Shown here one piece after another: positions 1 through 64,000 of a stretch of 64,000 bases of DNA. The notes beneath the pieces are model-generated. The model saw only the letters and a list, made by a program, of their open reading frames with translations, made no database searches and had not been told where the DNA came from. Source of the DNA: Limnohabitans sp. Its GTDB lineage: Bacteria; Pseudomonadota; Gammaproteobacteria; Burkholderiales; Burkholderiaceae_C. How positions within the stretch are numbered: the stretch's first letter is position 1; each line of letters opens with the position of its first letter. Location of the stretch: assembly GCF_023910625.1 (NCBI RefSeq), contig NZ_JAAVVW010000003.1, forward strand, positions 372,001 through 436,000, written 5' to 3'. The position numbers were made by a program, and so were the translations under genes.

Positions 1-31
1 TTGCTTTTCAATGTATAATTTCAACCAGTTT

Positions 32-107
32 GCGGGAATAGCTCAGTTGGTAGAGCGCAACCTTGCCAAGGTTGAGGTCGCGAGTTCGAGCCTCGTTTCC
101 CGCTCCA
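32..107 (+). tRNA. tRNA-Gly (GCC)
   Basis: A full cloverleaf can be folded. The acceptor strands are GCGGGAA and TTCCCGC, the D arm holds AGCTCAGTTGGTAGAGC, the anticodon stem CAACC/GGTTG encloses the loop TTGCCAA with anticodon GCC at 65-67, and the T loop is GTTCGAGCC. The discriminator T at 104 is followed by an encoded CCA at 105-107. It decodes GGC/GGU glycine codons. It stands alone in the window; the next gene is on the opposite strand. Confidence 0.97.
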
Positions 108-215
108 AATCCGAAAAGCAGTGCCAACGACTTTTCGACAAAAAAGAAGCATACGCTTCCTTTTTTTGCCCTGGTCAGTGATCTATCCAGCGGGTATGTA
201 AAGACTGCAGGCGGA

Positions 216-1190
216 TCAGTTCACCATGACCAATTTGCCCTTGACGCTGCGTGTACCCATCAAGGCGTAGGCTGTTTTGAGTTCGCTCATCGGCAGGGTC
301 CTGTCGATCACGGGTTTGATCTTTCCTAAGGCATACCACTTGGCCAGCGTCTCCATCATGCTTGTGTTGGCTTGAGGTTCACGTTTGGCAAACTCCCCCC
401 AAAACACACCAACCAAGGATGCACCTTTGAGCAATGGCAGGTTTAAGGGCAGGCAAGGGATCGGCCCACCTGCAAAACCGACGACCAAATAACGACCGCG
501 CCAAGCGATGGAGCGAAATGCAGGTTCAGCGATGTCGCCGCCAACGGGGTCGTAGATCACATCTGGCCCTTGGCCTGCAGTCTGTGTTTTCAGTGTTTCT
601 CGCAAATTCAACTTGCTGTAATTGATGACCTCATCGGCCCCTAATGATTTGCACAGCGCACATTTCTCGTCTGTGGAGGTTGCTGCAATCACTTTGGCAC
701 CCGTGGCTTTGGCAATTTGTATGGCTGCTGTACCCACCCCGCCAGCAGCGCCCAAAACCAAGACTGTTTCTCCCGCTTTCAAGGCGGCCCGGTCAAGCAG
801 TGCGTGATATGAAGTGGCGTAAGTCATGATGAAGGCCGCTGCATCAGTGGCCGGGAAATGTTCAGGCAATGGCAGGCACAATTTAGCTGGTGCCAAGGTG
901 TGGGTGCCAAAACCACCTGTTCCCGAGAGGCAGGCGACTTTTTGCCCGATTTTCAAGTGTGTCACGCCATCCCCAACGCATTGAACCGTGCCTGCATACT
1001 CTGAGCCTGGAACAAAGGGCAATGGAGGTTTCATCTGGTATTTGTTTTGCACGATCAACAGATCTGGAAAATTCAAACTGGCCGCTTGAATCTCGATCAG
1101 AACCTCGCCGGGACCTGGTTTGGGTGTGGAGACTTCTCGCCATGAGAGGGCTTCGACGCCCGTGGGGTTCTCGCAAAGCCAAGCTTGCAT
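216..1190 (-). CDS. NADPH:quinone oxidoreductase family protein (zinc-independent MDR)
   Basis: The 324-residue protein is a medium-chain dehydrogenase/reductase of the quinone oxidoreductase type. The N-terminal GroES-like part carries the family pattern around SLNFPDLLIVQNKYQ, and the Rossmann part carries VLVLGAAGGVGTAAIQIAKATGA followed by an SLGADEVINY stretch typical of NADPH-binding members. No structural or catalytic zinc cysteine cluster is seen, which separates it from alcohol dehydrogenases. Such enzymes reduce quinones or enones in the cytosol; the substrate cannot be told from sequence. It is a single gene, divergent from surE. Complete for the family (320-330 residues). Confidence 0.88.
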   Translation of the reverse strand: MQAWLCENPTGVEALSWREVSTPKPGPGEVLIEIQAASLNFPDLLIVQNKYQMKPPLPFVPGSEYAGTVQCVGDGVTHLKIGQKVACLSGTGGFGTHTLAPAKLCLPLPEHFPATDAAAFIMTYATSYHALLDRAALKAGETVLVLGAAGGVGTAAIQIAKATGAKVIAATSTDEKCALCKSLGADEVINYSKLNLRETLKTQTAGQGPDVIYDPVGGDIAEPAFRSIAWRGRYLVVGFAGGPIPCLPLNLPLLKGASLVGVFWGEFAKREPQANTSMMETLAKWYALGKIKPVIDRTLPMSELKTAYALMGTRSVKGKLVMVN

Positions 1191-1356
1191 GCTGTTTCTC
1201 CAAGTAAATGCAATCTAGTGGATGGTTCATCTTAGACAGAGCTCCTTCACTCACCATGTCTCGCTAGCGACCAAGTGCTGGTTGGATGTGTTGTGTGATC
1301 CCGGTTGCGCGTTACGCTGGGCAGCGCTTTACAATTCGTCAATGATAAAAAAAGCT

Positions 1357-2127
1357 ATGAAAATACTGATTTGTAATGACGATGGCTTTCGTGCCGAAGG
1401 GATCGTTGCCTTGTATGACGCGCTGCAGGCCATAGCCGAGGTTGAGGTGGTGGCGCCAGAACACAACAACAGTGCCAAATCCAACGCTTTGACTCTGCAC
1501 ACGCCGTTGTATGTGAATCGGGCCGACAATGGTTTTCGCTATGTCAATGGCACCCCGGCAGATTGCGTCCACATTGCCTTGACAGGCTTGTTGGGTTACC
1601 GACCCGATTTGGTGATTTCGGGCATCAACAACGGCGCCAATATGGGAGATGACACTTTGTATTCGGGCACCGTAGGGGCTGCAATGGAAGGCTATTTATT
1701 TGGGATTCCGGCCATTGCAGTTTCACAAATTGACAAGGGTTGGGCGCATCTGGATGCTGCGGCCCAGACCGTCAAACAGATGGTTCAGCAAATGATCACC
1801 CAACAACTGGTGGGCGTGAGCCCTTGGTTGTTGAATGTGAACATTCCCAACTTGCCCTTGGAGCAGATCAAGCACCCCAAGGTTTGTCGATTGGGGCGTC
1901 GTCATGCCGCCGAGCCTGTGATCACCCAGATCGATCCAAGAGGCCAAACCATGTACTGGATTGGCAAAGCGGGGGCCGCCATGGATGACAGTTCGGGCAC
2001 CGATTTCCATGCGGCTGATCTGAGTCATGTGGTGGTGACACCCTTGAAAGTTGATTTGACCGAACATGATCACCTGGAGGCTTGGGGTCAGACCTGTGCC
2101 CGCCTTTGGCACCAGGACGTGCCATGA
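1357..2127 (+). CDS. surE: 5'/3'-nucleotidase SurE
   Basis: SurE is a metal-dependent nucleoside monophosphate and polyphosphate phosphatase linked to stationary-phase survival. The start at 1357 gives MKILICNDDG, which puts the two metal-binding aspartates at residues 8-9 as in the family. The second conserved block reads SGINNGANMGDDTLYSGTVG, which carries metal and phosphate ligands. A reading frame stays open upstream of 1357, with another ATG at 1342, but family alignment favours 1357. The 256 residues are a normal length. Its stop overlaps the pcm start as ATGA, so the two are probably translationally coupled. Confidence 0.95.
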   Translation: MKILICNDDGFRAEGIVALYDALQAIAEVEVVAPEHNNSAKSNALTLHTPLYVNRADNGFRYVNGTPADCVHIALTGLLGYRPDLVISGINNGANMGDDTLYSGTVGAAMEGYLFGIPAIAVSQIDKGWAHLDAAAQTVKQMVQQMITQQLVGVSPWLLNVNIPNLPLEQIKHPKVCRLGRRHAAEPVITQIDPRGQTMYWIGKAGAAMDDSSGTDFHAADLSHVVVTPLKVDLTEHDHLEAWGQTCARLWHQDVP

Positions 2128-2918
2128 AGTCAAGGCCAAGTTTTCCAGTCAGATTGAGCGTGACAGAGGTGGCCGCGGGTCGCCCGGTTCATGCGGTAAA
2201 ACCTCAGCCAGCATCGCGAGCGGACGAGCTCAAGGCTCATCAGACGCTGGGCTTGCCTGGCCCAATTGGACTGGGTCTGGATTCGAGCGCTGTCAGAGCA
2301 AAAATGGTGGCCAAACTGGCTGCTCAAGGGGTTCAGGATGAGCTGGTGCTGAAGGCGATGGGGCTGGTTCAACGGCATTGTTTTGTCGAATCCGCCTTGG
2401 TTGGACAAGCTTATGAAGACACGAGTTTGCCGATTGGTTTTGCGCAAACCATTTCCAAACCGAATGTGGTGGCGCGGATCATCGAGTTGCTGCGTCAAGG
2501 CGTTCAGGGCAAGTTGGGTCGAATTCTCGAAATTGGGACGGGCAGCGGTTACCAGGCAGCGGTGCTCAGCCATGTCGCGACCGAGGTGTACAGCATTGAG
2601 CGCTTGCGTGCTCTGCATGAGAAGGCCAAAAAAAATCTGTTGCCATTTCGCTTGCCCAACGTCCATCTGATTTTTGGGGATGGCATGCTGGGTTTTGTCA
2701 AAGGGGCACCCTATGCCGGCATCATTTCAGCGGCCGGTGGCGCCGAGGTTCCTGAGGCTTGGCTGGATCAATTGGCTGAGGGGGGGCGCTTGGTCGCGCC
2801 CACGGTCACATCGGCTGGACATCAAGCCTTGGTGGTGATTCACAAAACCGGCCAAGGGTTTGATCGGCAGGTTCTGGAGCCAGTTCATTTTGTACCTCTA
2901 AAATCTGGGATTGCTTAA
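2124..2918 (+). CDS. pcm: Protein-L-isoaspartate O-methyltransferase
   Basis: Pcm repairs isoaspartyl residues in damaged proteins using S-adenosylmethionine. The SAM-binding motif is visible as LEIGTGSGYQAAVLS, after the substrate-side stretch LPIGFAQTISKP that corresponds to the conserved active-site loop. The ATG at 2124 overlaps the surE stop (ATGA), which decides the start over an in-frame ATG at 2082. The protein (264 residues) is about 50 residues longer than the E. coli enzyme because of a poorly conserved N-terminal extension, common in Burkholderiales. Second gene of surE-pcm-nlpD. Confidence 0.94.
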   Translation: MKSRPSFPVRLSVTEVAAGRPVHAVKPQPASRADELKAHQTLGLPGPIGLGLDSSAVRAKMVAKLAAQGVQDELVLKAMGLVQRHCFVESALVGQAYEDTSLPIGFAQTISKPNVVARIIELLRQGVQGKLGRILEIGTGSGYQAAVLSHVATEVYSIERLRALHEKAKKNLLPFRLPNVHLIFGDGMLGFVKGAPYAGIISAAGGAEVPEAWLDQLAEGGRLVAPTVTSAGHQALVVIHKTGQGFDRQVLEPVHFVPLKSGIA

Positions 2919-2932
2919 AGGATAGAACCCGG

Positions 2933-3787
2933 ATGATGGCTTGTCATGTTTCCCGTTTTGGCTTGGTTGGTATTGCTCTGGTCCTATTGGCGGGCTGCAA
3001 TTCCCCACCCCGTTCTCCTGCGCCGGTTGAAACGCGCAGTGTGATGGGTCGAACTCCCGTCACAGCCCCTGCCCCTGACCTGTCTGCGGCCAGCCCATCA
3101 TCCAGGGTGATGCCGGGTTCCGAGAATGCGGGAAAGCCCGGTTTTTATACTGTGCAGCGTGGCGATACCCTGACGCGCATCGCGCTTGACCATGGGCAGT
3201 CCTGGCGTGATTTGGCCTCTTGGAACAATTTATCCAATGCCCACTTGATCGAAGTGGGGCAGGTTTTGCGAGTGTCGCCCCCAGGTGCAACGCTTCAGAC
3301 CAGCGGCGTGGTGGTGCAGCCGATCAGCCCCAGCGCTGCCTCAGAGCCCAAAGTCACATCTGCAGCAAGCCCTACATCACCCCCTGCAGCGACGCCTTCT
3401 GTTCCCGCCGTTAATGATCCAGGTCTGGCTTTTGCCTGGCCAGCTACCGGAGCTGTGATTGGTGCATTTGACGAAGTCAAAAACAAAGGGCTGGACATTG
3501 CCGGGCAAGCTGGTGATCCTGTCCTGGCGGCCGCAGATGGCCAAGTTGTCTATGCGGGTGCAGGTTTGCGCGGTTATGGAAACTTGATCATTCTCAAACA
3601 CAACAACACGTTTTTGACCGCATATGCCCACAATCAGAGCTTGCTGGTCAAGGAAGACCAGCAAGTGCGAAGAGGGCAAAAGATAGCCGAGATGGGGAAA
3701 ACCGATGCCGAGCGGGTCAAGTTGCACTTTGAGATTCGTCGTCAAGGTAAGCCGGTTGATCCAGCCAAGTTTTTGCCAGTCCGTTGA
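2933..3787 (+). CDS. nlpD: LysM/M23 lipoprotein NlpD-type (murein hydrolase activator)
   Basis: This is an outer-membrane lipoprotein with a lipobox ending LLAGC at about residue 22, a LysM domain (YTVQRGDTLTRIALDHG, about residues 70-115), a Pro/Ser/Ala-rich linker, and a C-terminal M23/LytM domain. The first zinc ligand is lost: the domain opens with NKGLDIAG where active enzymes have histidine, as in E. coli NlpD. It is therefore read as an activator of the amidase AmiC in septal murein splitting and not as a peptidase itself. It closes the surE-pcm-nlpD set. rpoS, which follows nlpD in many gamma- and betaproteobacteria, is not here; rlmD follows. Confidence 0.92.
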   Translation: MMACHVSRFGLVGIALVLLAGCNSPPRSPAPVETRSVMGRTPVTAPAPDLSAASPSSRVMPGSENAGKPGFYTVQRGDTLTRIALDHGQSWRDLASWNNLSNAHLIEVGQVLRVSPPGATLQTSGVVVQPISPSAASEPKVTSAASPTSPPAATPSVPAVNDPGLAFAWPATGAVIGAFDEVKNKGLDIAGQAGDPVLAAADGQVVYAGAGLRGYGNLIILKHNNTFLTAYAHNQSLLVKEDQQVRRGQKIAEMGKTDAERVKLHFEIRRQGKPVDPAKFLPVR

Positions 3788-3894
3788 ACTTGATCCGTCA
3801 CAGCAGAACTGGTTTTGGGTGGGTTTATAAAAATCCATTTGTCTGCGACTGAGCCCCACGATTTTTCTGTCGTTCATCCTGAGACAATCGGGGG

Positions 3895-5337
3895 ATGAGC
3901 GAACCAGACATTTCCCTATCCCTAGCCCAAGCCCACGCCGAGGAGATCAGTCACTTCAGTGAAAACCTGCCCGCAGGCTTTTTGCTTGTGGGGTCTTTGG
4001 ACATGGATGCACAAGGCATCGCCCGCCGACCTGACGGCAAAGTTGTGTTCATCGAAGGCGCTTTGCCTTTCGAGCTGGTGTCGGTCAACGTGCACCGCAA
4101 AAAGAACAACTGGGAGCAGGGCACTGTCACCCAAATTCACCACGAGTCGTCGCAACGCGTGCGGCCAGGCTGCCCAAATTTTGGCCTGCATGCCGGCGCC
4201 TGCGGCGGGTGCAAGATGCAGCACCTGGAGGCTTCCGCCCAAGTGGCCATCAAGCAAAGGGTGCTGGAGGACAACCTCTGGCACTTGTGCAAAGTCAAAG
4301 CCGAAACCATGCTGCGCCCCATCGAGGGGCCGACCTGGGGTTACCGCTACCGCGCCCGGCTGTCGGTGCGCTATGTGATCAAAAAGGGACAAGTGCTCAT
4401 TGGTTTTCACGAGCGCAAAAGCCGTTACGTCGCCGACATGAAAGTTTGTCCGGTCTTGCCGCCCCATGTCAGTCGCATGCTGCTGCCTTTGCGTGCGCTG
4501 ATTGGCCAGATGGACGCCCGTGAGACTTTGCCCCAGCTGGAGCTGGCCTGTGGCGACGAAGTCACGGCCTTGGTGCTGCGGCACATGGAACCCCTGAGCG
4601 AAGGCGATAAAGCCTTGCTGCGCGCCTTTGCGGCCGAGCACCAGGTGCAGTGGTGGCTGCAACCCAAGGGGCCCGACACAGTGCATTTGCTGGACGAAGG
4701 CGGGGCTCAGCTGAGTTATGGCCTGCCCGACTTTGGCATCACCATGCCCTTCAGGCCCACCGACTTCACCCAGGTCAACCCCTTCATCAACCGCGTGCTG
4801 GTGGCCCGTGCGCTGCGCTTGTTGCAAGCGCAAAAGACCGAGCGGGTGATCGACTGGTTTTGCGGTTTGGGCAACTTCACCTTGCCCATCGCAACGCAAG
4901 CGGCCGAGGTGCTGGGCATCGAAGGGGCAGAGACACTGGTCGCGCGTTCACGCGACAACTACGCACGCAACCAGGCCGCTCGGCCCGAGGGCCAGACCTT
5001 GGCCCCCACGCAATTTGTGGCGCGCAATTTGTTCGAGATGACGCCCGAGATGCTGGTGGCCGATGGCACCGCCGACAAATGGCTGGTGGACCCACCCCGC
5101 GAGGGTGCATTTGCCCTGAGCAAGGCACTGGCCGAACTGCACGAAAACCAGGATTTGCGTCAAGGATGGAAACCCCCGCAGCGCATTGTCTATGTGAGCT
5201 GCAACCCCGCCACGCTGGCCCGGGATGCCGGCATTTTGGTTCACCGTGCGGGTTACCGCTGTGTGGCCGCAGGGGTCATCAACATGTTTGCGCACACGGC
5301 GCATGTGGAGAGCATGGCGGTGTTCGAGTTGGCCTGA
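3895..5337 (+). CDS. rlmD: 23S rRNA (uracil(1939)-C(5))-methyltransferase
   Basis: RlmD (RumA) methylates U1939 of 23S rRNA with SAM. A TRAM-like N-terminal domain precedes the iron-sulfur cysteine group in [19 protein letters not shown], the SAM site [14 protein letters not shown], the [10 protein letters not shown] motif and the catalytic-cysteine block [13 protein letters not shown]. At 480 residues it is slightly longer than the E. coli protein (433). About 107 bases separate it from nlpD, so it may have its own promoter. A bidirectional terminator follows. Confidence 0.95.
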
Positions 5338-5380
5338 AGATACTCAATTGGAAGCGGGCCATTGGCCCCGCACGCACAAA

Positions 5381-5404
5381 AAAGGCTCCCGAGGGAGCCT
5401 TTTT
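5381..5404. terminator. Bidirectional rho-independent terminator
   Basis: The perfect stem AGGCTCCC/GGGAGCCT with a short loop is flanked by an A-run on the left and a T-run on the right, so it can end transcription in both directions. It lies between the convergent genes rlmD and the BAX inhibitor-1 gene. Confidence 0.9.
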
Positions 5405-5423
5405 GAGGTGTGTGCAACGCAGA

Positions 5424-6116
5424 TCAGTCGCGTTCGCCGCCCATGATGCCCAGCAAGGCCAACAGGCTTTGGAAGATGTTGAACACGCTCAGGTACAGGG
5501 CCAAGGTGGCGCTGATGTAGTTGGTCTCGCCACCGTCCAGGATGCGCTTGATGTCATACAGCAAGAAGGCGCTGAAGATGCCGATGGCCAAGGTTGAAAT
5601 CACCATCATGCCGGCTGTGGAGCCCACAAACACGTTGATGATGCCGCCCACCATCAGGACCATGGCCCCAACGAACAGCCATTTGCCCATGCCCGACAGA
5701 TCACGCTTGATGACGCTGGCCAGGCTGGCCATGACAAAGAACACGCCGGCGGTGCCCGCAAAAGCGGTCATCACCAATTCTGAGCCGTTCTTGAAGCCCA
5801 GCACCATGGCGATCATGCGCGAGAGCATCAAGCCCATGAAGAAGGTGAAGGCCAACAAAACAGGCACGCCAGCAGCCGAGTTTTTGGTTTTCTCGATGGC
5901 GTACATGAAACCGAATGCGCCACCCAGGAAAACGATCAGGCCCATAAAGCCTGTCAGGGATTGGGTGATGCCTGTGCTCACGCCGACCCATGCGCCCAGC
6001 ACGGTGGGCAGCATGCTCAGGGCGAGCAACCAATAGGTGTTGCGCAGAACGCGGTTGCGGGCCGCCAGGTCCACGTGGCCCCAGTCGGCAGAATTGAGGG
6101 TGCGTAAGTCGCTCAT
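5424..6116 (-). CDS. BAX inhibitor-1/YccA family membrane protein
   Basis: The 230-residue protein has about seven hydrophobic helices spread over its length and the C-terminal acidic turn (YDIKRILDGGETNYISA) characteristic of the TMBIM/YccA family, which act as pH-sensitive calcium channels or, as YccA, as FtsH modulators in the inner membrane. The start at 6116 is chosen because AAGGAG lies seven bases upstream; a frame extension to 6146 has no such site. Single gene, convergent with rlmD over a shared terminator. Confidence 0.93.
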   Translation of the reverse strand: MSDLRTLNSADWGHVDLAARNRVLRNTYWLLALSMLPTVLGAWVGVSTGITQSLTGFMGLIVFLGGAFGFMYAIEKTKNSAAGVPVLLAFTFFMGLMLSRMIAMVLGFKNGSELVMTAFAGTAGVFFVMASLASVIKRDLSGMGKWLFVGAMVLMVGGIINVFVGSTAGMMVISTLAIGIFSAFLLYDIKRILDGGETNYISATLALYLSVFNIFQSLLALLGIMGGERD

Positions 6117-6312
6117 GGTGTATCTCCTTAACACGCCTTGGATCAAGGCTGAACGTCATTTTAAAGGCCCCGCTCTGCAAGGTCGATGGTTTTCGGGATT
6201 TCCGTCAGGCCATGGGGTTATCCGGGTGATTCAGTTTTGCCTTGGGGTGTGCAATAGACGGGTCAGCGCCCGTGTATGCTTGATGTTTTTAACCCAAGTC
6301 CTGTAAATCAAC

Positions 6313-6720
6313 ATGAAAACACAAGCCACTTTGGAACTGTCCGATGTGAAAGCCATCGCCGCTGCGGCCGAAGCCGAAGCCCTGAAAAACAACTGGGCAG
6401 TGAGCATCGCCATCGTCGATGGCGGCGGCCATTTGCTGCATTTCGCCCGTCTGGACGGCGCGCCCCCGATTTCATCCCATATCGCACCCGCCAAAGCCCA
6501 CACGGCCGCCCTGGGTCGCCGTGAATCCAAAGTCTACGAAGACGTCATCAACGGTGGCCGCATGTCCTTCCTGTCGGCCCCGAGCATTCAGGGCATGCTC
6601 GAAGGCGGCGTGCCAATCATGAAGGACGGCTTTTGCTTGGGCGCAGTGGGTGTCAGCGGCGTCAAGTCGACCGAAGACGCACAAATCGCCAAAGCGGGTA
6701 TTGCGGCCGTTGGCTTGTGA
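6313..6720 (+). CDS. GlcG/HbpS family heme-binding-like protein
   Basis: The 135-residue protein matches the GlcG/HbpS (DUF336) family along its length: the VSIAIVDGGGHLLHFARLDGA block and the GGVPIMKDGFCLGAVGVSG block form the conserved core. Members bind heme or glycolate-related ligands and often sit beside oxidative catabolic genes; a precise role cannot be assigned here. No signal peptide is seen, so it is probably cytosolic. It is a single gene with its own terminator 44 bases after the stop. Confidence 0.85.
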   Translation: MKTQATLELSDVKAIAAAAEAEALKNNWAVSIAIVDGGGHLLHFARLDGAPPISSHIAPAKAHTAALGRRESKVYEDVINGGRMSFLSAPSIQGMLEGGVPIMKDGFCLGAVGVSGVKSTEDAQIAKAGIAAVGL

Positions 6721-6763
6721 TCTGTCTCTTGAAGCCCTGACCTGTTGGTCAAGGCCGCGAATG

Positions 6764-6789
6764 AAAAACCCGCCTTGGCGGGTTTTTTT
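6764..6789 (+). terminator. Rho-independent terminator after the GlcG-like gene
   Basis: AAAACCCGCC and GGCGGGTTTT form a perfect stem around a TT loop, followed by a seven-T run. It marks the last core feature before the accessory island. Confidence 0.92.
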
Positions 6790-6979
6790 CATGGTGCGCC
6801 CAGCATGGGCGCACACCTGCGGGTGCAAGTCCTGCTGCGAGCTGGTCATATTGAGCAAAGTGAAGCGCAACTGCGTGAGGGTGAGCGAGCGCGGGAAGGA
6901 AGCGTGGAGCATAAATCGCGAGCCGATGAACAAGAACCGCATTTCATTCCCACGGCGGGCAAAATATCATCTCGCAGCG

Positions 6980-7036
6980 TTAACCTTGGGTGGGGTGGGG
7001 TGGGGTGGGGTAGGGTAGGTTGTGCATCCTGCTCAT
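6980..7036 (-). pseudogene. higA antitoxin stub (first codons only)
   Basis: Eleven bases downstream of the higB remnant, the minus strand starts MSRMHNLPYP, which matches the usual N-terminus of HigA antitoxins (MSRMHNPPHPGE). The frame then runs into the (CCCCA)n repeat, encodes Pro/Thr/His only, and stops after 18 codons. No helix-turn-helix remains further downstream. The seen part is short, so the family call rests on position after higB as well as on sequence. Confidence 0.6.
6988..7015 (+). repeat. (GGGGT)n tandem tract, G-quadruplex-type
   Basis: Six consecutive G-runs of three or four are separated by one or two bases (T or TA), giving a canonical G-quadruplex pattern with very short loops. 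It sits exactly inside the broken higA reading frame at the left edge of the island. Confidence 0.9.
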
Positions 7037-7046
7037 CTCGTGTACC

Positions 7047-7280
7047 TCAGTGGTAATCCTGGTAATCGACCAGGATCGCATCGCCATCCTCAATCCGGAA
7101 CGTCAAGCGCCAATTGCCGCTGACCATTACCGCCCAGCGCCCAGCAAGCCCTCCAGACAGCGGATGAAGCCGCCAGCCTGGCAAATTCATGTCCCGTGGC
7201 GCCTGAGCCCGGTTCAACTGCGCCAATTGCCTCGCCAGCCTAGCCGCATACACCACCTGGATGCCGGTCTTTGTTCCCTA
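7047..7280 (-). pseudogene. higB: higB-type toxin, N-terminus lost
   Basis: The minus strand encodes the C-terminal two thirds of a HigB/RelE-fold host-inhibition toxin: LPGWRLHPLSGGLAG, MVSGNWRLTFRIEDGD and the terminal VDYQDYH are family signatures (mRNA cleavage at the ribosome). Homology reaches back to GTKTGIQ near 7278, then meets a stop and the IS5-like remnant. About the first 18 residues of a normal 92-residue HigB are missing. A Val start at 7256 would give 69 residues, unlikely to be functional. Its antitoxin gene is also destroyed. Confidence 0.8.
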
Positions 7281-7716
7281 TTGAAAAAGGCCTCCATTCC
7301 CTTGTCGAGGGGCACACGCTCAGTGAGCAAGCGGAACAAGCCAGCGTCCTCATGCAAGCCATGGACACCAAACCGCACAAGGCCATCGTTGACCTGGGCT
7401 ACCGGGGGGTGGACAAGGCCAACCCCGACATCGACATCAAGCACCGTGGCAAATTCAAGAGTCTGACGGATGAAGACAAAAAAGATCTCAAGCGCCGACA
7501 AGCCATCGAGCCGATCATCGGCCACTTGAAGGCAGATCACCGAATGAACCGGTGCCACCTGAAGTGGTCACGGGCGACAGTTTGCACGCGGTGCTGTGCG
7601 CAGACGGTTACAACACTCGGTGGCTGCTGCACATGATCGTGAAAAAGGGCATCAGTCTTTTTTTGCGCCTGCTACAGGTCAGCGGTTTGGGGGAGCGGGG
7701 CCACCAATTGAGGTAG
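7271..7716 (+). pseudogene. IS5-family transposase remnant, frameshifted
   Basis: The plus strand encodes the C-terminal half of an IS5-type DDE transposase: HKAIVDLGYRG carries the second catalytic Asp region and RRQAIEPIIGHLKADHRMNR the Glu block. After HLK the frame shifts by about one base near 7560 and continues as DSLHAVLCADGYNTRWLLHM to a stop at 7714. The N-terminal half with the first Asp is absent and replaced by the higB remnant, so the gene cannot work. No inverted repeats of the element are recognisable. Confidence 0.82.
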
Positions 7717-7728
7717 TTTTTTATGGAC

Positions 7729-7751
7729 GGATAGGAAATCCAACCGCATGA
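7729..7751 (-). repeat. oriIS-like end sequence, copy A
   Basis: The plus strand reads GGATAGGAAATCCAACCGC followed by ATGAG. Read on the minus strand it is GCGGTTGGATTTCCTATCC, close to the ISCR1 oriIS as I recall it (GCGTTTGAACTTCCTATACGG). It lies 165 bases beyond the stop of an IS91-like transposase tail on the minus strand, the place where oriIS sits in IS91/ISCR elements. Twelve bases separate it from the IS5-like remnant on its left. Confidence 0.7.
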
Positions 7752-7915
7752 GGACGACTATGGCTCAGGTTTTGGGCATCACAGGCCTTCAGGCTGGGGC
7801 TGCCTGAACGCTTGTAAAGGGCCAGTCGCTCGAGATTTTTCGGTATGCGCATTTTTTGGCAGTGACAGACGCAGCCCTGCCCCGCAGCGTTGGCAAAACC
7901 GCTGTTGCCTTCCTC

Positions 7916-7995
7916 TTACCAACTGACGCGCTGATCGGCATCGAAGTGCGGTGCCACTTGGGCCGCCTCGTCTCAATCAGGCTCAACCTCGACAC
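7916..7995 (-). pseudogene. IS91/ISCR-like transposase C-terminal tail, copy A
   Basis: Minus-strand translation gives VEPD-stop-DEAAQVAPHFDADQRVSW-stop, alignable with the tail of copy C (VEPEWD, QPAPDFEVDQRVSW). The TGG for Trp after VEPD has become TGA. The last codons of the neighbouring sensor kinase are read from this same segment, so the kinase has been joined to it in frame. The region between 7751 and 7916 is also similar to 18380-18567, so copies A and C share about 260 bases. Confidence 0.65.
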
Positions 7996-9493
7996 TCCAT
8001 TTCAAAATGATAGAAAAGCCTTGATTTACCTTCTCGTTATTCAGGTATTCAGCGTGAATACTGCCACCCAGCAGTTGCATCGAACGGGCAACGAAGCGTA
8101 GACCCAGCCCAGTGCCGTGTGCCACTTGAGACTCTGCCAGTAGGTTGACTGGCGCTTGGCCTTGCCACTTAACTCCCGCCCGTTCAAGCCACATGCGGTC
8201 AGGGCCTGATCCTGCGTCACTGATGGAAATGCTTGTAGATGAATTTGAAAGCAGCTCACCAGTGCTGGCCAGCTCTGAATTTCCCTTATTAGCAGCCACT
8301 CTTAATGTCACCACAGAGCTAGCGGGTGCATAAAGGCTTGTGTTGTGGAGCAAATCCATCAACATTTGCTCGACCAATATCTCGTCGGTGTGAGTCCAAG
8401 CGGGAACACTTATCAGCGTTAATGTCTGATCGCGCTCTTCCATCACTGGGCACATGTTGGCCACCACGCGCTCAGCAAGCTGCGCCAGATCCACGCGGCT
8501 CATTCGCTCAGCGGCAATTTGAGCGGGGGTGTGGGCAAGGCTAAGGAGCCTGTCCACCAGCAAAGCCATGCGATCAATTTGCTCCAGTAAAGCGCCCAGT
8601 TCATCGTGCTTGGGCGGCTGACCTGAGCGGAGCAGCCATTCGCAGCGCGTTTGCAGGACGGAAAGTGGCGTGCGCAACTCATGTGCACATTGCGCTGCAA
8701 AGCCATCGAGCTGAGAATAGGATTCTTTGAGGCGTTCGCCCAAGCCCTCAATGCTGCGAAGCAAGGCTTGTACCTCGCTGCTGCTGGGGCGCTGACGCAT
8801 GTCGAAGGCCAGCCAATGCGCGGGCGATTGGGTTTGCTCCAAAGACTGCACCAAGGCTCGCAGCGGCATCAGTGCGCGCCGCGTAAAAAACCAAGACAAC
8901 CAGGCCGTAAGAGTCGCAATCACCACCAAAGCCACAACCAAGCCCTGGGCCAAACGACTCAATTGCAACTTCAAAGTGCGCTCTGAGCGGTACACGCGCA
9001 GCACCATATCACGCTGCGCCACTCGCATCGGCTCCACGCCAATGCGCAAAGCCGATGCGCTGGGCGGGTCAAGCGCTTGCATGCTGAAGTACTCCCGCTG
9101 CGTGCCCGGCCTACCAAGCCGCAAACTCTGCACTTTGCGGGCGAGAGCGGTTTGCGTCTTACTCGTGAATTCCAAAACACCCTCTGGGCTCCACACTTCA
9201 AAAAACGGATCAGTATCGAACGGATCGCCGTGCGGATGACTCACCAGACGTTCTTGCCAGCCTCGCCCCGTCAAGCTCAAAGCCTGCTGCGCTGCCTCTG
9301 CATCCCGGTGCAGTTCATGGTCAAGGTCGGAATACAGCAAATTTCGTGCTGTGAGATAAAGCACGAGGGAGAAAATCATCAACAGCAAAAAAATCAGAAA
9401 GCCATGAATCCAGGACAGTTGCTGATGCAGTGATTGCTTGGCCCACCAATGCACAGGCTGCTTGTGTGGGGCATCCAAGTGGGGTGAAGTCAT
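7973..9493 (-). CDS. Sensor histidine kinase, C-terminus fused to IS91-like tail
   Basis: The 506-residue inner-membrane kinase of the OmpR-partner type has a first helix near residues 25-50, a periplasmic sensor region, a second helix (LVVALVVIATLTAWLSWFF), the H box FAAQCAHELRTPLSVLQTR, an N box DLLHNTSLYAP and the ATP lid HGTGLGLRFVARSM. The start at 9493 overlaps the regulator stop as ATGA, which decides it over an in-frame start at 9517. The core ends with GFSIILKW; the last residues VEVEPD and the stop come from the IS91-like remnant. All catalytic boxes are intact, so it is probably active. Confidence 0.9.
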   Translation of the reverse strand: MTSPHLDAPHKQPVHWWAKQSLHQQLSWIHGFLIFLLLMIFSLVLYLTARNLLYSDLDHELHRDAEAAQQALSLTGRGWQERLVSHPHGDPFDTDPFFEVWSPEGVLEFTSKTQTALARKVQSLRLGRPGTQREYFSMQALDPPSASALRIGVEPMRVAQRDMVLRVYRSERTLKLQLSRLAQGLVVALVVIATLTAWLSWFFTRRALMPLRALVQSLEQTQSPAHWLAFDMRQRPSSSEVQALLRSIEGLGERLKESYSQLDGFAAQCAHELRTPLSVLQTRCEWLLRSGQPPKHDELGALLEQIDRMALLVDRLLSLAHTPAQIAAERMSRVDLAQLAERVVANMCPVMEERDQTLTLISVPAWTHTDEILVEQMLMDLLHNTSLYAPASSVVTLRVAANKGNSELASTGELLSNSSTSISISDAGSGPDRMWLERAGVKWQGQAPVNLLAESQVAHGTGLGLRFVARSMQLLGGSIHAEYLNNEKVNQGFSIILKWSVEVEPD

Positions 9494-10179
9494 AGAGGCT
9501 CGTCCACGCTCAAACAAAAGCCAATACCGCGCTGCGTATGGATCAAGCGGTTGGGGTGAATCGATTCGAGCTTACGACGTAGCCGGGCGATATGCACATC
9601 TATCACGTTGTCCAGCGCAGTGGCGCGTTGGGTTTGCTTCCAAACATCGCGTGCGAGCATGCTGCGTGAAACGCTGCGCTGCGCGTGGCGCACGAGGTAG
9701 GCCAGAAGATCAAACTCGCGTTGCGTTAAATCCATCATCTGATCACTGAGATAAGCATGCCGTGCGACCAAGTGCAAACGCAGGCTCGCATAGCTCAAAT
9801 TGTCGGATGCCACAGCACCTCGGCGTAATAAAGCAGCGATGCGCGCGCTCAACTCGGCGTACGCAAACGGCTTGACCAAATAATCATCGGCTCCGCAGCG
9901 CAGCGCGTGTACGCGTTCCGAGATGTCAGAGCGAGCAGTCAAGATGATTGCTCGCACATCCGCGTCTTTGGAGCGTGCCCGCTCCAGCACCTGCAAACCA
10001 TCACCATCGGGAAGCATCCAGTCCAAGACGAGCAACTGTGGCTGGGTGTGAACTAGCTGACGCAACGCACTCGCGCAATTCGCCGCATACGTCACGCTGT
10101 AGCCGTCGGCTTGCATGGCGCTGACCAAGCTGCTGGCAATCAGCGGTTCGTCTTCAACGAGCAAGATCGGGCAATTCAT
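9490..10179 (-). CDS. OmpR/PhoB-family response regulator
   Basis: The protein (229 residues) has a receiver domain (LLVEDEPLIA acidic pocket, LLVLDWMLPDGDG phospho-acceptor Asp, ILTARSD, LVKPFAY Lys) and a winged-helix DNA-binding domain (LTQREFDLLAYLVRHAQRSVSRSML). The start at 10179 gives MNCPILLVEDE, aligned with the family; the frame stays open to 10200. It is cotranscribed with the downstream sensor kinase through an ATGA overlap and divergent from the cytochrome gene, which is a plausible target. The signal is unknown. Confidence 0.93.
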   Translation of the reverse strand: MNCPILLVEDEPLIASSLVSAMQADGYSVTYAANCASALRQLVHTQPQLLVLDWMLPDGDGLQVLERARSKDADVRAIILTARSDISERVHALRCGADDYLVKPFAYAELSARIAALLRRGAVASDNLSYASLRLHLVARHAYLSDQMMDLTQREFDLLAYLVRHAQRSVSRSMLARDVWKQTQRATALDNVIDVHIARLRRKLESIHPNRLIHTQRGIGFCLSVDEPL

Positions 10180-10222
10180 CGCTCCATTATGGGCTTGCAC
10201 TCAATCGCCGGCGAGCGCTGAA

Positions 10223-10244
10223 TTTCTGAATTTTTGTTCAGAAA
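10223..10244. promoter_or_regulatory. Inverted repeat in the divergent regulator/cytochrome promoter region
   Basis: TTTCTGAA and TTCAGAAA form a perfect 8-base inverted repeat around TTTTTG in an AT-rich stretch. It lies between the response regulator and the cytochrome gene, 61 bases upstream of the cytochrome start. It could be the operator of the two-component system; OmpR-type regulators more often use direct repeats, so this is tentative. Confidence 0.45.
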
Positions 10245-10305
10245 TGAAATTCTCTCGATGTACGACTAATAAATTTTGGTTTCTTTTAAAAATGTGGAGT
10301 TTTTT

Positions 10306-10920
10306 ATGAAGATAAATTTATCTGCTTGCTTGGCTGTGCTTGGGCTTGCCTTTACTCAGAACCTCAGCGCACAAAACGCTCCGATGCCCAATTCGTCGGC
10401 CGCCAACCCGAATTCGGTGGTGCAGACTGTGAATTCAGTGCGGTTTCCCAAGGGCATTCCGGGTTTGGCGGATGGCCAAAAAGGCAAGCCACCCTCGCAA
10501 CAATGGTTACGCGATGCGGATACGGACACAGAGCGCTTTCGCCGCTTAGAAATCTTGCTCGCTGGCACCGAAATGGCCATGTGGGAAATCACTTTCCGCT
10601 ATCAAAATATGTATGACGCGCTGGTGATCGAAAATTATGATTACGCTCGCTTTAACTGGGACAAAATCAAGCAACGCGCCACCAGCGCACTCATGAAGCG
10701 CCCCAATCGCACTGCCAACATGGAAGCGTTTCTATTAGATGCAACGTGGCAAGTGGTGGACGATGGCCTGAAAACCAAAGACCCTGTGAAAGCGAGAGAA
10801 GCGTTTCAAACGGCGCGAACTGTCTGCATGGCTTGTCATGAGGCAGAGAAAATGCCCTTCTTTAACGGTCATCCGGTTTTCAAGTCCACGGAATCTTTCC
10901 CGCCTTTGGCTAAAAAATAG
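10306..10920 (+). CDS. Periplasmic c-type cytochrome, cytochrome c'-like
   Basis: The 204-residue protein has a cleavable signal peptide (about residues 1-23, ending LSAQ) and one heme-binding motif CMACH at residues 174-178, near the C-terminus, in a largely helical protein. A C-terminal CXXCH is typical of class II (c'-type) cytochromes, which bind NO or carry electrons in the periplasm. The family name is not certain. The start at 10306 is preceded by GGAG. It is divergent from the two-component genes and may be their target. Confidence 0.72.
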   Translation: MKINLSACLAVLGLAFTQNLSAQNAPMPNSSAANPNSVVQTVNSVRFPKGIPGLADGQKGKPPSQQWLRDADTDTERFRRLEILLAGTEMAMWEITFRYQNMYDALVIENYDYARFNWDKIKQRATSALMKRPNRTANMEAFLLDATWQVVDDGLKTKDPVKAREAFQTARTVCMACHEAEKMPFFNGHPVFKSTESFPPLAKK

Positions 10921-10921
10921 A

Positions 10922-11150
10922 TCATTGAACTGTGTTGGGTGCGGCATGCCAATGTCGCGCCTTTTCGTTGCTGGGATCAACTTGCATGGCTGGTTCGCCT
11001 GTTCGCGCCAGCAAGCTATGTTGCCGCCAAGAGTCGCATACCTTGCTGAGCATGCGGCGAAACTCCGGACTTAAGCTGCTTTGATACTGCAAGCAGGTCA
11101 GGTAGTGGTCTCGCCCACGCCACTGAGTTGCAGCAACTGCTGAGCGGCTG
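10922..11150 (-). pseudogene. Possible 3' fragment of an unidentified gene
   Basis: The minus strand stays open for about 75 codons and ends ARHWHAAPNTVQ with a stop at 10922. The composition (QWRGRDHYLTCLQYQ, SPEFRRMLSKVCDSWRQ) looks like real protein, not a shadow frame, but I do not recognise a family and no start is seen. It ends where the truncated PLP-enzyme homology begins. It is probably a captured gene end; the alternative is non-coding spacer. Confidence 0.28.
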
Positions 11151-11930
11151 TGCTTTGGCGTTCACACACTGGTGCTGGCATCCTCGGGGAATGCCGCTAT
11201 TTCAGCGGCCTGTTACGCGCAGGCGGCGGGTCTTCGATGTGAAGTGGCCACCTACAATGACATGCCGCAGGTATACGCTCAGGCACTAGACGCGTTTGGA
11301 GCGCATCGGCACAGCTTTGATGACAACTCGGGGCGCTGGAATTTTGTCGCCGAGCAAGCCAATAAACCCGGCTATCTGGCACTGACCAACTTTCACTTGC
11401 ACGCCTTGGGCAGCGCGCCCCTGGCGGTTGAAGGCTACAAGCCCATTGCTCAAGAGTGTTTGGAACAAGGCGGCCTGCCCGACCATGTGGTGGTCCCCAC
11501 TGCGCGCGGCGACTTGGCCTGGGGTATTTACGCTGGCTTCCTGGAGCTTTTTTTGCAGGCTCGGCAAATTGACCGTCTCCCGCGCATATGGGTCGTCGAG
11601 CCTTTTGCAAGACTCAGCCAGGCACAAACCGAGCAGGACCTTGGCCTGAGCTATCCGGGCCAGACCGATCAATTCTCAGTAGCCGGCGCCACGCTCACCT
11701 ATCTTCAGTGGCAGGCCACCCGGGGCACACAAGGCGGAGCCGTTGTGGTGAACGATAGCGCGGCTTATGCAGCTCGTCACCTGCTCGGGTCGTATGCTGA
11801 ATTGTGTGCCGCCGCTGCACTGGGTGCCGTCTTGCCTTTGCGGCAATCAGAGCAAATTGCGGCGCAGGACCATGTGGTGGTCATGCTCACCGCCAATGCA
11901 TCGCGCGATCCCACATGGTCAAGTTCTTGA
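11127..11930 (+). pseudogene. PLP-dependent fold-type II enzyme (threonine-synthase-like), 5' truncated
   Basis: Reading starts in homologous sequence at FGVHTLVLASSGNAAISAA, the phosphate-binding SSGNAA block of threonine synthase and cysteate synthase relatives, and continues to a normal-looking C-terminus with VVVPTARGDLAWGIY. The N-terminal domain part holding the PLP Lys (about 100 residues) is absent; the only start is a GTG at 11172 inside the motif. The remnant cannot bind PLP covalently. It is followed after 16 bases by a Bug-type binding protein gene, probably its former operon partner. Confidence 0.78.
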
Positions 11931-11946
11931 AAAAAGGAGTGTGTTT

Positions 11947-12927
11947 ATGTCTCGATTTTCTACGCTCGCATCGGCCTTCGCCGTCGCGCTGACTCTGGTT
12001 TGGGTACCCACCCCATCCCAAGCCGCTTACCCCGACAAACCGATCAAGCTGATCGTGCCATGGGCACCAGGCGGAAGCACGGATGCCATCGCCCGCGCCA
12101 TGGCTCAGCGCATGAGTGAAACTCTGGGAGTGCCTGTTTTGGTAGACAATCGCCCGGGTGCTGCAGGCCAGATCGGCACCGATGCGGCTGCCAAATCAGC
12201 GCCAGATGGCTATACCATCACGGTCATTGAACTGCCGCACGCCATTGCCCCAGCAGTTGTAGCCAAGGTGCCCTATGACTTGCTGCGCGACTTTTCGCCT
12301 GTCACGATGATCGGCACTTCTCCTTTGATTCTCTTTGCAGGAATGGACGCTGACAGCAAGGACTTCAAAACGTATATGAAAACCTCTTCAAGCAAGAGTG
12401 CGCCTCCTGCCATCGCACACAGTGGGTCGGGTTCGGTCAGCCACCTTGCAGCCGAAATGTTGTCCATTCAAAGCAAGATCAAATTTAATCTGGTGCCTTA
12501 CCGAGGCTCGGCGCCGGCCTTGACCGACGTGGCGGCTGGCATCGTTTCGGGGCACATTGCCACGCTGGCCAGCGGCGCCAGCCTGTTGTCGGCGAACAAA
12601 ATCCGTCCGTTGGCAGTAACCAGCAGCCAGCGATTGACTTTGCCGGCCTTGAAGGACACGCCCACCTTGGCTGAAGCTGGTATCAAAGGCATGGAAATCA
12701 ACCAATGGTGGGCCTTGGTTGCGCCAGCCACAACGCCAATCGAGGTCATTGAGCGACTTCGCACTGAAGCCACTGCCGCGCTATCCCATCCAGCTGTACG
12801 AGAGCGTCTCTCCACATTGGGGGTGGAACTCAAGGGTTCGACGCGAGATGAACTGCGGTCCTTCATGCGCTCTGAGACCGAGCGCTGGCAAAAAGTCGCC
12901 AAAGACATTGGTTTGCAACCGCAGTAA
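11947..12927 (+). CDS. Bug/TctC-family tripartite tricarboxylate binding protein
   Basis: The 326-residue periplasmic protein has a signal peptide (about residues 1-27, ending SQAAYP) and the TctC signature YPDKPIKLIVPWAPGGSTDAIAR, then VDNRPGAAGQIGTDAAAKSAPDGYT. These proteins bind carboxylates or amides for tripartite tricarboxylate transporters, and many in Burkholderiales are orphans. No TctA or TctB gene is in the window. AAAGGAG lies upstream of the start. The stop codon directly abuts an oriIS-like end. Confidence 0.92.
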   Translation: MSRFSTLASAFAVALTLVWVPTPSQAAYPDKPIKLIVPWAPGGSTDAIARAMAQRMSETLGVPVLVDNRPGAAGQIGTDAAAKSAPDGYTITVIELPHAIAPAVVAKVPYDLLRDFSPVTMIGTSPLILFAGMDADSKDFKTYMKTSSSKSAPPAIAHSGSGSVSHLAAEMLSIQSKIKFNLVPYRGSAPALTDVAAGIVSGHIATLASGASLLSANKIRPLAVTSSQRLTLPALKDTPTLAEAGIKGMEINQWWALVAPATTPIEVIERLRTEATAALSHPAVRERLSTLGVELKGSTRDELRSFMRSETERWQKVAKDIGLQPQ

Positions 12928-12928
12928 C

Positions 12929-12951
12929 GGACAGGAATTTCAACCGCATGA
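12929..12951 (-). repeat. oriIS-like end sequence, copy D
   Basis: The plus strand reads GGACAGGAATTTCAACCGC then ATGAG, differing from copy A at only a few positions. Similarity ends within a few bases after ATGAGG. It begins two bases after the TctC-type stop codon and is preceded by TAAC. Same orientation as the other three copies. Confidence 0.6.
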
Positions 12952-12992
12952 GGCCAGGTATCTCCCCCTGGTGGAGTCCTCACTCCATGTAG

Positions 12993-13172
12993 AAACCCGG
13001 CAGTATTGAGGACATGCTGGCCCGACGCTCGCGCCTGCTGCTTTTGGATGCCCATTTGGCCAGTACGCCGGTCCACAAAGTGGGCGCGATTCTGCAACAG
13101 GAAACCGGGCTGGGCCCGGAGGTGTCTGCTTTTGAGACACTGGCCCTGCACTATCTGCAGTTACCGTCTTGA
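12993..13172 (+). pseudogene. Glycerol-3-phosphate dehydrogenase (glpD) 3' fragment
   Basis: An open frame without a proper start reads SIEDMLARRSRLLLLDA and ends LALHYLQLPS at a stop at 13170. This resembles the C-terminal helical domain of FAD-dependent glycerol-3-phosphate dehydrogenases (SVEDVLARRTRALFLDA type). Only about 55 residues of some 500 are left. An in-frame TAG at 12990 precedes it. It lies directly after oriIS-like copy D, as expected for a randomly captured chromosomal piece. The identification is from motif memory only. Confidence 0.55.
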
Positions 13173-13244
13173 ATGGGGTTTTTTGGCAAAAACGGGTGCT
13201 AGCCCAAGAGAGTATTCAATAGGGTGCCACCAAAACCATAGCAT

Positions 13245-13781
13245 TTATTGGTTTGAATGGTCCAGTAGTGCCAGCGCCCTTTCAGAAAACTCGATCCACA
13301 TGGTTTCCTGCAAGATGCCCGCACCCAACACCAGGTGCTGTAACTGCGCCTTGCGTAAGAGGTCTTCACGGGCAAAGTCTCGTTCTTCGATGGCGCGGTA
13401 AACAGCCAGCTTTTGCCGGTGCAGTTCCAGTCGGCGGCGTATGTCGTTTGCCAGGCCGGTGGGACCCACCACTGCCTCGGCCCGCAGGCGCACCATGAAC
13501 TCGTCGCGCAAGGGTTTGGGGTCTTGGTCTTCGGCGACCCAGCGCTCCAGTTCGGCACGGCCTGCGGGCAAGACCTGGTAGACCTTTTTGCGACCCCGAC
13601 CCGCCTCGGGCGCCAGGGATTCCACCCAGCCCGCTACTTTCAGGCGACCCAGCTCCCGGTAAATCTGCTGGTGCGTGGCCTGCCAAAAGTAACCAATTGA
13701 GCGGTCAAACCGACCCGCCAAGTCGGACCCGGAGCTGGGTTGCTCCATCAGGGCGGTGAGTAAGGCGTGCGGCAGGGACAT
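13245..13781 (-). CDS. PadR-family transcriptional regulator
   Basis: The 178-residue protein has an N-terminal winged helix (LPHALLTALMEQPSSGSDLAGRFD, then HQQIYRELGRLKVAGWVE and a GRGRKKVYQVLPAGR wing) and a C-terminal coiled-coil region rich in Arg/Glu/Leu, which is the PadR subfamily layout with Vir C-terminal domain. Such regulators repress stress or detoxification genes until a small ligand binds. It is divergent from the dienoyl-CoA reductase gene, with two identical palindromes in between, so it likely represses both. Confidence 0.92.
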   Translation of the reverse strand: MSLPHALLTALMEQPSSGSDLAGRFDRSIGYFWQATHQQIYRELGRLKVAGWVESLAPEAGRGRKKVYQVLPAGRAELERWVAEDQDPKPLRDEFMVRLRAEAVVGPTGLANDIRRRLELHRQKLAVYRAIEERDFAREDLLRKAQLQHLVLGAGILQETMWIEFSERALALLDHSNQ

Positions 13782-13813
13782 GGGCGTGCGTTTTGGGCGA
13801 AAACTCTATTTTA

Positions 13814-13827
13814 TGCAACCAGTTGCA
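13814..13827. promoter_or_regulatory. Putative PadR operator 1
   Basis: TGCAACCAGTTGCA is an inverted repeat with 6-base arms and a 2-base centre. An identical 14-mer occurs at 13855. This copy lies 33 bases upstream of the padR-type start codon. Confidence 0.75.
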
Positions 13828-13854
13828 AGGTTGGCGGGATTCTATTTAGAATTG

Positions 13855-13868
13855 TGCAACCAGTTGCA
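13855..13868. promoter_or_regulatory. Putative PadR operator 2
   Basis: Second perfect copy of TGCAACCAGTTGCA, 41 bases from the first (about four helical turns, so both lie on one face of the DNA). It ends 12 bases before the reductase start codon, where a bound repressor would block transcription. Confidence 0.75.
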
Positions 13869-13871
13869 TAA

Positions 13872-15902
<2,031 letters not shown>

Positions 15903-16011
15903 TTGGCGATCCACCACTACCAGCCCGCAGCCGCGCTGATCCTTGCACTGTCCACCGTCATCCAGGTGTTCAAGGATTTCACCCACCACCGCCAACTGGC
16001 CTCAGAAGAAC
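15903..16011 (+). other. Short open stretch between the reductase and oriIS-like copy B
   Basis: After the reductase stop the sequence stays open in the frame starting at 15903 ([23 protein letters not shown]) until it meets oriIS-like copy B. No start codon with a ribosome binding site is seen and I do not recognise the translation. It may be the start of a gene cut by the insertion, or plain spacer. Confidence 0.3.
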
Positions 16012-16034
16012 GGATAGGAAATCCAACCGCATGA
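16012..16034 (-). repeat. oriIS-like end sequence, copy B
   Basis: GGATAGGAAATCCAACCGC is identical to copy A over these 19 bases; ATGA follows and similarity continues through ACAAGTATGGC shared with copy C, then stops. It is preceded by GAAC, the tetranucleotide reported next to oriIS in IS91-family insertions. Confidence 0.7.
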
Positions 16035-16099
16035 TCACAAGTATGGCAGGGGCTGACGATTTGCCACCAATTTGTCAAAGTAAACAGAATAGGTGTTCT

Positions 16100-16567
16100 A
16101 TGTCCATTTCCTTTAACCTGAACGGCACCACTCGAGCCGTCGACTTGTCAGCGGACATACCGCTTTTGTGGGTGCTCCGCGATGTGCTCGATATGACCGG
16201 CACGAAATATGGCTGCGGGGATGCCGCCTGTGGGGCGTGCACTGTCCTTTTCGATGGTCAGGCGATCCGGTCCTGCCAGAACCCCTTGGCTGATATCGCC
16301 GGACAGGCCGTCACAACCATCGAGGGCCTGGGTACGCCAGACGCGATGCACGCAGTACAGGGGGCATGGTTCGATGCGCAGGCAGCGCAATGCGGTTATT
16401 GCCAGTCAGGCCAGATCATGCAAACCGCCGCCTTGTTGATTGCCAACCCGAACCCCACCGATGCCGAGATTGACGAGGCCATGTCCGGCAACCTGTACCG
16501 CTGTGGCACCTATCCTCGTATTCGTGGCGCTGTGAAAGACGCCGCCAATCGTTTGGCCGAGGTGTGA
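16100..16567 (+). CDS. [2Fe-2S]-binding small subunit, isoquinoline 1-oxidoreductase-type (orphan)
   Basis: The 155-residue protein carries the two clusters of xanthine-oxidase-family small subunits: [11 protein letters not shown] with the upstream Cys of YGCG for the plant-type site, and [11 protein letters not shown] plus [10 protein letters not shown] for the second. It passes electrons from a molybdenum large subunit. The start at 16100 is chosen by alignment (MSISFNLNG). The large-subunit gene is missing apart from a 9-codon stub right after it, so without a partner elsewhere it is non-functional. Confidence 0.9.
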
Positions 16568-16568
16568 C

Positions 16569-16598
16569 ATGGGACGCATGATGAAGATCGCAAGATAA
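16569..16598 (+). pseudogene. Stub of the molybdenum large subunit gene (iorB-like)
   Basis: One base after the small-subunit stop an ATG opens MGRMMKIAR and then TAA. Large subunits of this family start with a twin-arginine leader of the type MGRxMKIARRTFL, so this looks like the true N-terminus, cut after nine codons and joined to the carotenoid oxygenase region. The short length limits certainty. Confidence 0.6.
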
Positions 16599-16634
16599 AT
16601 TTTAATGAGTCAAAGTTCAAGCAAAGGAGTTGAT

Positions 16635-18065
16635 ATGGCAAGTGCAGTCGAAACATTGATCCGCGGCGTTGTTAGCAAAGCTGTGGCCAAGATTTCCGTT
16701 TTTAATCGTGGCCGGATGAAAGCGGTTAAACCCAATCCCTATCTGACCGGTATTCACGCGCCAATGGATGCGGAACTGACGCTCGATAGTTTGAAAGTAA
16801 CCGGCAGCATTCCGAGCGAACTGGACGGCCGCTATATTCGCAACGGCCCCAATCAGGTGGCTCCCGAAAATCCCGCCGCCTATCACTGGTTCCTCGGCGA
16901 CGGCATGGTGCATGGCGTGCGGCTGCATGGCGGCAAAGCGTTGTGGTACCGCAACCGCTGGATCAAGAGCCGGAAAGTCACTGAGGCGCTCGGCCTTCCC
17001 GATGCGCCGGGGCCACGCAACGGCGCGATTGATACAGTCAACACCAATGTCCTGGGCCATGCTGGCGAGACATGGGCGATTGTCGAGGCAGGTGGCTATC
17101 CTGTGCGGATTAACGAGGAACTCGAAACCATCGCCTCTGATCCCTTTGGCGGGACGCTCAAAAATGCTTTCTCTGCACATCCGAATCTCGACCATGACAG
17201 CGGGGAAATGCATGCGATTACCTATAACGCCGATATCGCCGACACGATCTGGCATGTAGTCGTCGATGCCAAAGGCAAGGTCCGCCGCGAGGAACCCATC
17301 CGCGTACAGGATGGCCCGTCGATCCACGGTTGTATGATCACCAAAAACTATGTGATCATCCTTGATTTACCTGTGACCTTCTCGATGAAGACATTTCTCG
17401 CAGGCCACCCTTTTCCTTATACATGGAACCCCGCTCACAAGGCGCGCATCGGTCTGCTTCCAAAGGAGGGCCGCAGCGACGATGTCATCTGGTGCGACGT
17501 CGCGTCGTGTTATGTGTTCCACCCTTGCAACGCTTTTGAGGCCGAAGACGGCACAGTCATCATGGATGTCTGCGCGCACGATACGATGTTTGCCGAAAGC
17601 AAAATCGGCCCGGATTCAGCGCGCGTGCCGTTTGAACGCTGGACGATAGATCCAGCCGCGCGCAGCACCGCGCGCATGGTAATTGACCCAGATTCCCAAG
17701 AATTTCCTCGCCCCAATGAGACACGCATCGGTAAGCCGTATCGGTTTGCCTATACGGTGTCGCTGCCCGATGGCGTGGCCTCGCCGAACGAGTCAAAGCT
17801 GTTCAAGCATGACCTTGAGGCTGGCGTACGCCAAGTCCATGATTTCGGTTCGGGCCATATCCCCGGCGAGTTTGTTTTCGTGCCAAAGCAAGCGGCGAAG
17901 GCGGAGGATGATGGTTGGCTGATGGGCTATGTTGTGAACATTGCGGCGCAGACGACCGATCTGGTGATCCTGAACGCAGCCAATTTCGAAGCCGCTCCTC
18001 AAGCCATCATCCACATCCCGCACCGCATCCCGCCCGGCTTTCACGGCAATTGGGTTGCGGCATAA
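16635..18065 (+). CDS. Carotenoid oxygenase family protein (carotenoid/stilbene cleavage dioxygenase)
   Basis: The 476-residue non-heme iron dioxygenase has the four iron-binding histidines in expected settings: NAFSAHPNLD, PSIHGCMIT, CYVFHPCNAF and the C-terminal PPGFHGNW. The N-terminal RYIRNGPNQ and HWFLGDGMVHGV blocks are family hallmarks. It would cleave a conjugated double bond in apocarotenoids or lignin-derived stilbenes. The ATG at 16635 has AAAGGAG five bases upstream, which decides it over an in-frame ATG at 16605. Codon usage and the neighbouring groEL end suggest a sphingomonad origin. Confidence 0.9.
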   Translation: MASAVETLIRGVVSKAVAKISVFNRGRMKAVKPNPYLTGIHAPMDAELTLDSLKVTGSIPSELDGRYIRNGPNQVAPENPAAYHWFLGDGMVHGVRLHGGKALWYRNRWIKSRKVTEALGLPDAPGPRNGAIDTVNTNVLGHAGETWAIVEAGGYPVRINEELETIASDPFGGTLKNAFSAHPNLDHDSGEMHAITYNADIADTIWHVVVDAKGKVRREEPIRVQDGPSIHGCMITKNYVIILDLPVTFSMKTFLAGHPFPYTWNPAHKARIGLLPKEGRSDDVIWCDVASCYVFHPCNAFEAEDGTVIMDVCAHDTMFAESKIGPDSARVPFERWTIDPAARSTARMVIDPDSQEFPRPNETRIGKPYRFAYTVSLPDGVASPNESKLFKHDLEAGVRQVHDFGSGHIPGEFVFVPKQAAKAEDDGWLMGYVVNIAAQTTDLVILNAANFEAAPQAIIHIPHRIPPGFHGNWVAA

Positions 18066-18101
18066 AAAAAAGGCCGGAAGGTTTCCCCTCCGGCCCTTTT
18101 T
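18064..18101. terminator. Terminator between carotenoid oxygenase and groEL remnant
   Basis: GGCCGGAAGG and CCTCCGGCC form a stem with a TTTCCC loop, flanked by an A-run on the left and a T-run on the right, so it can serve both convergent genes. It probably travelled with the module. Confidence 0.88.
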
Positions 18102-18126
18102 GTGTGCATTAAAAAGCGTTGGACGA

Positions 18127-18351
18127 TTAGAAGTTCATACCGCCCATGCCGCCTGGCATGCCGCCAGCGCCACTGGCCTTATCTTCTGGTGCGTCGGAGA
18201 TAGATGCTTCAGTGGTGATCAACAGACCAGCAACCGATGCCGCATCTTGCAATGCAGTACGAACGACTTTGGGTGGGCCGATAACGCCCGAGGCCACGTG
18301 TTTTTCATACACATCGGTTGATGCGTTGAAGCCCATGGTCTTGTCACTTTC
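18127..18351 (-). pseudogene. groEL 3' end (last about 75 codons)
   Basis: The minus strand encodes [19 protein letters not shown], then [21 protein letters not shown] and the Gly/Met-rich tail [12 protein letters not shown], unmistakably the C-terminus of the chaperonin GroEL. The variant LLITTEA...PEDK is the alphaproteobacterial sphingomonad form, not the betaproteobacterial one (from memory of family sequences). About 470 N-terminal residues are absent; the fragment is cut at oriIS-like copy C a few bases upstream. Confidence 0.9.
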
Positions 18352-18356
18352 GCGGC

Positions 18357-18379
18357 GGCTAGGAAATCCAACCGCATGA
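18357..18379 (-). repeat. oriIS-like end sequence, copy C
   Basis: GGCTAGGAAATCCAACCGC plus ATGA; one base differs from copy A over the first 19. It lies 188 bases beyond the stop of the IS91-like transposase tail on the minus strand, and similarity to copy A extends in patches through the intervening region. Confidence 0.7.
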
Positions 18380-18566
18380 GCACAAGTATGGCATCGGGTT
18401 GGGGCATCACAAGCCTGAATATGGGGGGCCGTTTGGGTGCTTGCTCTGGGCCAGTTGCCCGAGGTTTTCCGAGATTTGTCGCCATGACCCGTTTTGGGCA
18501 GTGCCAGGCACAGCCATTCCCCGCAGCGTTGGCAAAACCGCTGTTGCCGTCCCTGACCAACTCAAC

Positions 18567-18890
18567 TCACCAGCTAACGCGCTGATCGACCTCAAAGTCG
18601 GGGCCGGTTGCGCTGCCAGATCCCACTCCGGCTCGACTTCGAGCGCACCATCCTCACCGACATGCGCATCGCAGTTATCCTAAAACGGTGGACCGCGCGC
18701 CGGGGCAATGTGCGGGGGCACGCAGTCCACCCCGATGTGATCAAGGATCTTTCTGATCTGCGTGCCCTCGGTGACAAATGCGATCAGGCGCATTTGCCCA
18801 TCTCACAGCGGGCACAGCAGCGGCGGACTTGGGGTTTCGCCAAAAACCTCGTCAATGCGCGCGATCAACACCGTCCACAAGTAATGTTAG
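18567..18890 (-). pseudogene. IS91/ISCR-like transposase C-terminal fragment, copy C
   Basis: Minus-strand translation reads LWTVLIARIDEVFG, then LLCPL-stop-DGQMRLIAFVTEGTQIRKILDHIG, then HIAPARGPPF-stop-DN, VEPEWDLAAQPAP and after a one-base shift DFEVDQRVSW. The order (ARIxEVFPLxCPxCGGQMRLIAF, PARGPP) is that of the C-terminal zinc-binding region of IS91-family transposases. Two nonsense changes and one frameshift make it dead. The upstream catalytic half with the tyrosines is absent; homology ends near 18890. Confidence 0.72.
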
Positions 18891-19002
18891 CGGCGTTCTG
18901 AGAGCGCTTCAACGTGGCATTGGAGCGCGGTTTTAGTTGAGGTTGTCGGGGAATTGAATGGCTGACGACATACCTTCCTTGCAGAGGTGCGTTCTGTGAC
19001 AC

Positions 19003-19092
19003 AAGGCACTGGACAACTTCAAGGCTCGCATCCGGCAACTCACACGCCACTCGGGTGGGCGCAGCATGTCACAGGTGGTGGACAAACTCAGG
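19003..19092 (+). pseudogene. Group II intron reverse transcriptase/maturase fragment
   Basis: A 30-codon open stretch reads KALDNFKARIRQLTRHSGG then RSMSQVVDKLRP, matching the maturase domain (domain X) of bacterial group II intron proteins (LDxFKxRIRxLTRRSGGRSMxxVxxxLxPYL). It has no start and loses similarity at CADGGG. No intron RNA domain V is recognisable around it. It ends 27 bases before the ilvD stop, the right edge of the island. Confidence 0.7.
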
Positions 19093-19119
19093 CCCTGTGC
19101 CGATGGTGGGGGTGATGGG

Positions 19120-20820
19120 TCAGAACATGTCCAAAACGGCGCCCTTGCTGGCACTGGACGCATTGAAAGCAAACTTGGCTTGCACGCCGCGGGTGTAGCG
19201 CGGCGCAGGTGCGGTCCAGCCTTCGCGGCGTTTAGCCAGTTCGGCTTCGGGCACGTTCAGCTCAAGCACCAATTTGTGCGCATCGATGGTGATGCTGTCG
19301 CCTTCATGCACAAACGCGATGTTGCCGCCGGCTGCCGCTTCGGGGGCGACGTGGCCCACCACCATGCCCCAAGTGCCACCGGAGAAACGGCCGTCGGTGA
19401 TCAGGCCCACGCTTTCGCCCAAGCCAGCACCGATCAGCGCGCCCGTGGGTGCCAGCATTTCGGGCATGCCGGGGCCGCCTTTGGGGCCGAGGTAGCGCAA
19501 AACCATCACGTCACCGGCTTTGATCTTGCCCGCCAAAATGGCTTCGAGCGCCGATTGCTCGTCGTCGAACACACGGGCTGGGCCGGTGATGACCGGGTTT
19601 TTCAGACCGGTGATCTTGGCCACAGCGCCTTCGGGTGACAAGTTGCCCTTGAGGATGGCCAGGTGGCCTTGCTTGTACATGGCGTTGTCGATGGTGTGGA
19701 TCACGCTTTGCTCGGGCGGCGCGTCGGGCACATCCTTGAGCACCTCGGCAATGGTCTGGCCGGTGATGGTGATGCAATCGCCGTGCAGCAAACCGGCGTT
19801 GAGCAAAATCTTCATGACTTGCGGAATCCCGCCGGCCACATGCAGGTCAACGGCCAAAGCTTTGCCGCTGGGCTTGAGGTCGCACAAAACGGGGGTGCGT
19901 TGGCGGATGCGTTCGAAGTCGTCGATGGTCCACTCCACGCCTGCGCAATGCGCAATGGCCAAAAAGTGCAGCACCGCATTGGTGGAACCACCGGTGGCCA
20001 TGATCACGGCAACCGCGTTTTCAATGGACTTGCGGGTCACGATGTCGCGCGGCTTGATGCCTTTGCGGATGGCTTCCACCAAAACACGGGCCGACTCTTT
20101 GGCCGATTCGACTTTTTCGTCGTGCACGTTGGCCATGGTGGAGGAGTAGGGCAAGGAAATGCCCAGGGCCTCGAAAGCAGACGACATGGTGTTGGCGGTG
20201 TACATGCCACCGCACGAACCGGTGCCGGGGATGGCGCGCTTTTCGATTTCGAGCAGGTCTTCGTCGCTCAACTTGCCTGCTGCATTTTCGCCCACGGCTT
20301 CAAACACGCTCACGATGTTCAGGTCTTTGCCTTGGTAGCGGCCCGGCAAAATGGTGCCGCCATAAACGTAAATGGCCGGAACGTTGGCGCGCAGCATGCC
20401 CATCAGGCCGCCGGGCATGTTCTTGTCGCAGCCGCCCACCACCAGCACGCCGTCCATCCACTGTCCTTGCACGCAGGTTTCCACGCAGTCGGCAATCACC
20501 TCGCGGGAGACCAGCGAGTACTTCATGCCCTCGGTGCCCATGGCCATGCCGTCCGAGATGGTGGGCGTGCCAAAGACTTGGGCGTTGCCACCGGCTTCTT
20601 CGATGCCCTCGATGGCCGCGTCGGCCAACTTCTGCAGACCGCTGTTGCAGGGGGTGATGGTGCTGTGCCCGTTGGCCACGCCCACCATCGGTTTGACGAA
20701 ATCGCTCTGTTCATAGCCCATGGCGTAGTACATCGACCGGTTGGGCGCGCGCGATTTGCCCTCGGTGATGTTGGCGCTGCGGCTGTTGATGGGGGTGATC
20801 GGGATGATTTTGTCGCTCAT
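19120..20820 (-). CDS. ilvD: Dihydroxy-acid dehydratase
   Basis: IlvD makes 2-keto acids for valine, isoleucine and pantothenate synthesis. The 566-residue protein shows cluster cysteines in [17 protein letters not shown] and [14 protein letters not shown] and the C-terminal [20 protein letters not shown] signature. Length and start ([15 protein letters not shown]) fit proteobacterial enzymes with an N-terminal extension. It is a single gene on the minus strand, divergent from lgt, and the first intact core gene right of the island. Confidence 0.97.
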
Positions 20821-20923
20821 GGTCGTGTCTCAGTAGAAGCCCAAAAGAAGGTCGCCTCATTCTAACGGGCGCTCGTCAGGCCATAGTGTCCAGTGCGAGG
20901 CATCTCCGGTGCACAATCAGGGC

Positions 20924-21727
20924 ATGCTGATCCATCCTCAAATTGACCCAGTCGCCCTGCAGTTGGGCCCCTTGGCCATCCACTGGTATGGCCTGACCTA
21001 TTTGGCTGCTTTTGGCCTGTTTTTTTGGCTGGGCGTGCGGCGTCTGGGCCATGCGCCCTTCAAACACTTGCCGCAATGGCAAAAACGCGATGTGGAAGAC
21101 ATCCTGTTTTTGGGCGTGCTCGGCGTCATTTTGGGCGGGCGCGTGGGTTATTGCCTGTTTTACAAACCGGCTTATTACCTGTCTAACCCGTTCGAAATTT
21201 TGGCCATCTGGCAAGGGGGGATGAGTTTTCATGGCGGATTGTTGGGTGTGATGCTGGCCATGGTCTGGTTTGCCCGCACCCGTCAGCGGCCGTTTTTGCA
21301 GGTCATGGACTTTGTGGCGCCCTGTGTGCCCACGGGTCTGGCGGCAGGGCGGGTGGGCAATTTCCTGAATGGCGAACTGTGGGGCCGCGTGGCTGATCCT
21401 GCATTGCCCTGGGGCATGGTGTTCCGGGGGGCGGGCGATTTGCCGCGCCATCCGTCGCAGCTTTACCAAATTGCGCTGGAAGGTTTGCTGCTGTTTGTGT
21501 TGCTCTGGTGGTTTGCCCGCAATGGCCGCCCCACGGGCCAAGTCTCAGGCGCATTTTTGCTGGGCTATGGCTTCTTCCGCTTTGTGGCCGAATTTTTCCG
21601 CGAACCTGATGCCCATTTGGGCCTTTTGAGTCTGGGGATGAGCATGGGCCAGTGGTTGTGTGTGCCGATGATGTTGGGCGGCTCCGTGCTATGGGTGTGG
21701 AGTGCTCGCCGAGCCGTTAGGGCCTGA
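20924..21727 (+). CDS. lgt: Prolipoprotein diacylglyceryl transferase
   Basis: Lgt attaches diacylglycerol to lipobox cysteines in the inner membrane. The 267-residue protein has seven hydrophobic helices, the [13 protein letters not shown] block with the essential His, and the signature [14 protein letters not shown]. The start at 20924 ([24 protein letters not shown]) is the family N-terminus; the frame continues to 20909. It is divergent from ilvD, a neighbourhood common in Burkholderiales. Confidence 0.96.
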
Positions 21728-21741
21728 GTGTCATTGGGAGA

Positions 21742-22209
21742 TCAGTGGTTCAAGGTCAGGACCGTGCTTTCCTTGATTTCTTCCATGACCACATAGCTGT
21801 TGGATTGTGCGGACACCGGGATCTTGTCGAGGATGGCGCCGAGCAGTTCTCGGTAGTCGCTCATGGCGCGTAAGCGGGCCTTGACCAGGTAATCAAAGCT
21901 GCCGGAAACCAGGTGACATTCCAGGACGTCGGGCATCAAGCCCACTTCGAGCCGCACGGTCTCGAACACCTGAGGCGATTTCTGGGACAGTGTGATTTCG
22001 ATGAAGACCAACAGGGGTTTGCCCAAAGCTGTGGCATCGACTCGGGCGTGGTAGCCGGTGATCAGGCCCTGGCGTTCGAGCCTTTTGATGCGCTCTGAAC
22101 ACGGCGAGGTGGACAGGCCCACTTGTTCACCCACCTCGGTGACCGACATGCGGCCATTGCGCTGCAGCAGATCGAGAATCTTCAGGTCAATGCGGTCAGG
22201 ATCGGACAT
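21742..22209 (-). CDS. Lrp/AsnC-family transcriptional regulator
   Basis: The 155-residue protein has an N-terminal helix-turn-helix (LLQRNGRMSVTEVGEQVGLSTSPCSERIKRLERQGLI) and a C-terminal RAM ligand-binding domain with the typical SFDYLVKARL strand. It is divergent from dadA over a 127-base AT-rich gap, the arrangement seen for Lrp-type activators of D-amino acid catabolism (BkdR/DadR type). It probably senses alanine or leucine and controls dadA. Confidence 0.93.
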   Translation of the reverse strand: MSDPDRIDLKILDLLQRNGRMSVTEVGEQVGLSTSPCSERIKRLERQGLITGYHARVDATALGKPLLVFIEITLSQKSPQVFETVRLEVGLMPDVLECHLVSGSFDYLVKARLRAMSDYRELLGAILDKIPVSAQSNSYVVMEEIKESTVLTLNH

Positions 22210-22336
22210 TTTGCGGCCAAGGCCGAAAAATGGCCCTGGGTTCAGTTGAATTTGCTGTTATTAGACATCAATTCAAAAAAATATTCTGCAATAAATCCAT
22301 AACATCGCTCAATCTCTAGTCAAAAGTGAGTCTGAC

Positions 22337-23647
22337 ATGAAAGTGGTGGTGCTGGGTGGTGGGGTGATCGGGGTCAGCACAGCCTGGGCGCTCTTGCGCC
22401 AAGGTGCCGATGTGACTTTGGTGGACAGGCAGCCTGATGTGGCGCTGGAAACCAGTTTTGCCAATGCAGGTCAGGTCTCGCCGGGTTATTCGACGCCCTG
22501 GGCGGCCCCTGGAATACCGCTCAAAGCCCTGAAATGGGCGTTTCAGGCCCATGCGCCGTTGGCAATTCGCCTGGACGGCAGTCTGTTTCAGTGGCGCTGG
22601 ATGGCGGCCATGCTGGCCAACTGCTCAGCCGACCGCTATGCCGTCAACAAAGAGCGAATGATGCGCCTTTCCGAGTACAGCCGTGACTGCTTGCGCGTCT
22701 GGCGTGCAGAGACCGGCGTGGCCTATGACGCGCGCAGCCAGGGCACTTTGCAGCTGTTTCGCAGCCAAGCCCAGCTGGATGCTGCCGCGCGCGATGTGGC
22801 CGTGCTGCAGGACTGCGGCGTGCCTTTTGAGCTGCTGGATGCTGCCGGGGTCAGTCGTGCAGAGCCTGCATTGGGCAAGGTCCGTGTTCCGATCAGTGGC
22901 GGTTTACGACTGCCCAACGACGAAACCGGAGACTGCCATCTGTTCACCCGCCAGTTGGCGCAGCGCGCCTGCGCTTTGGGCATGAAGCTGCGACTGTCTT
23001 GTACAGTGCAATCGTTGATGCGCGATGGTCATCGCGTCACTGGGCTGCAATTGAGCGATGTGGCCGGACTTGCGGGCGAGCGCTTGCAAGCTGATGTTGT
23101 GGTGCTCGCTGCAGGCAGCTACTCGCGTGACTTGTTGTTGCCGCTGGGGCTTGACATCCCGGTTTACCCGGTCAAAGGCTATTCGCTCACCATGCCGCTG
23201 AGTGATGCCTCGCTGGCCCCCCAGTCGACCGTGCTGGATGAGACTTACAAGGTCGCACTGACCCGCCTGGGCGACCGCCTGCGCGTGGGTGGCATGGCCG
23301 AGTTGGCCGGTTTTGATTTGCGCTTGAACCCACGTCGCCGCGCCACGCTCGAAAAAGTGACATGCGAACTCTTTCCCGGGGGTGACTTGTCGAAGGCGCA
23401 GTTCTGGACTGGCTTGCGCCCCATGACGCCTGACGGCACTCCACTGGTGGGTGCGACGCCGTTGACTGGGCTTTACCTCAACACCGGGCACGGCACACTG
23501 GGCTGGACCATGGCCTGCGGCAGTGCCCAGTTGTTGGCCGATGTGATTTCGGGTCAGCCGCCTGCCATCCGCGCCGAAGGTTTCGACATGGGCCGCTATG
23601 GCGCACGGGTGACTACAAGCCGGCCGGGTCGGCTGGCGGCGGTCTGA
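22337..23647 (+). CDS. dadA: D-amino acid dehydrogenase small subunit
   Basis: The 436-residue membrane-associated FAD enzyme oxidises D-alanine and other D-amino acids to 2-oxo acids, feeding electrons to quinone. The N-terminal dinucleotide motif is [29 protein letters not shown], followed by [20 protein letters not shown], the DadA hallmark, and near the end [14 protein letters not shown] and [18 protein letters not shown]. No alanine racemase gene is adjacent. It is divergent from an Lrp-type regulator. Confidence 0.94.
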
Positions 23648-23654
23648 GAAGCGC

Positions 23655-25103
23655 TCAGGCTTGTGCTGGCCGCTTTTGCAGCCAGTCGCCGCGCACGGCC
23701 TCATAGGCCGCCGCCACCTGCAGCAAAGCCACATCGCCTTGCGGCTTGCCGATCAGTTGCAAGCCCATGGGCCAGCCATGTGTCGGGTGAAAGCCCGCTG
23801 GCAGACTGATCGCAGGCAGGCCAGCCAACGTGGCGTAGAGGGTGCATTCCATCCAGCGGTGGTACGTGTCCATGGTGCGTGCGCCAATGTGTTGTGGCCA
23901 GCGCTCTTGCAGCGCAAACGGCCAGGTTTGCGCCACCGGCAGGGCCAGCACGTCCACCTCTTTGAATACGTCCAACAGGTGCTGATAAAAAGCGCTGCGC
24001 ATCTGGCTGGCCTGCATGAAGTCCATGTAGGACAGCTTGACCGAGTTCTCGTGCTCCCACAGGGCCTCAGGTTTGAGTTGCGCTTGGGCGTCAGGCATGT
24101 GCAGCAAGGCTGCAACCTTGGGGCCCACCAGCGCCCGACGCCAGACCAGCCAGCAGTCCCAAAGGGCTTGCGCGTCAAAGCCTAGAGCGCGGGGCTCGAC
24201 CACGGCACCAGCGCCTTGCATTTGCCGCAGCGCTTCTTCGCACACGGGCAGGATGCCATCTTCCATGGCCAGGTGGCCATTCAAATCGCCCAGCCAGCCC
24301 ACGCGCAGACCGCGCAGTGCATGGTGGCTGTACTGCAAGCCGGACACATCGACGCAGCCCTTGATCGACAAAGGCTGGCGTGCGTCGTGCCCTGACTGCG
24401 TGGCCAGCAGGCGCGCCAGGTCGCGCACGCTGCGGGCCATGGGGCCTTCGGTGCCCAGTTGGTCCACCCACACATCGGCCCCGGGCCCAAAGGGCACCCG
24501 GCCTTGCGAGGGGCGCATGCCGAAAATATGGTTCCAGCCCGCCGGGTTGCGCAGGCTGCCCATGAAATCCGATCCGTCGGCCACGGGCAACAGGCGCTGG
24601 GCCAGCGCCACCGCCGCACCGCCGCTGCTGCCGCCTGCACTCACCGCTGTGTCCCAGGCGTTGGCCGTAGCCCCAAACAGGGTGTTGAAGGTGTGCGAGC
24701 CCAGGCCCAGCTCGGGCATGTTGGTCTTGCCGATCACGAGGGCGCCCGCAGCCTTCATGCGTTCGGTCATGATGCTGTCTTTGGTGGGCATGGCCGCTTT
24801 CAGCAGGGTGCTGCCCAAAGTGGTCGGAAAGCCCACTGCGTGCCCGGTGTCCTTGATGGCTTGCGGGATGCCGTGCAGCCAACCACGGGATTGTCCACTT
24901 GCCAGCTCGGCGTCGCACTGGCGTGCTTGCGCCAGCAGCATGTCGGTTGGGGCCAGGTTGACGATGGCATTGAAGCGCGGGTTCATCCGTTCGATGCGCG
25001 CGAGGTATGCCAACATCACTTCGGTGCAGGACACTTGCCTTTGGTGGATGCGCTCGGACAGCTCGCTGGCGTTGAAGTCGGTAATGTCAGTGAGGTCGGA
25101 CAT
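23655..25103 (-). CDS. Amidase signature family protein
   Basis: The 482-residue protein carries the Ser-cisSer-Lys triad of the amidase signature family: Lys84 in HGIPQAIKD, the cis-Ser in GGSSGGAAVAL near residue 160 and the nucleophile near 183 in DGSDFMGSLRNPA. It hydrolyses an amide of unknown identity; GatA is unlikely because no gatB or gatC is near. It starts 17 bases after a second amidase gene in the same direction, so the two form an operon. The pair are only distantly similar. Confidence 0.92.
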   Translation of the reverse strand: MSDLTDITDFNASELSERIHQRQVSCTEVMLAYLARIERMNPRFNAIVNLAPTDMLLAQARQCDAELASGQSRGWLHGIPQAIKDTGHAVGFPTTLGSTLLKAAMPTKDSIMTERMKAAGALVIGKTNMPELGLGSHTFNTLFGATANAWDTAVSAGGSSGGAAVALAQRLLPVADGSDFMGSLRNPAGWNHIFGMRPSQGRVPFGPGADVWVDQLGTEGPMARSVRDLARLLATQSGHDARQPLSIKGCVDVSGLQYSHHALRGLRVGWLGDLNGHLAMEDGILPVCEEALRQMQGAGAVVEPRALGFDAQALWDCWLVWRRALVGPKVAALLHMPDAQAQLKPEALWEHENSVKLSYMDFMQASQMRSAFYQHLLDVFKEVDVLALPVAQTWPFALQERWPQHIGARTMDTYHRWMECTLYATLAGLPAISLPAGFHPTHGWPMGLQLIGKPQGDVALLQVAAAYEAVRGDWLQKRPAQA

Positions 25104-25120
25104 GGGGGGATTTCAGAGGT

Positions 25121-26581
25121 TCAAGCCAGGTGCGGTGGCGGCACAAAGCCGCACCACTCGGTTTCAAGCCAGCGGGCCATGTTCAGGCACAGCGGGTCGG
25201 CAAAACTGTTGCCGATGATTTGCGCCCCGACCGGCAAGCCACCAGGGCTTTGCCCAATGGGGACAGCGGTGGCAGGCAAGCCCACCACGCCGGGGTAACC
25301 CGCCCAGAACAGGCTGTCGGTGTGCGGCTGGTTCTGGCCGTTGACCTGGAGCATGCGCTCCCAGCGCTCGCCTTGCTGGTTGTGCAAAAAGGCGGGCGAT
25401 GTGGCCACCGGGGTGATGAGCAAGTCCACCGCTTCGAAATAGCTTTGCCATTGCGTTCGCAATACGGCGCGTTGCTGGTCAAACTCAACCCAGTCGCGGT
25501 GTGTCAGGGTACTGCCGCGCCAGACCCGTTCGCGCATGGTGTCCAGCGCCGGGGCGCTTTGCTGGGCCAGATCCTGAAAGCGGGCAAATGTTGCGTCGTC
25601 GAGCCAGGCCCCTGTGGCCGCGCGCAACAGGTATGAGTACACGCGGTGCGACTGCGCGCTGTCCACCGGACGGTGGTTGTCCAGCACGGTCACGCCCTGG
25701 GCGCGCAAAAAGTCGGCCAGCGCGTGCAGTCGGTCCTGGATGCTCTGGTCCACCCGCGCTTCGGGGTCGTCGTAGACGATGGCCACACGGCATTCCCGCA
25801 ACGGCTTGTCGTTGTGGCGCCACTGCGCTGGCGTCCAGCCCAGTGGGCCAAACTGCTGCAGCGGCGTGGTCAGCACCTGCATGGCCAGTTGCAGGTCTTG
25901 AGCGCTGCGCGCCAGTGGCCCGGCCACGGCAATGTCCAGGCTGTCGATGCAGCGCACACCCGGCAGCTGGTGGCCTTGCATGGGCACAACCCCCCAGCTG
26001 GGCTTGTGCCCGTAGACCCCGCAGTAATGCGCCGGGTTGCGGATGGATGCGCCAATGTCGCTGCCCAGCTCCAGCGGTGTCATGCCCGCAGCCAGCGCTG
26101 CGCTGGCCCCGCCGGACGATCCGCCCGGCGTGCGGCTCAGATCCCAGGGGTTGTGGGTGGTGCCATAGACCGGGTTGAACGACTGCCAGTCGCCCAAAGC
26201 CACTGGCACATTGGTTTTGCCAAACACCACGGCCCCGGCGTCCAGCAGGCGCTGGACCGCTACGGCAGGCTGCTGCGCTATGTTGTCCTTGTACTGAGGA
26301 AAGCCCCAGCAGGTGGGCGTGCCCGGCAAATCAAACGATTCCTTGATGGTCATGGGCAGACCGTGCAGCGGCCCCCAGTCTTCGCCACGGGCACGCGCCG
26401 CGTCGGCTTGGGCAGCGCGTTCGCGCGCGGCTTCAAAGTTGCGCACCACCACCGCGTTGATGGGGCCATCATGCTGCGCCACACGGGCGATGTGCTGCGC
26501 CAGCAATTGGGTGCTGGTCACTTCACCTGCGCGCAGGCGGGCCATCAGTTGGGTGGCGGTGTTGTACGTGAAATCGGTCAT
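25121..26581 (-). CDS. Amidase signature family protein
   Basis: The 486-residue protein has Lys80 in HGLPMTIKES, TPGGSSGGASAAL near 155 and the nucleophilic Ser near 179 in GSDIGASIRNPAHYCG. The ATG at 26581 is preferred to a TTG at 26590. It is the first gene of a two-amidase operon and lies 22 bases beyond a terminator that closes the Bug-type gene, so it needs its own promoter or depends on read-through. Substrate unknown; the nearby Bug protein suggests an imported amide. Confidence 0.92.
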   Translation of the reverse strand: MTDFTYNTATQLMARLRAGEVTSTQLLAQHIARVAQHDGPINAVVVRNFEAARERAAQADAARARGEDWGPLHGLPMTIKESFDLPGTPTCWGFPQYKDNIAQQPAVAVQRLLDAGAVVFGKTNVPVALGDWQSFNPVYGTTHNPWDLSRTPGGSSGGASAALAAGMTPLELGSDIGASIRNPAHYCGVYGHKPSWGVVPMQGHQLPGVRCIDSLDIAVAGPLARSAQDLQLAMQVLTTPLQQFGPLGWTPAQWRHNDKPLRECRVAIVYDDPEARVDQSIQDRLHALADFLRAQGVTVLDNHRPVDSAQSHRVYSYLLRAATGAWLDDATFARFQDLAQQSAPALDTMRERVWRGSTLTHRDWVEFDQQRAVLRTQWQSYFEAVDLLITPVATSPAFLHNQQGERWERMLQVNGQNQPHTDSLFWAGYPGVVGLPATAVPIGQSPGGLPVGAQIIGNSFADPLCLNMARWLETEWCGFVPPPHLA

Positions 26582-26602
26582 GCGGGACAAAGGGGTCTGG
26601 AA

Positions 26603-26646
26603 TAAAAAAACCCGGGCATGTCACGGGTAGTGAGCATGTCCCGGGT
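26603..26646 (-). terminator. Rho-independent terminator downstream of the Bug-type gene
   Basis: On the minus strand ACCCGGGACATG pairs with CATGCCCGGGT (one bulge) and is followed by seven T. It ends 22 bases before the downstream amidase start, which it separates from the Bug-type gene. Confidence 0.8.
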
Positions 26647-26678
26647 GGCGCGAGCGTCAGCGCAGCGAATTCAGGGTT

Positions 26679-27656
26679 TCACTGTGGCTCGACGTTGGCG
26701 GCCTTGAACAGCGCGCGGTAGCGCACGACTTCTTGGGTGTAGAACTTGTCCAGATCGGCCAGGCTCATGCCCGCGGGCACCTGGCTGCCGGTGGTGTTCA
26801 TGCCTTTGACGAAGGTCTCGGACTTGATGGCTTCGTTCATGGACTGGTTGAGTTTCTGGACCACGGCGTCGGGTGTGTTTTTCGATACCTGCAGACCGAT
26901 CCAGATGTCAAAGACAAAGTCGGACATGCCACGCTGCGCGCTGATCGGAGCGGCTTCCGGCAGTTGTGGGTGGGGCGCGGTGGAAGTGATGCCGATGATC
27001 TTGAAGCGGTTGTCCTTGACCATGCCGATGATGGGGCCTGCGACCGGCACGAAGGCCATGTCCACGTTGTTGCCGCCCAGATCGGTGTAGATCTGCACGG
27101 CTGCTTTGTAGGGCACGTGCAGCAGGTCCAGGCCCGTCAGCGTCTTGAAGCGCTCACCCATGATGTGGTACAGCGAGCCCTGACCTATGCTCGCGTAGCT
27201 GACCTTTTTGCCTTTGGCCCAGGCCAGAAATTCCGGCAGGTTGTTGACGGGCAGGTCCTTGCGCACGGCCAGGCCGATCGAGGTCCGGCCCAACAAACTG
27301 GCCAGGCGGACTTCTTCGGGTTTGAATTTGACGGCAGACAGGGCCAGCGGCGCCATCACCAGTTCCATGGGGGTGCCAAGCAACTGGTAGTAGCCATCGG
27401 CCGGTGCTGCCAGCACTTTCTGGATGCCCAAAGCGCCGCTCACACCGCCCAGGTTTTCGACCATCATTTTTTGGCCCAATTGCTTTTCGTACTCGACCTG
27501 CACCAGGCGGGCCACGGCATCCGAAGGGCCGCCCGCAGGGTAGGGCACCATCACGGTGACCATCTTGTTGGGGAAGCCCTGTGCAGAGGCGCTGAGCACC
27601 ATCAGGCTGCCCAGCAGGCCCGTGAGCAGGCGAGATATCGTACGGCATGAAATCAT
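26679..27656 (-). CDS. Bug/TctC-family periplasmic binding protein
   Basis: The 325-residue protein has a signal peptide of about 25 residues (LLTGLLGSLMVLSASAQG), then FPNKMVTVMVPYPAGGPSDAVARL and an ENLGGVSGALGIQKV block, which is the TctC pattern. The start at 27656 has AAGGAA upstream. It lies between the DUF2817 operon and two amidases on the same strand, without tctA or tctB, so it is probably a ligand sensor or works with a distant transporter. Confidence 0.9.
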   Translation of the reverse strand: MISCRTISRLLTGLLGSLMVLSASAQGFPNKMVTVMVPYPAGGPSDAVARLVQVEYEKQLGQKMMVENLGGVSGALGIQKVLAAPADGYYQLLGTPMELVMAPLALSAVKFKPEEVRLASLLGRTSIGLAVRKDLPVNNLPEFLAWAKGKKVSYASIGQGSLYHIMGERFKTLTGLDLLHVPYKAAVQIYTDLGGNNVDMAFVPVAGPIIGMVKDNRFKIIGITSTAPHPQLPEAAPISAQRGMSDFVFDIWIGLQVSKNTPDAVVQKLNQSMNEAIKSETFVKGMNTTGSQVPAGMSLADLDKFYTQEVVRYRALFKAANVEPQ

Positions 27657-27790
27657 GGGGTTTTCCTTGTTGGATCTGTTGAAGGGGAGCATGACCCTCC
27701 CGGTGAAAATCGCAGTTTGACGAAGCAACGGTTTTTAAGGTATCGGAAAATCGCAAAATCAGTGCCGGGTTTTCCCGGGAAAAGTTCGGC

Positions 27791-28861
27791 TCAGCCGGAG
27801 GTGGCCAAGCCTTGCAAAGCCTGGTTGGCCGCTTGCAGTCCTTGCTGCCAGACCTGTTCTTGCCATGCGGGCGACGGTGGGTTGAATGCCTGCAACATGT
27901 CGGCGCGGATGGTGCTTTGCTGCTCGGGCGGGGCCTCGGGGTGCAGGGCCACCCAGTGATCGGCCCGCATGGCCAGGACCATCTGCGCCAGCGGCAAAGT
28001 GCCAAATTCCAGGCAAATGCCCGTGTATTGAGCCGCAGGGCACTCTTCGTAAATGGCCATCTGGATCGGCCCTGACAGCGGCACGCTTTGGGAAGTACCG
28101 GTGTCCACAGAGGTGATTTGAGGCCCCCACCATTGGCGGGCGCGTTGAAGTGTTTCGCCGTTGTCGGTGCAGGCAAAGATGCGCTCGCCGTGCCCGTGCG
28201 GCCCCAGGCCTGTGTGCAGGTCGATCCAGGCGATCTGGCGCGCTTGTCTGAGGTGGTTTTGCAGCACCTGCCTGAAAGTGCGGTGGCTCCAGGTGGGGGC
28301 CAGGCCCCCAAACCAGACGCCTTGTGGAAACTGGTATTGCCCGCTGGTGATGGCCCGCTGCATGCGGCGCTCGCCCCAAACATTGGTCAGCGCGTGCAAG
28401 GTTGCCACGGCTTTGGGGTCGGGTGGCCAGTGTTGGGGCAGCAGCAACTCGTGGACATGGGCGTAGTCGGCATTGACCGGCAGGGGCTGGGCAAAGTCGA
28501 TGAAGTTGCGGTTGAGGTCCACATTGTCTTCGTTGACCCGCCGCGCATGCGAAAAGCCATGCGGGTTGACCGCGTGCACATGCACCACGGCCACACCGGG
28601 CGGCAGCGACAGGCTTTGCAGCAAGCCCGTCTGGATGGCCGAGCCGCAAAACCCCTCGATGCCATGCACCGCGCTGGTGGTCATCAGCACTTGGGCGGCA
28701 TCGGCCGGGCCGTGAACGGCCACGTCCATGGCCAGTTCTTCGCCTTTCGTGCCGAGCAAGGGCAAGGTGTCTCTGTGCAACCGTGCGCCACAGGCTTGGC
28801 TGGCCTGGATAAATCGTGCTCGGGCCTCCCGGTAGCTGGGGCTGAAAAGTGGCGTGTTCAT
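27791..28861 (-). CDS. DUF2817 protein, M14 zinc-carboxypeptidase-like
   Basis: The 356-residue cytosolic protein belongs to DUF2817, relatives of M14 succinylglutamate desuccinylase/carboxypeptidases. Candidate zinc ligands are the His-Gly-Ile-Glu in SAVHGIEGFCGS and the His in WIDLHTGLGPHGHGE; a late Glu follows in ICLEFGT. It probably cleaves an amide or N-acyl bond; the substrate is unknown. The start at 28861 overlaps the EamA stop (ATGA), making it the third gene of araC-eamA-DUF2817. Confidence 0.85.
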   Translation of the reverse strand: MNTPLFSPSYREARARFIQASQACGARLHRDTLPLLGTKGEELAMDVAVHGPADAAQVLMTTSAVHGIEGFCGSAIQTGLLQSLSLPPGVAVVHVHAVNPHGFSHARRVNEDNVDLNRNFIDFAQPLPVNADYAHVHELLLPQHWPPDPKAVATLHALTNVWGERRMQRAITSGQYQFPQGVWFGGLAPTWSHRTFRQVLQNHLRQARQIAWIDLHTGLGPHGHGERIFACTDNGETLQRARQWWGPQITSVDTGTSQSVPLSGPIQMAIYEECPAAQYTGICLEFGTLPLAQMVLAMRADHWVALHPEAPPEQQSTIRADMLQAFNPPSPAWQEQVWQQGLQAANQALQGLATSG

Positions 28862-29733
28862 GCTTTGGCCATGCGTTGGTTCAGCCAGCCAGCGGCCAAG
28901 CCAAACCCCGCGATCATCCCCATGCCGCACAGGGCCAGGGCGTCGGGCAGGTGGTCAAACATCCACCAGCCGCCCAGGGCAGAAAAACCAATGGCCGTGT
29001 ACAAGTAAGGCGACAAGACCGAGGCGGGCGCTTTGGAAAACGCCAGCACCGTGAAATACTGACCGTAAGAGCCCGCCAGCGCCACCAACCCCAGCAGGGC
29101 CAGGTCAGGCCAGGACATCTGGTCTGGCCAGAAGAAAGGCACTGCCGCCGACATGAGCGCAAAGCCCAGCGCGCTGGTGCACAGTTGGATGGTGAGCGGT
29201 GAGTCCTGCCGCGCCAGGTAGCCCGTGAGGGTCTGAAAGCCGGTGTAACAGACCACCCCCATCAGCGCCAGGCCGGCGCCCACCGGGTCCACATCACCGC
29301 CTGGGCGCACCACCAACAAGGCACCGGTCATGCCACCTGCCACACACAGCCAGCCTAGCAATGACACGCTTTCTTTCATCACAAACCGGGCCACCACGGT
29401 CACTGCCAGGGGCACCAGGCAATAAATGGCGGTGAACTCGGCCACGGGCATGCGCTGCAAAGCGCCAAAGCCAAACACGCTGCCGCCCACGACCAGCGCG
29501 CCGCGCAGCAGTTGCAGCCGCCACTGCCGTGTGCGCCAGAGTTCGGGCGATTGCCTGCGCCAGATCGTGGCGCTGACCAGCGCGGTTTGCAGGGTGTAAC
29601 GCGTCCAGATGATGATGACGGGCGCCACGCTGAGCATCAGTTTTTTGCTCAGGGTGTCTTGTGTCGACAGGCAGGCCATGGCCGCGACCATGGTCAAGAT
29701 GGCAGCCAACTGGGTTTGGCGGGCGGTGCTCAT
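28858..29733 (-). CDS. EamA/DMT-family permease
   Basis: The 291-residue inner-membrane protein has about ten hydrophobic helices in two EamA repeats (first around SVAPVIIIWTRYTLQTALV, second around GAGLALMGVVCYTGFQTL). These carriers usually export amino acids or metabolites. The start at 29733 overlaps the AraC-type stop as ATGA, and its own stop overlaps the next start, so translation is probably coupled along the operon. Confidence 0.9.
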   Translation of the reverse strand: MSTARQTQLAAILTMVAAMACLSTQDTLSKKLMLSVAPVIIIWTRYTLQTALVSATIWRRQSPELWRTRQWRLQLLRGALVVGGSVFGFGALQRMPVAEFTAIYCLVPLAVTVVARFVMKESVSLLGWLCVAGGMTGALLVVRPGGDVDPVGAGLALMGVVCYTGFQTLTGYLARQDSPLTIQLCTSALGFALMSAAVPFFWPDQMSWPDLALLGLVALAGSYGQYFTVLAFSKAPASVLSPYLYTAIGFSALGGWWMFDHLPDALALCGMGMIAGFGLAAGWLNQRMAKA

Positions 29734-30701
29734 CGCTTGTGCAGCGTGTCCGAGGGCAGCTCGCCAAACAGGTGACGGTAGTCCTGGGCGAACTGGCTCA
29801 GGTGCCAAAAGCCCCAGTGCGAGGCGATGTCCTGGATGGTGTCACCGGGCGCAGCCTGACGCAGGGCGCGGCGCACGCTGTTCAGGCGCAGTGAGCGCAG
29901 GTACTTGATGGGCGTGGTGCCCAGCACGTCCTGAAAGCAGTAATTGAGCTTGCGCCGGCTCGTGCCCAGGCGGCTGCAGACCTCGAGGATGGACAGTGGC
30001 TCGTCGGCGTGGCCCATCATCAGCTCACAAGCACGGTTCACCAGTTTTTTGCGCCGCTCCAAGTTGGGCAGCTCGGAGGTGTCGACCTTCGCAGGCAAAG
30101 CTTCCAGCCATTCCATCAGGATCTCGTCGCGCAACTGGCGCAGGGCCTGTGGGTCTTGCTGGCGCTGCGCCAGGGCGCTGGCCTGGTCCAGCACGGTGAG
30201 CTGCAGGTCGCGCAGGTTTTGTGCCTTGATGTCGGTGGTGGGCAGCACCAACTGCTTTTCGAGCCAATGGGCCAGGGGCTTTTGGTACATGCGCTCCCAC
30301 AGCGGGTTGAGCAGGCTGCGGTTGACGACCACTGCAATCAAGGTGAAGTGGGGCGGGGTGGTCAGGTCCACCTCATCGCCCTTGCCGCACATGATGGCGT
30401 GGGCCGGTACCCGCTGGGCGTTGAAAAACAGGTCCGGCGAGTCCTGCAGCGCCATGGCAAAGCCGTACACGCTCTCATGCAGCCGCCCCCGCTGGCGCAA
30501 GGCGATGTTGGTGTATTCGTGCAACAGCGTCACTTCGGGCAGTTGCACCTGGTGGATGCGCCCCTTGAATTGGCCGGGCGAGAGCTGCTCATACTGCAGC
30601 GCCCAGCCGTGCTGAGCCAGGGCGTGTTGGTCCATGTCCTGGGTGTCCAGTACCTGGACCCAAGGCGAATCGGGGGTGGCAGCTTGATGTGGGGATGACA
30701 A
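29730..30701 (-). CDS. AraC-family transcriptional regulator, EutR-like
   Basis: The 323-residue protein has a C-terminal double helix-turn-helix (SILEVCSRLGTSRRKLNYCFQ and TIQDIASHWGFWHLSQFAQDYRHLFGELP). Its N-terminal half resembles the effector part of EutR-type regulators (GFAMALQDSPDLFFN, PAHAIMCGKGDEVDL). It heads araC-eamA-DUF2817 and is divergent from the amidotransferase-P450 cluster over 293 bases, so it may control both directions. Ligand unknown. Confidence 0.9.
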   Translation of the reverse strand: MSSPHQAATPDSPWVQVLDTQDMDQHALAQHGWALQYEQLSPGQFKGRIHQVQLPEVTLLHEYTNIALRQRGRLHESVYGFAMALQDSPDLFFNAQRVPAHAIMCGKGDEVDLTTPPHFTLIAVVVNRSLLNPLWERMYQKPLAHWLEKQLVLPTTDIKAQNLRDLQLTVLDQASALAQRQQDPQALRQLRDEILMEWLEALPAKVDTSELPNLERRKKLVNRACELMMGHADEPLSILEVCSRLGTSRRKLNYCFQDVLGTTPIKYLRSLRLNSVRRALRQAAPGDTIQDIASHWGFWHLSQFAQDYRHLFGELPSDTLHKR

Positions 30702-30897
30702 AGCGAGAAGGGTTTCAAAAGAAGGTCAATTTTAGATTCTGCACGGCAGCTTCAAACCCGCCATTTCAGTTTAACCCGACACGGTGGATGCGCAAAAATG
30801 ATCCATGCAGCGTCAGCGAGCGCGTGCAGGCCCATTCGGGTTTGCTGAATGTGGTGACGGGTTGAATCAGGGTGCATCGCTTGGTTGAGTGCGGACG

Positions 30898-30926
30898 GTG
30901 CAGCCGGGTGAAAACCCGGAGTGCAC
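30898..30926. promoter_or_regulatory. GAAA-capped hairpin in the 293-base divergent region
   Basis: GTGCA-G-CCGGGT-GAAA-ACCCGG-AG-TGCAC forms an 11-pair stem with one small internal loop and a GNRA tetraloop. It lies 68 bases before the amidotransferase start codon, inside the divergent region. It could be an RNA structure in the leader or a DNA operator; no T-run follows, so it is not a plain terminator. The rest of the 293 bases shows nothing else I can name. Confidence 0.5.
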
Positions 30927-30994
30927 GGTGCCCAAACTTGATAGCGCCTTGTTCGCCTTGTGCATAGCATGGGCACCAGCCTGAAAGAGACCCG

Positions 30995-31723
30995 ATGAAC
31001 CTGCGAATTGCTGTTTTACTGACCAATGACGATACGTCGGCATTTGCCGCGAAATTTCCGAACGATGGGCAAAAAGTGGTGCAGCTGTTACAACCCTTGC
31101 GCCCCCACTGGCAGTTTGAGGTGGTGCCTGTCAAGGATGGGGTACTGCCCGCCAGCCCCGAGGACTATGACGGTTACGTCATCACCGGCAGCCCGGCTTC
31201 GGTCAACGACGAGAGTCTGCCCTGGGTGGGGCAATTACTGGCTTTCATTGGGGCCGTTCATGCGACACGGCAGCCCCTGATCGGCTTGTGTTTTGGCCAC
31301 CAAGCGGTGGCCCGGGCGCTGGGCGGGCAGGTGGCGCGCAACGCGGCTGGCTGGGGCCTTGGCACTGCGCCCACGCACTGGCATGCAACGCGGCCCTGGA
31401 TGTCACCGCTCAAGACCACCACCACCTTGATGGCCGCGCACAACGAGCAGGTCACCCGCATGCCCGAAGGCGCAGTGTGTTTGGGCGGCAGTGACTTTTG
31501 TCCCATCGGCTCGATGCAGATCGGCCAGCACATCTGGACCACCCAGTTCCACCCCGAGATGCCACTGGTGTTCATGCAGGCTTTGCTGGGCTACCTGGCC
31601 GACAAGCTCGATGCCGACACCATGGCCCGTGCCCACGCCAGTCTGGCCAACGCCGCCGATGTGCCGCTGTTTGGGCAATGGATGGTGCAGTTTTTTGATG
31701 ATTGTTTTGAAAGAGCGCAATGA
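30995..31723 (+). CDS. Class I glutamine amidotransferase-like protein
   Basis: The 242-residue protein has the GATase-1 triad: the nucleophile Cys in LIGLCFGHQAVARALGG and His with Glu in TTQFHPEMP. Stand-alone members include PuuD-type gamma-glutamyl hydrolases. It would remove glutamine-derived or gamma-glutamyl groups in the cytosol. As first gene of the cluster with a glutamine-synthetase-like ligase, a role in undoing gamma-glutamylation is attractive but inferred. Its stop overlaps the P450 start (ATGA). Confidence 0.85.
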   Translation: MNLRIAVLLTNDDTSAFAAKFPNDGQKVVQLLQPLRPHWQFEVVPVKDGVLPASPEDYDGYVITGSPASVNDESLPWVGQLLAFIGAVHATRQPLIGLCFGHQAVARALGGQVARNAAGWGLGTAPTHWHATRPWMSPLKTTTTLMAAHNEQVTRMPEGAVCLGGSDFCPIGSMQIGQHIWTTQFHPEMPLVFMQALLGYLADKLDADTMARAHASLANAADVPLFGQWMVQFFDDCFERAQ

Positions 31724-32985
31724 CGGTTTGGAACCCCACCGACGATGGCCACGCCGACCTGTCGGACCACGACAGCTATGTGAACGGCACACCGCACAAC
31801 ACCTTCAAGCGCCTGCGCGACGAAGACCCGATGGCCTGGTGCAACTGGGCCGATGGCAAGGGCTTCTGGTCGGTCACGCGGCATGCCGATATTTTGGAGC
31901 TCAACCGCAACCACCAGCGCTTGTCTTCGGCGCAGGGCATCCGCATGGAAGACCAGTCGCACGAGGAGTACATGGCGCGGCGGACCTTTCAGGAGACCGA
32001 CCCGCCCGAGCACACCCGCACCCGCATGTTGGTGGCCAAGGCCTTTTCCAAGCCCATGATGGCGTTGTACGAAGAGCAGATTCGCGAACTGTGTGTGGGC
32101 ATCCTTGACCAGGCACTGGCGCTGGGCGAGTTTGACGCCACACACCAGATTGCCCGTCAGCTGCCGATGCGCATGCTCGGGCGCATTGCGGGCCTGCCCG
32201 AAGAAGACCTGGATTGGTTGGTGGACAAGGGCGACGCGCTCATGGCCAACACCGACAGTGATTTCACCAGCCATGTGGTCGACAAGATGGACACCGAGGC
32301 CTACCGCTTCATGCCGTTTCGCTCGCCCGCCGGGGCTGACCTGTTCGACTACGCGGCCCAGATGATGGAACGCAAGCGCGCAGCGGGCGACACCAGTGGC
32401 GTGCTGCACCTGATCACCCAACCCGACGCGCAGGGCAATGTGATCAGCGACACCGAATTTCGCAACTTTTTTTGCCTGCTGGTGGCTGCGGGCAACGACA
32501 CCACACGCTATTCGATCGCTGCCGCTTTGCACGCGCTGGCCCACCAGCCCGGACTGATGGCGCAGCTCAAGGCGGTGCAAGGCGAAGTCGCTTGGGAGGG
32601 GGTGTCTGACGAGTTCATCCGCTGGGCCTCGCCCGCCACGCACTTTCGCCGCACCGCGACCGAGGACTTTGAATACCACGGCAAACAGGTCAAGGCGGGC
32701 GACAAGGTGCTGCTTTGGTTCATCTCCGGTAACCGCGACGAGCGGGCCTTTGACCGGCCATTCACCGTCGACCTGAGCCGGGGCGTGAACCGCCATCTGG
32801 CGTTCGGGCAGGGCGGTGCGCATGCCTGTTTGGGCATGTGGCTGGCCCGGCTGGAATTGCGCGTGCTCCTGCAGGAGCTGATTAAGCGGGTCGACCGCAT
32901 CGAGCAAACGGGTGAGCACGCGTTTTTGCGGTCCAACTTTGTCTCGGGCATCAAACGTTTGCCCGTGCGCATGCACCTGATCTGA
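31720..32985 (+). CDS. Cytochrome P450
   Basis: The 421-residue soluble P450 has the I-helix AAGNDTTR (residues 256-263), the ExxR pair Glu298/Arg301 in EFIRWAS, and the heme-ligand loop FGQGGAHACLG with Cys370. It is the bacterial class I type, needing a ferredoxin and a reductase, both encoded 1.5-3 kb downstream. General similarity is to CYP125/142-like and related actinobacterial-proteobacterial P450s; the substrate is not readable. It is second in the cluster, coupled to the amidotransferase. Confidence 0.95.
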   Translation: MTVWNPTDDGHADLSDHDSYVNGTPHNTFKRLRDEDPMAWCNWADGKGFWSVTRHADILELNRNHQRLSSAQGIRMEDQSHEEYMARRTFQETDPPEHTRTRMLVAKAFSKPMMALYEEQIRELCVGILDQALALGEFDATHQIARQLPMRMLGRIAGLPEEDLDWLVDKGDALMANTDSDFTSHVVDKMDTEAYRFMPFRSPAGADLFDYAAQMMERKRAAGDTSGVLHLITQPDAQGNVISDTEFRNFFCLLVAAGNDTTRYSIAAALHALAHQPGLMAQLKAVQGEVAWEGVSDEFIRWASPATHFRRTATEDFEYHGKQVKAGDKVLLWFISGNRDERAFDRPFTVDLSRGVNRHLAFGQGGAHACLGMWLARLELRVLLQELIKRVDRIEQTGEHAFLRSNFVSGIKRLPVRMHLI

Positions 32986-32996
32986 AAGGAACCACC

Positions 32997-34289
32997 ATGT
33001 CAAATGTTCAAGAACGCCTGCGGGTGCTGTATTGCGATCACCTGGCGATTGCGCGAGGCAAATACGTCACGCTCAAGCCCGGCCAGGGCGGTGGTGCCCG
33101 TTTTTGCCGGGGCACCTTTGGCGTGAGCTACGAAAAAGCGCTCAACCCCGTGCCCGGCGCGATGGTCATGGAGGGCCTGCCTGACATGGAGGCTGTCTAC
33201 ACCCCCGAGGACATCCGCCCCGGCTGGCAGCCTTTTACCCATGTGGCGATTGGTGATCTGAAAGCCAACGACGGCACGCCGCTGCCCATGTGCGGGCGCA
33301 GTGCATTGAAGCGCGCCGTGGCCGACTGGCAGGCCATGGGCTTCGACCCGATGGTGGGCATCGAGCTCGAAGCTTTTGCTTTCCAGATCGAGCCCGATGG
33401 TTCGCTCAAGCCCTATGACACACCTGCGGCCCATGTGTATTCCACAGGCCCCTTTTCCGATCCGAGGGGCTTCACCGACACCCTGTGGGAAAAAGCCACG
33501 GCGGCGGGCTTTCGCATCGACAGCATGAACACCGAATACGACGCGCCCCAGTTCGAGTTCACGCTCACCTACGACCGCGCCGTCAAGGCGGTGGATGACA
33601 TTTTCTTGTTCCGCTTGCTCGCCCGTGAAGTCGCTTTCCAGCACGGTATCGTGCTGACCTTCATGCCCAAACCCATCCTCACGGTGGGTGGCAGCGGCGT
33701 GCACATCAACTTCAGCCTGCGTGATGGCCAAGGCCATAACGCGATTTCGGGCGGACACGATGCCAGCCAGTTCAACGCCCTCACACTGGGCTGCACCGCC
33801 GGGCTGATGCACCACCACCAGGCGCTGGCCGGTTTGCTGGCCCCCAGCACCAATTCCTACCAACGTCTGCAACCGGCCAGCCTCTCGGGCTTTTGGCAAA
33901 ACTGGGCGGTCGACCACCGGGGTGTGACGGTGCGCCTGTCGGCCGAATCAGGTCCGGGTGCCCGGATCGAGCACCGCATGGGCGATGCGTCGGCCAATCC
34001 CTACATCCACACGGCTGCGGTGCTGCAAGCAGCGCGCCTGGGTGTGGCCCATGCTTACCCACTGCAACCCATCGAAACGGGTGATTGCCTCGAAAACAAG
34101 GATGCTACCCAGAGCGTGGCAGAAACCTTGGCCGGTGCCTTGGATGCACTGGAAGCCGACTCGGCCCTCACCCAGGCGCTGGGCGAAGGCCTGGTGGCCA
34201 ACCATGTGGGCAACAAGCGCCACGAGATCGAACGCACGGCACGCCTGGAGGGCGATGCCCTGCGCGACCACTACATCCGGTTCATCTGA
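32997..34289 (+). CDS. Glutamine synthetase family protein (gamma-glutamyl-amine ligase type)
   Basis: The 430-residue protein covers the GS catalytic fold: GIELEAFAFQIEPDG with metal-binding Glu, the GGSGVHINFSLRD block with His, LAPSTNSYQR and the arginine block VRLSAESGPGARIEHRMGD. It lacks the tight match to GlnA expected of nitrogen assimilation, and its setting between a P450 and redox partners points to a PuuA/IpuC-like ligase that joins glutamate to an amine. It starts 11 bases after the P450 gene. Confidence 0.88.
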   Translation: MSNVQERLRVLYCDHLAIARGKYVTLKPGQGGGARFCRGTFGVSYEKALNPVPGAMVMEGLPDMEAVYTPEDIRPGWQPFTHVAIGDLKANDGTPLPMCGRSALKRAVADWQAMGFDPMVGIELEAFAFQIEPDGSLKPYDTPAAHVYSTGPFSDPRGFTDTLWEKATAAGFRIDSMNTEYDAPQFEFTLTYDRAVKAVDDIFLFRLLAREVAFQHGIVLTFMPKPILTVGGSGVHINFSLRDGQGHNAISGGHDASQFNALTLGCTAGLMHHHQALAGLLAPSTNSYQRLQPASLSGFWQNWAVDHRGVTVRLSAESGPGARIEHRMGDASANPYIHTAAVLQAARLGVAHAYPLQPIETGDCLENKDATQSVAETLAGALDALEADSALTQALGEGLVANHVGNKRHEIERTARLEGDALRDHYIRFI

Positions 34290-34436
34290 AGGACAGCACG
34301 TGCAAGTTTGGGTCGGCATTGGACAAGGCGCAGAGTCAACGCTCTTTGGCATACCGAACGTGGGCGATCTTGGCTCACCTGGCGACCGTTCGCAGCCATG
34401 GTGTCTGCTCCGCCTATGGGCAAGGGGTAGCTGGCG

Positions 34437-35753
34437 ATGAACGCAACGACCGCATCAAGCGCAGGGTCCAGGCAGGCCTTGGGTCCAGACGCCGAAGTGG
34501 TGGTGGTCGGGGGAGGGCATGCCGGTGCGGCTGTGGTGGCGCAGTTGCGCAGTCAAGGCTTTGCTGGGGAGCTGGTGCTCATTTCTGCCGAAAATGGCTT
34601 GCCTTATCATCGGCCGCCCTTGTCTAAAAAGGCCTTGCTGGAGGGGGCAGACATGGCATCGATGAGCCTGCGGCCCGAGTCCTGGTACGTGACCCACCGG
34701 GTGACCCGCCATGTCTGTGCCACGGTCACCGGCATTGACCGCGCGGCCCGTCGTGTGCACTTGCAATCGGCATCAGCCCCCGAGTCCATGACCTATGACG
34801 CACTCATATTGGCCACCGGCTCTGCGCCTCGAGCATGGACCGATCCGGTCACAGGCGGCGACGCTTTAGGCCTGGCCGATGGCGTTCATGTGCTGCGCGA
34901 TTTCGACGACGCGGTAGCCTTGCGCGCTGCCTTGCTGGCGTGTGGCCATCTGGTCATCGTCGGTGGCGGCTACATCGGTCTGGAGGTGGCAGCCACGGCC
35001 AGGGCCTTGGGCTGTGAGGTGTGCATTGTGGAGCTGGCGCCGCGCATTTTGCAGCGCGTAGCGCCTGAGGCCACCGCCCGCTTGCTGCGTCAGTTGCACC
35101 AATCGCATGGCGTGCAGATTTTCGAAGGTGCCCAGGTCGTGGTATTGCAGCGCGAAGGGAAAAGAATCAGCAGCGTACGCATCCAAACCGCCGAGGGCCC
35201 TCTGCGCGAACTTCAGGCCGACTTGCTGTTGGCCGGTATTGGCGCGGTGCCCCGTGACGCTTTGGCCAAAGCCTGCGGCTTGGAGGTGGGCAATGGCATT
35301 GTGGTCAATGCCCACGGCCAAACCGAGGATCCTGCGATTTGGGCCTTGGGGGATGTGGCCAGACACCGGGACCAATCGATCCGCATCGAGTCGGTGGGCA
35401 ACGCCAATCACCAGGCTGCCTTGGTGGCTGCGGCATTGATGGCCCGACCTGAACCACTGCCTTTAGTGCCCTGGTTCTGGTCCGACCAATACGGTGGGCG
35501 TTTGCAAATTGCCGGCTTGTGGCAACCCGCTGACCGTTGGGTGGAGCGCCAAGAGGGTGCGCAGGGGCGCAGCATTTGGTCATACCAAGGGCCTCGGTTG
35601 GTTGCGGTCGATGCGTGGCAAGCCCCTGGGGCCTATGTCTTGGGCAAGAAATGGCTGGAAACCGGCCAATATCCTCCTTCCGAATGGTTGGCCAATCAGG
35701 ACCACAACTTAAAGGACTGGGTGCCTCAAGCACTCAGCGGTGTAGCGTCATGA
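34437..35753 (+). CDS. FAD-dependent ferredoxin reductase
   Basis: The 438-residue protein is of the putidaredoxin-reductase/rubredoxin-reductase type: FAD motif VVVVGGGHAGAAVVAQLRSQGF, ATGSAPR, NAD motif VIVGGGYIGLEVAATARALG, and WALGDVAR for the flavin ribityl chain. It would take electrons from NAD(P)H to the ferredoxin encoded next, and so to the P450. A 147-base gap without a gene separates it from the ligase gene; I see no clear promoter in it. Confidence 0.92.
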   Translation: MNATTASSAGSRQALGPDAEVVVVGGGHAGAAVVAQLRSQGFAGELVLISAENGLPYHRPPLSKKALLEGADMASMSLRPESWYVTHRVTRHVCATVTGIDRAARRVHLQSASAPESMTYDALILATGSAPRAWTDPVTGGDALGLADGVHVLRDFDDAVALRAALLACGHLVIVGGGYIGLEVAATARALGCEVCIVELAPRILQRVAPEATARLLRQLHQSHGVQIFEGAQVVVLQREGKRISSVRIQTAEGPLRELQADLLLAGIGAVPRDALAKACGLEVGNGIVVNAHGQTEDPAIWALGDVARHRDQSIRIESVGNANHQAALVAAALMARPEPLPLVPWFWSDQYGGRLQIAGLWQPADRWVERQEGAQGRSIWSYQGPRLVAVDAWQAPGAYVLGKKWLETGQYPPSEWLANQDHNLKDWVPQALSGVAS

Positions 35754-35834
35754 TGGTGATTGAGCGCTACAAGCCATTTTTTCTTATGGGCTCAAGCAAG
35801 CCCCATGTTTTTAAACTTTGAAAGAGAGCACACC

Positions 35835-36149
35835 ATGCCTAAAGTGCACTGGATTTTGCCCAATGGTGAACGCGTCAGCGACGATGTCAACGAAAACAGC
35901 AACCTGATGGATGCGGCCCAGATGAACGGCATTGCCGGCATCGATGGCGAATGCGGCGGTTGCTTGTCTTGTGCCACTTGCCATGTGGTGGTGGATGACG
36001 CTTGGCTGGCCCTGTGCCCCCCCATGGGCGAGGTGGAAAACGCCATGCTGGACATCGTCAGCTCCCCGCGCCAAAGTGGCAGCCGCTTGAGCTGCCAATT
36101 GAGCGCATCGACCGTCCTCGATGGCATCGTGCTCCATGTTCCTCAATGA
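35835..36149 (+). CDS. [2Fe-2S] ferredoxin, adrenodoxin/putidaredoxin type
   Basis: The 104-residue protein has the cluster ligands in GECGGCLSCATCHV and the fourth Cys in SCQLS near residue 90, the spacing of P450-partner ferredoxins. The start at 35835 (MPKVHWILPNGER) has AGAGAG upstream; an open frame to 35760 is without support. It closes the P450 electron chain with the reductase. Its stop overlaps the permease start. Confidence 0.93.
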   Translation: MPKVHWILPNGERVSDDVNENSNLMDAAQMNGIAGIDGECGGCLSCATCHVVVDDAWLALCPPMGEVENAMLDIVSSPRQSGSRLSCQLSASTVLDGIVLHVPQ

Positions 36150-37633
36150 GCTCAGTCATGTCTGATCAACAACTCAAACGCAACCAACTCGGTGTAGCTT
36201 CCATTGTTTTTTTTGTGGTCGCAGCTGCAGCCCCGCTTTTGGGGATGACCGGTGCTGCGCCCATGGCCATTGTGTTGGGCACTGGGGCCGGTGTGCCCGG
36301 GGCGTATTTGCTGGTGGGGTTGACCTTGGTGTTGTTCAGCGTGGGGTACTGCGCGATGAGTCGGCGCGTGACCAATTCGGGGGCATTTTTTGCCTACATT
36401 GGCAGCGGCTTGGGTCTGCCGGTCGGCTTGGGGGCGGCCCTCGTGTCGGTCTTGGCCTATGTGAGCATTCAATTGGCCATTTACGGATTTTTTGGGGGGC
36501 TCTTGGCTTTGCAATGGGGCTTGCTGCCTTGGTGGGGTTGGTCTGGTTTGGCCTGGGGCTTGGTGACGGTTTTGTCCATGCGCCAAGTTGAGGTGGGCGC
36601 CCGCTTGTTGGGCGTCTTGCTGCTGTTAGAGATGGTCTGTCTGCTCGTCACCGCTGTGGCCATCTTGCTGCACGGTGGCCCTGAGGGCTTGTCTTGGGGC
36701 GCGGCTTTTGCGCCTGAAAATGTATTGGTGGGGGGCTTGTCGGGCTCCGCGGGGGTGTCTCTGGCTTTTGCCCTGGCTTCGTTCATTGGGTTTGAAGCCA
36801 CGGCGATTTATGGCGAGGAATCGATTGACCCCAAAACCACGGTGCCTCGCGCGACTTACTGGGCGGTTGCCTTGATCACCGTGTTTTTCGCGCTGACCTC
36901 GTTTGCCATCGTCACCGGCCTGGGTGCATCCCATGTGGTGGATGAGGTGGTCAAACGCTCCACGGTGGACGGTCAGGCTTTGGCCGACCCTGCTGCAGTG
37001 TTGTTTTCCTTGGCCCGTGAATTCGTCGGCCCTGGGATGGCCAGTGCCATGGCGATTTTGGTGATCTCCAGCTTGTTTGCAGGATTGCTGGCTTTTCAAA
37101 ATTCGGCGGCGCGCTACCTGTTTGCATTGTCTCGCGGCGGTGCATTGCCTGCTGCGCTGGCCAGGGTCAATCGCCAAGGTGCGCCGGTCCATGCGTCGGC
37201 TTGGGTCAGCGTGCTCACGGCTTTGGTCATGGCGGCCTTTGCAGTGTCTGATTTGGATCCCATTGTTCAGCTGTTCGCTTGGTGCAGTGGTGTGGCGGTG
37301 GTCGCCATTTTGATGATCGAGGTCTTGGTTTCGGTGGGCGTGTGGGCCTATTTCAGGCGCTCGCTTGAAAAGGTGGGGGCCTGGTCCAGCACCATTGCAC
37401 CTTTGGCATCGGCCGTGCTGTTGAGTCTGGGTTTGTATTTGCTGTTGTCGCGTTTTGGCTTGCTGACCGGCTTGGTGATGGCAGGGGTGGACCCTGCCGC
37501 CACAGCATGGGGTCTGAGCCCCCTGGGCTGGCTGCTGGCCTTGTTGCCCGCTATGGTCGGGGTTGTGGGCTGGGCCATGGCGCATTTGCAGCCATTGGGC
37601 AGCAATCAATTGCTCAAAGACATCCTTTCCTGA
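36146..37633 (+). CDS. APC-superfamily amino acid/amine permease
   Basis: The 495-residue inner-membrane protein has about 12-14 helices, the APC N-terminal pattern GVASIVFFVVAAAAPLLGMTG and an IGFEATAIYGEES block typical of amino acid/polyamine/organocation carriers. The ATG at 36146 overlaps the ferredoxin stop; a second ATG follows at 36158. It probably imports the cluster's nitrogenous substrate. Confidence 0.92.
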   Translation: MSSVMSDQQLKRNQLGVASIVFFVVAAAAPLLGMTGAAPMAIVLGTGAGVPGAYLLVGLTLVLFSVGYCAMSRRVTNSGAFFAYIGSGLGLPVGLGAALVSVLAYVSIQLAIYGFFGGLLALQWGLLPWWGWSGLAWGLVTVLSMRQVEVGARLLGVLLLLEMVCLLVTAVAILLHGGPEGLSWGAAFAPENVLVGGLSGSAGVSLAFALASFIGFEATAIYGEESIDPKTTVPRATYWAVALITVFFALTSFAIVTGLGASHVVDEVVKRSTVDGQALADPAAVLFSLAREFVGPGMASAMAILVISSLFAGLLAFQNSAARYLFALSRGGALPAALARVNRQGAPVHASAWVSVLTALVMAAFAVSDLDPIVQLFAWCSGVAVVAILMIEVLVSVGVWAYFRRSLEKVGAWSSTIAPLASAVLLSLGLYLLLSRFGLLTGLVMAGVDPAATAWGLSPLGWLLALLPAMVGVVGWAMAHLQPLGSNQLLKDILS

Positions 37634-37649
37634 AGCATCAAGGTCATCC

Positions 37650-39134
37650 ATGCAAAAAGAAAAAATCGACGCGCTGCGACACCAAACTATTGCTGATCAG
37701 GGCTTGTTGATCGACGGCCAGTGGGCTGCTGCGGCATCGGGGCAGACGATGCCGGTGGTCTCGCCCATCGACGGGCAGACCTTGTGCAGCATTGCTGCCG
37801 CTGGGGCTCAGGATGTCGACCGCGCCGTGCAGGCGGCGCGCCGCACGTTTGAGCAGGGGGTGTGGTCGCGCATGGCGCCAGCCGAGCGTAAGAAAATTTT
37901 GCACCGCATTGCCGACTGCATCGAAGCCCACCACGCCGAGCTGGCGGTGCTGGGTGTGCGCGACAACGGCACCGAAATTGCCATGGCCTGGAAGGCCGAG
38001 CCGGGCAGCGCGGCGGGCACCTTCCGCTACTACGCCGAGTGTGTGGACAAGATCAACGGCGAGATCGCGCCCACGCCCGAGGGCACCTTGGGGCTGATCC
38101 ACAAGGAGGCGGTCGGCGTGGTTGCGGCCATCGTGCCGTGGAACTTTCCACTCATGATCGGTGCCTGGAAGATCGCGCCCGCGCTGGCCGCAGGCAACTC
38201 GGTGGTGCTCAAACCTTCCGAAGATGCGTCGCTCTCTTTGCTGCGCTTGGCGCAGCTGTGTCTGGACGCAGGCTTGCCCCCGGGCGTGCTCAACGTGGTC
38301 ACCGGCACAGGCGCAGAGGCGGGCGAGGCGCTGGCGCGGCACATGGATGTGGACATCCTGACTTTCACGGGCTCCGGCCCAGTGGGGCGCTTGCTGCTCA
38401 AAGCTTCGGCAGAGTCCAACCTCAAGCGGGTGTATTTGGAGCTGGGCGGCAAGTCCCCCAACATTGTTTTTGACGATGCAGTCGATCTGGCGCAGGCTGC
38501 CAAGGTGTCGGCCATGGGCATCTTCCGCAACAGTGGGCAGGTGTGTGTGGCGGGCTCGCGCCTTTTGGTGCAGCGCTCGGTGCACGACGAGTTTGTGGAG
38601 CGCCTGCAAAACATCGCCGCCAGTTTGCGCGTGGGGGACCCGCTGGATGTGACGACCGACGTCGGCGCGGTCAGCAGCGCCCGCCAGTTGGCCCGCAACC
38701 AGAGCATGCTGGCGCGTGCGCTGGCGCAGGGCGCGCGTCTGCGCACCGGCGGTCAGGTGATCGCGCCCGTGCCCGGTGGCCAATACATGAGCCCCGCCGT
38801 GCTCGATGGCGTTCAGCCCGAGATGGAGATTGCCCGTCAGGAAGTCTTTGGCCCGGTGCTGGCCGTCATGCCTTTTGACGATGAGTCCCATGCTGTGCGC
38901 TTGGCCAACGGCACCGAATATGGCTTGGCGGCAGGGGTGTGGACCGGCAGCCTCTCGCGCGCCCACCGCATGGTGCGCGCCATCAAGGCCGGGTTGGTGC
39001 ATGTCAACACCTATGGCGGCCCGGACATCACCGTGCCGCTGGGCGGAGTGCGGCAGTCGGGCAACGGGCACGACAAATCGATGCACGCGCTGGACAAATA
39101 CCTGGACCTCAAAACCGCTTGGATACAGCTTTAA
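37650..39134 (+). CDS. NAD-dependent aldehyde dehydrogenase, PuuC/amino-aldehyde type
   Basis: The 494-residue enzyme has catalytic Cys299 in GQVCVAGS and Glu264 in LELGGKSPN, the cofactor block FTGSGPVGRLLL, and the C-terminal PLGGVRQSGNGHD. Sequence style is that of gamma-glutamyl-aminobutyraldehyde/aminoaldehyde dehydrogenases. It would oxidise the amino aldehyde released upstream to an omega-amino acid. It lies 16 bases after the permease and 19 before the aminotransferase. Confidence 0.93.
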   Translation: MQKEKIDALRHQTIADQGLLIDGQWAAAASGQTMPVVSPIDGQTLCSIAAAGAQDVDRAVQAARRTFEQGVWSRMAPAERKKILHRIADCIEAHHAELAVLGVRDNGTEIAMAWKAEPGSAAGTFRYYAECVDKINGEIAPTPEGTLGLIHKEAVGVVAAIVPWNFPLMIGAWKIAPALAAGNSVVLKPSEDASLSLLRLAQLCLDAGLPPGVLNVVTGTGAEAGEALARHMDVDILTFTGSGPVGRLLLKASAESNLKRVYLELGGKSPNIVFDDAVDLAQAAKVSAMGIFRNSGQVCVAGSRLLVQRSVHDEFVERLQNIAASLRVGDPLDVTTDVGAVSSARQLARNQSMLARALAQGARLRTGGQVIAPVPGGQYMSPAVLDGVQPEMEIARQEVFGPVLAVMPFDDESHAVRLANGTEYGLAAGVWTGSLSRAHRMVRAIKAGLVHVNTYGGPDITVPLGGVRQSGNGHDKSMHALDKYLDLKTAWIQL

Positions 39135-39153
39135 AAATCACACAAGGAAAACG

Positions 39154-40518
39154 ATGAACACCGACCAACTCAAGGCCGACAACGCCCAATACCTGTGGCA
39201 CCCCATGGCCCACCCGGGGGCGATGAAAAAATCCACGCCCGACATCATTGCCAAAGGCGAGGGCTGTTGGATCTGGGACGTGGACGGCCACAAGATGCTG
39301 GACGGCGTGGGAGGCCTATGGGCCTGCAACCTGGGCCACAGCAACAAGCCGGTGCGCGACGCAATCGTGGCGCAGATGGACGAGCTGCCGTTTTACAACG
39401 TGTTTCGCGGCACCACCCATGTGCGGGCGATCGAGTTGTCCAAACGGCTGGTCCAATTGATGCAGCCCGAGGGTGTGGCCACGGTGATGTTTTCTACCGG
39501 CGGCTCGGACGCGGTCGAGGGCGCGCTCAAAGTGGCGCGTCAGTACTGGAAGCTCAAGGGCCAGGCCGACCGCTACAAGTTCATCAGCCTGCGCCAGGGC
39601 TACCACGGCGTGCACTTTGGCGGCATGAGCGTGAACGGCAACACCAACTTCCGCCGCGCTTACGAGCCACTGCTGCCTGGATGCTTCCACGTCGACACGC
39701 CCTGGCTTTATCACAACCCCTACACCGATGACCCGATCCGTTTGGGCGAAATTTGTGCCGAAATGCTCGAGCGCGAAATCGTGTTCCAGGGGCCGGATAC
39801 GGTGGCGGCCTTCATTGCGGAGCCGGTACAGGGCGCGGGTGGCGTGATCGTGCCGCCGCCCAACTACTGGCCGCTGGTGCGCCAGATTTGTGACAAGTAC
39901 GGTGTCCTCTTGATCGCCGACGAAGTGGTGACCGGCTTTGGCCGCAGTGGTGAAATGTTTGGCACGCGCCTGTGGGGCGTGAATGCCGACATGTGGTGCC
40001 TGGCCAAGGGCATTTCCTCGGGTTACATCCCGCTGGGGGCCACCGCCATCAACCACCGCATCGCAGACGTGTTTGACGCCGACACCACGGGTACCGCTTC
40101 GGTCTCGCATGGCTACACCTACAGTGCCCACCCGATCGCGGCTGCGGCGGCGCTGGCCACGCTCGACCAGATCGCGGCGCTGGACATTCCGGGCAATGCT
40201 GCGCGCTTGGGCGCGCACCTGCAGACGCGCTTGCGCAAGCTGGTGGACACCTGCAGCTTTGTGGGTGATGTGCGTGGCGTGGGCCTGATGTTGGGCATCG
40301 AGATGGTGAGCGACAAAGCCAAACGCATTCCCATGCCCCGCACCAGCGACATTCCGGCGCGGGTGGCCAAAGCCGCTTACAAGGCGGGTCTGATGGTGCG
40401 CATTTCGGGCCCCAACCTGATTTTGTCGCCCCCGCTGATCATCACCCGCGAGCAGGTGGACTTGATGTGCGACGTGCTCGAAGGCGCATTTGCCGCTGTG
40501 CAGGAGGGTCGCGCATGA
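39154..40518 (+). CDS. Class III aminotransferase (omega-amino acid:pyruvate type)
   Basis: The 454-residue PLP enzyme has the PLP Lys285 in CLAKGISSGYIPLGA, the DEVVTGFGRSGEMFG block with the pyridine-nitrogen Asp, and STGGSDAVEGALKVAR for phosphate binding. It belongs with beta-alanine/GABA/putrescine:pyruvate transaminases. It fits directly after an aldehyde dehydrogenase as the step turning an omega-amino acid into a semialdehyde. AAGGAAA precedes the start; the stop overlaps the next start. Confidence 0.93.
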   Translation: MNTDQLKADNAQYLWHPMAHPGAMKKSTPDIIAKGEGCWIWDVDGHKMLDGVGGLWACNLGHSNKPVRDAIVAQMDELPFYNVFRGTTHVRAIELSKRLVQLMQPEGVATVMFSTGGSDAVEGALKVARQYWKLKGQADRYKFISLRQGYHGVHFGGMSVNGNTNFRRAYEPLLPGCFHVDTPWLYHNPYTDDPIRLGEICAEMLEREIVFQGPDTVAAFIAEPVQGAGGVIVPPPNYWPLVRQICDKYGVLLIADEVVTGFGRSGEMFGTRLWGVNADMWCLAKGISSGYIPLGATAINHRIADVFDADTTGTASVSHGYTYSAHPIAAAAALATLDQIAALDIPGNAARLGAHLQTRLRKLVDTCSFVGDVRGVGLMLGIEMVSDKAKRIPMPRTSDIPARVAKAAYKAGLMVRISGPNLILSPPLIITREQVDLMCDVLEGAFAAVQEGRA

Positions 40519-41774
40519 AGAGCCCCGTCATCCTGATCGTCGGCACGGTCGACACCAAGAGCGACGAGATCGGCTTCATGCGCGAGCAGGTGCAGGCCGC
40601 TGGCGGGCAGGCCCTGATCATGGACGTGGGCGTGCTGGCCAAAGGGCAGGTGGTCCCGCATTTTGCCAACACCGAGGTCGCGCAGGCGGCGGGCGTGACG
40701 CTGCAGCAAGTCATGGACAGCGGCGACGAAAACAGCGCCATGGCCCTGATGGCCCAAGGCGCATCAGCCCTGGCAGTTCAACTGCAGCGCGAGGGCCGCA
40801 TCAACGGCCTGCTGGTGCTGGGCGGCACCATGGGCACCGATCTGGCGCTTGACGTGGCCAGCAGCTTGCCGCTGGGCGTGCCCAAGGTGGTGCTGTCCAC
40901 GGTGGCGTTTTCGCCCTTGTTGCCACCCGAGCGCATGCCGCCTGATTTGATGATGGTGCTGTGGGCCGGGGGCCTGTATGGCCTCAATAGCCTGTGCCAG
41001 TCGGCATTGGCGCAAGCCGCTGGTGCGGTGGTGGGGGCTTGCCTTGTGGCGCGAGCGCCGCGTTTTACGCGGCCCGTGGTGGGCATGACCTCGCTGGGGT
41101 CGAGCTGCCTGAAGTACATGGTTCAACTCAAGCCCGAGCTGGACAAGCGGGGGTTTGACCTGGCGGTGTTCCACACCACAGGCATGGGGGGCAGGGCGTT
41201 TGAATCGCTGGCCGCGCAAGGCCAGTTCGCCTGCGTGATGGACTTCAGTCTGCAGGAAATGGTCAACCAGATGGGCGGCTCAGTGGTCAGTGCTGGCCCG
41301 GACCGCCTGATGGGGGCGGGTCGCCAGGGTGTGCCGATGATTGTGGCCCCCGGAGCCACCGATCTGGTGGACTACCCGGCTTGGGGGCAGATGCCCGCGC
41401 GCTTTGCAGGGCGTCCCTCACACGACCACAACCGATTGATCGCCTCGGTGGGCGTTGACGCCGAGATGCGCCGTGAATTTGCCCGCGAATTGGCCCATCG
41501 CGTGCGTCAGGCCCAAGGCCCGGTGCACCTGGTGCTGCCCCTGCAAGGCATTCAAGAGTGGGACCGGGCCGGTGCACCACTGCACGATCCAGAAGGTCTG
41601 GCGGCGATGATGGACGAAATGGCGCAATGCGATTGGGGCTTGGCACAGGTCTCGCGCATCGACGCCCACATCAACGATGCGGCGTTTGTGCAGCAGGTGC
41701 TGGTGGTGTTTGACGATTGGCTGGCGCGAGGTTTGGTGTTGCCCGCTGTGGGCAAGAAAGCGGCCCATGTCTGA
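40515..41774 (+). CDS. Tm-1-like/UPF0261 family protein
   Basis: The 419-residue protein matches UPF0261, the Tm-1 resistance-protein family: VGTVDTKSDEIGFMREQV at the N-terminus, LGGTMGTDLALDVASSLPLG with an ATP-site-like Gly-rich loop, and FHTTGMGGRAFESLAAQG. Its biochemical role is not established; it is often found with catabolic genes. The ATG overlaps the aminotransferase stop (ATGA), and its end overlaps the HAD gene by eight bases, so it belongs to the same operon. Confidence 0.88.
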   Translation: MKSPVILIVGTVDTKSDEIGFMREQVQAAGGQALIMDVGVLAKGQVVPHFANTEVAQAAGVTLQQVMDSGDENSAMALMAQGASALAVQLQREGRINGLLVLGGTMGTDLALDVASSLPLGVPKVVLSTVAFSPLLPPERMPPDLMMVLWAGGLYGLNSLCQSALAQAAGAVVGACLVARAPRFTRPVVGMTSLGSSCLKYMVQLKPELDKRGFDLAVFHTTGMGGRAFESLAAQGQFACVMDFSLQEMVNQMGGSVVSAGPDRLMGAGRQGVPMIVAPGATDLVDYPAWGQMPARFAGRPSHDHNRLIASVGVDAEMRREFARELAHRVRQAQGPVHLVLPLQGIQEWDRAGAPLHDPEGLAAMMDEMAQCDWGLAQVSRIDAHINDAAFVQQVLVVFDDWLARGLVLPAVGKKAAHV

Positions 41775-42435
41775 TGCCGTGAAACCCGAAGACAAGGCCT
41801 TGATTTTGGACTTTGGTGGCGTCATCAGCCGCACATTGTTTGAAACCCATGCCCTGAGCGAAACCGCTTTGGGCCTGGCTGCCGGCACGCTCACCTGGCA
41901 AGGCCCGTTTGCCCCCGAAACCGATGCGTTGTGGCAAGCCATGCAGGCCGATCAGATCAGTGAACGCGATTACTGGATGCAGCGCACCCGCGAGGTCGGG
42001 CGTTTGCTGGGTGAAGACTGGACCGAGATGCAAACCTTTGTGCAGCGTGCGCGAGGGGCTGATGTGCAGGCTGTGATCCGGCCTGAGGCGGTGGCGGCCA
42101 TCCAGCAGGCCAAGGCGCTGGGCTACAAGCTGGGCATTTTGTCGAACGAACTTGATCTTTTTTATGGCGCGGATTTTCGCGAGCGTTTGCCCTTGCTCCA
42201 GCAGTTTGATGTGATCGTGGACGCCACCTACACCGCGATCCTAAAACCGGACCCTCGCGCTTACGACGATTGCTTGCAGGCTTTGGGCGTACGGCCTGAG
42301 CTGGCGGTATTTGTGGATGACCAAAAGCGCAATGTGGATGGCGCCCGCAGGTGTGGCTTGCAGGTCGTGCAGCTCGATGTCTGCCGTCCAGGTGCGGGTT
42401 TTTCCGAGGCCATGCGATTGCTGATGTCTCTTTGA
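41767..42435 (+). CDS. HAD-superfamily hydrolase
   Basis: The 222-residue protein has the HAD motifs: ILDFGGVI (motif I, where the second Asp of DxD is replaced by Gly-Val, as in several dehalogenase/epoxide-hydrolase-N-like members), LGILSNEL (motif II), a Lys in ILKPDPRAY (motif III) and FVDDQKRNVDGA (motif IV). It is probably a small-molecule phosphatase. Last gene of the amine cluster; 164 bases without a gene follow. Confidence 0.87.
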   Translation: MSDAVKPEDKALILDFGGVISRTLFETHALSETALGLAAGTLTWQGPFAPETDALWQAMQADQISERDYWMQRTREVGRLLGEDWTEMQTFVQRARGADVQAVIRPEAVAAIQQAKALGYKLGILSNELDLFYGADFRERLPLLQQFDVIVDATYTAILKPDPRAYDDCLQALGVRPELAVFVDDQKRNVDGARRCGLQVVQLDVCRPGAGFSEAMRLLMSL

Positions 42436-42599
42436 TCCGGCGTCAGCGGTGGTGGTTCTGGCTGTTGCAGCTGTCACGCACGAGAGCGGGGTCGGTGCCG
42501 GGCCTGGCGAAACCCCTGTCTTTAGATCGTCCGGCCCCGGATGTTTGGCATGCAAAGACTTTATGATGCGGTGACCCATCCCAAATGAGGAGACGAAAC

Positions 42600-43595
42600 A
42601 TGTATGAGCGCATTCAATGGGGTCAACGCCGCAACTTCCTGAAGGTCCTCTGTGCAGCGGCCAGTCCGGTTCCATATTGGTCCCAGGCTCAAAGCCCATG
42701 GCCCTCCAAACCGGTGACCATGGTCGTTCCTTTTCCGGCCGGCGGTGGCACCGATGCCTTTGCCCGGCCCATCTCGGCCCAGTTTGCCAAGCTGACTGGT
42801 AAGCAACTTATCATTGACAACCGGGGCGGCGCGGGCGGCACTTTAGGTGCTGCCGTGGCCGCCAAGTCGACGCCCGATGGCTACAACCTGTTCATGGGGG
42901 CGGTTCACCACACGATTGCGCCCAGCATGTACCCCCGCCTCGACTATGACCTTGAACGCGACTTGGTGCCCTTGATCCTGGTGGCCAATGTGCCCCAGGT
43001 ACTGGTGGTCAACCCCCGGAAAGTCCAGTCGGCCGACTTCAAGGCTTTCTTGCAAATGCTCAAGAAAAACCCCGGACGCCTGAATTACGGCTCTGCGGGC
43101 GGGGGCACTTCACATCACTTGGCTGGAGAGTTGTTCAAGCTGCAGACCCAAACCTTCATCACCCACATCCCCTACCGGGGTGCTGGCCCGGCCCTGCAAG
43201 ACCTGATTGCCGGCAACGTGGACATGATGTTCGATGGTCTGGGTTCCTCGGCAGCGCACATCAAAGGGGGGCGTATCAAGGCCCTGATGGTTTCAGGTGC
43301 CAGACGAAATGCGGCTTTTCCTGATGTGCCGTGTTCTGCCGAGCTTGGTTTGTCCGATTACACCGTCTCAACCTGGTATGGCGTTTGGGCTCCCAAAGGG
43401 ACACCTGCCGACGCCCAGGCCCGAGCCATCGAAGAGATTCGCCGAGCTTGCCAGACCGACGATGCCAAAGCCGTCTGGGCCAATCAGGGTGCTGAATTCC
43501 CCAACCTCACCACCACCCAGTTTGAAGCTTTCATCAAGAAAGAACTGGCCAAGTGGTCGCAGGTGGTCAGGGTTTCCGGAGCCAAGCTCGATTGA
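42600..43595 (+). CDS. Bug/TctC-family binding protein with Tat-like leader
   Basis: The 331-residue protein has the TctC core (KPVTMVVPFPAGGGTDAFARP, DNRGGAGGTLGAAVAAKSTPDGYN). The leader reads QRRNFLKVLCAAASPVPYWSQAQ, a twin-arginine-like pattern, unusual beside the Sec leaders of the other two Bug proteins here. GAGGAGA precedes the start. It lies 44 bases upstream of malonyl-CoA synthetase in the same direction, which suggests a dicarboxylate ligand. Confidence 0.9.
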   Translation: MYERIQWGQRRNFLKVLCAAASPVPYWSQAQSPWPSKPVTMVVPFPAGGGTDAFARPISAQFAKLTGKQLIIDNRGGAGGTLGAAVAAKSTPDGYNLFMGAVHHTIAPSMYPRLDYDLERDLVPLILVANVPQVLVVNPRKVQSADFKAFLQMLKKNPGRLNYGSAGGGTSHHLAGELFKLQTQTFITHIPYRGAGPALQDLIAGNVDMMFDGLGSSAAHIKGGRIKALMVSGARRNAAFPDVPCSAELGLSDYTVSTWYGVWAPKGTPADAQARAIEEIRRACQTDDAKAVWANQGAEFPNLTTTQFEAFIKKELAKWSQVVRVSGAKLD

Positions 43596-43639
43596 TCGGT
43601 ACCCGCCAGCAGGCCCTTTCTTCATTTTTGATTCGCATC

Positions 43640-45184
43640 ATGACCCAGGACAACCTGTTTTCGGCCCTCCGGGCTGCTTTCCCTGCCGACTTGAATTCGG
43701 TGGCGGTTCAAACCGATGAGGGCCAGGAGTACAGCTGGCAAGACCTAGACCGCGCCACGGCCATGATGGCCAATTTACTGGCTTCACTCGATTTGCCTGA
43801 GGGCAGTCGGGTGGCGGTACAGGTCGAAAAATCCGTTGAGGCCTTGATGTTGTACTTGGCCACTTTGCGTGCCGGCCATGTTTTTTTGCCCTTGAACACC
43901 GCATACCAAAGCGCTGAGGTCGAGTATTTCATTCGCAATGCAGAGCCCGCTGTGGTGGTTTGCAGTGGCGTCCATTTTGGCTGGGTGAGCAAGATTGCTT
44001 TCAAGGCAGGTACGACGCATGTGTTGACCCTCAATGACGATCGCACTGGCAGTTTGCTCGACCGCGCGAGACATCACAGCGACCAGCACGCCATTGTCAA
44101 GCGCCGTTCAGATGACCTGGCGGCTATTTTGTACACCAGTGGAACCACCGGTCGCAGCAAGGGTGCGATGCTGACTCACGGCAACATGCTCAGCAACGCA
44201 CGGACACTCAAGGACTATTGGGGCTGGAAAAAGGGGGATGTGCTCATCCACGCTTTGCCAATTTTCCATGTGCACGGACTGTTTGTTGCCATCCACGGTG
44301 CCTTGATCAATGGCAGCAAGATGATCTGGATGGCCAAGTTCGAACCTAAGCGGGCCATCGCCTGCATGAAGCAGGCCACCGTGTTCATGGGCGTGCCCAC
44401 TCTGTATGTGCGAATGTTGAGCGAACCCGGTTTGGACAAAGCCGCTGTTCGAAACATGCGCTTGTTCATCGCGGGCTCTGCCCCCTTGTTGATTGAAACC
44501 TTTGGCCAATGGCAAGAGCGCACGGGGCACACGATTTTGGAGCGTTATGGCATGAGTGAAACCGCCATGCTGACCTCCAACCCCTATGCTGCTGACCCGC
44601 GTTTTGCACACCAGACCGAGCGGCGCGGTGGTACGGTTGGTTTTCCCTTGCCCGGAGTCTCCTTGCGTGTTCGTGGTGACGATGGGCAAGACTTGCCAGT
44701 GGGCGAGGTCGGTGGCATTCAGGTCCGTGGCCCGAATGTGTTCAAGGGTTACTGGCGCATGCCCGAAAAAACCGCAGAAGAGTTCACGGTCGATGGTTTT
44801 TTCAAGACTGGCGACGTGGGCAAGATCGATGAGCGCGGTTACGTGACCATCGTGGGTCGCAGCAAAGACCTGATCATCAGTGGCGGGTACAACGTCTATC
44901 CCGCCGAGATTGAGGGTGAGATCAACGAGATGCCGGGGGTCGCCGAAAGTGCAGTGGTGGGGGTTGCTCATCCGGACTTTGGTGAAGTGGGGGTGGCAGT
45001 CGTGGTTGCCTGCCCCGCATCCCAGCTCAGGCCTGACGACATCCTGGCTGAGCTCAAGGCCAAGCTCGCCAATTTCAAGATCCCCAAGCGCTGCTTTGTG
45101 GTGCCTGAGCTGCCGCGCAACACCATGGGGAAAGTCCAAAAAAACCTGTTGCGCGAGCAATACAAGGGTCTTTTTTCAGTCTGA
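43640..45184 (+). CDS. matB: Malonyl-CoA synthetase
   Basis: The 514-residue ANL-superfamily ligase has the P-loop YTSGTTGRSKGAMLTHGN, PIFHVHGLFVA, ERYGMSE, the FKTGDVGKIDERGYVTIVGR hinge and the Lys in MGKVQKNLLRE near the end. The PIFHVHGL and RYGMSETAM blocks are those of MatB enzymes, which make malonyl-CoA from malonate, CoA and ATP. The start at 43640 is the family start (MTQDNLF). Malonate as ligand of the Bug protein just upstream is inference. Confidence 0.9.
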   Translation: MTQDNLFSALRAAFPADLNSVAVQTDEGQEYSWQDLDRATAMMANLLASLDLPEGSRVAVQVEKSVEALMLYLATLRAGHVFLPLNTAYQSAEVEYFIRNAEPAVVVCSGVHFGWVSKIAFKAGTTHVLTLNDDRTGSLLDRARHHSDQHAIVKRRSDDLAAILYTSGTTGRSKGAMLTHGNMLSNARTLKDYWGWKKGDVLIHALPIFHVHGLFVAIHGALINGSKMIWMAKFEPKRAIACMKQATVFMGVPTLYVRMLSEPGLDKAAVRNMRLFIAGSAPLLIETFGQWQERTGHTILERYGMSETAMLTSNPYAADPRFAHQTERRGGTVGFPLPGVSLRVRGDDGQDLPVGEVGGIQVRGPNVFKGYWRMPEKTAEEFTVDGFFKTGDVGKIDERGYVTIVGRSKDLIISGGYNVYPAEIEGEINEMPGVAESAVVGVAHPDFGEVGVAVVVACPASQLRPDDILAELKAKLANFKIPKRCFVVPELPRNTMGKVQKNLLREQYKGLFSV

Positions 45185-45221
45185 AGCCTGGCTTGGGGCC
45201 AGGGTGGCGAGATATCGGTTT

Positions 45222-45665
45222 TTATCGCAATACCAGCACGGGTATATGCGAATGCGTCAGCACTTGCTGGGTTTCGCTGCCCAAAAGCAGGCGCTTGATG
45301 CCTTTGCGGCCATGCGAAGCCATGACGATCAGGTCGGCTTTGTGTTTTTTGGCCGTGGCCATGATGGCGTCTGAGACCACATCGGATTTGACGGTGATGG
45401 CCTGAGTTCTGACCGATTTGGCCTTGGCCTGCTTGACGACCGAAGCCAACTGGGCCTGGGCCGATTCGGTCCATTGCTTTTCGACCCGTGCGATCTCTTG
45501 GGCCGACAGTGGAATGCTGCCCTCAAAATAAGCTTGAGGGTAGCGCGGCACCACCTTCAGGGCAATGAGTTCAGCGGTGCAAGTGGCCGCCAGTGCAATG
45601 GCACTGTTCACGGCTTTTTTGGAGAGGGTGGAACCATCGGTGGCCACGAGAATGCGTTGGTACAT
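45222..45665 (-). CDS. Universal stress protein UspA family
   Basis: The 147-residue cytosolic protein begins MYQRILVATDGSTLSKKAV and ends with the ATP-binding signature MASHGRKGIKRLLLGSETQQVLTHS (G-2x-G-9x-G-S/T type). It is convergent with matB and divergent from ccoI. A near-perfect FNR box is placed about 41 bases upstream of the start site expected from a TATGCT -10 element at 45698-45703, so anaerobic or micro-oxic induction by FNR is likely. Confidence 0.92.
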   Translation of the reverse strand: MYQRILVATDGSTLSKKAVNSAIALAATCTAELIALKVVPRYPQAYFEGSIPLSAQEIARVEKQWTESAQAQLASVVKQAKAKSVRTQAITVKSDVVSDAIMATAKKHKADLIVMASHGRKGIKRLLLGSETQQVLTHSHIPVLVLR

Positions 45666-45724
45666 GTTGCGCTCCGGTTTGAAGTGATAAAAACCCAGCA
45701 TAAAAGGCCTGTTAACGCCATCAA

Positions 45725-45738
45725 TTGATGCAGGTCAA
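45725..45738. promoter_or_regulatory. FNR box between usp and ccoI
   Basis: TTGATGCAGGTCAA differs from the FNR consensus TTGAT-N4-ATCAA at one base. On the minus strand the spacing to a TATGCT element at 45698-45703 matches a class II activated promoter for usp. The ccoI start is 34 bases to the right, so the site could also act on ccoI. Confidence 0.8.
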
Positions 45739-45772
45739 GCTTTCGGTGGTTCGTCACGCGTATCTTCAGAAC

Positions 45773-48148
45773 ATGACCCAAGTCAATGTTTTGCCAGCCC
45801 TATCGCAGCCGTCTGATGTGCTAAAGACCCGGGCTCGTCCAGGCCTGGACGCCCAGGGCTTGCGATTGCTCGACGAGCCCGAGGAGTGGGCAGCCTTCAG
45901 CCAGCCCGAAAAAGATGCTCCGGGCCAGTGGCGCTCCAGTGTGGTGTTTGAAGGCATGCACTGTGCAGCTTGCGCCATCACCCTGGAACACGCCTTGCGC
46001 AGCATGCCGGGTGTGACTTCGGTGCAAATCAGTGGGGCCAGCCATCGGGGGCAAATTGTCTGGTCGCCCGAGCAAACGCGGCCCTCTGAGTGGATGCGAT
46101 CTGTTGAGCGTCATGGTTACAAGGCCCTGCCTGCCAACGATGCCCATGCCCACCAGCGTCGCCGGGACGAGGCACGCCGCATGGTCTGGCGCTGGTCCGT
46201 GGCGGCCCTTTGCATGATGCAGGTCATGATGTACGCCACGCCGACGTACCTGAGCGAGCCGGGTGATATTTCTGCCCAATCCCTGTACCTGCTGCGCTGG
46301 GCTTGCTGGGTTTTGTCTTTGCCGGTGATGTTTTTCTCTTGTACGCCATTTTTGATCAATGCCTGGCGTGATCTGCGTGAGCGTCAGATCAGCATGGATT
46401 TTCCGGTGGCCTTGGGCATGGTGGTGACCTTTGTGGTCAGCACGCTGGGCACATTCGAGCCGGATGGCGTCTTTGGTGCAGAAGTCTTTTTTGACTCTTT
46501 CACCATGTTCGTCTTCTTTTTGCTGACCGGTCGCTGGCTGGAGTTGCGTCTGCGTGACCGCACGGCCGGCGCTCTGGAGGCCGTGCTCAACCGCTTGCCC
46601 GACAGCGTGAGCAAACGACAAGCCGATGGCAGTTGGACACGCCAGTCGATTCGCCGTTTGGCCGTGGGCGATGTGATCGAGGTCTTGCCGGGAGAGGCTT
46701 TTGCTGGTGATGGCCGCATTGTGCTGGGCCAGACTCAGGTGGACGAGGCCTTGTTGACCGGCGAGTCGCTGCCGCTCAAGCGCCAGGTCGGAGACCGGGT
46801 GATTGCAGGCAGTCACAACCTGAGCGGGACGCTGCAAGTGCAAATCGAGCAAGTGGGCGCGGCCACGCGCTATGCCCAGATCGTGGCCTTGATGGAAAGC
46901 GCATCGGTGTCCAAGCCTGCCATGGCGCTGTTGGTGGACCGTTGGGCCAAGCCATTTTTGCTCGCGGTGTTGCTGGCTTCGCTGGCCTCGGCCCTTTACT
47001 GGTGGCCCACCGATCCGGCGCATGCCGTGATGGTGGCCGTGGCGGTTCTGATCGTGACCTGCCCTTGCGCCTTGTCTTTGGCCACACCCGCCGCCATGTT
47101 GGCCACGGCCGGGGCCTTGGCGCGCAGCGGTGTGTTGGTGCGGCGATTGTCGGCTTTACAAAACCTGGCCATCGTTGACACAGTCATTTTTGACAAAACC
47201 GGTACGCTGACCCGCGATGCGCTGGAGGTGGTTCGCATCCATACGCGCGAAGGCGTGGCCGCTGACCTCGTATTGTCCTGGGCGGGCAGTCTGGCGCGGC
47301 ACTCCTTGCACCCGGTCTCACGAGCGCTCTGGTCCGAAGCCCGCCGACAAGCCGAAGCCGCGCAGGCGCTGCCTGCCCTGGAAGCCCAGAGCGCCCTTGA
47401 AGTGGCCGAACACGCCGGGGAGGGTGTGCAAGGCCTTTTGCCCACACAGGGCGGTCAGATGCGGGCTGTGCGCCTTGGCTCGGCCCGGTTTTGCCAGGCC
47501 CCCGTATTTGCGGGGCAACATTTGCAGGTGAGTCTGGCCGACGAGGTGGGCTGGCTAGCCACCTTTGAGCTGGCCGAAGAAGTTCGCCCGGAGGCGGCAG
47601 GCGTGGTGGCCCAACTTCAGCAGATGGGCCTGCAGTTGAAAATCTTGTCGGGCGACGGCCAGGCTGCCGTGGCCCTGGTGGCGCAGAACCTGGGCGTGAC
47701 CGATGCGCAAGGTGTTTGCGGTCCCCAAGAAAAATGGCGGGTACTCAAGGCCTTGCAGGCCCAAGGCCACCGCGTGGCCATGGTGGGCGATGGCCTGAAC
47801 GATGGTCCGGTGCTGGCCGGGGCCGATGTGTCTTTTGCCTTGGGCCAGGCGGTACCGCTGGCCCAGTCCAAAGCCGATTTTGTGCTCATGAGCGGACAAC
47901 TGCAGACGCTGGTCAGCACGCTGGAGCGCAGTCGCCAGACCCTGCAGATCGTCCGGCAAAACCTGGTCTGGGCCGCGCTTTACAACGCCTCTTGCGTGCC
48001 CTTGGCGCTGCTCGGCTACTTGCCCGCTTGGGCGGCAGGCTTGGGCATGGCGCTCAGCTCCTTGCTGGTGGTGCTCAATGCCCTGCGCCTGGCGCAGCCC
48101 CTGGCACCCATGCAAGGTGGTCGCGCGACGAGCGTGCAAGCTGTTTGA
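45773..48148 (+). CDS. ccoI: P1B-type copper-transporting ATPase CcoI/FixI
   Basis: The 791-residue heavy-metal ATPase supplies copper for cbb3 oxidase assembly. An N-terminal metal-binding domain holds GMHCAACAITLE; eight helices include the CPC motif in VTCPCALSLATPA; the phosphorylation site is FDKTGTLTRD and the hinge GDGLNDGPVLAGADVS. The start at 45773 (MTQVNVLPALS) is favoured. It is followed after eight bases by ccoS and then ccoNOQP, the standard cluster. Confidence 0.94.
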   Translation: MTQVNVLPALSQPSDVLKTRARPGLDAQGLRLLDEPEEWAAFSQPEKDAPGQWRSSVVFEGMHCAACAITLEHALRSMPGVTSVQISGASHRGQIVWSPEQTRPSEWMRSVERHGYKALPANDAHAHQRRRDEARRMVWRWSVAALCMMQVMMYATPTYLSEPGDISAQSLYLLRWACWVLSLPVMFFSCTPFLINAWRDLRERQISMDFPVALGMVVTFVVSTLGTFEPDGVFGAEVFFDSFTMFVFFLLTGRWLELRLRDRTAGALEAVLNRLPDSVSKRQADGSWTRQSIRRLAVGDVIEVLPGEAFAGDGRIVLGQTQVDEALLTGESLPLKRQVGDRVIAGSHNLSGTLQVQIEQVGAATRYAQIVALMESASVSKPAMALLVDRWAKPFLLAVLLASLASALYWWPTDPAHAVMVAVAVLIVTCPCALSLATPAAMLATAGALARSGVLVRRLSALQNLAIVDTVIFDKTGTLTRDALEVVRIHTREGVAADLVLSWAGSLARHSLHPVSRALWSEARRQAEAAQALPALEAQSALEVAEHAGEGVQGLLPTQGGQMRAVRLGSARFCQAPVFAGQHLQVSLADEVGWLATFELAEEVRPEAAGVVAQLQQMGLQLKILSGDGQAAVALVAQNLGVTDAQGVCGPQEKWRVLKALQAQGHRVAMVGDGLNDGPVLAGADVSFALGQAVPLAQSKADFVLMSGQLQTLVSTLERSRQTLQIVRQNLVWAALYNASCVPLALLGYLPAWAAGLGMALSSLLVVLNALRLAQPLAPMQGGRATSVQAV

Positions 48149-48156
48149 GGTCTCCC

Positions 48157-48294
48157 ATGGACATCCTTTTCCTGTTGATTCCCTTGTCGGTCATTTTGGT
48201 GTTTTGCATCTTGGGGGGGCTGTGGTGGGCGATCTACAGAGGGCAATTTGAAGATATTGAGGCCGAGGGTGAGCGAATTCTGCGTGACGATTGA
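48157..48294 (+). CDS. ccoS: cbb3 oxidase maturation protein CcoS
   Basis: The 45-residue protein is a single membrane helix (residues about 3-27, LFLLIPLSVILVFCILGGLWWAI) with a short acidic tail holding the conserved QFEDIEAEGERIL. CcoS is needed for cofactor insertion into cbb3 oxidase. Its stop codon is overlapped by the FNR box of the ccoN promoter. Confidence 0.93.
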   Translation: MDILFLLIPLSVILVFCILGGLWWAIYRGQFEDIEAEGERILRDD

Positions 48295-48304
48295 TTTTGA
48301 TCAA
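48291..48304. promoter_or_regulatory. Perfect FNR box upstream of ccoN
   Basis: TTGATTTTGATCAA matches the FNR/ANR consensus in all ten specified bases. It lies 62 bases before the ccoN start and overlaps the ccoS stop. A TATTTA at 48344-48349 is a possible -10 element, which would place the box near -58 to -60. Confidence 0.92.
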
Positions 48305-48366
48305 GTCTTGCGGGTGTGCGCCGTTGCACACTTCAAAAGTGGATATTTAAGAAAACAGAGGTGAGA

Positions 48367-49806
48367 ATGAAGTTTGCCAATTTGCAGGCGACGTCCTACA
48401 ACGACAAGGTTGTCAGACAGTTCGCCATCATGACGGTGGTTTGGGGTGTGGTGGGCATGCTGGTGGGGGTGATCATTGCTGCCCAGTTGGCATGGCCAGC
48501 GTTGAACTTCGGCGTTTCCTGGCTCAGCTATGGCCGCTTGCGGCCCTTGCACACCAACACGGTGATTTTTGCGTTCGGGGGTTGCGGTTTGTTCGCTGCC
48601 GCTTATTACGTCGTGCAGCGCACCTGCAACGTGCGTTTGTTCAACGACAAATTGGCTGCTTTCACCTTTTGGGGTTGGCAGTTGGTCATCTTGCTGGCGG
48701 CCATCTCCTTGCCTTTGGGTTACACCAGCGGCAAGGAGTACGCCGAACTCGAGTGGCCGATAGACATCCTGATCACCTTGGTCTGGGTGGCATTTGCCGT
48801 GGTGTTTTTTGGCACCGTAGGCACCCGCAAGGTCCGTCACATTTATGTGGCCAACTGGTTTTTTGGCGCCTTCATCATTGCTGTGGCCTTGCTGCATGTC
48901 GTCAACAGCGCAGCCTTGCCCGTTGGACTGATGAAGTCCTATTCTGCCTATGCCGGAGTGCAGGACGCCATGGTGCAGTGGTGGTATGGCCACAACGCGG
49001 TGGGTTTCTTTTTGACGGCAGGTTTTCTGGGCATGATGTATTACTTCATCCCCAAACAGGCCGAGCGCCCTGTGTATTCGTACCGCCTGTCGATCGTGCA
49101 CTTTTGGGCGCTGATCTTCACCTACATGTGGGCCGGTCCTCACCACCTGCACTACACCGCCTTGCCAGACTGGACCCAGTCGATTGGCATGGTCTTTTCC
49201 TTGATCTTGTTGGCGCCAAGTTGGGGCGGCATGATCAACGGCATCATGACCTTGTCGGGCGCTTGGCACAAATTGCGCGACGACCCGATCCTGCGCTTTT
49301 TGATCGTGTCACTTTCCTTTTACGGCATGTCGACTTTTGAGGGGCCGATGATGTCCATCAAGACTGTCAACGCTCTGAGCCACTACACCGACTGGACCGT
49401 GGGCCATGTGCACTCGGGTGCTTTGGGCTGGGTGGGGCTGGTGACCATGGGTTCCATGTACTACCTGATTCCCCGCCTGTTTGGCCAAAAGCAGATGTAC
49501 AGCGTCAAAGCCATTGAGGTTCACTTCTGGATCGCCACCATCGGCATCGTGATCTACATCGCCGCCATGTGGATTGCCGGGGTGATGCAGGGGTTGATGT
49601 GGCGCGCCATCAACGCCGACGGCACCTTGACCTACACCTTTGTGGAATCGGTCAAAGCCACTTACCCGTTCTATGTGCTGCGTTTGCTGGGTGGTTTGCT
49701 GTACTTCGGGGGCATGCTCATCATGCTTTGGAACACCATCAAGACCGTGACCCAAGGCCGTTCGGTTGAAGTCCGAATCCCCACACTTGCAGCAGCCCAC
49801 GCCTGA
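48367..49806 (+). CDS. ccoN: Cytochrome cbb3 oxidase subunit I
   Basis: The 479-residue catalytic subunit has about twelve helices, a low-spin heme His in [17 protein letters not shown], the cross-linked Tyr/His and CuB region around [22 protein letters not shown], and [16 protein letters not shown] with the heme b ligands. It reduces oxygen at high affinity in the inner membrane. GAGGTGAGA precedes the start. First gene of ccoNOQP, under a perfect FNR box. Confidence 0.96.
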
Positions 49807-49815
49807 GGAGAAAAA

Positions 49816-50442
49816 ATGGCTGAAAACCCAAAAACAGGCGGTTTGTCACACGAAAAGGTCGAGACCAACAACTTCCTGATGATCGTATTGATCCTGGTGG
49901 TGCTTCTGGTCGGCGGCATGGTCGAAATCCTGCCTTTGTTCTTTCAGAAGTCCACCACCGAGCCGGTGCCTGGCCTCAAGCCCTACACCGCACTGCAAGT
50001 GGCAGGGCGGGATGTGTATCTGCGTGAGGGGTGCTACAACTGTCACTCGCAAATGATCCGACCGTTTCGTGCCGAAACCCTGCGTTACGGTTCCTATTCA
50101 CTGGCTGGTGAGTTTGTCTATGACCGCCCTTTCCAGTGGGGCTCCAAGCGCACCGGCCCCGATTTGGCCCGCGTGGGTGGCCGCTACAGCGACGAGTGGC
50201 ACCGCATCCACCTGATCAACCCGCGTGATTTGGTGCCCGAGTCCAACATGCCCGCTTACCCCTGGCTGGAAAAAACACCCGCCAACGCGGCCTCCATCCA
50301 AGCGCACATGAAAGGCTTGCGCACTTTGGGCGCTCCTTACAGCAATGAAGAAATCGCCAGGGCACCTGGCGAGCTGAAAGACAAGACCGAGCTGGATGCT
50401 GTAGTCGCCTACCTCCAGGTGCTGGGCACCCATCGCAAATAA
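49816..50442 (+). CDS. ccoO: Cytochrome cbb3 oxidase subunit II
   Basis: The 208-residue mono-heme cytochrome c subunit has one N-terminal membrane anchor (residues about 19-42) and the heme motif CYNCH in [23 protein letters not shown]. It passes electrons from CcoP to CcoN. It starts nine bases after ccoN with AGGAG. Normal length. Confidence 0.96.
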
Positions 50443-50451
50443 GGAACGGTC

Positions 50452-50592
50452 ATGGACATCAACACATTGCGCTCCATCGTGACCTTGCTCGCCTTTGCCG
50501 CCTTCATCGGCATCGTGGTGTGGGCCTGGTCTCGGCGAAATCAGGCCAGCTTCGACGAAGCGGCGAACTTGCCCTTCAGTCAGGACGATTGA
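50452..50592 (+). CDS. ccoQ: Cytochrome cbb3 oxidase subunit CcoQ
   Basis: The 46-residue protein starts MDINTLRSIVTLLAFAAF, has a single membrane helix (about residues 8-28, ending IVVWAWS) and a short acidic tail ending PFSQDD. CcoQ stabilises the cbb3 complex. AAGGAA lies eight bases upstream. It is too small to be seen in most automatic lists but its place between ccoO and ccoP is decisive. Confidence 0.93.
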   Translation: MDINTLRSIVTLLAFAAFIGIVVWAWSRRNQASFDEAANLPFSQDD

Positions 50593-50631
50593 GCTGTCCT
50601 GTGCAACCGAAAGAGATACCAAGGAACCCCC

Positions 50632-51552
50632 ATGAGTGACTTCATCAGCAATTTCTGGCACTGGTACGTGGCAGGCCTGACGCTGGTCAGCATCATCGCC
50701 TGCCTGCTTTTGCTCTGGTTCAGCGGCAAGGCCAGGGCTATGACCGCCAACGACCACACCACCGGCCATGTCTGGGACGGTGATCTGCGGGAAATGAACA
50801 ACCCGCTGCCCCGCTGGTGGGTAGGATTGTTCGTCATCACCATCCTTTTTGGCTTGATTTACCTGGCGATGTACCCGGGTGCCGGCAGCCTGGCAGGAAA
50901 GTTTGGCTGGTCCTCGGCGAGTCAGTACGAAACCGAAGTGGCCAAAGGCAACGCCGAAGTGGCCCCTTTGTATGCCAAGTTTCAGGGTATGCCGCCGGAA
51001 GACGTGTCCAAAGATCCTCAGGCTTTGGTCATTGGTGATCGCTTGTTCATGAACAACTGTGCACAGTGCCATGGCTCTGACGCGCGCGGCAGCAAAGGTT
51101 TTCCCAACCTGGCCGACGCCGATTGGCTCTATGGCGGCACACCCGACGCGATCAAAACCAGTTTGGTGCAAGGGCGTGCGGGCAATATGCCCCCCATGGC
51201 TGCAGCGGTTGGCACGCCTGAAGATGTGCGCAACTTAGCGCACTATGTGTTGAGCTTGTCCAAGAGCCCGCACGACTCTGTGCGTGCTGCCCTTGGTAAA
51301 TCGAAGTACGGCACCTGCGCTGCCTGTCACGGCATGGATGCCAAGGGCAACCATGCGATGGGTGCCCCCAACCTGACCGACGACATTTGGTTGCACGGCT
51401 GGGGGGAGAGTGCCATTGTCAGCATCATCAACAATGGCAAGGTTAACCAGATGCCCGCGCAAGGCGACAAGCTGACTGCAGCGCAAATCCACGTGCTCGC
51501 TTCCTATGTCTGGGGTCTGTCCAACAGGGCAGTGGTCAGCGCAGCCAAGTGA
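50632..51552 (+). CDS. ccoP: Cytochrome cbb3 oxidase subunit III (diheme)
   Basis: The 306-residue protein has two N-terminal membrane helices (residues about 8-27 and 60-80) and two periplasmic heme c motifs, CAQCH and CAACH, in the segments NNCAQCHGSDARGSKGF and GTCAACHGMDAKGNHAMG. It accepts electrons from the bc1 complex or soluble cytochromes. AAGGAA precedes the start; the stop overlaps the ccoG start as TGATG. Confidence 0.96.
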   Translation: MSDFISNFWHWYVAGLTLVSIIACLLLLWFSGKARAMTANDHTTGHVWDGDLREMNNPLPRWWVGLFVITILFGLIYLAMYPGAGSLAGKFGWSSASQYETEVAKGNAEVAPLYAKFQGMPPEDVSKDPQALVIGDRLFMNNCAQCHGSDARGSKGFPNLADADWLYGGTPDAIKTSLVQGRAGNMPPMAAAVGTPEDVRNLAHYVLSLSKSPHDSVRAALGKSKYGTCAACHGMDAKGNHAMGAPNLTDDIWLHGWGESAIVSIINNGKVNQMPAQGDKLTAAQIHVLASYVWGLSNRAVVSAAK

Positions 51553-53009
51553 TGTCGACTCCGCAACAGCAGCCCCCCCATCCAGTGATTCCGATCACCC
51601 CTGTGCCCGCCGAGGGCGAAGGGGAGATGGTGTCACTTTACCAAGCGCACCAGAAAGTCTATCCACGCAGTGTGCAGGGCGTGTTTGCCCAATGGCGTTG
51701 GTTCATGGTAGCCATCACGCAACTGGTCTTTTATGGCCTGCCATGGGTCGAATGGGGGCAGCGCCAGGCGGTGTTGTTTGATTTGGGTGCGCGGCGTTTT
51801 TATATTTTCGGTCTGGTGCTGTACCCGCAAGACTTCATTTACCTGACGGGTTTGCTGGTCATCTCGGCCTTATCCCTTTTTTTGTTCACGGCGGTGGCGG
51901 GGCGGTTGTGGTGTGGTTTTGCTTGCCCTCAAACGGTTTACAGTGAAATTTTCATCTGGATCGAGCGCCAATTTGAGGGTGACCGATCGTCCCGTTTGCG
52001 GCTGGATGCCGCCCCCCCGAGCCTGAACAAGTTCGCACGCAAAACCGGCAAGCAATTGGCCTGGATCGTGCTTTCTCTGTGGACGGGTTTCAGCTTTGTG
52101 GGCTACTTCACCCCCATCCGCGAGCTGACGGCGTCGATCCTGTCACTCGGTTTTGGCCCGTGGGAGGTGTTCTGGATCCTGTTCTACAGCTTGGCTACTT
52201 ATGGCAACGCGGGTTTCATGCGCGAGCAGGTGTGCAAATACATGTGTCCCTATGCGCGCTTTCAAAGCGCCATGTTCGACAAGGACACGCTGATCGTCAC
52301 CTACGACGAGGCGCGAGGAGAGCCCAGAGGTGCCCGCTCCAAAAAAGCTGACCCCCAAGCCTTGGGTCTTGGGGCTTGCGTGGACTGCACCTTGTGCGTA
52401 CAGGTCTGCCCCACGGGCATCGACATCCGCCGGGGCCTGCAATACGAGTGCATTGGTTGCGGGGCCTGCGCCGATGTGTGCGATACGGTGATGGACAAGG
52501 TCGGTTATGCGCGGGGGCTGGTCAAGTTCTCAACGCAAAATGCCTTAGACAATGGCTGGACAAGGGCTCAAACCTTGCGACGAATTTTCCGACCCCGTGT
52601 GCTGATCTACACCGCAGTGCTGTCGACCATCATTTTGGGTGTCGGTGTCTCTTTGTGGCTGCGCACGCCTTTCAAGGTGGACATTGAGCGTGACCGAGCC
52701 ACTTTGGCCCGCATCGTGGCGGGTGGCCAGATTGAAAACGTGTACCGACTGCAAATCATGAACGCAGCTGAACAAGTTTTGACATTCAAGTTGCAGGCAC
52801 ATGGCTTACCCGGCCTGCGACTGGCGGGAGAGTCCGAGGTGCAGGTGGCTGCCACCGAGTCGCGTTGGGTATCCGTGCAGTTGCAGGTGCCGTACGATGC
52901 TGTCACCGCAGGCTCGCACCCGATCGATTTCAAAATCGATGCTGCCGATCCTTCGGGTCGGTCCTTGGGGCAGTTGACAGAAAAAACCATATTCCTGATG
53001 CCCCGTTGA
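51552..53009 (+). CDS. ccoG: Cytochrome c oxidase accessory protein CcoG
   Basis: The 485-residue membrane iron-sulfur protein has helices around residues 35-110 and 160-220, the CGFACPQTVYSEIF and CKYMCPYARFQSAMFD cysteine blocks, and a ferredoxin-like double site CVDCTLCVQVCP and CIGCGACADVC, followed by a last helix and a soluble immunoglobulin-like tail. CcoG reduces cupric copper for cbb3 assembly (known from Rhodobacter). The ATG at 51552 shares a base with the ccoP stop; a GTG lies three bases earlier. Confidence 0.94.
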   Translation: MSTPQQQPPHPVIPITPVPAEGEGEMVSLYQAHQKVYPRSVQGVFAQWRWFMVAITQLVFYGLPWVEWGQRQAVLFDLGARRFYIFGLVLYPQDFIYLTGLLVISALSLFLFTAVAGRLWCGFACPQTVYSEIFIWIERQFEGDRSSRLRLDAAPPSLNKFARKTGKQLAWIVLSLWTGFSFVGYFTPIRELTASILSLGFGPWEVFWILFYSLATYGNAGFMREQVCKYMCPYARFQSAMFDKDTLIVTYDEARGEPRGARSKKADPQALGLGACVDCTLCVQVCPTGIDIRRGLQYECIGCGACADVCDTVMDKVGYARGLVKFSTQNALDNGWTRAQTLRRIFRPRVLIYTAVLSTIILGVGVSLWLRTPFKVDIERDRATLARIVAGGQIENVYRLQIMNAAEQVLTFKLQAHGLPGLRLAGESEVQVAATESRWVSVQLQVPYDAVTAGSHPIDFKIDAADPSGRSLGQLTEKTIFLMPR

Positions 53010-53034
53010 GGCATCTCCTTGCAGAAAGATTTCC

Positions 53035-53379
53035 ATGAACAAAGCCATGAAACCTGCTTCGACAGAACAAGCCTGGTGGCGCTTTGGTTTGGTGTGGATG
53101 GTGCTGGCCGGTCCTGCTGTAGTGGTGGTGGCGGGTTTCATCACGTTCTACATTGCCTTGGCCAACCCTGACCCTGTGCTGCAAGTGACGCCGCGCACCG
53201 CCGTGCAAGAGAGACAGGGCATCACCCATGCGCCAGCCATGCAGGGGCGAAACCATGCCGCTACCGGCGAGTTGCCCGGCGCAACCCAGATGCACCCCAT
53301 CACGGGCAGTGGTCGGCCGGTCGATTGTGCGCAGGTGAATGGGCTGGGTGAGGTGTGTTCGGAGAAGTCAGGACGTTGA
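53035..53379 (+). CDS. FixH-like protein
   Basis: The 114-residue protein has one N-terminal membrane helix (about residues 22-46, WMVLAGPAVVVVAGFITFYIA) followed by a short periplasmic tail starting NPDPVL. Position after ccoG and the helix plus DPVL pattern identify it with the short FixH/CcoH relatives of Burkholderiales, which help cbb3 maturation. It lacks the full beta-sandwich of longer FixH proteins. It is convergent with fnr. Confidence 0.78.
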   Translation: MNKAMKPASTEQAWWRFGLVWMVLAGPAVVVVAGFITFYIALANPDPVLQVTPRTAVQERQGITHAPAMQGRNHAATGELPGATQMHPITGSGRPVDCAQVNGLGEVCSEKSGR

Positions 53380-53412
53380 CAGGGCGGATGGCCTCAGATG
53401 CCCGGCGTGGCA

Positions 53413-54132
53413 TCAATGGCATTGGTTGTTGTTCACCATACGCTGCAAGGCCTCGGCATCCAGGATGCGAACATGCCGCTGTTTGACTTCCACGGTGCCC
53501 TCTTCCACGAATTTGGAAAAGGTTCGGCTGACGGTTTCGAGCTTGAGGCCCAGGTAACTGCCGATCTCCTCGCGCGTCATGCGCAAGACCAGCTCGGACT
53601 GCGAAAACCCGCGCGCATGCAGGCGCTGCACCAGGTTCAGCAAAAAGGCGGCCAGACGCTCTTCGGCCCGCATGCTGCCCAGCAGCAGCATCACGCCGTG
53701 CTCGCGCACGATCTCGCGGCTCATGATTTTGTGCACGTGGTGTTGTAAAGCAGTGACTTCGCGTGAGATTTCCTCAATTCGGTCAAAAGGCATGACACAC
53801 ACTTCGGCATCTTCCAGGGCCACCGCATCGCAGCTGTGTTGGTCGTTCACGATGCCGTCCAGGCCAATGATCTCGCCTGCCATCTGAAAGCCTGTGACCT
53901 GGTCGCGCCCGTCTTCGGTCGCCAGGCAAGTCTTGAAAAAGCCGGTACGGATGGCATACAGAGAGGTGAACTTTTCGCCGTTGGTGAACAATGCAGTGCC
54001 CCGCTTGACTTTGCGACGCACGGCCACCAGGTCGTCCAGGCGGTTCAGGTCCTGGTCGTTCAAGCCCATGGGCATGCACAACTCCCGCAAGTTGCAATTG
54101 GAGCAGGCGACTTTGATGGCTTGGGGATTCAT
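53413..54132 (-). CDS. fnr: FNR/ANR-type oxygen-sensing transcriptional regulator
   Basis: The 239-residue Crp/Fnr protein has Cys10, Cys13, Cys19 and Cys101, the ligand set for an oxygen-labile [4Fe-4S] cluster, a cyclic-nucleotide-like barrel, a long dimer helix and a helix-turn-helix EEIGSYLGLKLETVSRTFSKF whose E-SR residues read TTGAT half-sites. FNR boxes in the window upstream of ccoN and usp fit that specificity. It closes the cbb3 locus on the opposite strand. Confidence 0.95.
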   Translation of the reverse strand: MNPQAIKVACSNCNLRELCMPMGLNDQDLNRLDDLVAVRRKVKRGTALFTNGEKFTSLYAIRTGFFKTCLATEDGRDQVTGFQMAGEIIGLDGIVNDQHSCDAVALEDAEVCVMPFDRIEEISREVTALQHHVHKIMSREIVREHGVMLLLGSMRAEERLAAFLLNLVQRLHARGFSQSELVLRMTREEIGSYLGLKLETVSRTFSKFVEEGTVEVKQRHVRILDAEALQRMVNNNQCH

Positions 54133-54528
54133 GGTTTATCTCATGGTTGGGCGATGGATTTGCCTTAGATCAAGCCTTGAGCTTAAACCCAAAATTCCAA
54201 TGGAGTGGCGGCGATACCCTTTTGATGCTCGAATTCATCAAAAACAGGTAAAAATTTTGACCTCAGTCAATGCATGGAAAAAAACAATCGGTCAAAGTGG
54301 TGTCATTGTTTGGAACATTTTTTTTATCCAAGGTTGATACATGTCCTTCTTCAAACCTGAATGGTGGGTGCATGTCGACGTGCCATGACCTCATGACACT
54401 TCTTGCCCTGACACTGACCGAAGTCCCCAGGCCGACCGTGGCCACTTTTGCTGCAAGAACCAAAGCGGTTTGCCTGCCTCTTCTGCTTCGCAGTCAATGA
54501 GGCTGTAGGACCTGGAAGCAGATACGCG
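54133..54528. other. 396-base intergenic region between fnr and the TauE/SafE-like gene
   Basis: No convincing gene lies here; open frames to both sides lack family features. It holds an FNR-like palindrome at 54257-54270 and an AT-rich stretch at 54240-54345 that could house promoters. A partial FNR half-site (TTGAT on the minus strand) lies near 54163-54176, in front of fnr. Confidence 0.6.
54257..54270. promoter_or_regulatory. FNR/DNR-like palindrome
   Basis: TTGACCTCAGTCAA is perfectly symmetric in its arms and differs from TTGAT-N4-ATCAA at one base in each half. It lies 272 bases before the TauE/SafE-like gene and 124 bases before fnr, so the regulated gene is uncertain. Confidence 0.55.
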
Positions 54529-55224
54529 ATGCAAAGCTCTTTGGCCATCACGGCCTTGATGATGGGGCTGCTGGGCGGCCCACACTGCGTGGCCATGTGT
54601 GGAGCAGCCTGTGCGGGCCTGGGCCAGGTGGCCGGTGAGCGCCGGGGTCAGGCGTTGCTGGCCTTCCACCTGGGACGCTTGGGCGGCTACTCGTTGTTGG
54701 GTGCTTTAACTGCCGCCAGCGTCCAGGGTTTGGGTTGGTTGACGACGCAGTCAGCGGCCATTCGACCCGTCTGGACACTGTTGCATGTGGCTGCCCTGGT
54801 GCTGGGCTTGTTGCTGATGGTGCAGGCTCGTCAGCCGCTTTGGCTAGACGAGGGGGCACGCAGCCTGTGGACCCGTGTGCGCCGTTTCAATACCCGTTGG
54901 GGCCGCGCGGCTCCCTGGATGGTGGGCGGTTTGTGGGCCTTGATGCCTTGTGGTCTGTTGTATTCTGCTTTGATGGTGGCGGCATTGACCAGTCAGCCCT
55001 TGGCAGGTGCAGGCACCATGGCCTTATTTGCGCTGGGCAGCAGCCTCAGTTTGTGGGCGGGTCCGTGGTTGTTTTTGCGCTTACAGTCGGTGGGCGATGG
55101 CTCCTGGGGCATGCGTGTCGCAGGCCTGGCCCTGGCGGCCGTATCGGGCTGGGCTTTGTGGAGGGGTCTGGTGCATGATCAGGCCCCATGGTGCATCACG
55201 CCCCTGTCAAATTCTGTGGTCTGA
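54529..55224 (+). CDS. TauE/SafE-like membrane protein (COG2836 type) of the cbb3 locus
   Basis: The 231-residue membrane protein has six or so helices and the LLGGPHCVAMCGAAC block with two cysteines and His near the N-terminus, typical of the sulfite-exporter-like proteins found beside cbb3 genes (CcoA/UreH-like copper or heavy-metal handling is discussed for the group). The start at 54529 (MQSSLAITALMMGLLGGPH) fits the family; an upstream frame to 54448 is unlikely. It is convergent with another TauE family gene. Confidence 0.85.
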   Translation: MQSSLAITALMMGLLGGPHCVAMCGAACAGLGQVAGERRGQALLAFHLGRLGGYSLLGALTAASVQGLGWLTTQSAAIRPVWTLLHVAALVLGLLLMVQARQPLWLDEGARSLWTRVRRFNTRWGRAAPWMVGGLWALMPCGLLYSALMVAALTSQPLAGAGTMALFALGSSLSLWAGPWLFLRLQSVGDGSWGMRVAGLALAAVSGWALWRGLVHDQAPWCITPLSNSVV

Positions 55225-55267
55225 CTGCCCATTCAGGTGGCGCTGGCACCTGCAGTGGCTGGATGAC

Positions 55268-56083
55268 TCAAGCGGAAAAGCCTTTGTAAAACATATAAGC
55301 AGCCAACAAGTAGAGCACACTGGCGAAAATGCGCTTGAGTTGTTTGACCGGCAGTTTGTGTGCAGTTGCGGCGCCGACCGGAGCCATCAAAACACTGCAA
55401 ATGGCAATCACCACCAAAGCAGGAAGCCACAAGTAGCCAAAGCTGTCAGCGGGCAGGTTTTGCACGCCCTGACCACTGAAGATGTAACCGACGACGTTGG
55501 CCAGGGCAATCGGAAAGCCCAAGGCCGCACTCGTGGCCACCGCATGATGAATGGCCACGTTGCACCAAGTCATGAAGGGCACACTGATGAAGCCCCCACC
55601 AGCACCGACCAAGCCCGAAAGCAGACCAATCAGGCCACCAGCTCCCATCAGGCCTTGCAAGCCTGGCACCTGACGTGAAGGGGCAGGTTTTTTGTCGAGA
55701 AACATTTGTGTCGCCGAAAACCCCACAAACAAAGCGAAGAACAAGGCAAGGTAGCTGCCTTTGACAAAGGAAAAAATCGTCAAACTGCCCAGCAAACTGC
55801 CGATGACGATGCCCGGTGCCAAACCTTTGACCAAATCCCATCGCACAGCCTTTTTCTGGTGATGGGCACGCACGCTGGACACCGAGGTAAAGATGATGGT
55901 GGCCATGGAGGTGGCAATGGCCATTTTTACCGCCAGATCAGCACTGACACCGCGTGCGCCCAAAAAGTACGTGAGAAATGGCACCATGATCATGCCCCCC
56001 CCAATGCCCAGCAGGCCCGCCAAAAAGCCTGTGAAAAGGCCCAGAACAGCCAACTCGACCAGCAACAGGGGTTCAAAGTTCAT
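55268..56083 (-). CDS. TauE/SafE-family permease
   Basis: The 271-residue inner-membrane protein has the twin repeats of the TauE/SafE family: GFLAGLLGIGGGMIMVPFL in the first half and GLLSGLVGAGGGFISVPFM in the second, with about eight helices. Members export sulfite, sulfoacetate or other organosulfur acids. It lies downstream of the 6S RNA gene on the same strand and may be reached by read-through from it. Confidence 0.92.
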   Translation of the reverse strand: MNFEPLLLVELAVLGLFTGFLAGLLGIGGGMIMVPFLTYFLGARGVSADLAVKMAIATSMATIIFTSVSSVRAHHQKKAVRWDLVKGLAPGIVIGSLLGSLTIFSFVKGSYLALFFALFVGFSATQMFLDKKPAPSRQVPGLQGLMGAGGLIGLLSGLVGAGGGFISVPFMTWCNVAIHHAVATSAALGFPIALANVVGYIFSGQGVQNLPADSFGYLWLPALVVIAICSVLMAPVGAATAHKLPVKQLKRIFASVLYLLAAYMFYKGFSA

Positions 56084-56117
56084 GGGAAATCAGAAAAGAG
56101 GGGGTATCTGGAAAAGG

Positions 56118-56290
56118 TGTCTGCAAGTGCCACCGGACCGGCATCCTGAACCGGGGTTCAGGTGGGCGAGGGCAGACTGGCGTTGGGTTCATCTGACGCG
56201 AGATGATCACGCTCACCAGCCAATGTACCAAGCCCGGGCTCTAGGAGCATTGGTTCAAGGAAATATAAAGCCCGGCATGCACTGCAGACG
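56118..56290 (-). ncRNA. ssrS: 6S RNA
   Basis: The minus strand can fold into the 6S rod: a closing stem of GTCTGCA near 56289 with TGCAGAC near 56120, continued by GTGC..CCGG paired with CCGG..GGCAC, and a partly open middle (CCTTGAACCAATG facing GATGAACCCAACG) that would mimic an open promoter for sigma-70 RNA polymerase. It lies immediately downstream of zapA, the conserved site of ssrS in beta- and gammaproteobacteria. Ends are estimated from the stem and the promoter. No protein-coding frame is needed here. Confidence 0.82.
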
Positions 56291-56295
56291 ACCCC

Positions 56296-56325
56296 ATTGT
56301 AGGACTTTGAGCCAGGGGTTGACAG
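56296..56325 (-). promoter_or_regulatory. Putative sigma-70 promoter of 6S RNA
   Basis: On the minus strand TGTCAA (56325-56320) and TACAAT (56301-56296) are 18 bases apart and point at a start near 56289, the outer end of the 6S closing stem. The -35 is weak. Confidence 0.5.
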
Positions 56326-56356
56326 GCAGATGGTCCGCCTGGCCAGGGCGCATCGC

Positions 56357-56695
56357 TCAAAGCAGTTGGCCATCCTGCTTGATGACCCGGTCCAGGCGCT
56401 CAAGCAGTCCTTGCAAACGTGCCTGCGAGTCCGGCGAGAGATCATTGCCGGGAGCAGGAGCAGAGCTGGCACTGCCTGCAGTGTCAGGGGGGGTATCCAG
56501 TTGTTCGAAAGCCAGGTTCAGGGCAGCCAGAACCGCAATGCGATCGCGCGCCTTGATTTTTCCGGCATCACGAATTTTGCACATCGCCGCATCGACTTTG
56601 CGTACCGCAGACAGCAACCCTTCCTCGCCCCCCACGGGGCAACCCAGGATGTAGCTTTGGCCCATGATCTGGACATCCAATTGTTTGTTGCTCAT
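56357..56695 (-). CDS. zapA: Cell division protein ZapA
   Basis: The 112-residue protein binds FtsZ and bundles protofilaments at the division ring. The N-terminal head KQLDVQIMGQSYILGCPVGGEEGLLSAVRKVD is diagnostic, followed by a helical tail with coiled-coil character. It lies between a ZapB-like gene (ATGA overlap) and 6S RNA. Confidence 0.94.
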   Translation of the reverse strand: MSNKQLDVQIMGQSYILGCPVGGEEGLLSAVRKVDAAMCKIRDAGKIKARDRIAVLAALNLAFEQLDTPPDTAGSASSAPAPGNDLSPDSQARLQGLLERLDRVIKQDGQLL

Positions 56696-56919
56696 GTGGA
56701 GGCCTGTGGCGAGGTGGTGGCAGAGGCAGGCAGGCGTTCGATCAGGGCGTCGACCCGGGCCCTGGCCGCCGACAAGCGGGATTTGAGTTGATCGCGCTCT
56801 GAAGTCAGGGACTGCACTTGCTGAGTCAACAAAGCATTGGTTCTCTGAAGCTCTTCGTGACGCAGCAACAGGTGATCCACGCGTTCGGCAATTTGATCGA
56901 TGGTGTTGGAGTGGGCCAT
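56692..56919 (-). CDS. ZapB-like coiled-coil protein
   Basis: The 75-residue protein (start at 56919, MAHSNTIDQIAERVD) is almost one coiled coil: HLLLRHEELQRTNALLTQQVQSLTSERDQLKSRL shows heptads of Leu and Val. It has the size, the N-terminal region and the position before zapA of the small division proteins of Burkholderiales annotated as TIGR02449/ZapB-like. It probably joins ZapA at the division ring. Confidence 0.85.
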   Translation of the reverse strand: MAHSNTIDQIAERVDHLLLRHEELQRTNALLTQQVQSLTSERDQLKSRLSAARARVDALIERLPASATTSPQAST

Positions 56920-57020
56920 GGCAGACTCTGAAGGTAAGGCCCTCATTGTAGAACGTGCGCCTTGCCGCTCAAGGAATTTGTAGGTTGGATGACAGCTTTG
57001 CAACTAGAATCACTGTTTGT

Positions 57021-57233
57021 TGGTGCTCGCGATGCCGGTTCACGGCCCGCAGTTAAACGGGAAGCAGGAGGGACAAGCCATCATGGCCCACCTAACCTGC
57101 GCTGCCCCCGCAACGGTAAGCAGACGGGTTTTCAATCATTTGAAAACCCCGCTTTCATCTCAAACCACTGGTCGCCCTGAAACAGGCGGCTGGGAAGGTG
57201 ATGAAGGTCGCTCTGCCAGCCCGGATACCGGCC
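57021..57233 (+). ncRNA. Cobalamin (adenosylcobalamin) riboswitch
   Basis: The leader shows the conserved blocks in order: GCCGGTTC, TTAAACGGGAAGCAGG, the GCTGCCCCCGCAACGGTAAGC core, CACTGG, CTGGGAAGGTG and the B12 box GCCAGCCCGGATACCGGCC ending at 57233. After it a GCAA-capped hairpin ACCTGTC/GACAGGT (57243-57260) may belong to the expression platform. It precedes the btuB-type receptor by 86 bases, so B12 should shut off the whole operon. Confidence 0.96.
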
Positions 57234-57318
57234 AACAAGGTGACCTGTCGCAAGACAGGTTGTAAAGCCCATGCACTGTCGGGGAAGGCGGTGAGGGCGT
57301 TTGACTTGTTAGTTTCAA

Positions 57319-59172
57319 ATGAAAAATCGTTCCATTCGAGCGGCCGTTGCCGTGACTTTTTTATCTGTCCTTCATGTCATTTTGGCGTCCTCCGCAAACG
57401 CACAAGTTTCCGATGTAAATCCTGTGGTGATCACTGCCAGTCGAATGCCCCAATCCTTGTCCGACGTTCTGGCGGATGTCTCGATCATCGACCGCGAGAC
57501 ACTACAAAACGCTGGACTTCAATCTTTAGGTGACGTGTTGGCAAGTTTGTCTGGGGTTCAACTCGTAACCAATGGTAGTTATCGTTCTTCTACCAGTGTG
57601 TCGCTTAGAGGTGCCTCTGCTTCGCAAGCCATTTTGTTGGTCAACGGTGTCCGGGTGGGTTCGGCCACCTTGGGTTCATTTTCACTTGAAAACTTGCCAC
57701 TAGGGCGCATCGAGCGAGTGGAAGTGCTGCGTGGGGCTGCAGCCGCTCTGTACGGACCTGATGCCGTTGGCGGAGTCATTCAAATTTTTACTCGTGAACC
57801 TGTAGACGGATTACAAAGGTCCGTAACGGCTGGTTTGGGTAGCGACGGGCAAGGCCAGCTTGGCGTCAGCCTTTCAGGTCGCAGCGGAGCCTGGGGCTAC
57901 AGTCTGGGTGCATCGCGTGAACGTGCTGACGGCATCAATGTGAAAACACAAAACGCTTCAGGATTCAACAAAGACAAAGATGGTTACGTCTTTACCAGTG
58001 TGGACGGTAGCCTTCAGTGGAAACTCAGCGAATTGCACGAGCTAAATTTAAACCTATTGCACAGTCAAGGCGAGTACGACTTTGACGGGGCACCATCCCC
58101 CACGCCTGTTGGCACCAATGCAGGCAATCTCCGGGCTGTAAATGTCCCTTCCATGCGCCAGTTATCCTTGGATTGGGCCGCAAAATGGACACCATCCTGG
58201 TCATCCATCCTGAAAATAGGTCAATCCAAAGATCTTTCACCCAGCCGTTATTTGCTGGAATCCGATAACACTTTAGCTGGGGAAAGCCGTTTCAACACCC
58301 ACCGACAGCAGTTCTCATGGCAAAACAACTTACGGATCGGCAATGACAGTCTTTCTCTGATAGCTGAACATCGCCTTGACGAAGTGGACAGCTCTACCGC
58401 CTACACAGTTCGTGAACGTACGATGCGTGGTTTTGTAGCGTCCTACTCCAAACGTGCCGATGGATGGGACGCATTGCTAACAGCACGCCATGACCAAAAC
58501 TCACAATTCGGTAATTTCAATACTTGGTCAGTTTCCGGCGGATACAAGCTCAACAGCGATTGGCGGTTGGTCGGCAATGTCGGCACTACGTTTCAGGCGC
58601 CTTCATTCAACCAGTTGTATTTCCCCGGATTTGGTAACACTGCGCTTAAACCGCAGGAAGGCAAGTCTCATGAAATCGGAATTCGATACAGCGCTGGATC
58701 TCAACGAGCCGGCATGGTTATTTACCAGAACGACGTCCAAGGTTTCATCAACACTGCGACCAATGTTCAATCTAGCCTGGCAGTCTTGGAAGGTGCAACG
58801 TTCAACTGGGAACGGTCGTGGTCGGACACCCGCCTGTCAACCTCTTACGACTACGCCGATCCGCGTTTAAAACCGACCAATGCACGGGTATCCAGGGTAG
58901 CGCGCAACATGGTTCGAGCCCAAGTGAATCATCGCGTTGGCCCTTGGACACCTTTTGCAGAATTAAGACTTTCTGGTGATCGTTTTGACTCAGCGAGCAA
59001 CTTGACTTTACCTGGGTATGGCGTCTTTAACCTGGGCTCCAGTTACCGGTGGGATAAAAATTGGCGGATCGTTGGGCGTTTAAACAATTTAGGTGACAAA
59101 ACTTATTCACTGGCTAACGGCTTCACGACGCCAGGACGAAATTTGTTTGTCTCACTGCAATGGACCGATTGA
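57319..59172 (+). CDS. btuB: TonB-dependent vitamin B12 receptor BtuB
   Basis: The 617-residue outer-membrane receptor has a signal peptide (about 1-29, ending ANAQ), a TonB box PVVITASR directly after, a plug domain (DVLASLSGVQLV, VSLRGASASQAILLVNG, VEVLRGAAAALYGPDAVGGVI) and a 22-strand barrel. The C-terminal residue is Asp after LQWT, unusual where most barrels end in Phe. It is controlled by the riboswitch. Base composition is lower in GC than the rest of the operon. Confidence 0.93.
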   Translation: MKNRSIRAAVAVTFLSVLHVILASSANAQVSDVNPVVITASRMPQSLSDVLADVSIIDRETLQNAGLQSLGDVLASLSGVQLVTNGSYRSSTSVSLRGASASQAILLVNGVRVGSATLGSFSLENLPLGRIERVEVLRGAAAALYGPDAVGGVIQIFTREPVDGLQRSVTAGLGSDGQGQLGVSLSGRSGAWGYSLGASRERADGINVKTQNASGFNKDKDGYVFTSVDGSLQWKLSELHELNLNLLHSQGEYDFDGAPSPTPVGTNAGNLRAVNVPSMRQLSLDWAAKWTPSWSSILKIGQSKDLSPSRYLLESDNTLAGESRFNTHRQQFSWQNNLRIGNDSLSLIAEHRLDEVDSSTAYTVRERTMRGFVASYSKRADGWDALLTARHDQNSQFGNFNTWSVSGGYKLNSDWRLVGNVGTTFQAPSFNQLYFPGFGNTALKPQEGKSHEIGIRYSAGSQRAGMVIYQNDVQGFINTATNVQSSLAVLEGATFNWERSWSDTRLSTSYDYADPRLKPTNARVSRVARNMVRAQVNHRVGPWTPFAELRLSGDRFDSASNLTLPGYGVFNLGSSYRWDKNWRIVGRLNNLGDKTYSLANGFTTPGRNLFVSLQWTD

Positions 59173-60518
59173 CTTCAAAAATGCAAACGCCCGCTGTCCT
59201 CGTTGCCGCACCTGCCTCCGGCCAGGGTAAGTCCACGATCACCGCTGCATTGGCGCGTCTGCATGCGCGCGCCGGCATGCGGGTGCGGGCTTTTAAGTGT
59301 GGGCCGGATTTTTTGGATCCGATGTGGCTTGAGCTGGCCACGGGCCAGCCGGTGCACAACATAGATTTGTGGATGACAGGTGAAGACGATGTGCGGACTC
59401 GCCTTCATGAAGCTGCGCGAGATGCAGACCTGATCATCGTAGAAGGGGTCATGGGTCTGTTCGATGGCGAGCCCAGTGCGGCGGATCTGGCGGGGCGGTT
59501 TGGGTTGCCCGTGTTGGCGGTAATCGATGCGTCTGCCATGGCGGGCACGTTTGGCGCACTGGCGTTTGGCTTGCAGCACTACCGCCCAGGCTTGCCCTGG
59601 GCCGGTGTGTTGGCCAACCGCGTGGCCAGCGAGCGGCATGCGCAGATGCTGCAGGCGGCATTGCCCGTCGGCGACGCGCATGCACCGTCCACCTGGCTGG
59701 GCGCCGTGATGCGTGACCCGGCCTTCAAGCTGCCTGAGCGCCACTTGGGCCTGACGATGGCCAGCGAGCTGCCCGATGCGCTGGCCCGGCTGGATGCCGC
59801 AGCCGACGCTTTGCTGGGCACGCCGCTGGGCCAGATGGATCGGGCGGCGCTCGGGCGCTGGGCGGTCGAATTTGAACCGCCGCGAGAGGGACCGCCCGTG
59901 GCGCCGTTGCTGGCCGGCAAAACGGTGGCCGTGGCGCGTGACGCAGCTTTTTGCTTCATCTATGCCGCCAACCTTGACACCTTGCGCGCGCTGGGTGCGC
60001 TGGTGGTGTTTTTTTCGCCGCTGGGCAACGAGCCCGTGCCCTTTTGCGACGCGGTGTGGTTGCCCGGTGGCTACCCTGAGCTGCACGCCAACACCTTGTC
60101 GACAGCGCACACCAGCCGCGACAGCCTGGTAGCCCATGTGGGCGCAGGGCGCCCGGTGTGGGCCGAATGTGGCGGCATGATGGTGTTGTTTGACGCCATC
60201 GTGGACCAGCAGGGCCAAAGCCACGCGGTGTGGGGTTTGCTGCCCGGCGTGGTGCGCATGCAGCCCCGGTTGGCTGCGCTGGGTCCGCAAAAGCTCAGCT
60301 TGGGTTCGGGCGAACTGCGCGGCCACACTTTTCATTATTCGCGCTGCGAAACGGTGCTGGAGCCTGTGCTGCACACGGCATCAGCGAGCGGTGGCGCGGT
60401 GGGTCTGGGCGAGGCGGTGTACCAGCGCGGTGCCCTTCGCGCCAGCTACTTCCACGCCTGGATGGCCTCCAGCCCGGCGGCTGCAGCCGCCTTGTTTTTA
60501 CTGGAGGATTTGTCGTGA
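59160..60518 (+). CDS. cobB: Cobyrinate a,c-diamide synthase
   Basis: The 452-residue glutamine-dependent amidotransferase has an N-terminal ATPase part (VAAPASGQGKSTITAALARL, KCGPDFLDP, GVMGLFDG) and a C-terminal GATase with the Cys in VWAECGGMMVLFD and His in FHYSRCE. It amidates cobyrinate in B12 synthesis or salvage. Two starts are possible: 59160, overlapping btuB, and 59181, eight bases after it (MQTPAVLVAAP), which fits the family better; neither has a clear ribosome site. Confidence 0.92.
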   Translation: MDRLTSKMQTPAVLVAAPASGQGKSTITAALARLHARAGMRVRAFKCGPDFLDPMWLELATGQPVHNIDLWMTGEDDVRTRLHEAARDADLIIVEGVMGLFDGEPSAADLAGRFGLPVLAVIDASAMAGTFGALAFGLQHYRPGLPWAGVLANRVASERHAQMLQAALPVGDAHAPSTWLGAVMRDPAFKLPERHLGLTMASELPDALARLDAAADALLGTPLGQMDRAALGRWAVEFEPPREGPPVAPLLAGKTVAVARDAAFCFIYAANLDTLRALGALVVFFSPLGNEPVPFCDAVWLPGGYPELHANTLSTAHTSRDSLVAHVGAGRPVWAECGGMMVLFDAIVDQQGQSHAVWGLLPGVVRMQPRLAALGPQKLSLGSGELRGHTFHYSRCETVLEPVLHTASASGGAVGLGEAVYQRGALRASYFHAWMASSPAAAAALFLLEDLS

Positions 60519-61321
60519 ACCTCGGCCCACAACGCATCGTCTGCCTGACTGAAGAAACCACCGAGTGGCTTTACCTGCTGGGGCAAGAGCACCGCATTGT
60601 GGGCATCAGCGGTTACACCGTGCGCCCGCGCCGAGCGCGTGAAGAAAAGCCCAAAGTGAGCGCGTTTCTGACCGCCAAGGTGGACAAAATCTTGGCCCTG
60701 CAGCCCGACTGTGTGTTTGGATTTTCTGACCTGCAAGCCGACATTGCGGCGTCGCTGATACGCGCAGGCGTGCAGGTCACGGTGTTCAACCAGCGCAGCG
60801 TGGACGAGATTTTTTCCATGCTCTACCAGGTGGCGGCGACGGTGGGCTGTGCTGACGACGGGCTGGCGCGTATCGTGGTGATGCGCCAGCGACTGGAGGT
60901 GATCCGTGCTGAAGTGGCCGCGCTGGAAGCCACAGGCAAGCGCCGCCCGAAGGTGTTTTTTGAAGAGTGGGACGAGCCGCACATCAGCGCTATTCGTTGG
61001 GTGTCTGAGCTGCTCGGTGTGGCAGGTGGCGACGATGTGTTTCCCGAGCTGGCCTGCGAGTCGTTGGGTAAAAACCGCATCATTGCCGACGGTGCCGATA
61101 TCGTGCGCCGCAACCCGGACATCATCATCGGTTCGTGGTGCGGCAAGAAGTTTCGGCCAGAAAAGGTGGCGGCCCGTGCGGGCTGGCAAGACGTGGCGGC
61201 GGTACAGACCGGGCAGTTGTTCGAGATCAAGTCAGCCGATATTTTGCAGCCCGGCCCGGCGGCGCTTACCGACGGTGTGGCGCAGATGCACCGCATCGTG
61301 AAGAACTGGATGGCGCGATGA
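60515..61321 (+). CDS. Leaderless BtuF-like cobalamin-binding protein
   Basis: The 268-residue protein has the periplasmic-binding-protein fold of BtuF (IVCLTEETTEWLYLLGQEHRIVGISGY, LALQPDCVFGFSD, PDIIIGSWCGKKF) but no signal peptide: the GTG at 60515, overlapping the cobB stop, is followed at once by the mature fold. It is therefore probably cytosolic. Such proteins occur beside cobalamin salvage genes in Burkholderiales; the role, perhaps handling corrinoid intermediates, is not established. Confidence 0.85.
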   Translation: MNLGPQRIVCLTEETTEWLYLLGQEHRIVGISGYTVRPRRAREEKPKVSAFLTAKVDKILALQPDCVFGFSDLQADIAASLIRAGVQVTVFNQRSVDEIFSMLYQVAATVGCADDGLARIVVMRQRLEVIRAEVAALEATGKRRPKVFFEEWDEPHISAIRWVSELLGVAGGDDVFPELACESLGKNRIIADGADIVRRNPDIIIGSWCGKKFRPEKVAARAGWQDVAAVQTGQLFEIKSADILQPGPAALTDGVAQMHRIVKNWMAR

Positions 61322-61890
61322 ACATTACACACAGCGAATTCGTGTTGGGCGGCCAGAAAAGCGGCAAGTCGCGCCGCGCTGAAATGCTGACCAGCGACTG
61401 GCTAAGCGCTGCACCCAGCCATCGGGCGGTGCTGATCGCCACGGCGCAGCCCTGGGACGATGAAATGCGTGAACGCATCGTGCGCCACCAACTGGACCGA
61501 GCGCGGCGCGTGCCGGGCATGGCCACTGTGGAGGAACCCTTGGCGCTGGGTGCGGCTTTGCGCCAGCACAGCGCACCGCACACGATGGTGGTGGTGGACT
61601 GCCTCACGCTGTGGCTGACCAACCAGCTCATGCCAGCCGACCCCATCCAGTCGGCCAGCGCGGACGGCTGGCAGACGGCCTGCCACGCCCTGTGCGGTGC
61701 CGTTGCTGCGGCACGCGGCCCTGTGGTGCTCGTGGGTAACGAAATTGGGCTAGGCGTGATTCCGATGGGGCGCGATGTGCGGGCCTTTGTAGACGCTTTG
61801 GGTCAGCTGAACCAGGCGGTGGCCGCTGCATGCGACCGGGTCACGCTGATGGTGGCGGGCCTGCCGCTGGTACTGAAAGGTGCAGCATGA
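61318..61890 (+). CDS. cobP: Adenosylcobinamide kinase/guanylyltransferase
   Basis: The 190-residue protein has the P-loop LGGQKSGKSRRAE, IATAQPWDDEMRERI with the guanylyl-accepting region, VVDCLTLWLTNQL and VGNEIGLGVIPMGRD, all CobU/CobP signatures. It phosphorylates adenosylcobinamide and adds GMP during nucleotide-loop assembly. It is joined to its neighbours by ATGA overlaps at both ends. Confidence 0.95.
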   Translation: MNITHSEFVLGGQKSGKSRRAEMLTSDWLSAAPSHRAVLIATAQPWDDEMRERIVRHQLDRARRVPGMATVEEPLALGAALRQHSAPHTMVVVDCLTLWLTNQLMPADPIQSASADGWQTACHALCGAVAAARGPVVLVGNEIGLGVIPMGRDVRAFVDALGQLNQAVAAACDRVTLMVAGLPLVLKGAA

Positions 61891-62774
61891 ACACAAGCAA
61901 GTGTTGGAGTGTGCTGTGGGTGTTCTTGGCGGGCTGGGCATTGTTGTTGGACAGCGTGCACGCGGCTGGGCTGCAGGTGACGGACGACCGGGGTGTGACC
62001 GTGCGCTGGGACGCGCCACCACAGCGCATTGTTTCGCTGTTGCCCTCGCTGACCGAGACGGTGTGTGAGCTGGGCCAGTGCCACCGCCTTGTGGGGGTGG
62101 ACCGTTACTCGAACTGGCCAGCGGCCATCGCCGCGCTGCCGCGTGTGGGTGGCGGGATGGACCCGAACGTGGAAGCCATCGTGGCATTGCGGCCCGACGT
62201 GGTGTTGCTGGCGCAGTCCTCGCGGGTGGTACAGCGGTTGGAGTCGCTGGGGCTCAAGGTGGTGGCCCTGGAGCCCAAGAGCCATGCCGATGTGCAGCGC
62301 GTGCTGGGCAAGGTGGCGCAAGTGGTGGGCGTGGACGCGCAGGCCACCCAGCGCATCTGGCGGAACATTGACGCGGCGGTGTCGGCGGCTGCGCAGTCGC
62401 TGCCGGCGCGCGTGAAAAACACCCGCGTGTACTTTGAGGTGAACCGGGCACCCTATGGCGCGGGCACATCGTCTTTCATTGGCGAGACGCTGACCCGGCT
62501 GGGTGTGCAAAACATCGTGCCCGCCAGCCTGGGGCCGTTTCCCAAGCTCAACCCGGAGTTTGTGGTGCGCGCCAACCCCGACGTGATCATGGTGGGCGAC
62601 CGCAACTTTGAGGGCATGACGCAACGCCCAGGTTGGCGCAGCATCCGTGCCGTGCGGGAAGAGCGGCTGTGCGTGTTTGCCAACGACGAATCCGACGTGT
62701 TGGTGCGCCCCGGCCCGCGCATGGCCGAGGCCGCCCGCCTGATGGCACGCTGTCTGCAGGAAAAAGCGCCGTGA
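61887..62774 (+). CDS. btuF: Periplasmic cobalamin-binding protein BtuF
   Basis: The 295-residue ABC solute-binding protein has a signal peptide (about 1-26, ending VHA) and the BtuF core: RIVSLLPSLTETVCELGQCHRLVGVDRYSNWP, ALRPDVVLL, and the C-terminal ANPDVIMVGDRN. It hands B12 or cobinamide to BtuCD. The ATG at 61887 overlaps the cobP stop. It is the exported counterpart of the leaderless protein two genes upstream. Confidence 0.92.
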   Translation: MNTSKCWSVLWVFLAGWALLLDSVHAAGLQVTDDRGVTVRWDAPPQRIVSLLPSLTETVCELGQCHRLVGVDRYSNWPAAIAALPRVGGGMDPNVEAIVALRPDVVLLAQSSRVVQRLESLGLKVVALEPKSHADVQRVLGKVAQVVGVDAQATQRIWRNIDAAVSAAAQSLPARVKNTRVYFEVNRAPYGAGTSSFIGETLTRLGVQNIVPASLGPFPKLNPEFVVRANPDVIMVGDRNFEGMTQRPGWRSIRAVREERLCVFANDESDVLVRPGPRMAEAARLMARCLQEKAP

Positions 62775-63799
62775 ACACCGCCACCTTGCACCCGCCATTG
62801 ACAGATGCTCGGGCAACTTCTGCGCGCCCGCTGTGGCTGGCTGTGGGCCTGGTGTTGTGCGGCGGCGTGCTGGCGGTGCTGGGCCTGGGCGTGGGCAGCA
62901 CGGGGCTGGAGTCCGTGTGGAACATGCTGGCCGACCCGGTGGCGGCGCAGATTGTGTGGGAGATTCGCGCGCCACGAACCGTGGGCGCGTTTGCCGCCGG
63001 CGCCTTGCTGGGGCTGGCGGGCGCGGTCGCTCAGGGCTTGTTTCGCAACCCCTTGGCCGATCCGTTTTTGCTGGGCAGTGCCTCGGGTGCCTCGCTGGGT
63101 GTGGCGCTGGCCCTGGCGGGGCTGGGCGTGTCGCCTTTTGCCACCGGTTGGGTGGTGCGCATGGGGCTCACCGGCGCGGCTTTTGTGGGGGCGGTGATGG
63201 CGGTGCTGCTCACGCTGGCGCTTGCGCGTGGGGTGCAGCACACGCTGCGGCTGCTGCTGGCCGGAGTGGTGGTGGGGGTGGTGCTGGGTGCGCTCACCTC
63301 GCTGGTCACGCTCACCACGCCCGATATTTTGCAGGCCATGCAGGCTTTCATGTTGGGCTCTACCGGGTTTGTGGGCTGGGCGTCTTGCGCGTTGATGGCT
63401 GGCATTGGTTTCGTGTGCCTGTTGTTGTCCTGGGGCTTGTCGCGCGTACTCGACGGGCTGGCGCTGGGCGAGTCCACCGCGCTCAGCCTGGGTCTGCCGC
63501 TGGGTCCGCTGCGCGCGGCGTTGGTGGGTGTGCTGGCCCTGGCCACCGGCACCGCCGTGGCGCAAACTGGGCTGATTGCCTTTGTGGGCCTGGCCGCGCC
63601 GCACCTGGTGCGCGCGGTGGTGAAAACCACCCACGGCTGGTTGGTGCTGCTGGCAAGCTTGATGGGCGGCGTGCTGCTGATGCTGGCCGACACCCTGGCA
63701 CGTGGCCTGCTGGCCCCCCAAGAGCTGCCTGTGGGCGTGCTCACGGCGGTGCTGGGCGGGGGTTATTTGCTGTGGCTCATGCGCAAACGGGTGGGGTGA
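62771..63799 (+). CDS. btuC: Vitamin B12 ABC transporter permease BtuC
   Basis: The 342-residue FecCD-type permease has about ten helices and the conserved EIRAPRTVGAFAAGALLGLAGAVAQGLFRNPLADP and LIAFVGLAAPHLVR regions that contact BtuD. A GTG at 62771 overlaps the btuF stop, the same coupling as in the rest of the operon, which decides the start. Confidence 0.93.
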   Translation: MNTATLHPPLTDARATSARPLWLAVGLVLCGGVLAVLGLGVGSTGLESVWNMLADPVAAQIVWEIRAPRTVGAFAAGALLGLAGAVAQGLFRNPLADPFLLGSASGASLGVALALAGLGVSPFATGWVVRMGLTGAAFVGAVMAVLLTLALARGVQHTLRLLLAGVVVGVVLGALTSLVTLTTPDILQAMQAFMLGSTGFVGWASCALMAGIGFVCLLLSWGLSRVLDGLALGESTALSLGLPLGPLRAALVGVLALATGTAVAQTGLIAFVGLAAPHLVRAVVKTTHGWLVLLASLMGGVLLMLADTLARGLLAPQELPVGVLTAVLGGGYLLWLMRKRVG

Positions 63800-63803
63800 T
63801 GCC

Positions 63804-64000
63804 ATGCTGAACACAGCCATCACCGCACAGCCACAACCCGTTGCCGCATTGCAAGCGGTGAACCTGCATGCCACGCTGGGTGTCGGCTACAACGAGCGCC
63901 ATGTTCTGCAGGGTGTGAACTTGGCCCTGAGCGCTGCCCGCTGGACCAGCATCGTCGGTCCCAATGGCGCTGGCAAGTCCACCTTGCTGCGTGCGCTGGC
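63804..64000 (+). CDS. btuD: Vitamin B12 ABC transporter ATPase BtuD (5' part)
   Basis: Reading from the ATG at 63804, the sequence encodes an N-terminal ABC domain with Walker A IVGPNGAGKSTLLRAL just before the window ends; the remaining three quarters lie outside. It starts four bases after the btuC stop and completes a btuFCD transporter. Confidence 0.9.
   Translation, partial: MLNTAITAQPQPVAALQAVNLHATLGVGYNERHVLQGVNLALSAARWTSIVGPNGAGKSTLLRAL

Follow-up and report, generated by a model that had tools for sequence, protein, structure and literature searches.

A conserved P450 and glutamine synthetase-like operon of Limnohabitans as a probable pathway for arylethylamine degradation

The operon and its genes

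Positions 30995-42435 of the window, by which we mean the whole stretch of 64,000 nucleotides of Limnohabitans DNA that was analysed, hold ten open reading frames on the + strand (Table 1). The initial annotation had described them as mostly tightly spaced, same-strand genes of named families, and this description holds: all ten are intact and every family is confirmed by Pfam and NCBIfam. The spacing is operon-like: the genes for the glutamine-amidotransferase-like protein (GATase) and the P450 overlap by 4 bp, as do those for the aminotransferase (AT) and the Tm-1-like protein, and the Tm-1-like and HAD genes overlap too. The ferredoxin and permease genes share 4 bp (ATGA, including the ferredoxin stop), only 11 bp separate the P450 gene from that of the glutamine synthetase (GS)-like protein, and the widest gap, 147 bp, lies between the GS-like and reductase genes. 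The start of the ferredoxin has been corrected to the ATG at 35835 (MPKVHWILPNG...).

Table 1. Features of the operon and the divergent regulatory gene
Feature	Position	Strand	Family evidence
GATase, class I glutamine-amidotransferase-like; proposed gamma-glutamyl-amide hydrolase (deglutamylation)	30995..31723	+	PF00117, 54.6 bits
Cytochrome P450; proposed ring hydroxylase of gamma-glutamyl amide	31720..32985	+	PF00067
GS-like protein; putative gamma-glutamyl-amide ligase, GoaS type	32997..34289	+	PF00120, 237 bits
Ferredoxin reductase, FAD-dependent; strain-variable	34437..35753	+	Pyr_redox_2 and Reductase_C
[2Fe-2S] ferredoxin, adrenodoxin/ISC type	35835..36149	+	PF00111
APC-family permease, likely amine uptake; strain-variable	36146..37633	+	PF00324
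Aldehyde dehydrogenase (ALDH); proposed arylacetaldehyde dehydrogenase	37650..39134	+	PF00171
Class III AT, amine:pyruvate type; proposed arylethylamine to aldehyde	39154..40518	+	PF00202
Tm-1-like/UPF0261 protein	40515..41774	+	PF06792 and PF23189; PRK02399.1-4 over cut-off
HAD-family hydrolase	41770..42435	+	PF00702
AraC-family regulator, divergent; candidate operon regulator	29730..30701	-	HTH_18

The P450 is the best-conserved protein of the cluster, with 59-98% identity from Limnohabitans to the Roseobacter group and Novosphingobium, and alignment shows that its heme-cysteine motif (FGQGGAHACLG) and its ExxR motif are present and conserved. Firm placement among steroid or terpene hydroxylases had been named in the initial annotation as an argument against an amine substrate; in the tree, the P450 forms a clade of its own that is tied to GS-like partners, and its best PDB relatives (a CYP125-type ancestral reconstruction, CYP268, CYP126 and CYP124) are too distant for a substrate to be assigned.

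The GS-like protein scores below the cut-off of every glutamine synthetase equivalog in NCBIfam, keeps the metal ligands, and has the motifs G-x-E-x-E, E-x-D-x2-Q-x-E, G-x-H and R-x-E-x-R, which are conserved across its clade. In the alignment to PDB structures, which spans the protein beyond its N-terminal 85 residues, the ammonium-handling Glu flap is missing: NSYKRLVPGYEAP of the B. subtilis-type GS 4lnf aligns to NSYQRLQPASLSG. Two of the characters of GoaS are present, namely a GS fold with the metal and glutamate/ATP residues and the loss of the Glu flap, a loss reported in organic-amide synthetases (PMC11335346). GoaS are further marked by an additional '15th motif' at the N-terminus and by the loss of Asp50'.

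In the GATase, the cysteine of GLCFGHQ and a His-Pro-Glu motif are kept across all homologues aligned, and the ferredoxin cysteines follow the [2Fe-2S] pattern C-x5-C-x2-C...C. The best NCBIfam match of the ALDH is PuuC (552 bits, under the cut-off of 850), its best PDB matches are KauB 6b4r and 5iuu, and 4lih is another PDB relative. The AT exceeds the cut-off of PRK07481 (708 against 575 bits) and is closest in the PDB to the omega-transaminases 5lh9 and 6s54. The Tm-1-like protein has 9mpy and tomato Tm-1 as PDB relatives, and a literature search on UPF0261 turned up no assigned activity.

Conservation within Limnohabitans

The P450 is present in 22 of the 60 Limnohabitans members sampled, and nearly all Limnohabitans loci retain the order GATase-P450-GS-ferredoxin-ALDH-AT-Tm1-HAD, which argues that the cluster did not arise by chance. 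The P450 had been credited with a reductase of its own and the cluster with a permease; both are present in the window, but both vary between strains and lie outside the conserved Limnohabitans set. Among Limnohabitans-type loci, the reductase gene occurs only in L029, L036, L042, L046 and L078, and the permease gene only in L032, L036 and L042.

Ring-cleavage neighbours in other bacteria

The core of GATase, P450, GS-like protein and ferredoxin is found again in Roseobacter-group bacteria, where the GATase gene likewise adjoins the P450/GS-like pair and the ferredoxin gene follows that of the GS-like protein; the pair also occurs in Novosphingobium, Dongia and Streptomyces. Several accessory genes travel with the module as well, including, in Roseobacter-type loci, an ALDH orthologue (60-69% identical), the Tm-1-like gene and, at L077, a HAD relative (63%), while an AT orthologue (47-51%) is found in L014, L057, L058, L059, L074, L076 and L077.

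Outside Limnohabitans, an extradiol ring-cleavage dioxygenase gene adjoins the core in 14 of 30 loci, counting long-flank loci only, and a complete or near-complete set of homoprotocatechuate (hpa) genes is found in eight (L057, L067, L068, L073, L076, L081, L089 and L091); representatives of the linked HpaD and HpaH proteins pass TIGR02295 and TIGR02312, respectively. An aromatic-amino-acid decarboxylase-like gene is present in nine loci (L055, L060, L063, L066, L071, L077, L081, L089 and L091), and the best solved relative of the L060 protein is DOPA decarboxylase (387 bits), followed by tyrosine decarboxylase. A second locus type (L015, L054, L055, L082, L093 and L096) carries a divergent LigB-type dioxygenase with HpaE-like ALDH, FAH and MppR-like genes, and has neither a GATase nor a matching AT.

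In the P450 tree, the Limnohabitans proteins are placed between lineages linked to ring cleavage. The GS-like protein and P450 of the window are 50-74% identical to most of their ring-cleavage-linked relatives, a distance that may be enough for the substrate to have changed.

The association extends to whole genomes. Among 199 Rhodobacteraceae, HpaD is encoded in 39 of the 40 P450-positive genomes versus 37 of the 159 P450-negative ones (Fisher p 5e-19, a value that overstates independence, as both P450 and HpaD follow phylogeny), and of 19 additional genomes or records without the gene at the locus itself, 18 encode HpaD or HpaD_Fe elsewhere. A mutual exclusion of HpaB and P450 in the Rhodobacteraceae was considered and rejected, HpaB being found in 6/40 P450-positive and 15/159 P450-negative genomes.

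The genome of the window itself encodes HpaD_Fe (G000:C3:2383781, 449 bits) and HpaH (G000:C3:2385151, 436 bits), both over the curated cut-offs, some 2 Mb from the P450/GS module on the same contig; physical linkage is seen only in relatives. In Limnohabitans, the hpa genes form a genus-wide, canonical operon at a separate site, which is also found in genomes devoid of the P450. HpaD was rejected as a co-occurrence test inside the genus: an HpaD_Fe match occurs in every one of the 36 good genomes and the P450 in 16 of the 36, and hpa is therefore non-discriminating there. The link between module and hpa in Limnohabitans runs through the relatives and the genus-wide operon.

Comparison with known pathways

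The general logic of the initial annotation, in which an amine is gamma-glutamylated and then attacked by a P450, is supported by homology and by analogy with described systems. In the isopropylamine (ipu) pathway, a GS-like ligase, a P450 that acts on the glutamyl amide and a GATase-like deglutamylase operate together (PMC6776027). The ipu clusters of Pseudomonas KIE171 and Arthrobacter aurescens TC1 resemble the present one in gene content, combining a ligase, a P450 with ferredoxin and reductase, a GATase, a permease and an ALDH (PMC6776027), and the ipu-type set of ligase, P450, ferredoxin, reductase and GATase stands together in the window, the reductase being strain-variable. The operon could accordingly be read as an alkylamine pathway, in which the ligase would glutamylate isopropylamine, sec-butylamine or a similar small amine, the P450 would hydroxylate the alkyl group, the GATase would release an amino alcohol, and the AT and ALDH would finish the degradation. 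The match to the two Arthrobacter TC1 clusters (PMC6776027) and the amine:pyruvate type of the AT favour this, but we consider it unlikely: the orthologues of the P450/GS pair have genes for catechol meta-cleavage and aromatic-amino-acid decarboxylase-like genes as neighbours, and the P450 co-occurs with HpaD, which alkylamines do not need. The ipu pathway itself leads from alkylamine to amino alcohol and has no reported tie to ring cleavage.

Aniline and 1-naphthylamine degradation (atdA1-A5 and npaA1-A5) shares with our proposal the glutamylation by GoaS, a GATase-like partner and the oxygenation of an aromatic glutamyl amide, which there precedes ring cleavage (PMC11335346). It differs in using a Rieske dioxygenase instead of a P450, in its arylamine substrate, and in the suggested role of the GAT-like enzyme, namely undoing the glutamylation (PMC11335346).

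The mycobacterial pip/mor clusters, which combine P450 (CYP151 family), ferredoxin, reductase and GS-like genes, underlie the earlier suggestion that pyrrolidine, piperidine or morpholine is the substrate. A cyclic secondary amine now appears very improbable, because the relatives sit among homoprotocatechuate and decarboxylase-like genes that indicate aromatic ring cleavage, and the P450 co-occurs with HpaD. Genomic context and ferredoxin type set the systems apart: the mor ferredoxin is of the [3Fe-4S] type, whereas that of the cluster is a PF00111 [2Fe-2S] protein.

The Puu putrescine pathway also has a GS-like ligase, a PuuC-like ALDH, a GATase-type hydrolase and a class III AT. It relies, however, on the FAD-dependent gamma-glutamylputrescine oxidase PuuB, of which no counterpart was found among the ten genes or the scanned neighbours, and the P450 system stands here instead.

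A proposed route from tyramine to homoprotocatechuate

On balance, we think it slightly more probable than not that the operon degrades a primary arylethylamine by glutamylation, hydroxylation and deglutamylation, and tyramine is the likeliest substrate. The gene set, its conservation, the active-site residues examined and the linkage and co-occurrence with hpa are observations, whereas the individual reactions and their sequence are our interpretation. We infer the substrate from gene context, because the P450/GS relatives lie among hpa and decarboxylase-like genes and the P450 co-occurs with HpaD; the same context leads away from the earlier view that GABA is the product transaminated.

In the proposed order, the amine would be taken up by this or another permease and coupled by the GS-like ligase to the gamma-carboxyl group of glutamate at the expense of ATP. 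The P450, supplied with electrons by the [2Fe-2S] ferredoxin and a reductase, would hydroxylate the ring of gamma-glutamyl-tyramine to give gamma-glutamyl-dopamine, from which the GATase-like protein would release dopamine and glutamate. The AT would convert dopamine to 3,4-dihydroxyphenylacetaldehyde, which the ALDH would oxidize to homoprotocatechuate, and the hpa operon at its other chromosomal site would open the ring and lead to central metabolites. GATase, AT and ALDH are exactly the steps needed between glutamyl-dopamine and homoprotocatechuate, and the hpa meta-cleavage route invoked downstream is encoded in this genome, with scores above the family cut-offs, and in relatives it adjoins the module. 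Classically, this route is fed with 4-hydroxyphenylacetate via HpaB and HpaC; HpaB (PF03241) is absent from the genome of the window and present in 1/60 across the genus.

Several observations count against this pathway. The ten-gene operon contains neither hpa nor decarboxylase genes, some Roseobacter loci have no hpa genes nearby, the top-scoring matches of the ALDH, PuuC and KauB, are enzymes for aminoaldehydes, and the Tm-1-like and HAD proteins stand outside the proposed steps.

All that the gene context settles is an arylethylamine with homoprotocatechuate as its end product, so the substrate might also be phenethylamine or an O-methylated phenethylamine such as 3-methoxytyramine; the P450 would then demethylate it, hydroxylate it twice or attack the side chain. 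This seems improbable, as the decarboxylase encoded beside the relatives would yield tyramine from tyrosine, one hydroxylation short of the catechol, which makes tyramine the simplest candidate. Deglutamylation might alternatively come late, with ring cleavage of gamma-glutamyl-dopamine giving gamma-glutamyl-4-aminobutyraldehyde, which the PuuC-like ALDH would convert to gamma-glutamyl-GABA, the GATase to GABA and the AT to succinate semialdehyde. PuuC as the closest NCBIfam model, 4lih among the PDB relatives of the ALDH, and the second locus type, with its LigB-type dioxygenase and HpaE-like ALDH but no GATase or matching AT, are in keeping with such an order. We nevertheless hold it to be quite unlikely in Limnohabitans, where the ring-cleavage operon, being canonical and present in P450-less genomes, should act on free homoprotocatechuate.

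More broadly, and tentatively, since we rate this at a little under even, the preferred tyramine pathway may belong to an undescribed route, widespread in aquatic bacteria, that starts from tyrosine or tyramine and leads to homoprotocatechuate. A transient gamma-glutamylation would allow a P450 to carry out the ring hydroxylation for which HpaBC is the usual enzyme, and a second variant, at the Novosphingobium, Dongia and Streptomyces loci, would cleave the ring with glutamate still attached. The literature searched, which took in only a minority of subscription papers, contained nothing relevant on gamma-glutamyl-tyramine or gamma-glutamyl-dopamine in such a pathway. Rhodobacteraceae and Limnohabitans are abundant aquatic bacteria, and the proposal, if correct, would provide a substrate for the P450/GS-like pair of about one-fifth of the sampled Rhodobacteraceae and more than one-third of the sampled Limnohabitans. 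It would also add an entry of aromatic amines into the homoprotocatechuate pathway without HpaBC, extend the strategy of glutamylation followed by oxygenation beyond anilines and alkylamines to biogenic arylethylamines, and turn the open annotation 'glutamine synthetase family protein' beside a P450 into a simple question of growth and enzyme activity.

A candidate regulator

FeaR is a tyramine regulator, and an identification of the divergent AraC-family gene as FeaR was rejected, since EutR is its best-scoring NCBIfam model, itself below cut-off (176 bits against 319). Where Limnohabitans loci extend far enough upstream, most of them contain this gene, with 83-94% identity.

Organization of the operon

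The 3.17 Mb genome carrying the window, which has Limnohabitans as its nearest kin, contains ten intact same-strand ORFs whose families and tight spacing, with 4 bp overlaps at several ends and a largest gap of 147 bp, confirm the cluster proposed in the initial annotation. Starts at ATG 35835 and ATG 36146 fit better for the ferredoxin and the permease, respectively.

Features of the operon and its flanks in the window
Feature	Position	Strand	Remarks
Ten-ORF cluster: class I GATase, P450, GS-like ligase, ferredoxin reductase, ferredoxin, APC permease, aldehyde dehydrogenase (ALDH), class III aminotransferase (AT), Tm-1-like (UPF0261) protein, HAD hydrolase	30995-42435	+	all ORFs intact
TctC-type receptor and malonyl-CoA synthase	42585-45184	+	synthase PRK07514, 863 bits; 3′ of the operon in most Limnohabitans loci
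Amidase, TctC-type receptor, DUF2817 protein, DMT transporter	25121-29808	-	divergent, beside the AraC gene; amidase PRK06170 over cut-off

In alignment, the GS-like protein retains its metal-binding and R-x-E-x-R residues but not the Glu flap, whose loss has been reported for organic-amide synthetases not using ammonium (PMC11335346); it reaches the cut-off of no glutamine synthetase equivalog model. The GATase Cys and His-Pro-Glu residues and the P450 heme-Cys and ExxR motifs are kept in every aligned homologue, and the ferredoxin is of the adrenodoxin/ISC-like [2Fe-2S] type. The best solved relatives of the AT are omega-transaminases, and those of the ALDH, also PuuC-like, are KauB and 5iuu, the latter an indole-acetaldehyde dehydrogenase. 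No function was found for the Tm-1-like protein, through its solved-structure relatives or searches on UPF0261, or for the HAD protein; the former accompanies the module in Roseobacter loci, and the latter has a 63% relative in one locus (L077).

Conservation in Limnohabitans

A single scan across genome contigs found the GS-like protein encoded at 80 loci. Limnohabitans, 22 of whose 60 sampled members have the P450, and its close kin share the order GATase-P450-GS-ferredoxin-ALDH-AT-Tm1-HAD, the reductase and permease of the window being strain-variable. Such loci are usually flanked by a divergent AraC gene and, downstream, by the TctC-type receptor and malonyl-CoA-synthase-like genes, which possibly belong to the operon's regulon. 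The amidase-to-DMT block is retained in some Limnohabitans loci. A 94% identical Limnohabitans-type cluster lies on a contig labelled as an Akkermansia muciniphila MAG (L018), a label that very probably reflects misbinning or misnaming.

Association with ring-cleavage genes

GATase, P450, GS-like and ferredoxin genes recur in Roseobacter-group genomes, often alongside AT, ALDH, Tm-1-like and tripartite transporter genes. In Shimia thalassica (L057), all of these adjoin HpaF, HpaE, HpaD, HpaG, HpaH and HpaI of the homoprotocatechuate (hpa) pathway, and similar sets occur in L067 (HpaI-like, 351 bits, below the 369 cut-off), L068, L073, L076, L081, L089 (HpaH above the TIGR02312 cut-off) and L091 (HpaD above that of TIGR02295). 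Counted by hand, 14 of the 30 loci from outside Limnohabitans that have long flanks show an extradiol dioxygenase near the core. For 19 loci without hpaD, TIGR02295 detected HpaD elsewhere in the genome or record in 16 cases, and TIGR02298 did so in two more.

Among 199 Rhodobacteraceae genomes, HpaD of either type exceeds cut-off in 39 of the 40 with the P450 versus 37 of the other 159 (Fisher p 5e-19, not corrected for shared ancestry). Limnohabitans gives no such contrast, because all 36 good genomes have HpaD and HpaH matches whether they carry the P450 or not. In the P450 and GS-like trees, the Limnohabitans proteins form a clade between the two ring-cleavage-linked groups. HpaB, the usual 4-hydroxyphenylacetate 3-hydroxylase, occurs in one of 60 Limnohabitans and is missing from the window's genome; in Rhodobacteraceae, it is rare with and without the P450, whose presence it does not exclude. 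The homoprotocatechuate meta-cleavage operon (G000:C3:2383781-2385963, L121; also L122) is core to Limnohabitans, though almost no member of the genus has HpaB.

Proposed pathway

Joint action of the ligase, P450 and GATase on an amine, as initially annotated, is supported by analogy with the isopropylamine (ipu) and aniline/1-naphthylamine (atd/npa) pathways, while the accompanying cyclic-amine and GABA proposal found no support. An ipu-like pathway for an alkylamine is possible. The simplest route that we infer, reaction by reaction, from the cluster's parts would lead from tyramine to homoprotocatechuate: the ligase would form gamma-glutamyl-tyramine, the P450 would hydroxylate it to gamma-glutamyl-dopamine, the GATase would release dopamine, and the AT and ALDH would convert this via 3,4-dihydroxyphenylacetaldehyde to homoprotocatechuate, which would enter the hpa pathway. 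We favour tyramine over phenethylamine, since it needs a single hydroxylation and relatives have a tyrosine/DOPA-type decarboxylase alongside, although another arylethylamine is possible. A decarboxylase-like gene is present in nine loci, and the nearest solved relatives of the L060 copy are DOPA, tyrosine and aromatic-amino-acid decarboxylases, with glutamate decarboxylase far below. We class the tyramine route as a variant of known glutamylate-then-oxygenate amine pathways; no description of it was found in the literature searched, which is no proof that it is unpublished.

The timing of deglutamylation could differ, and late removal is possible. A second type of P450/GS locus (Novosphingobium L015, Dongia L055, L054, L082, L093 and Streptomyces L096), with no GATase or matching AT within the stretch covered, carries a divergent LigB-type dioxygenase (scoring about 125 bits with HpaD_Fe, whose cut-off is 316), an HpaE-like ALDH, a FAH-family gene and an MppR-like acetoacetate-decarboxylase-family gene; here, the ring may be cleaved while glutamate is still attached.
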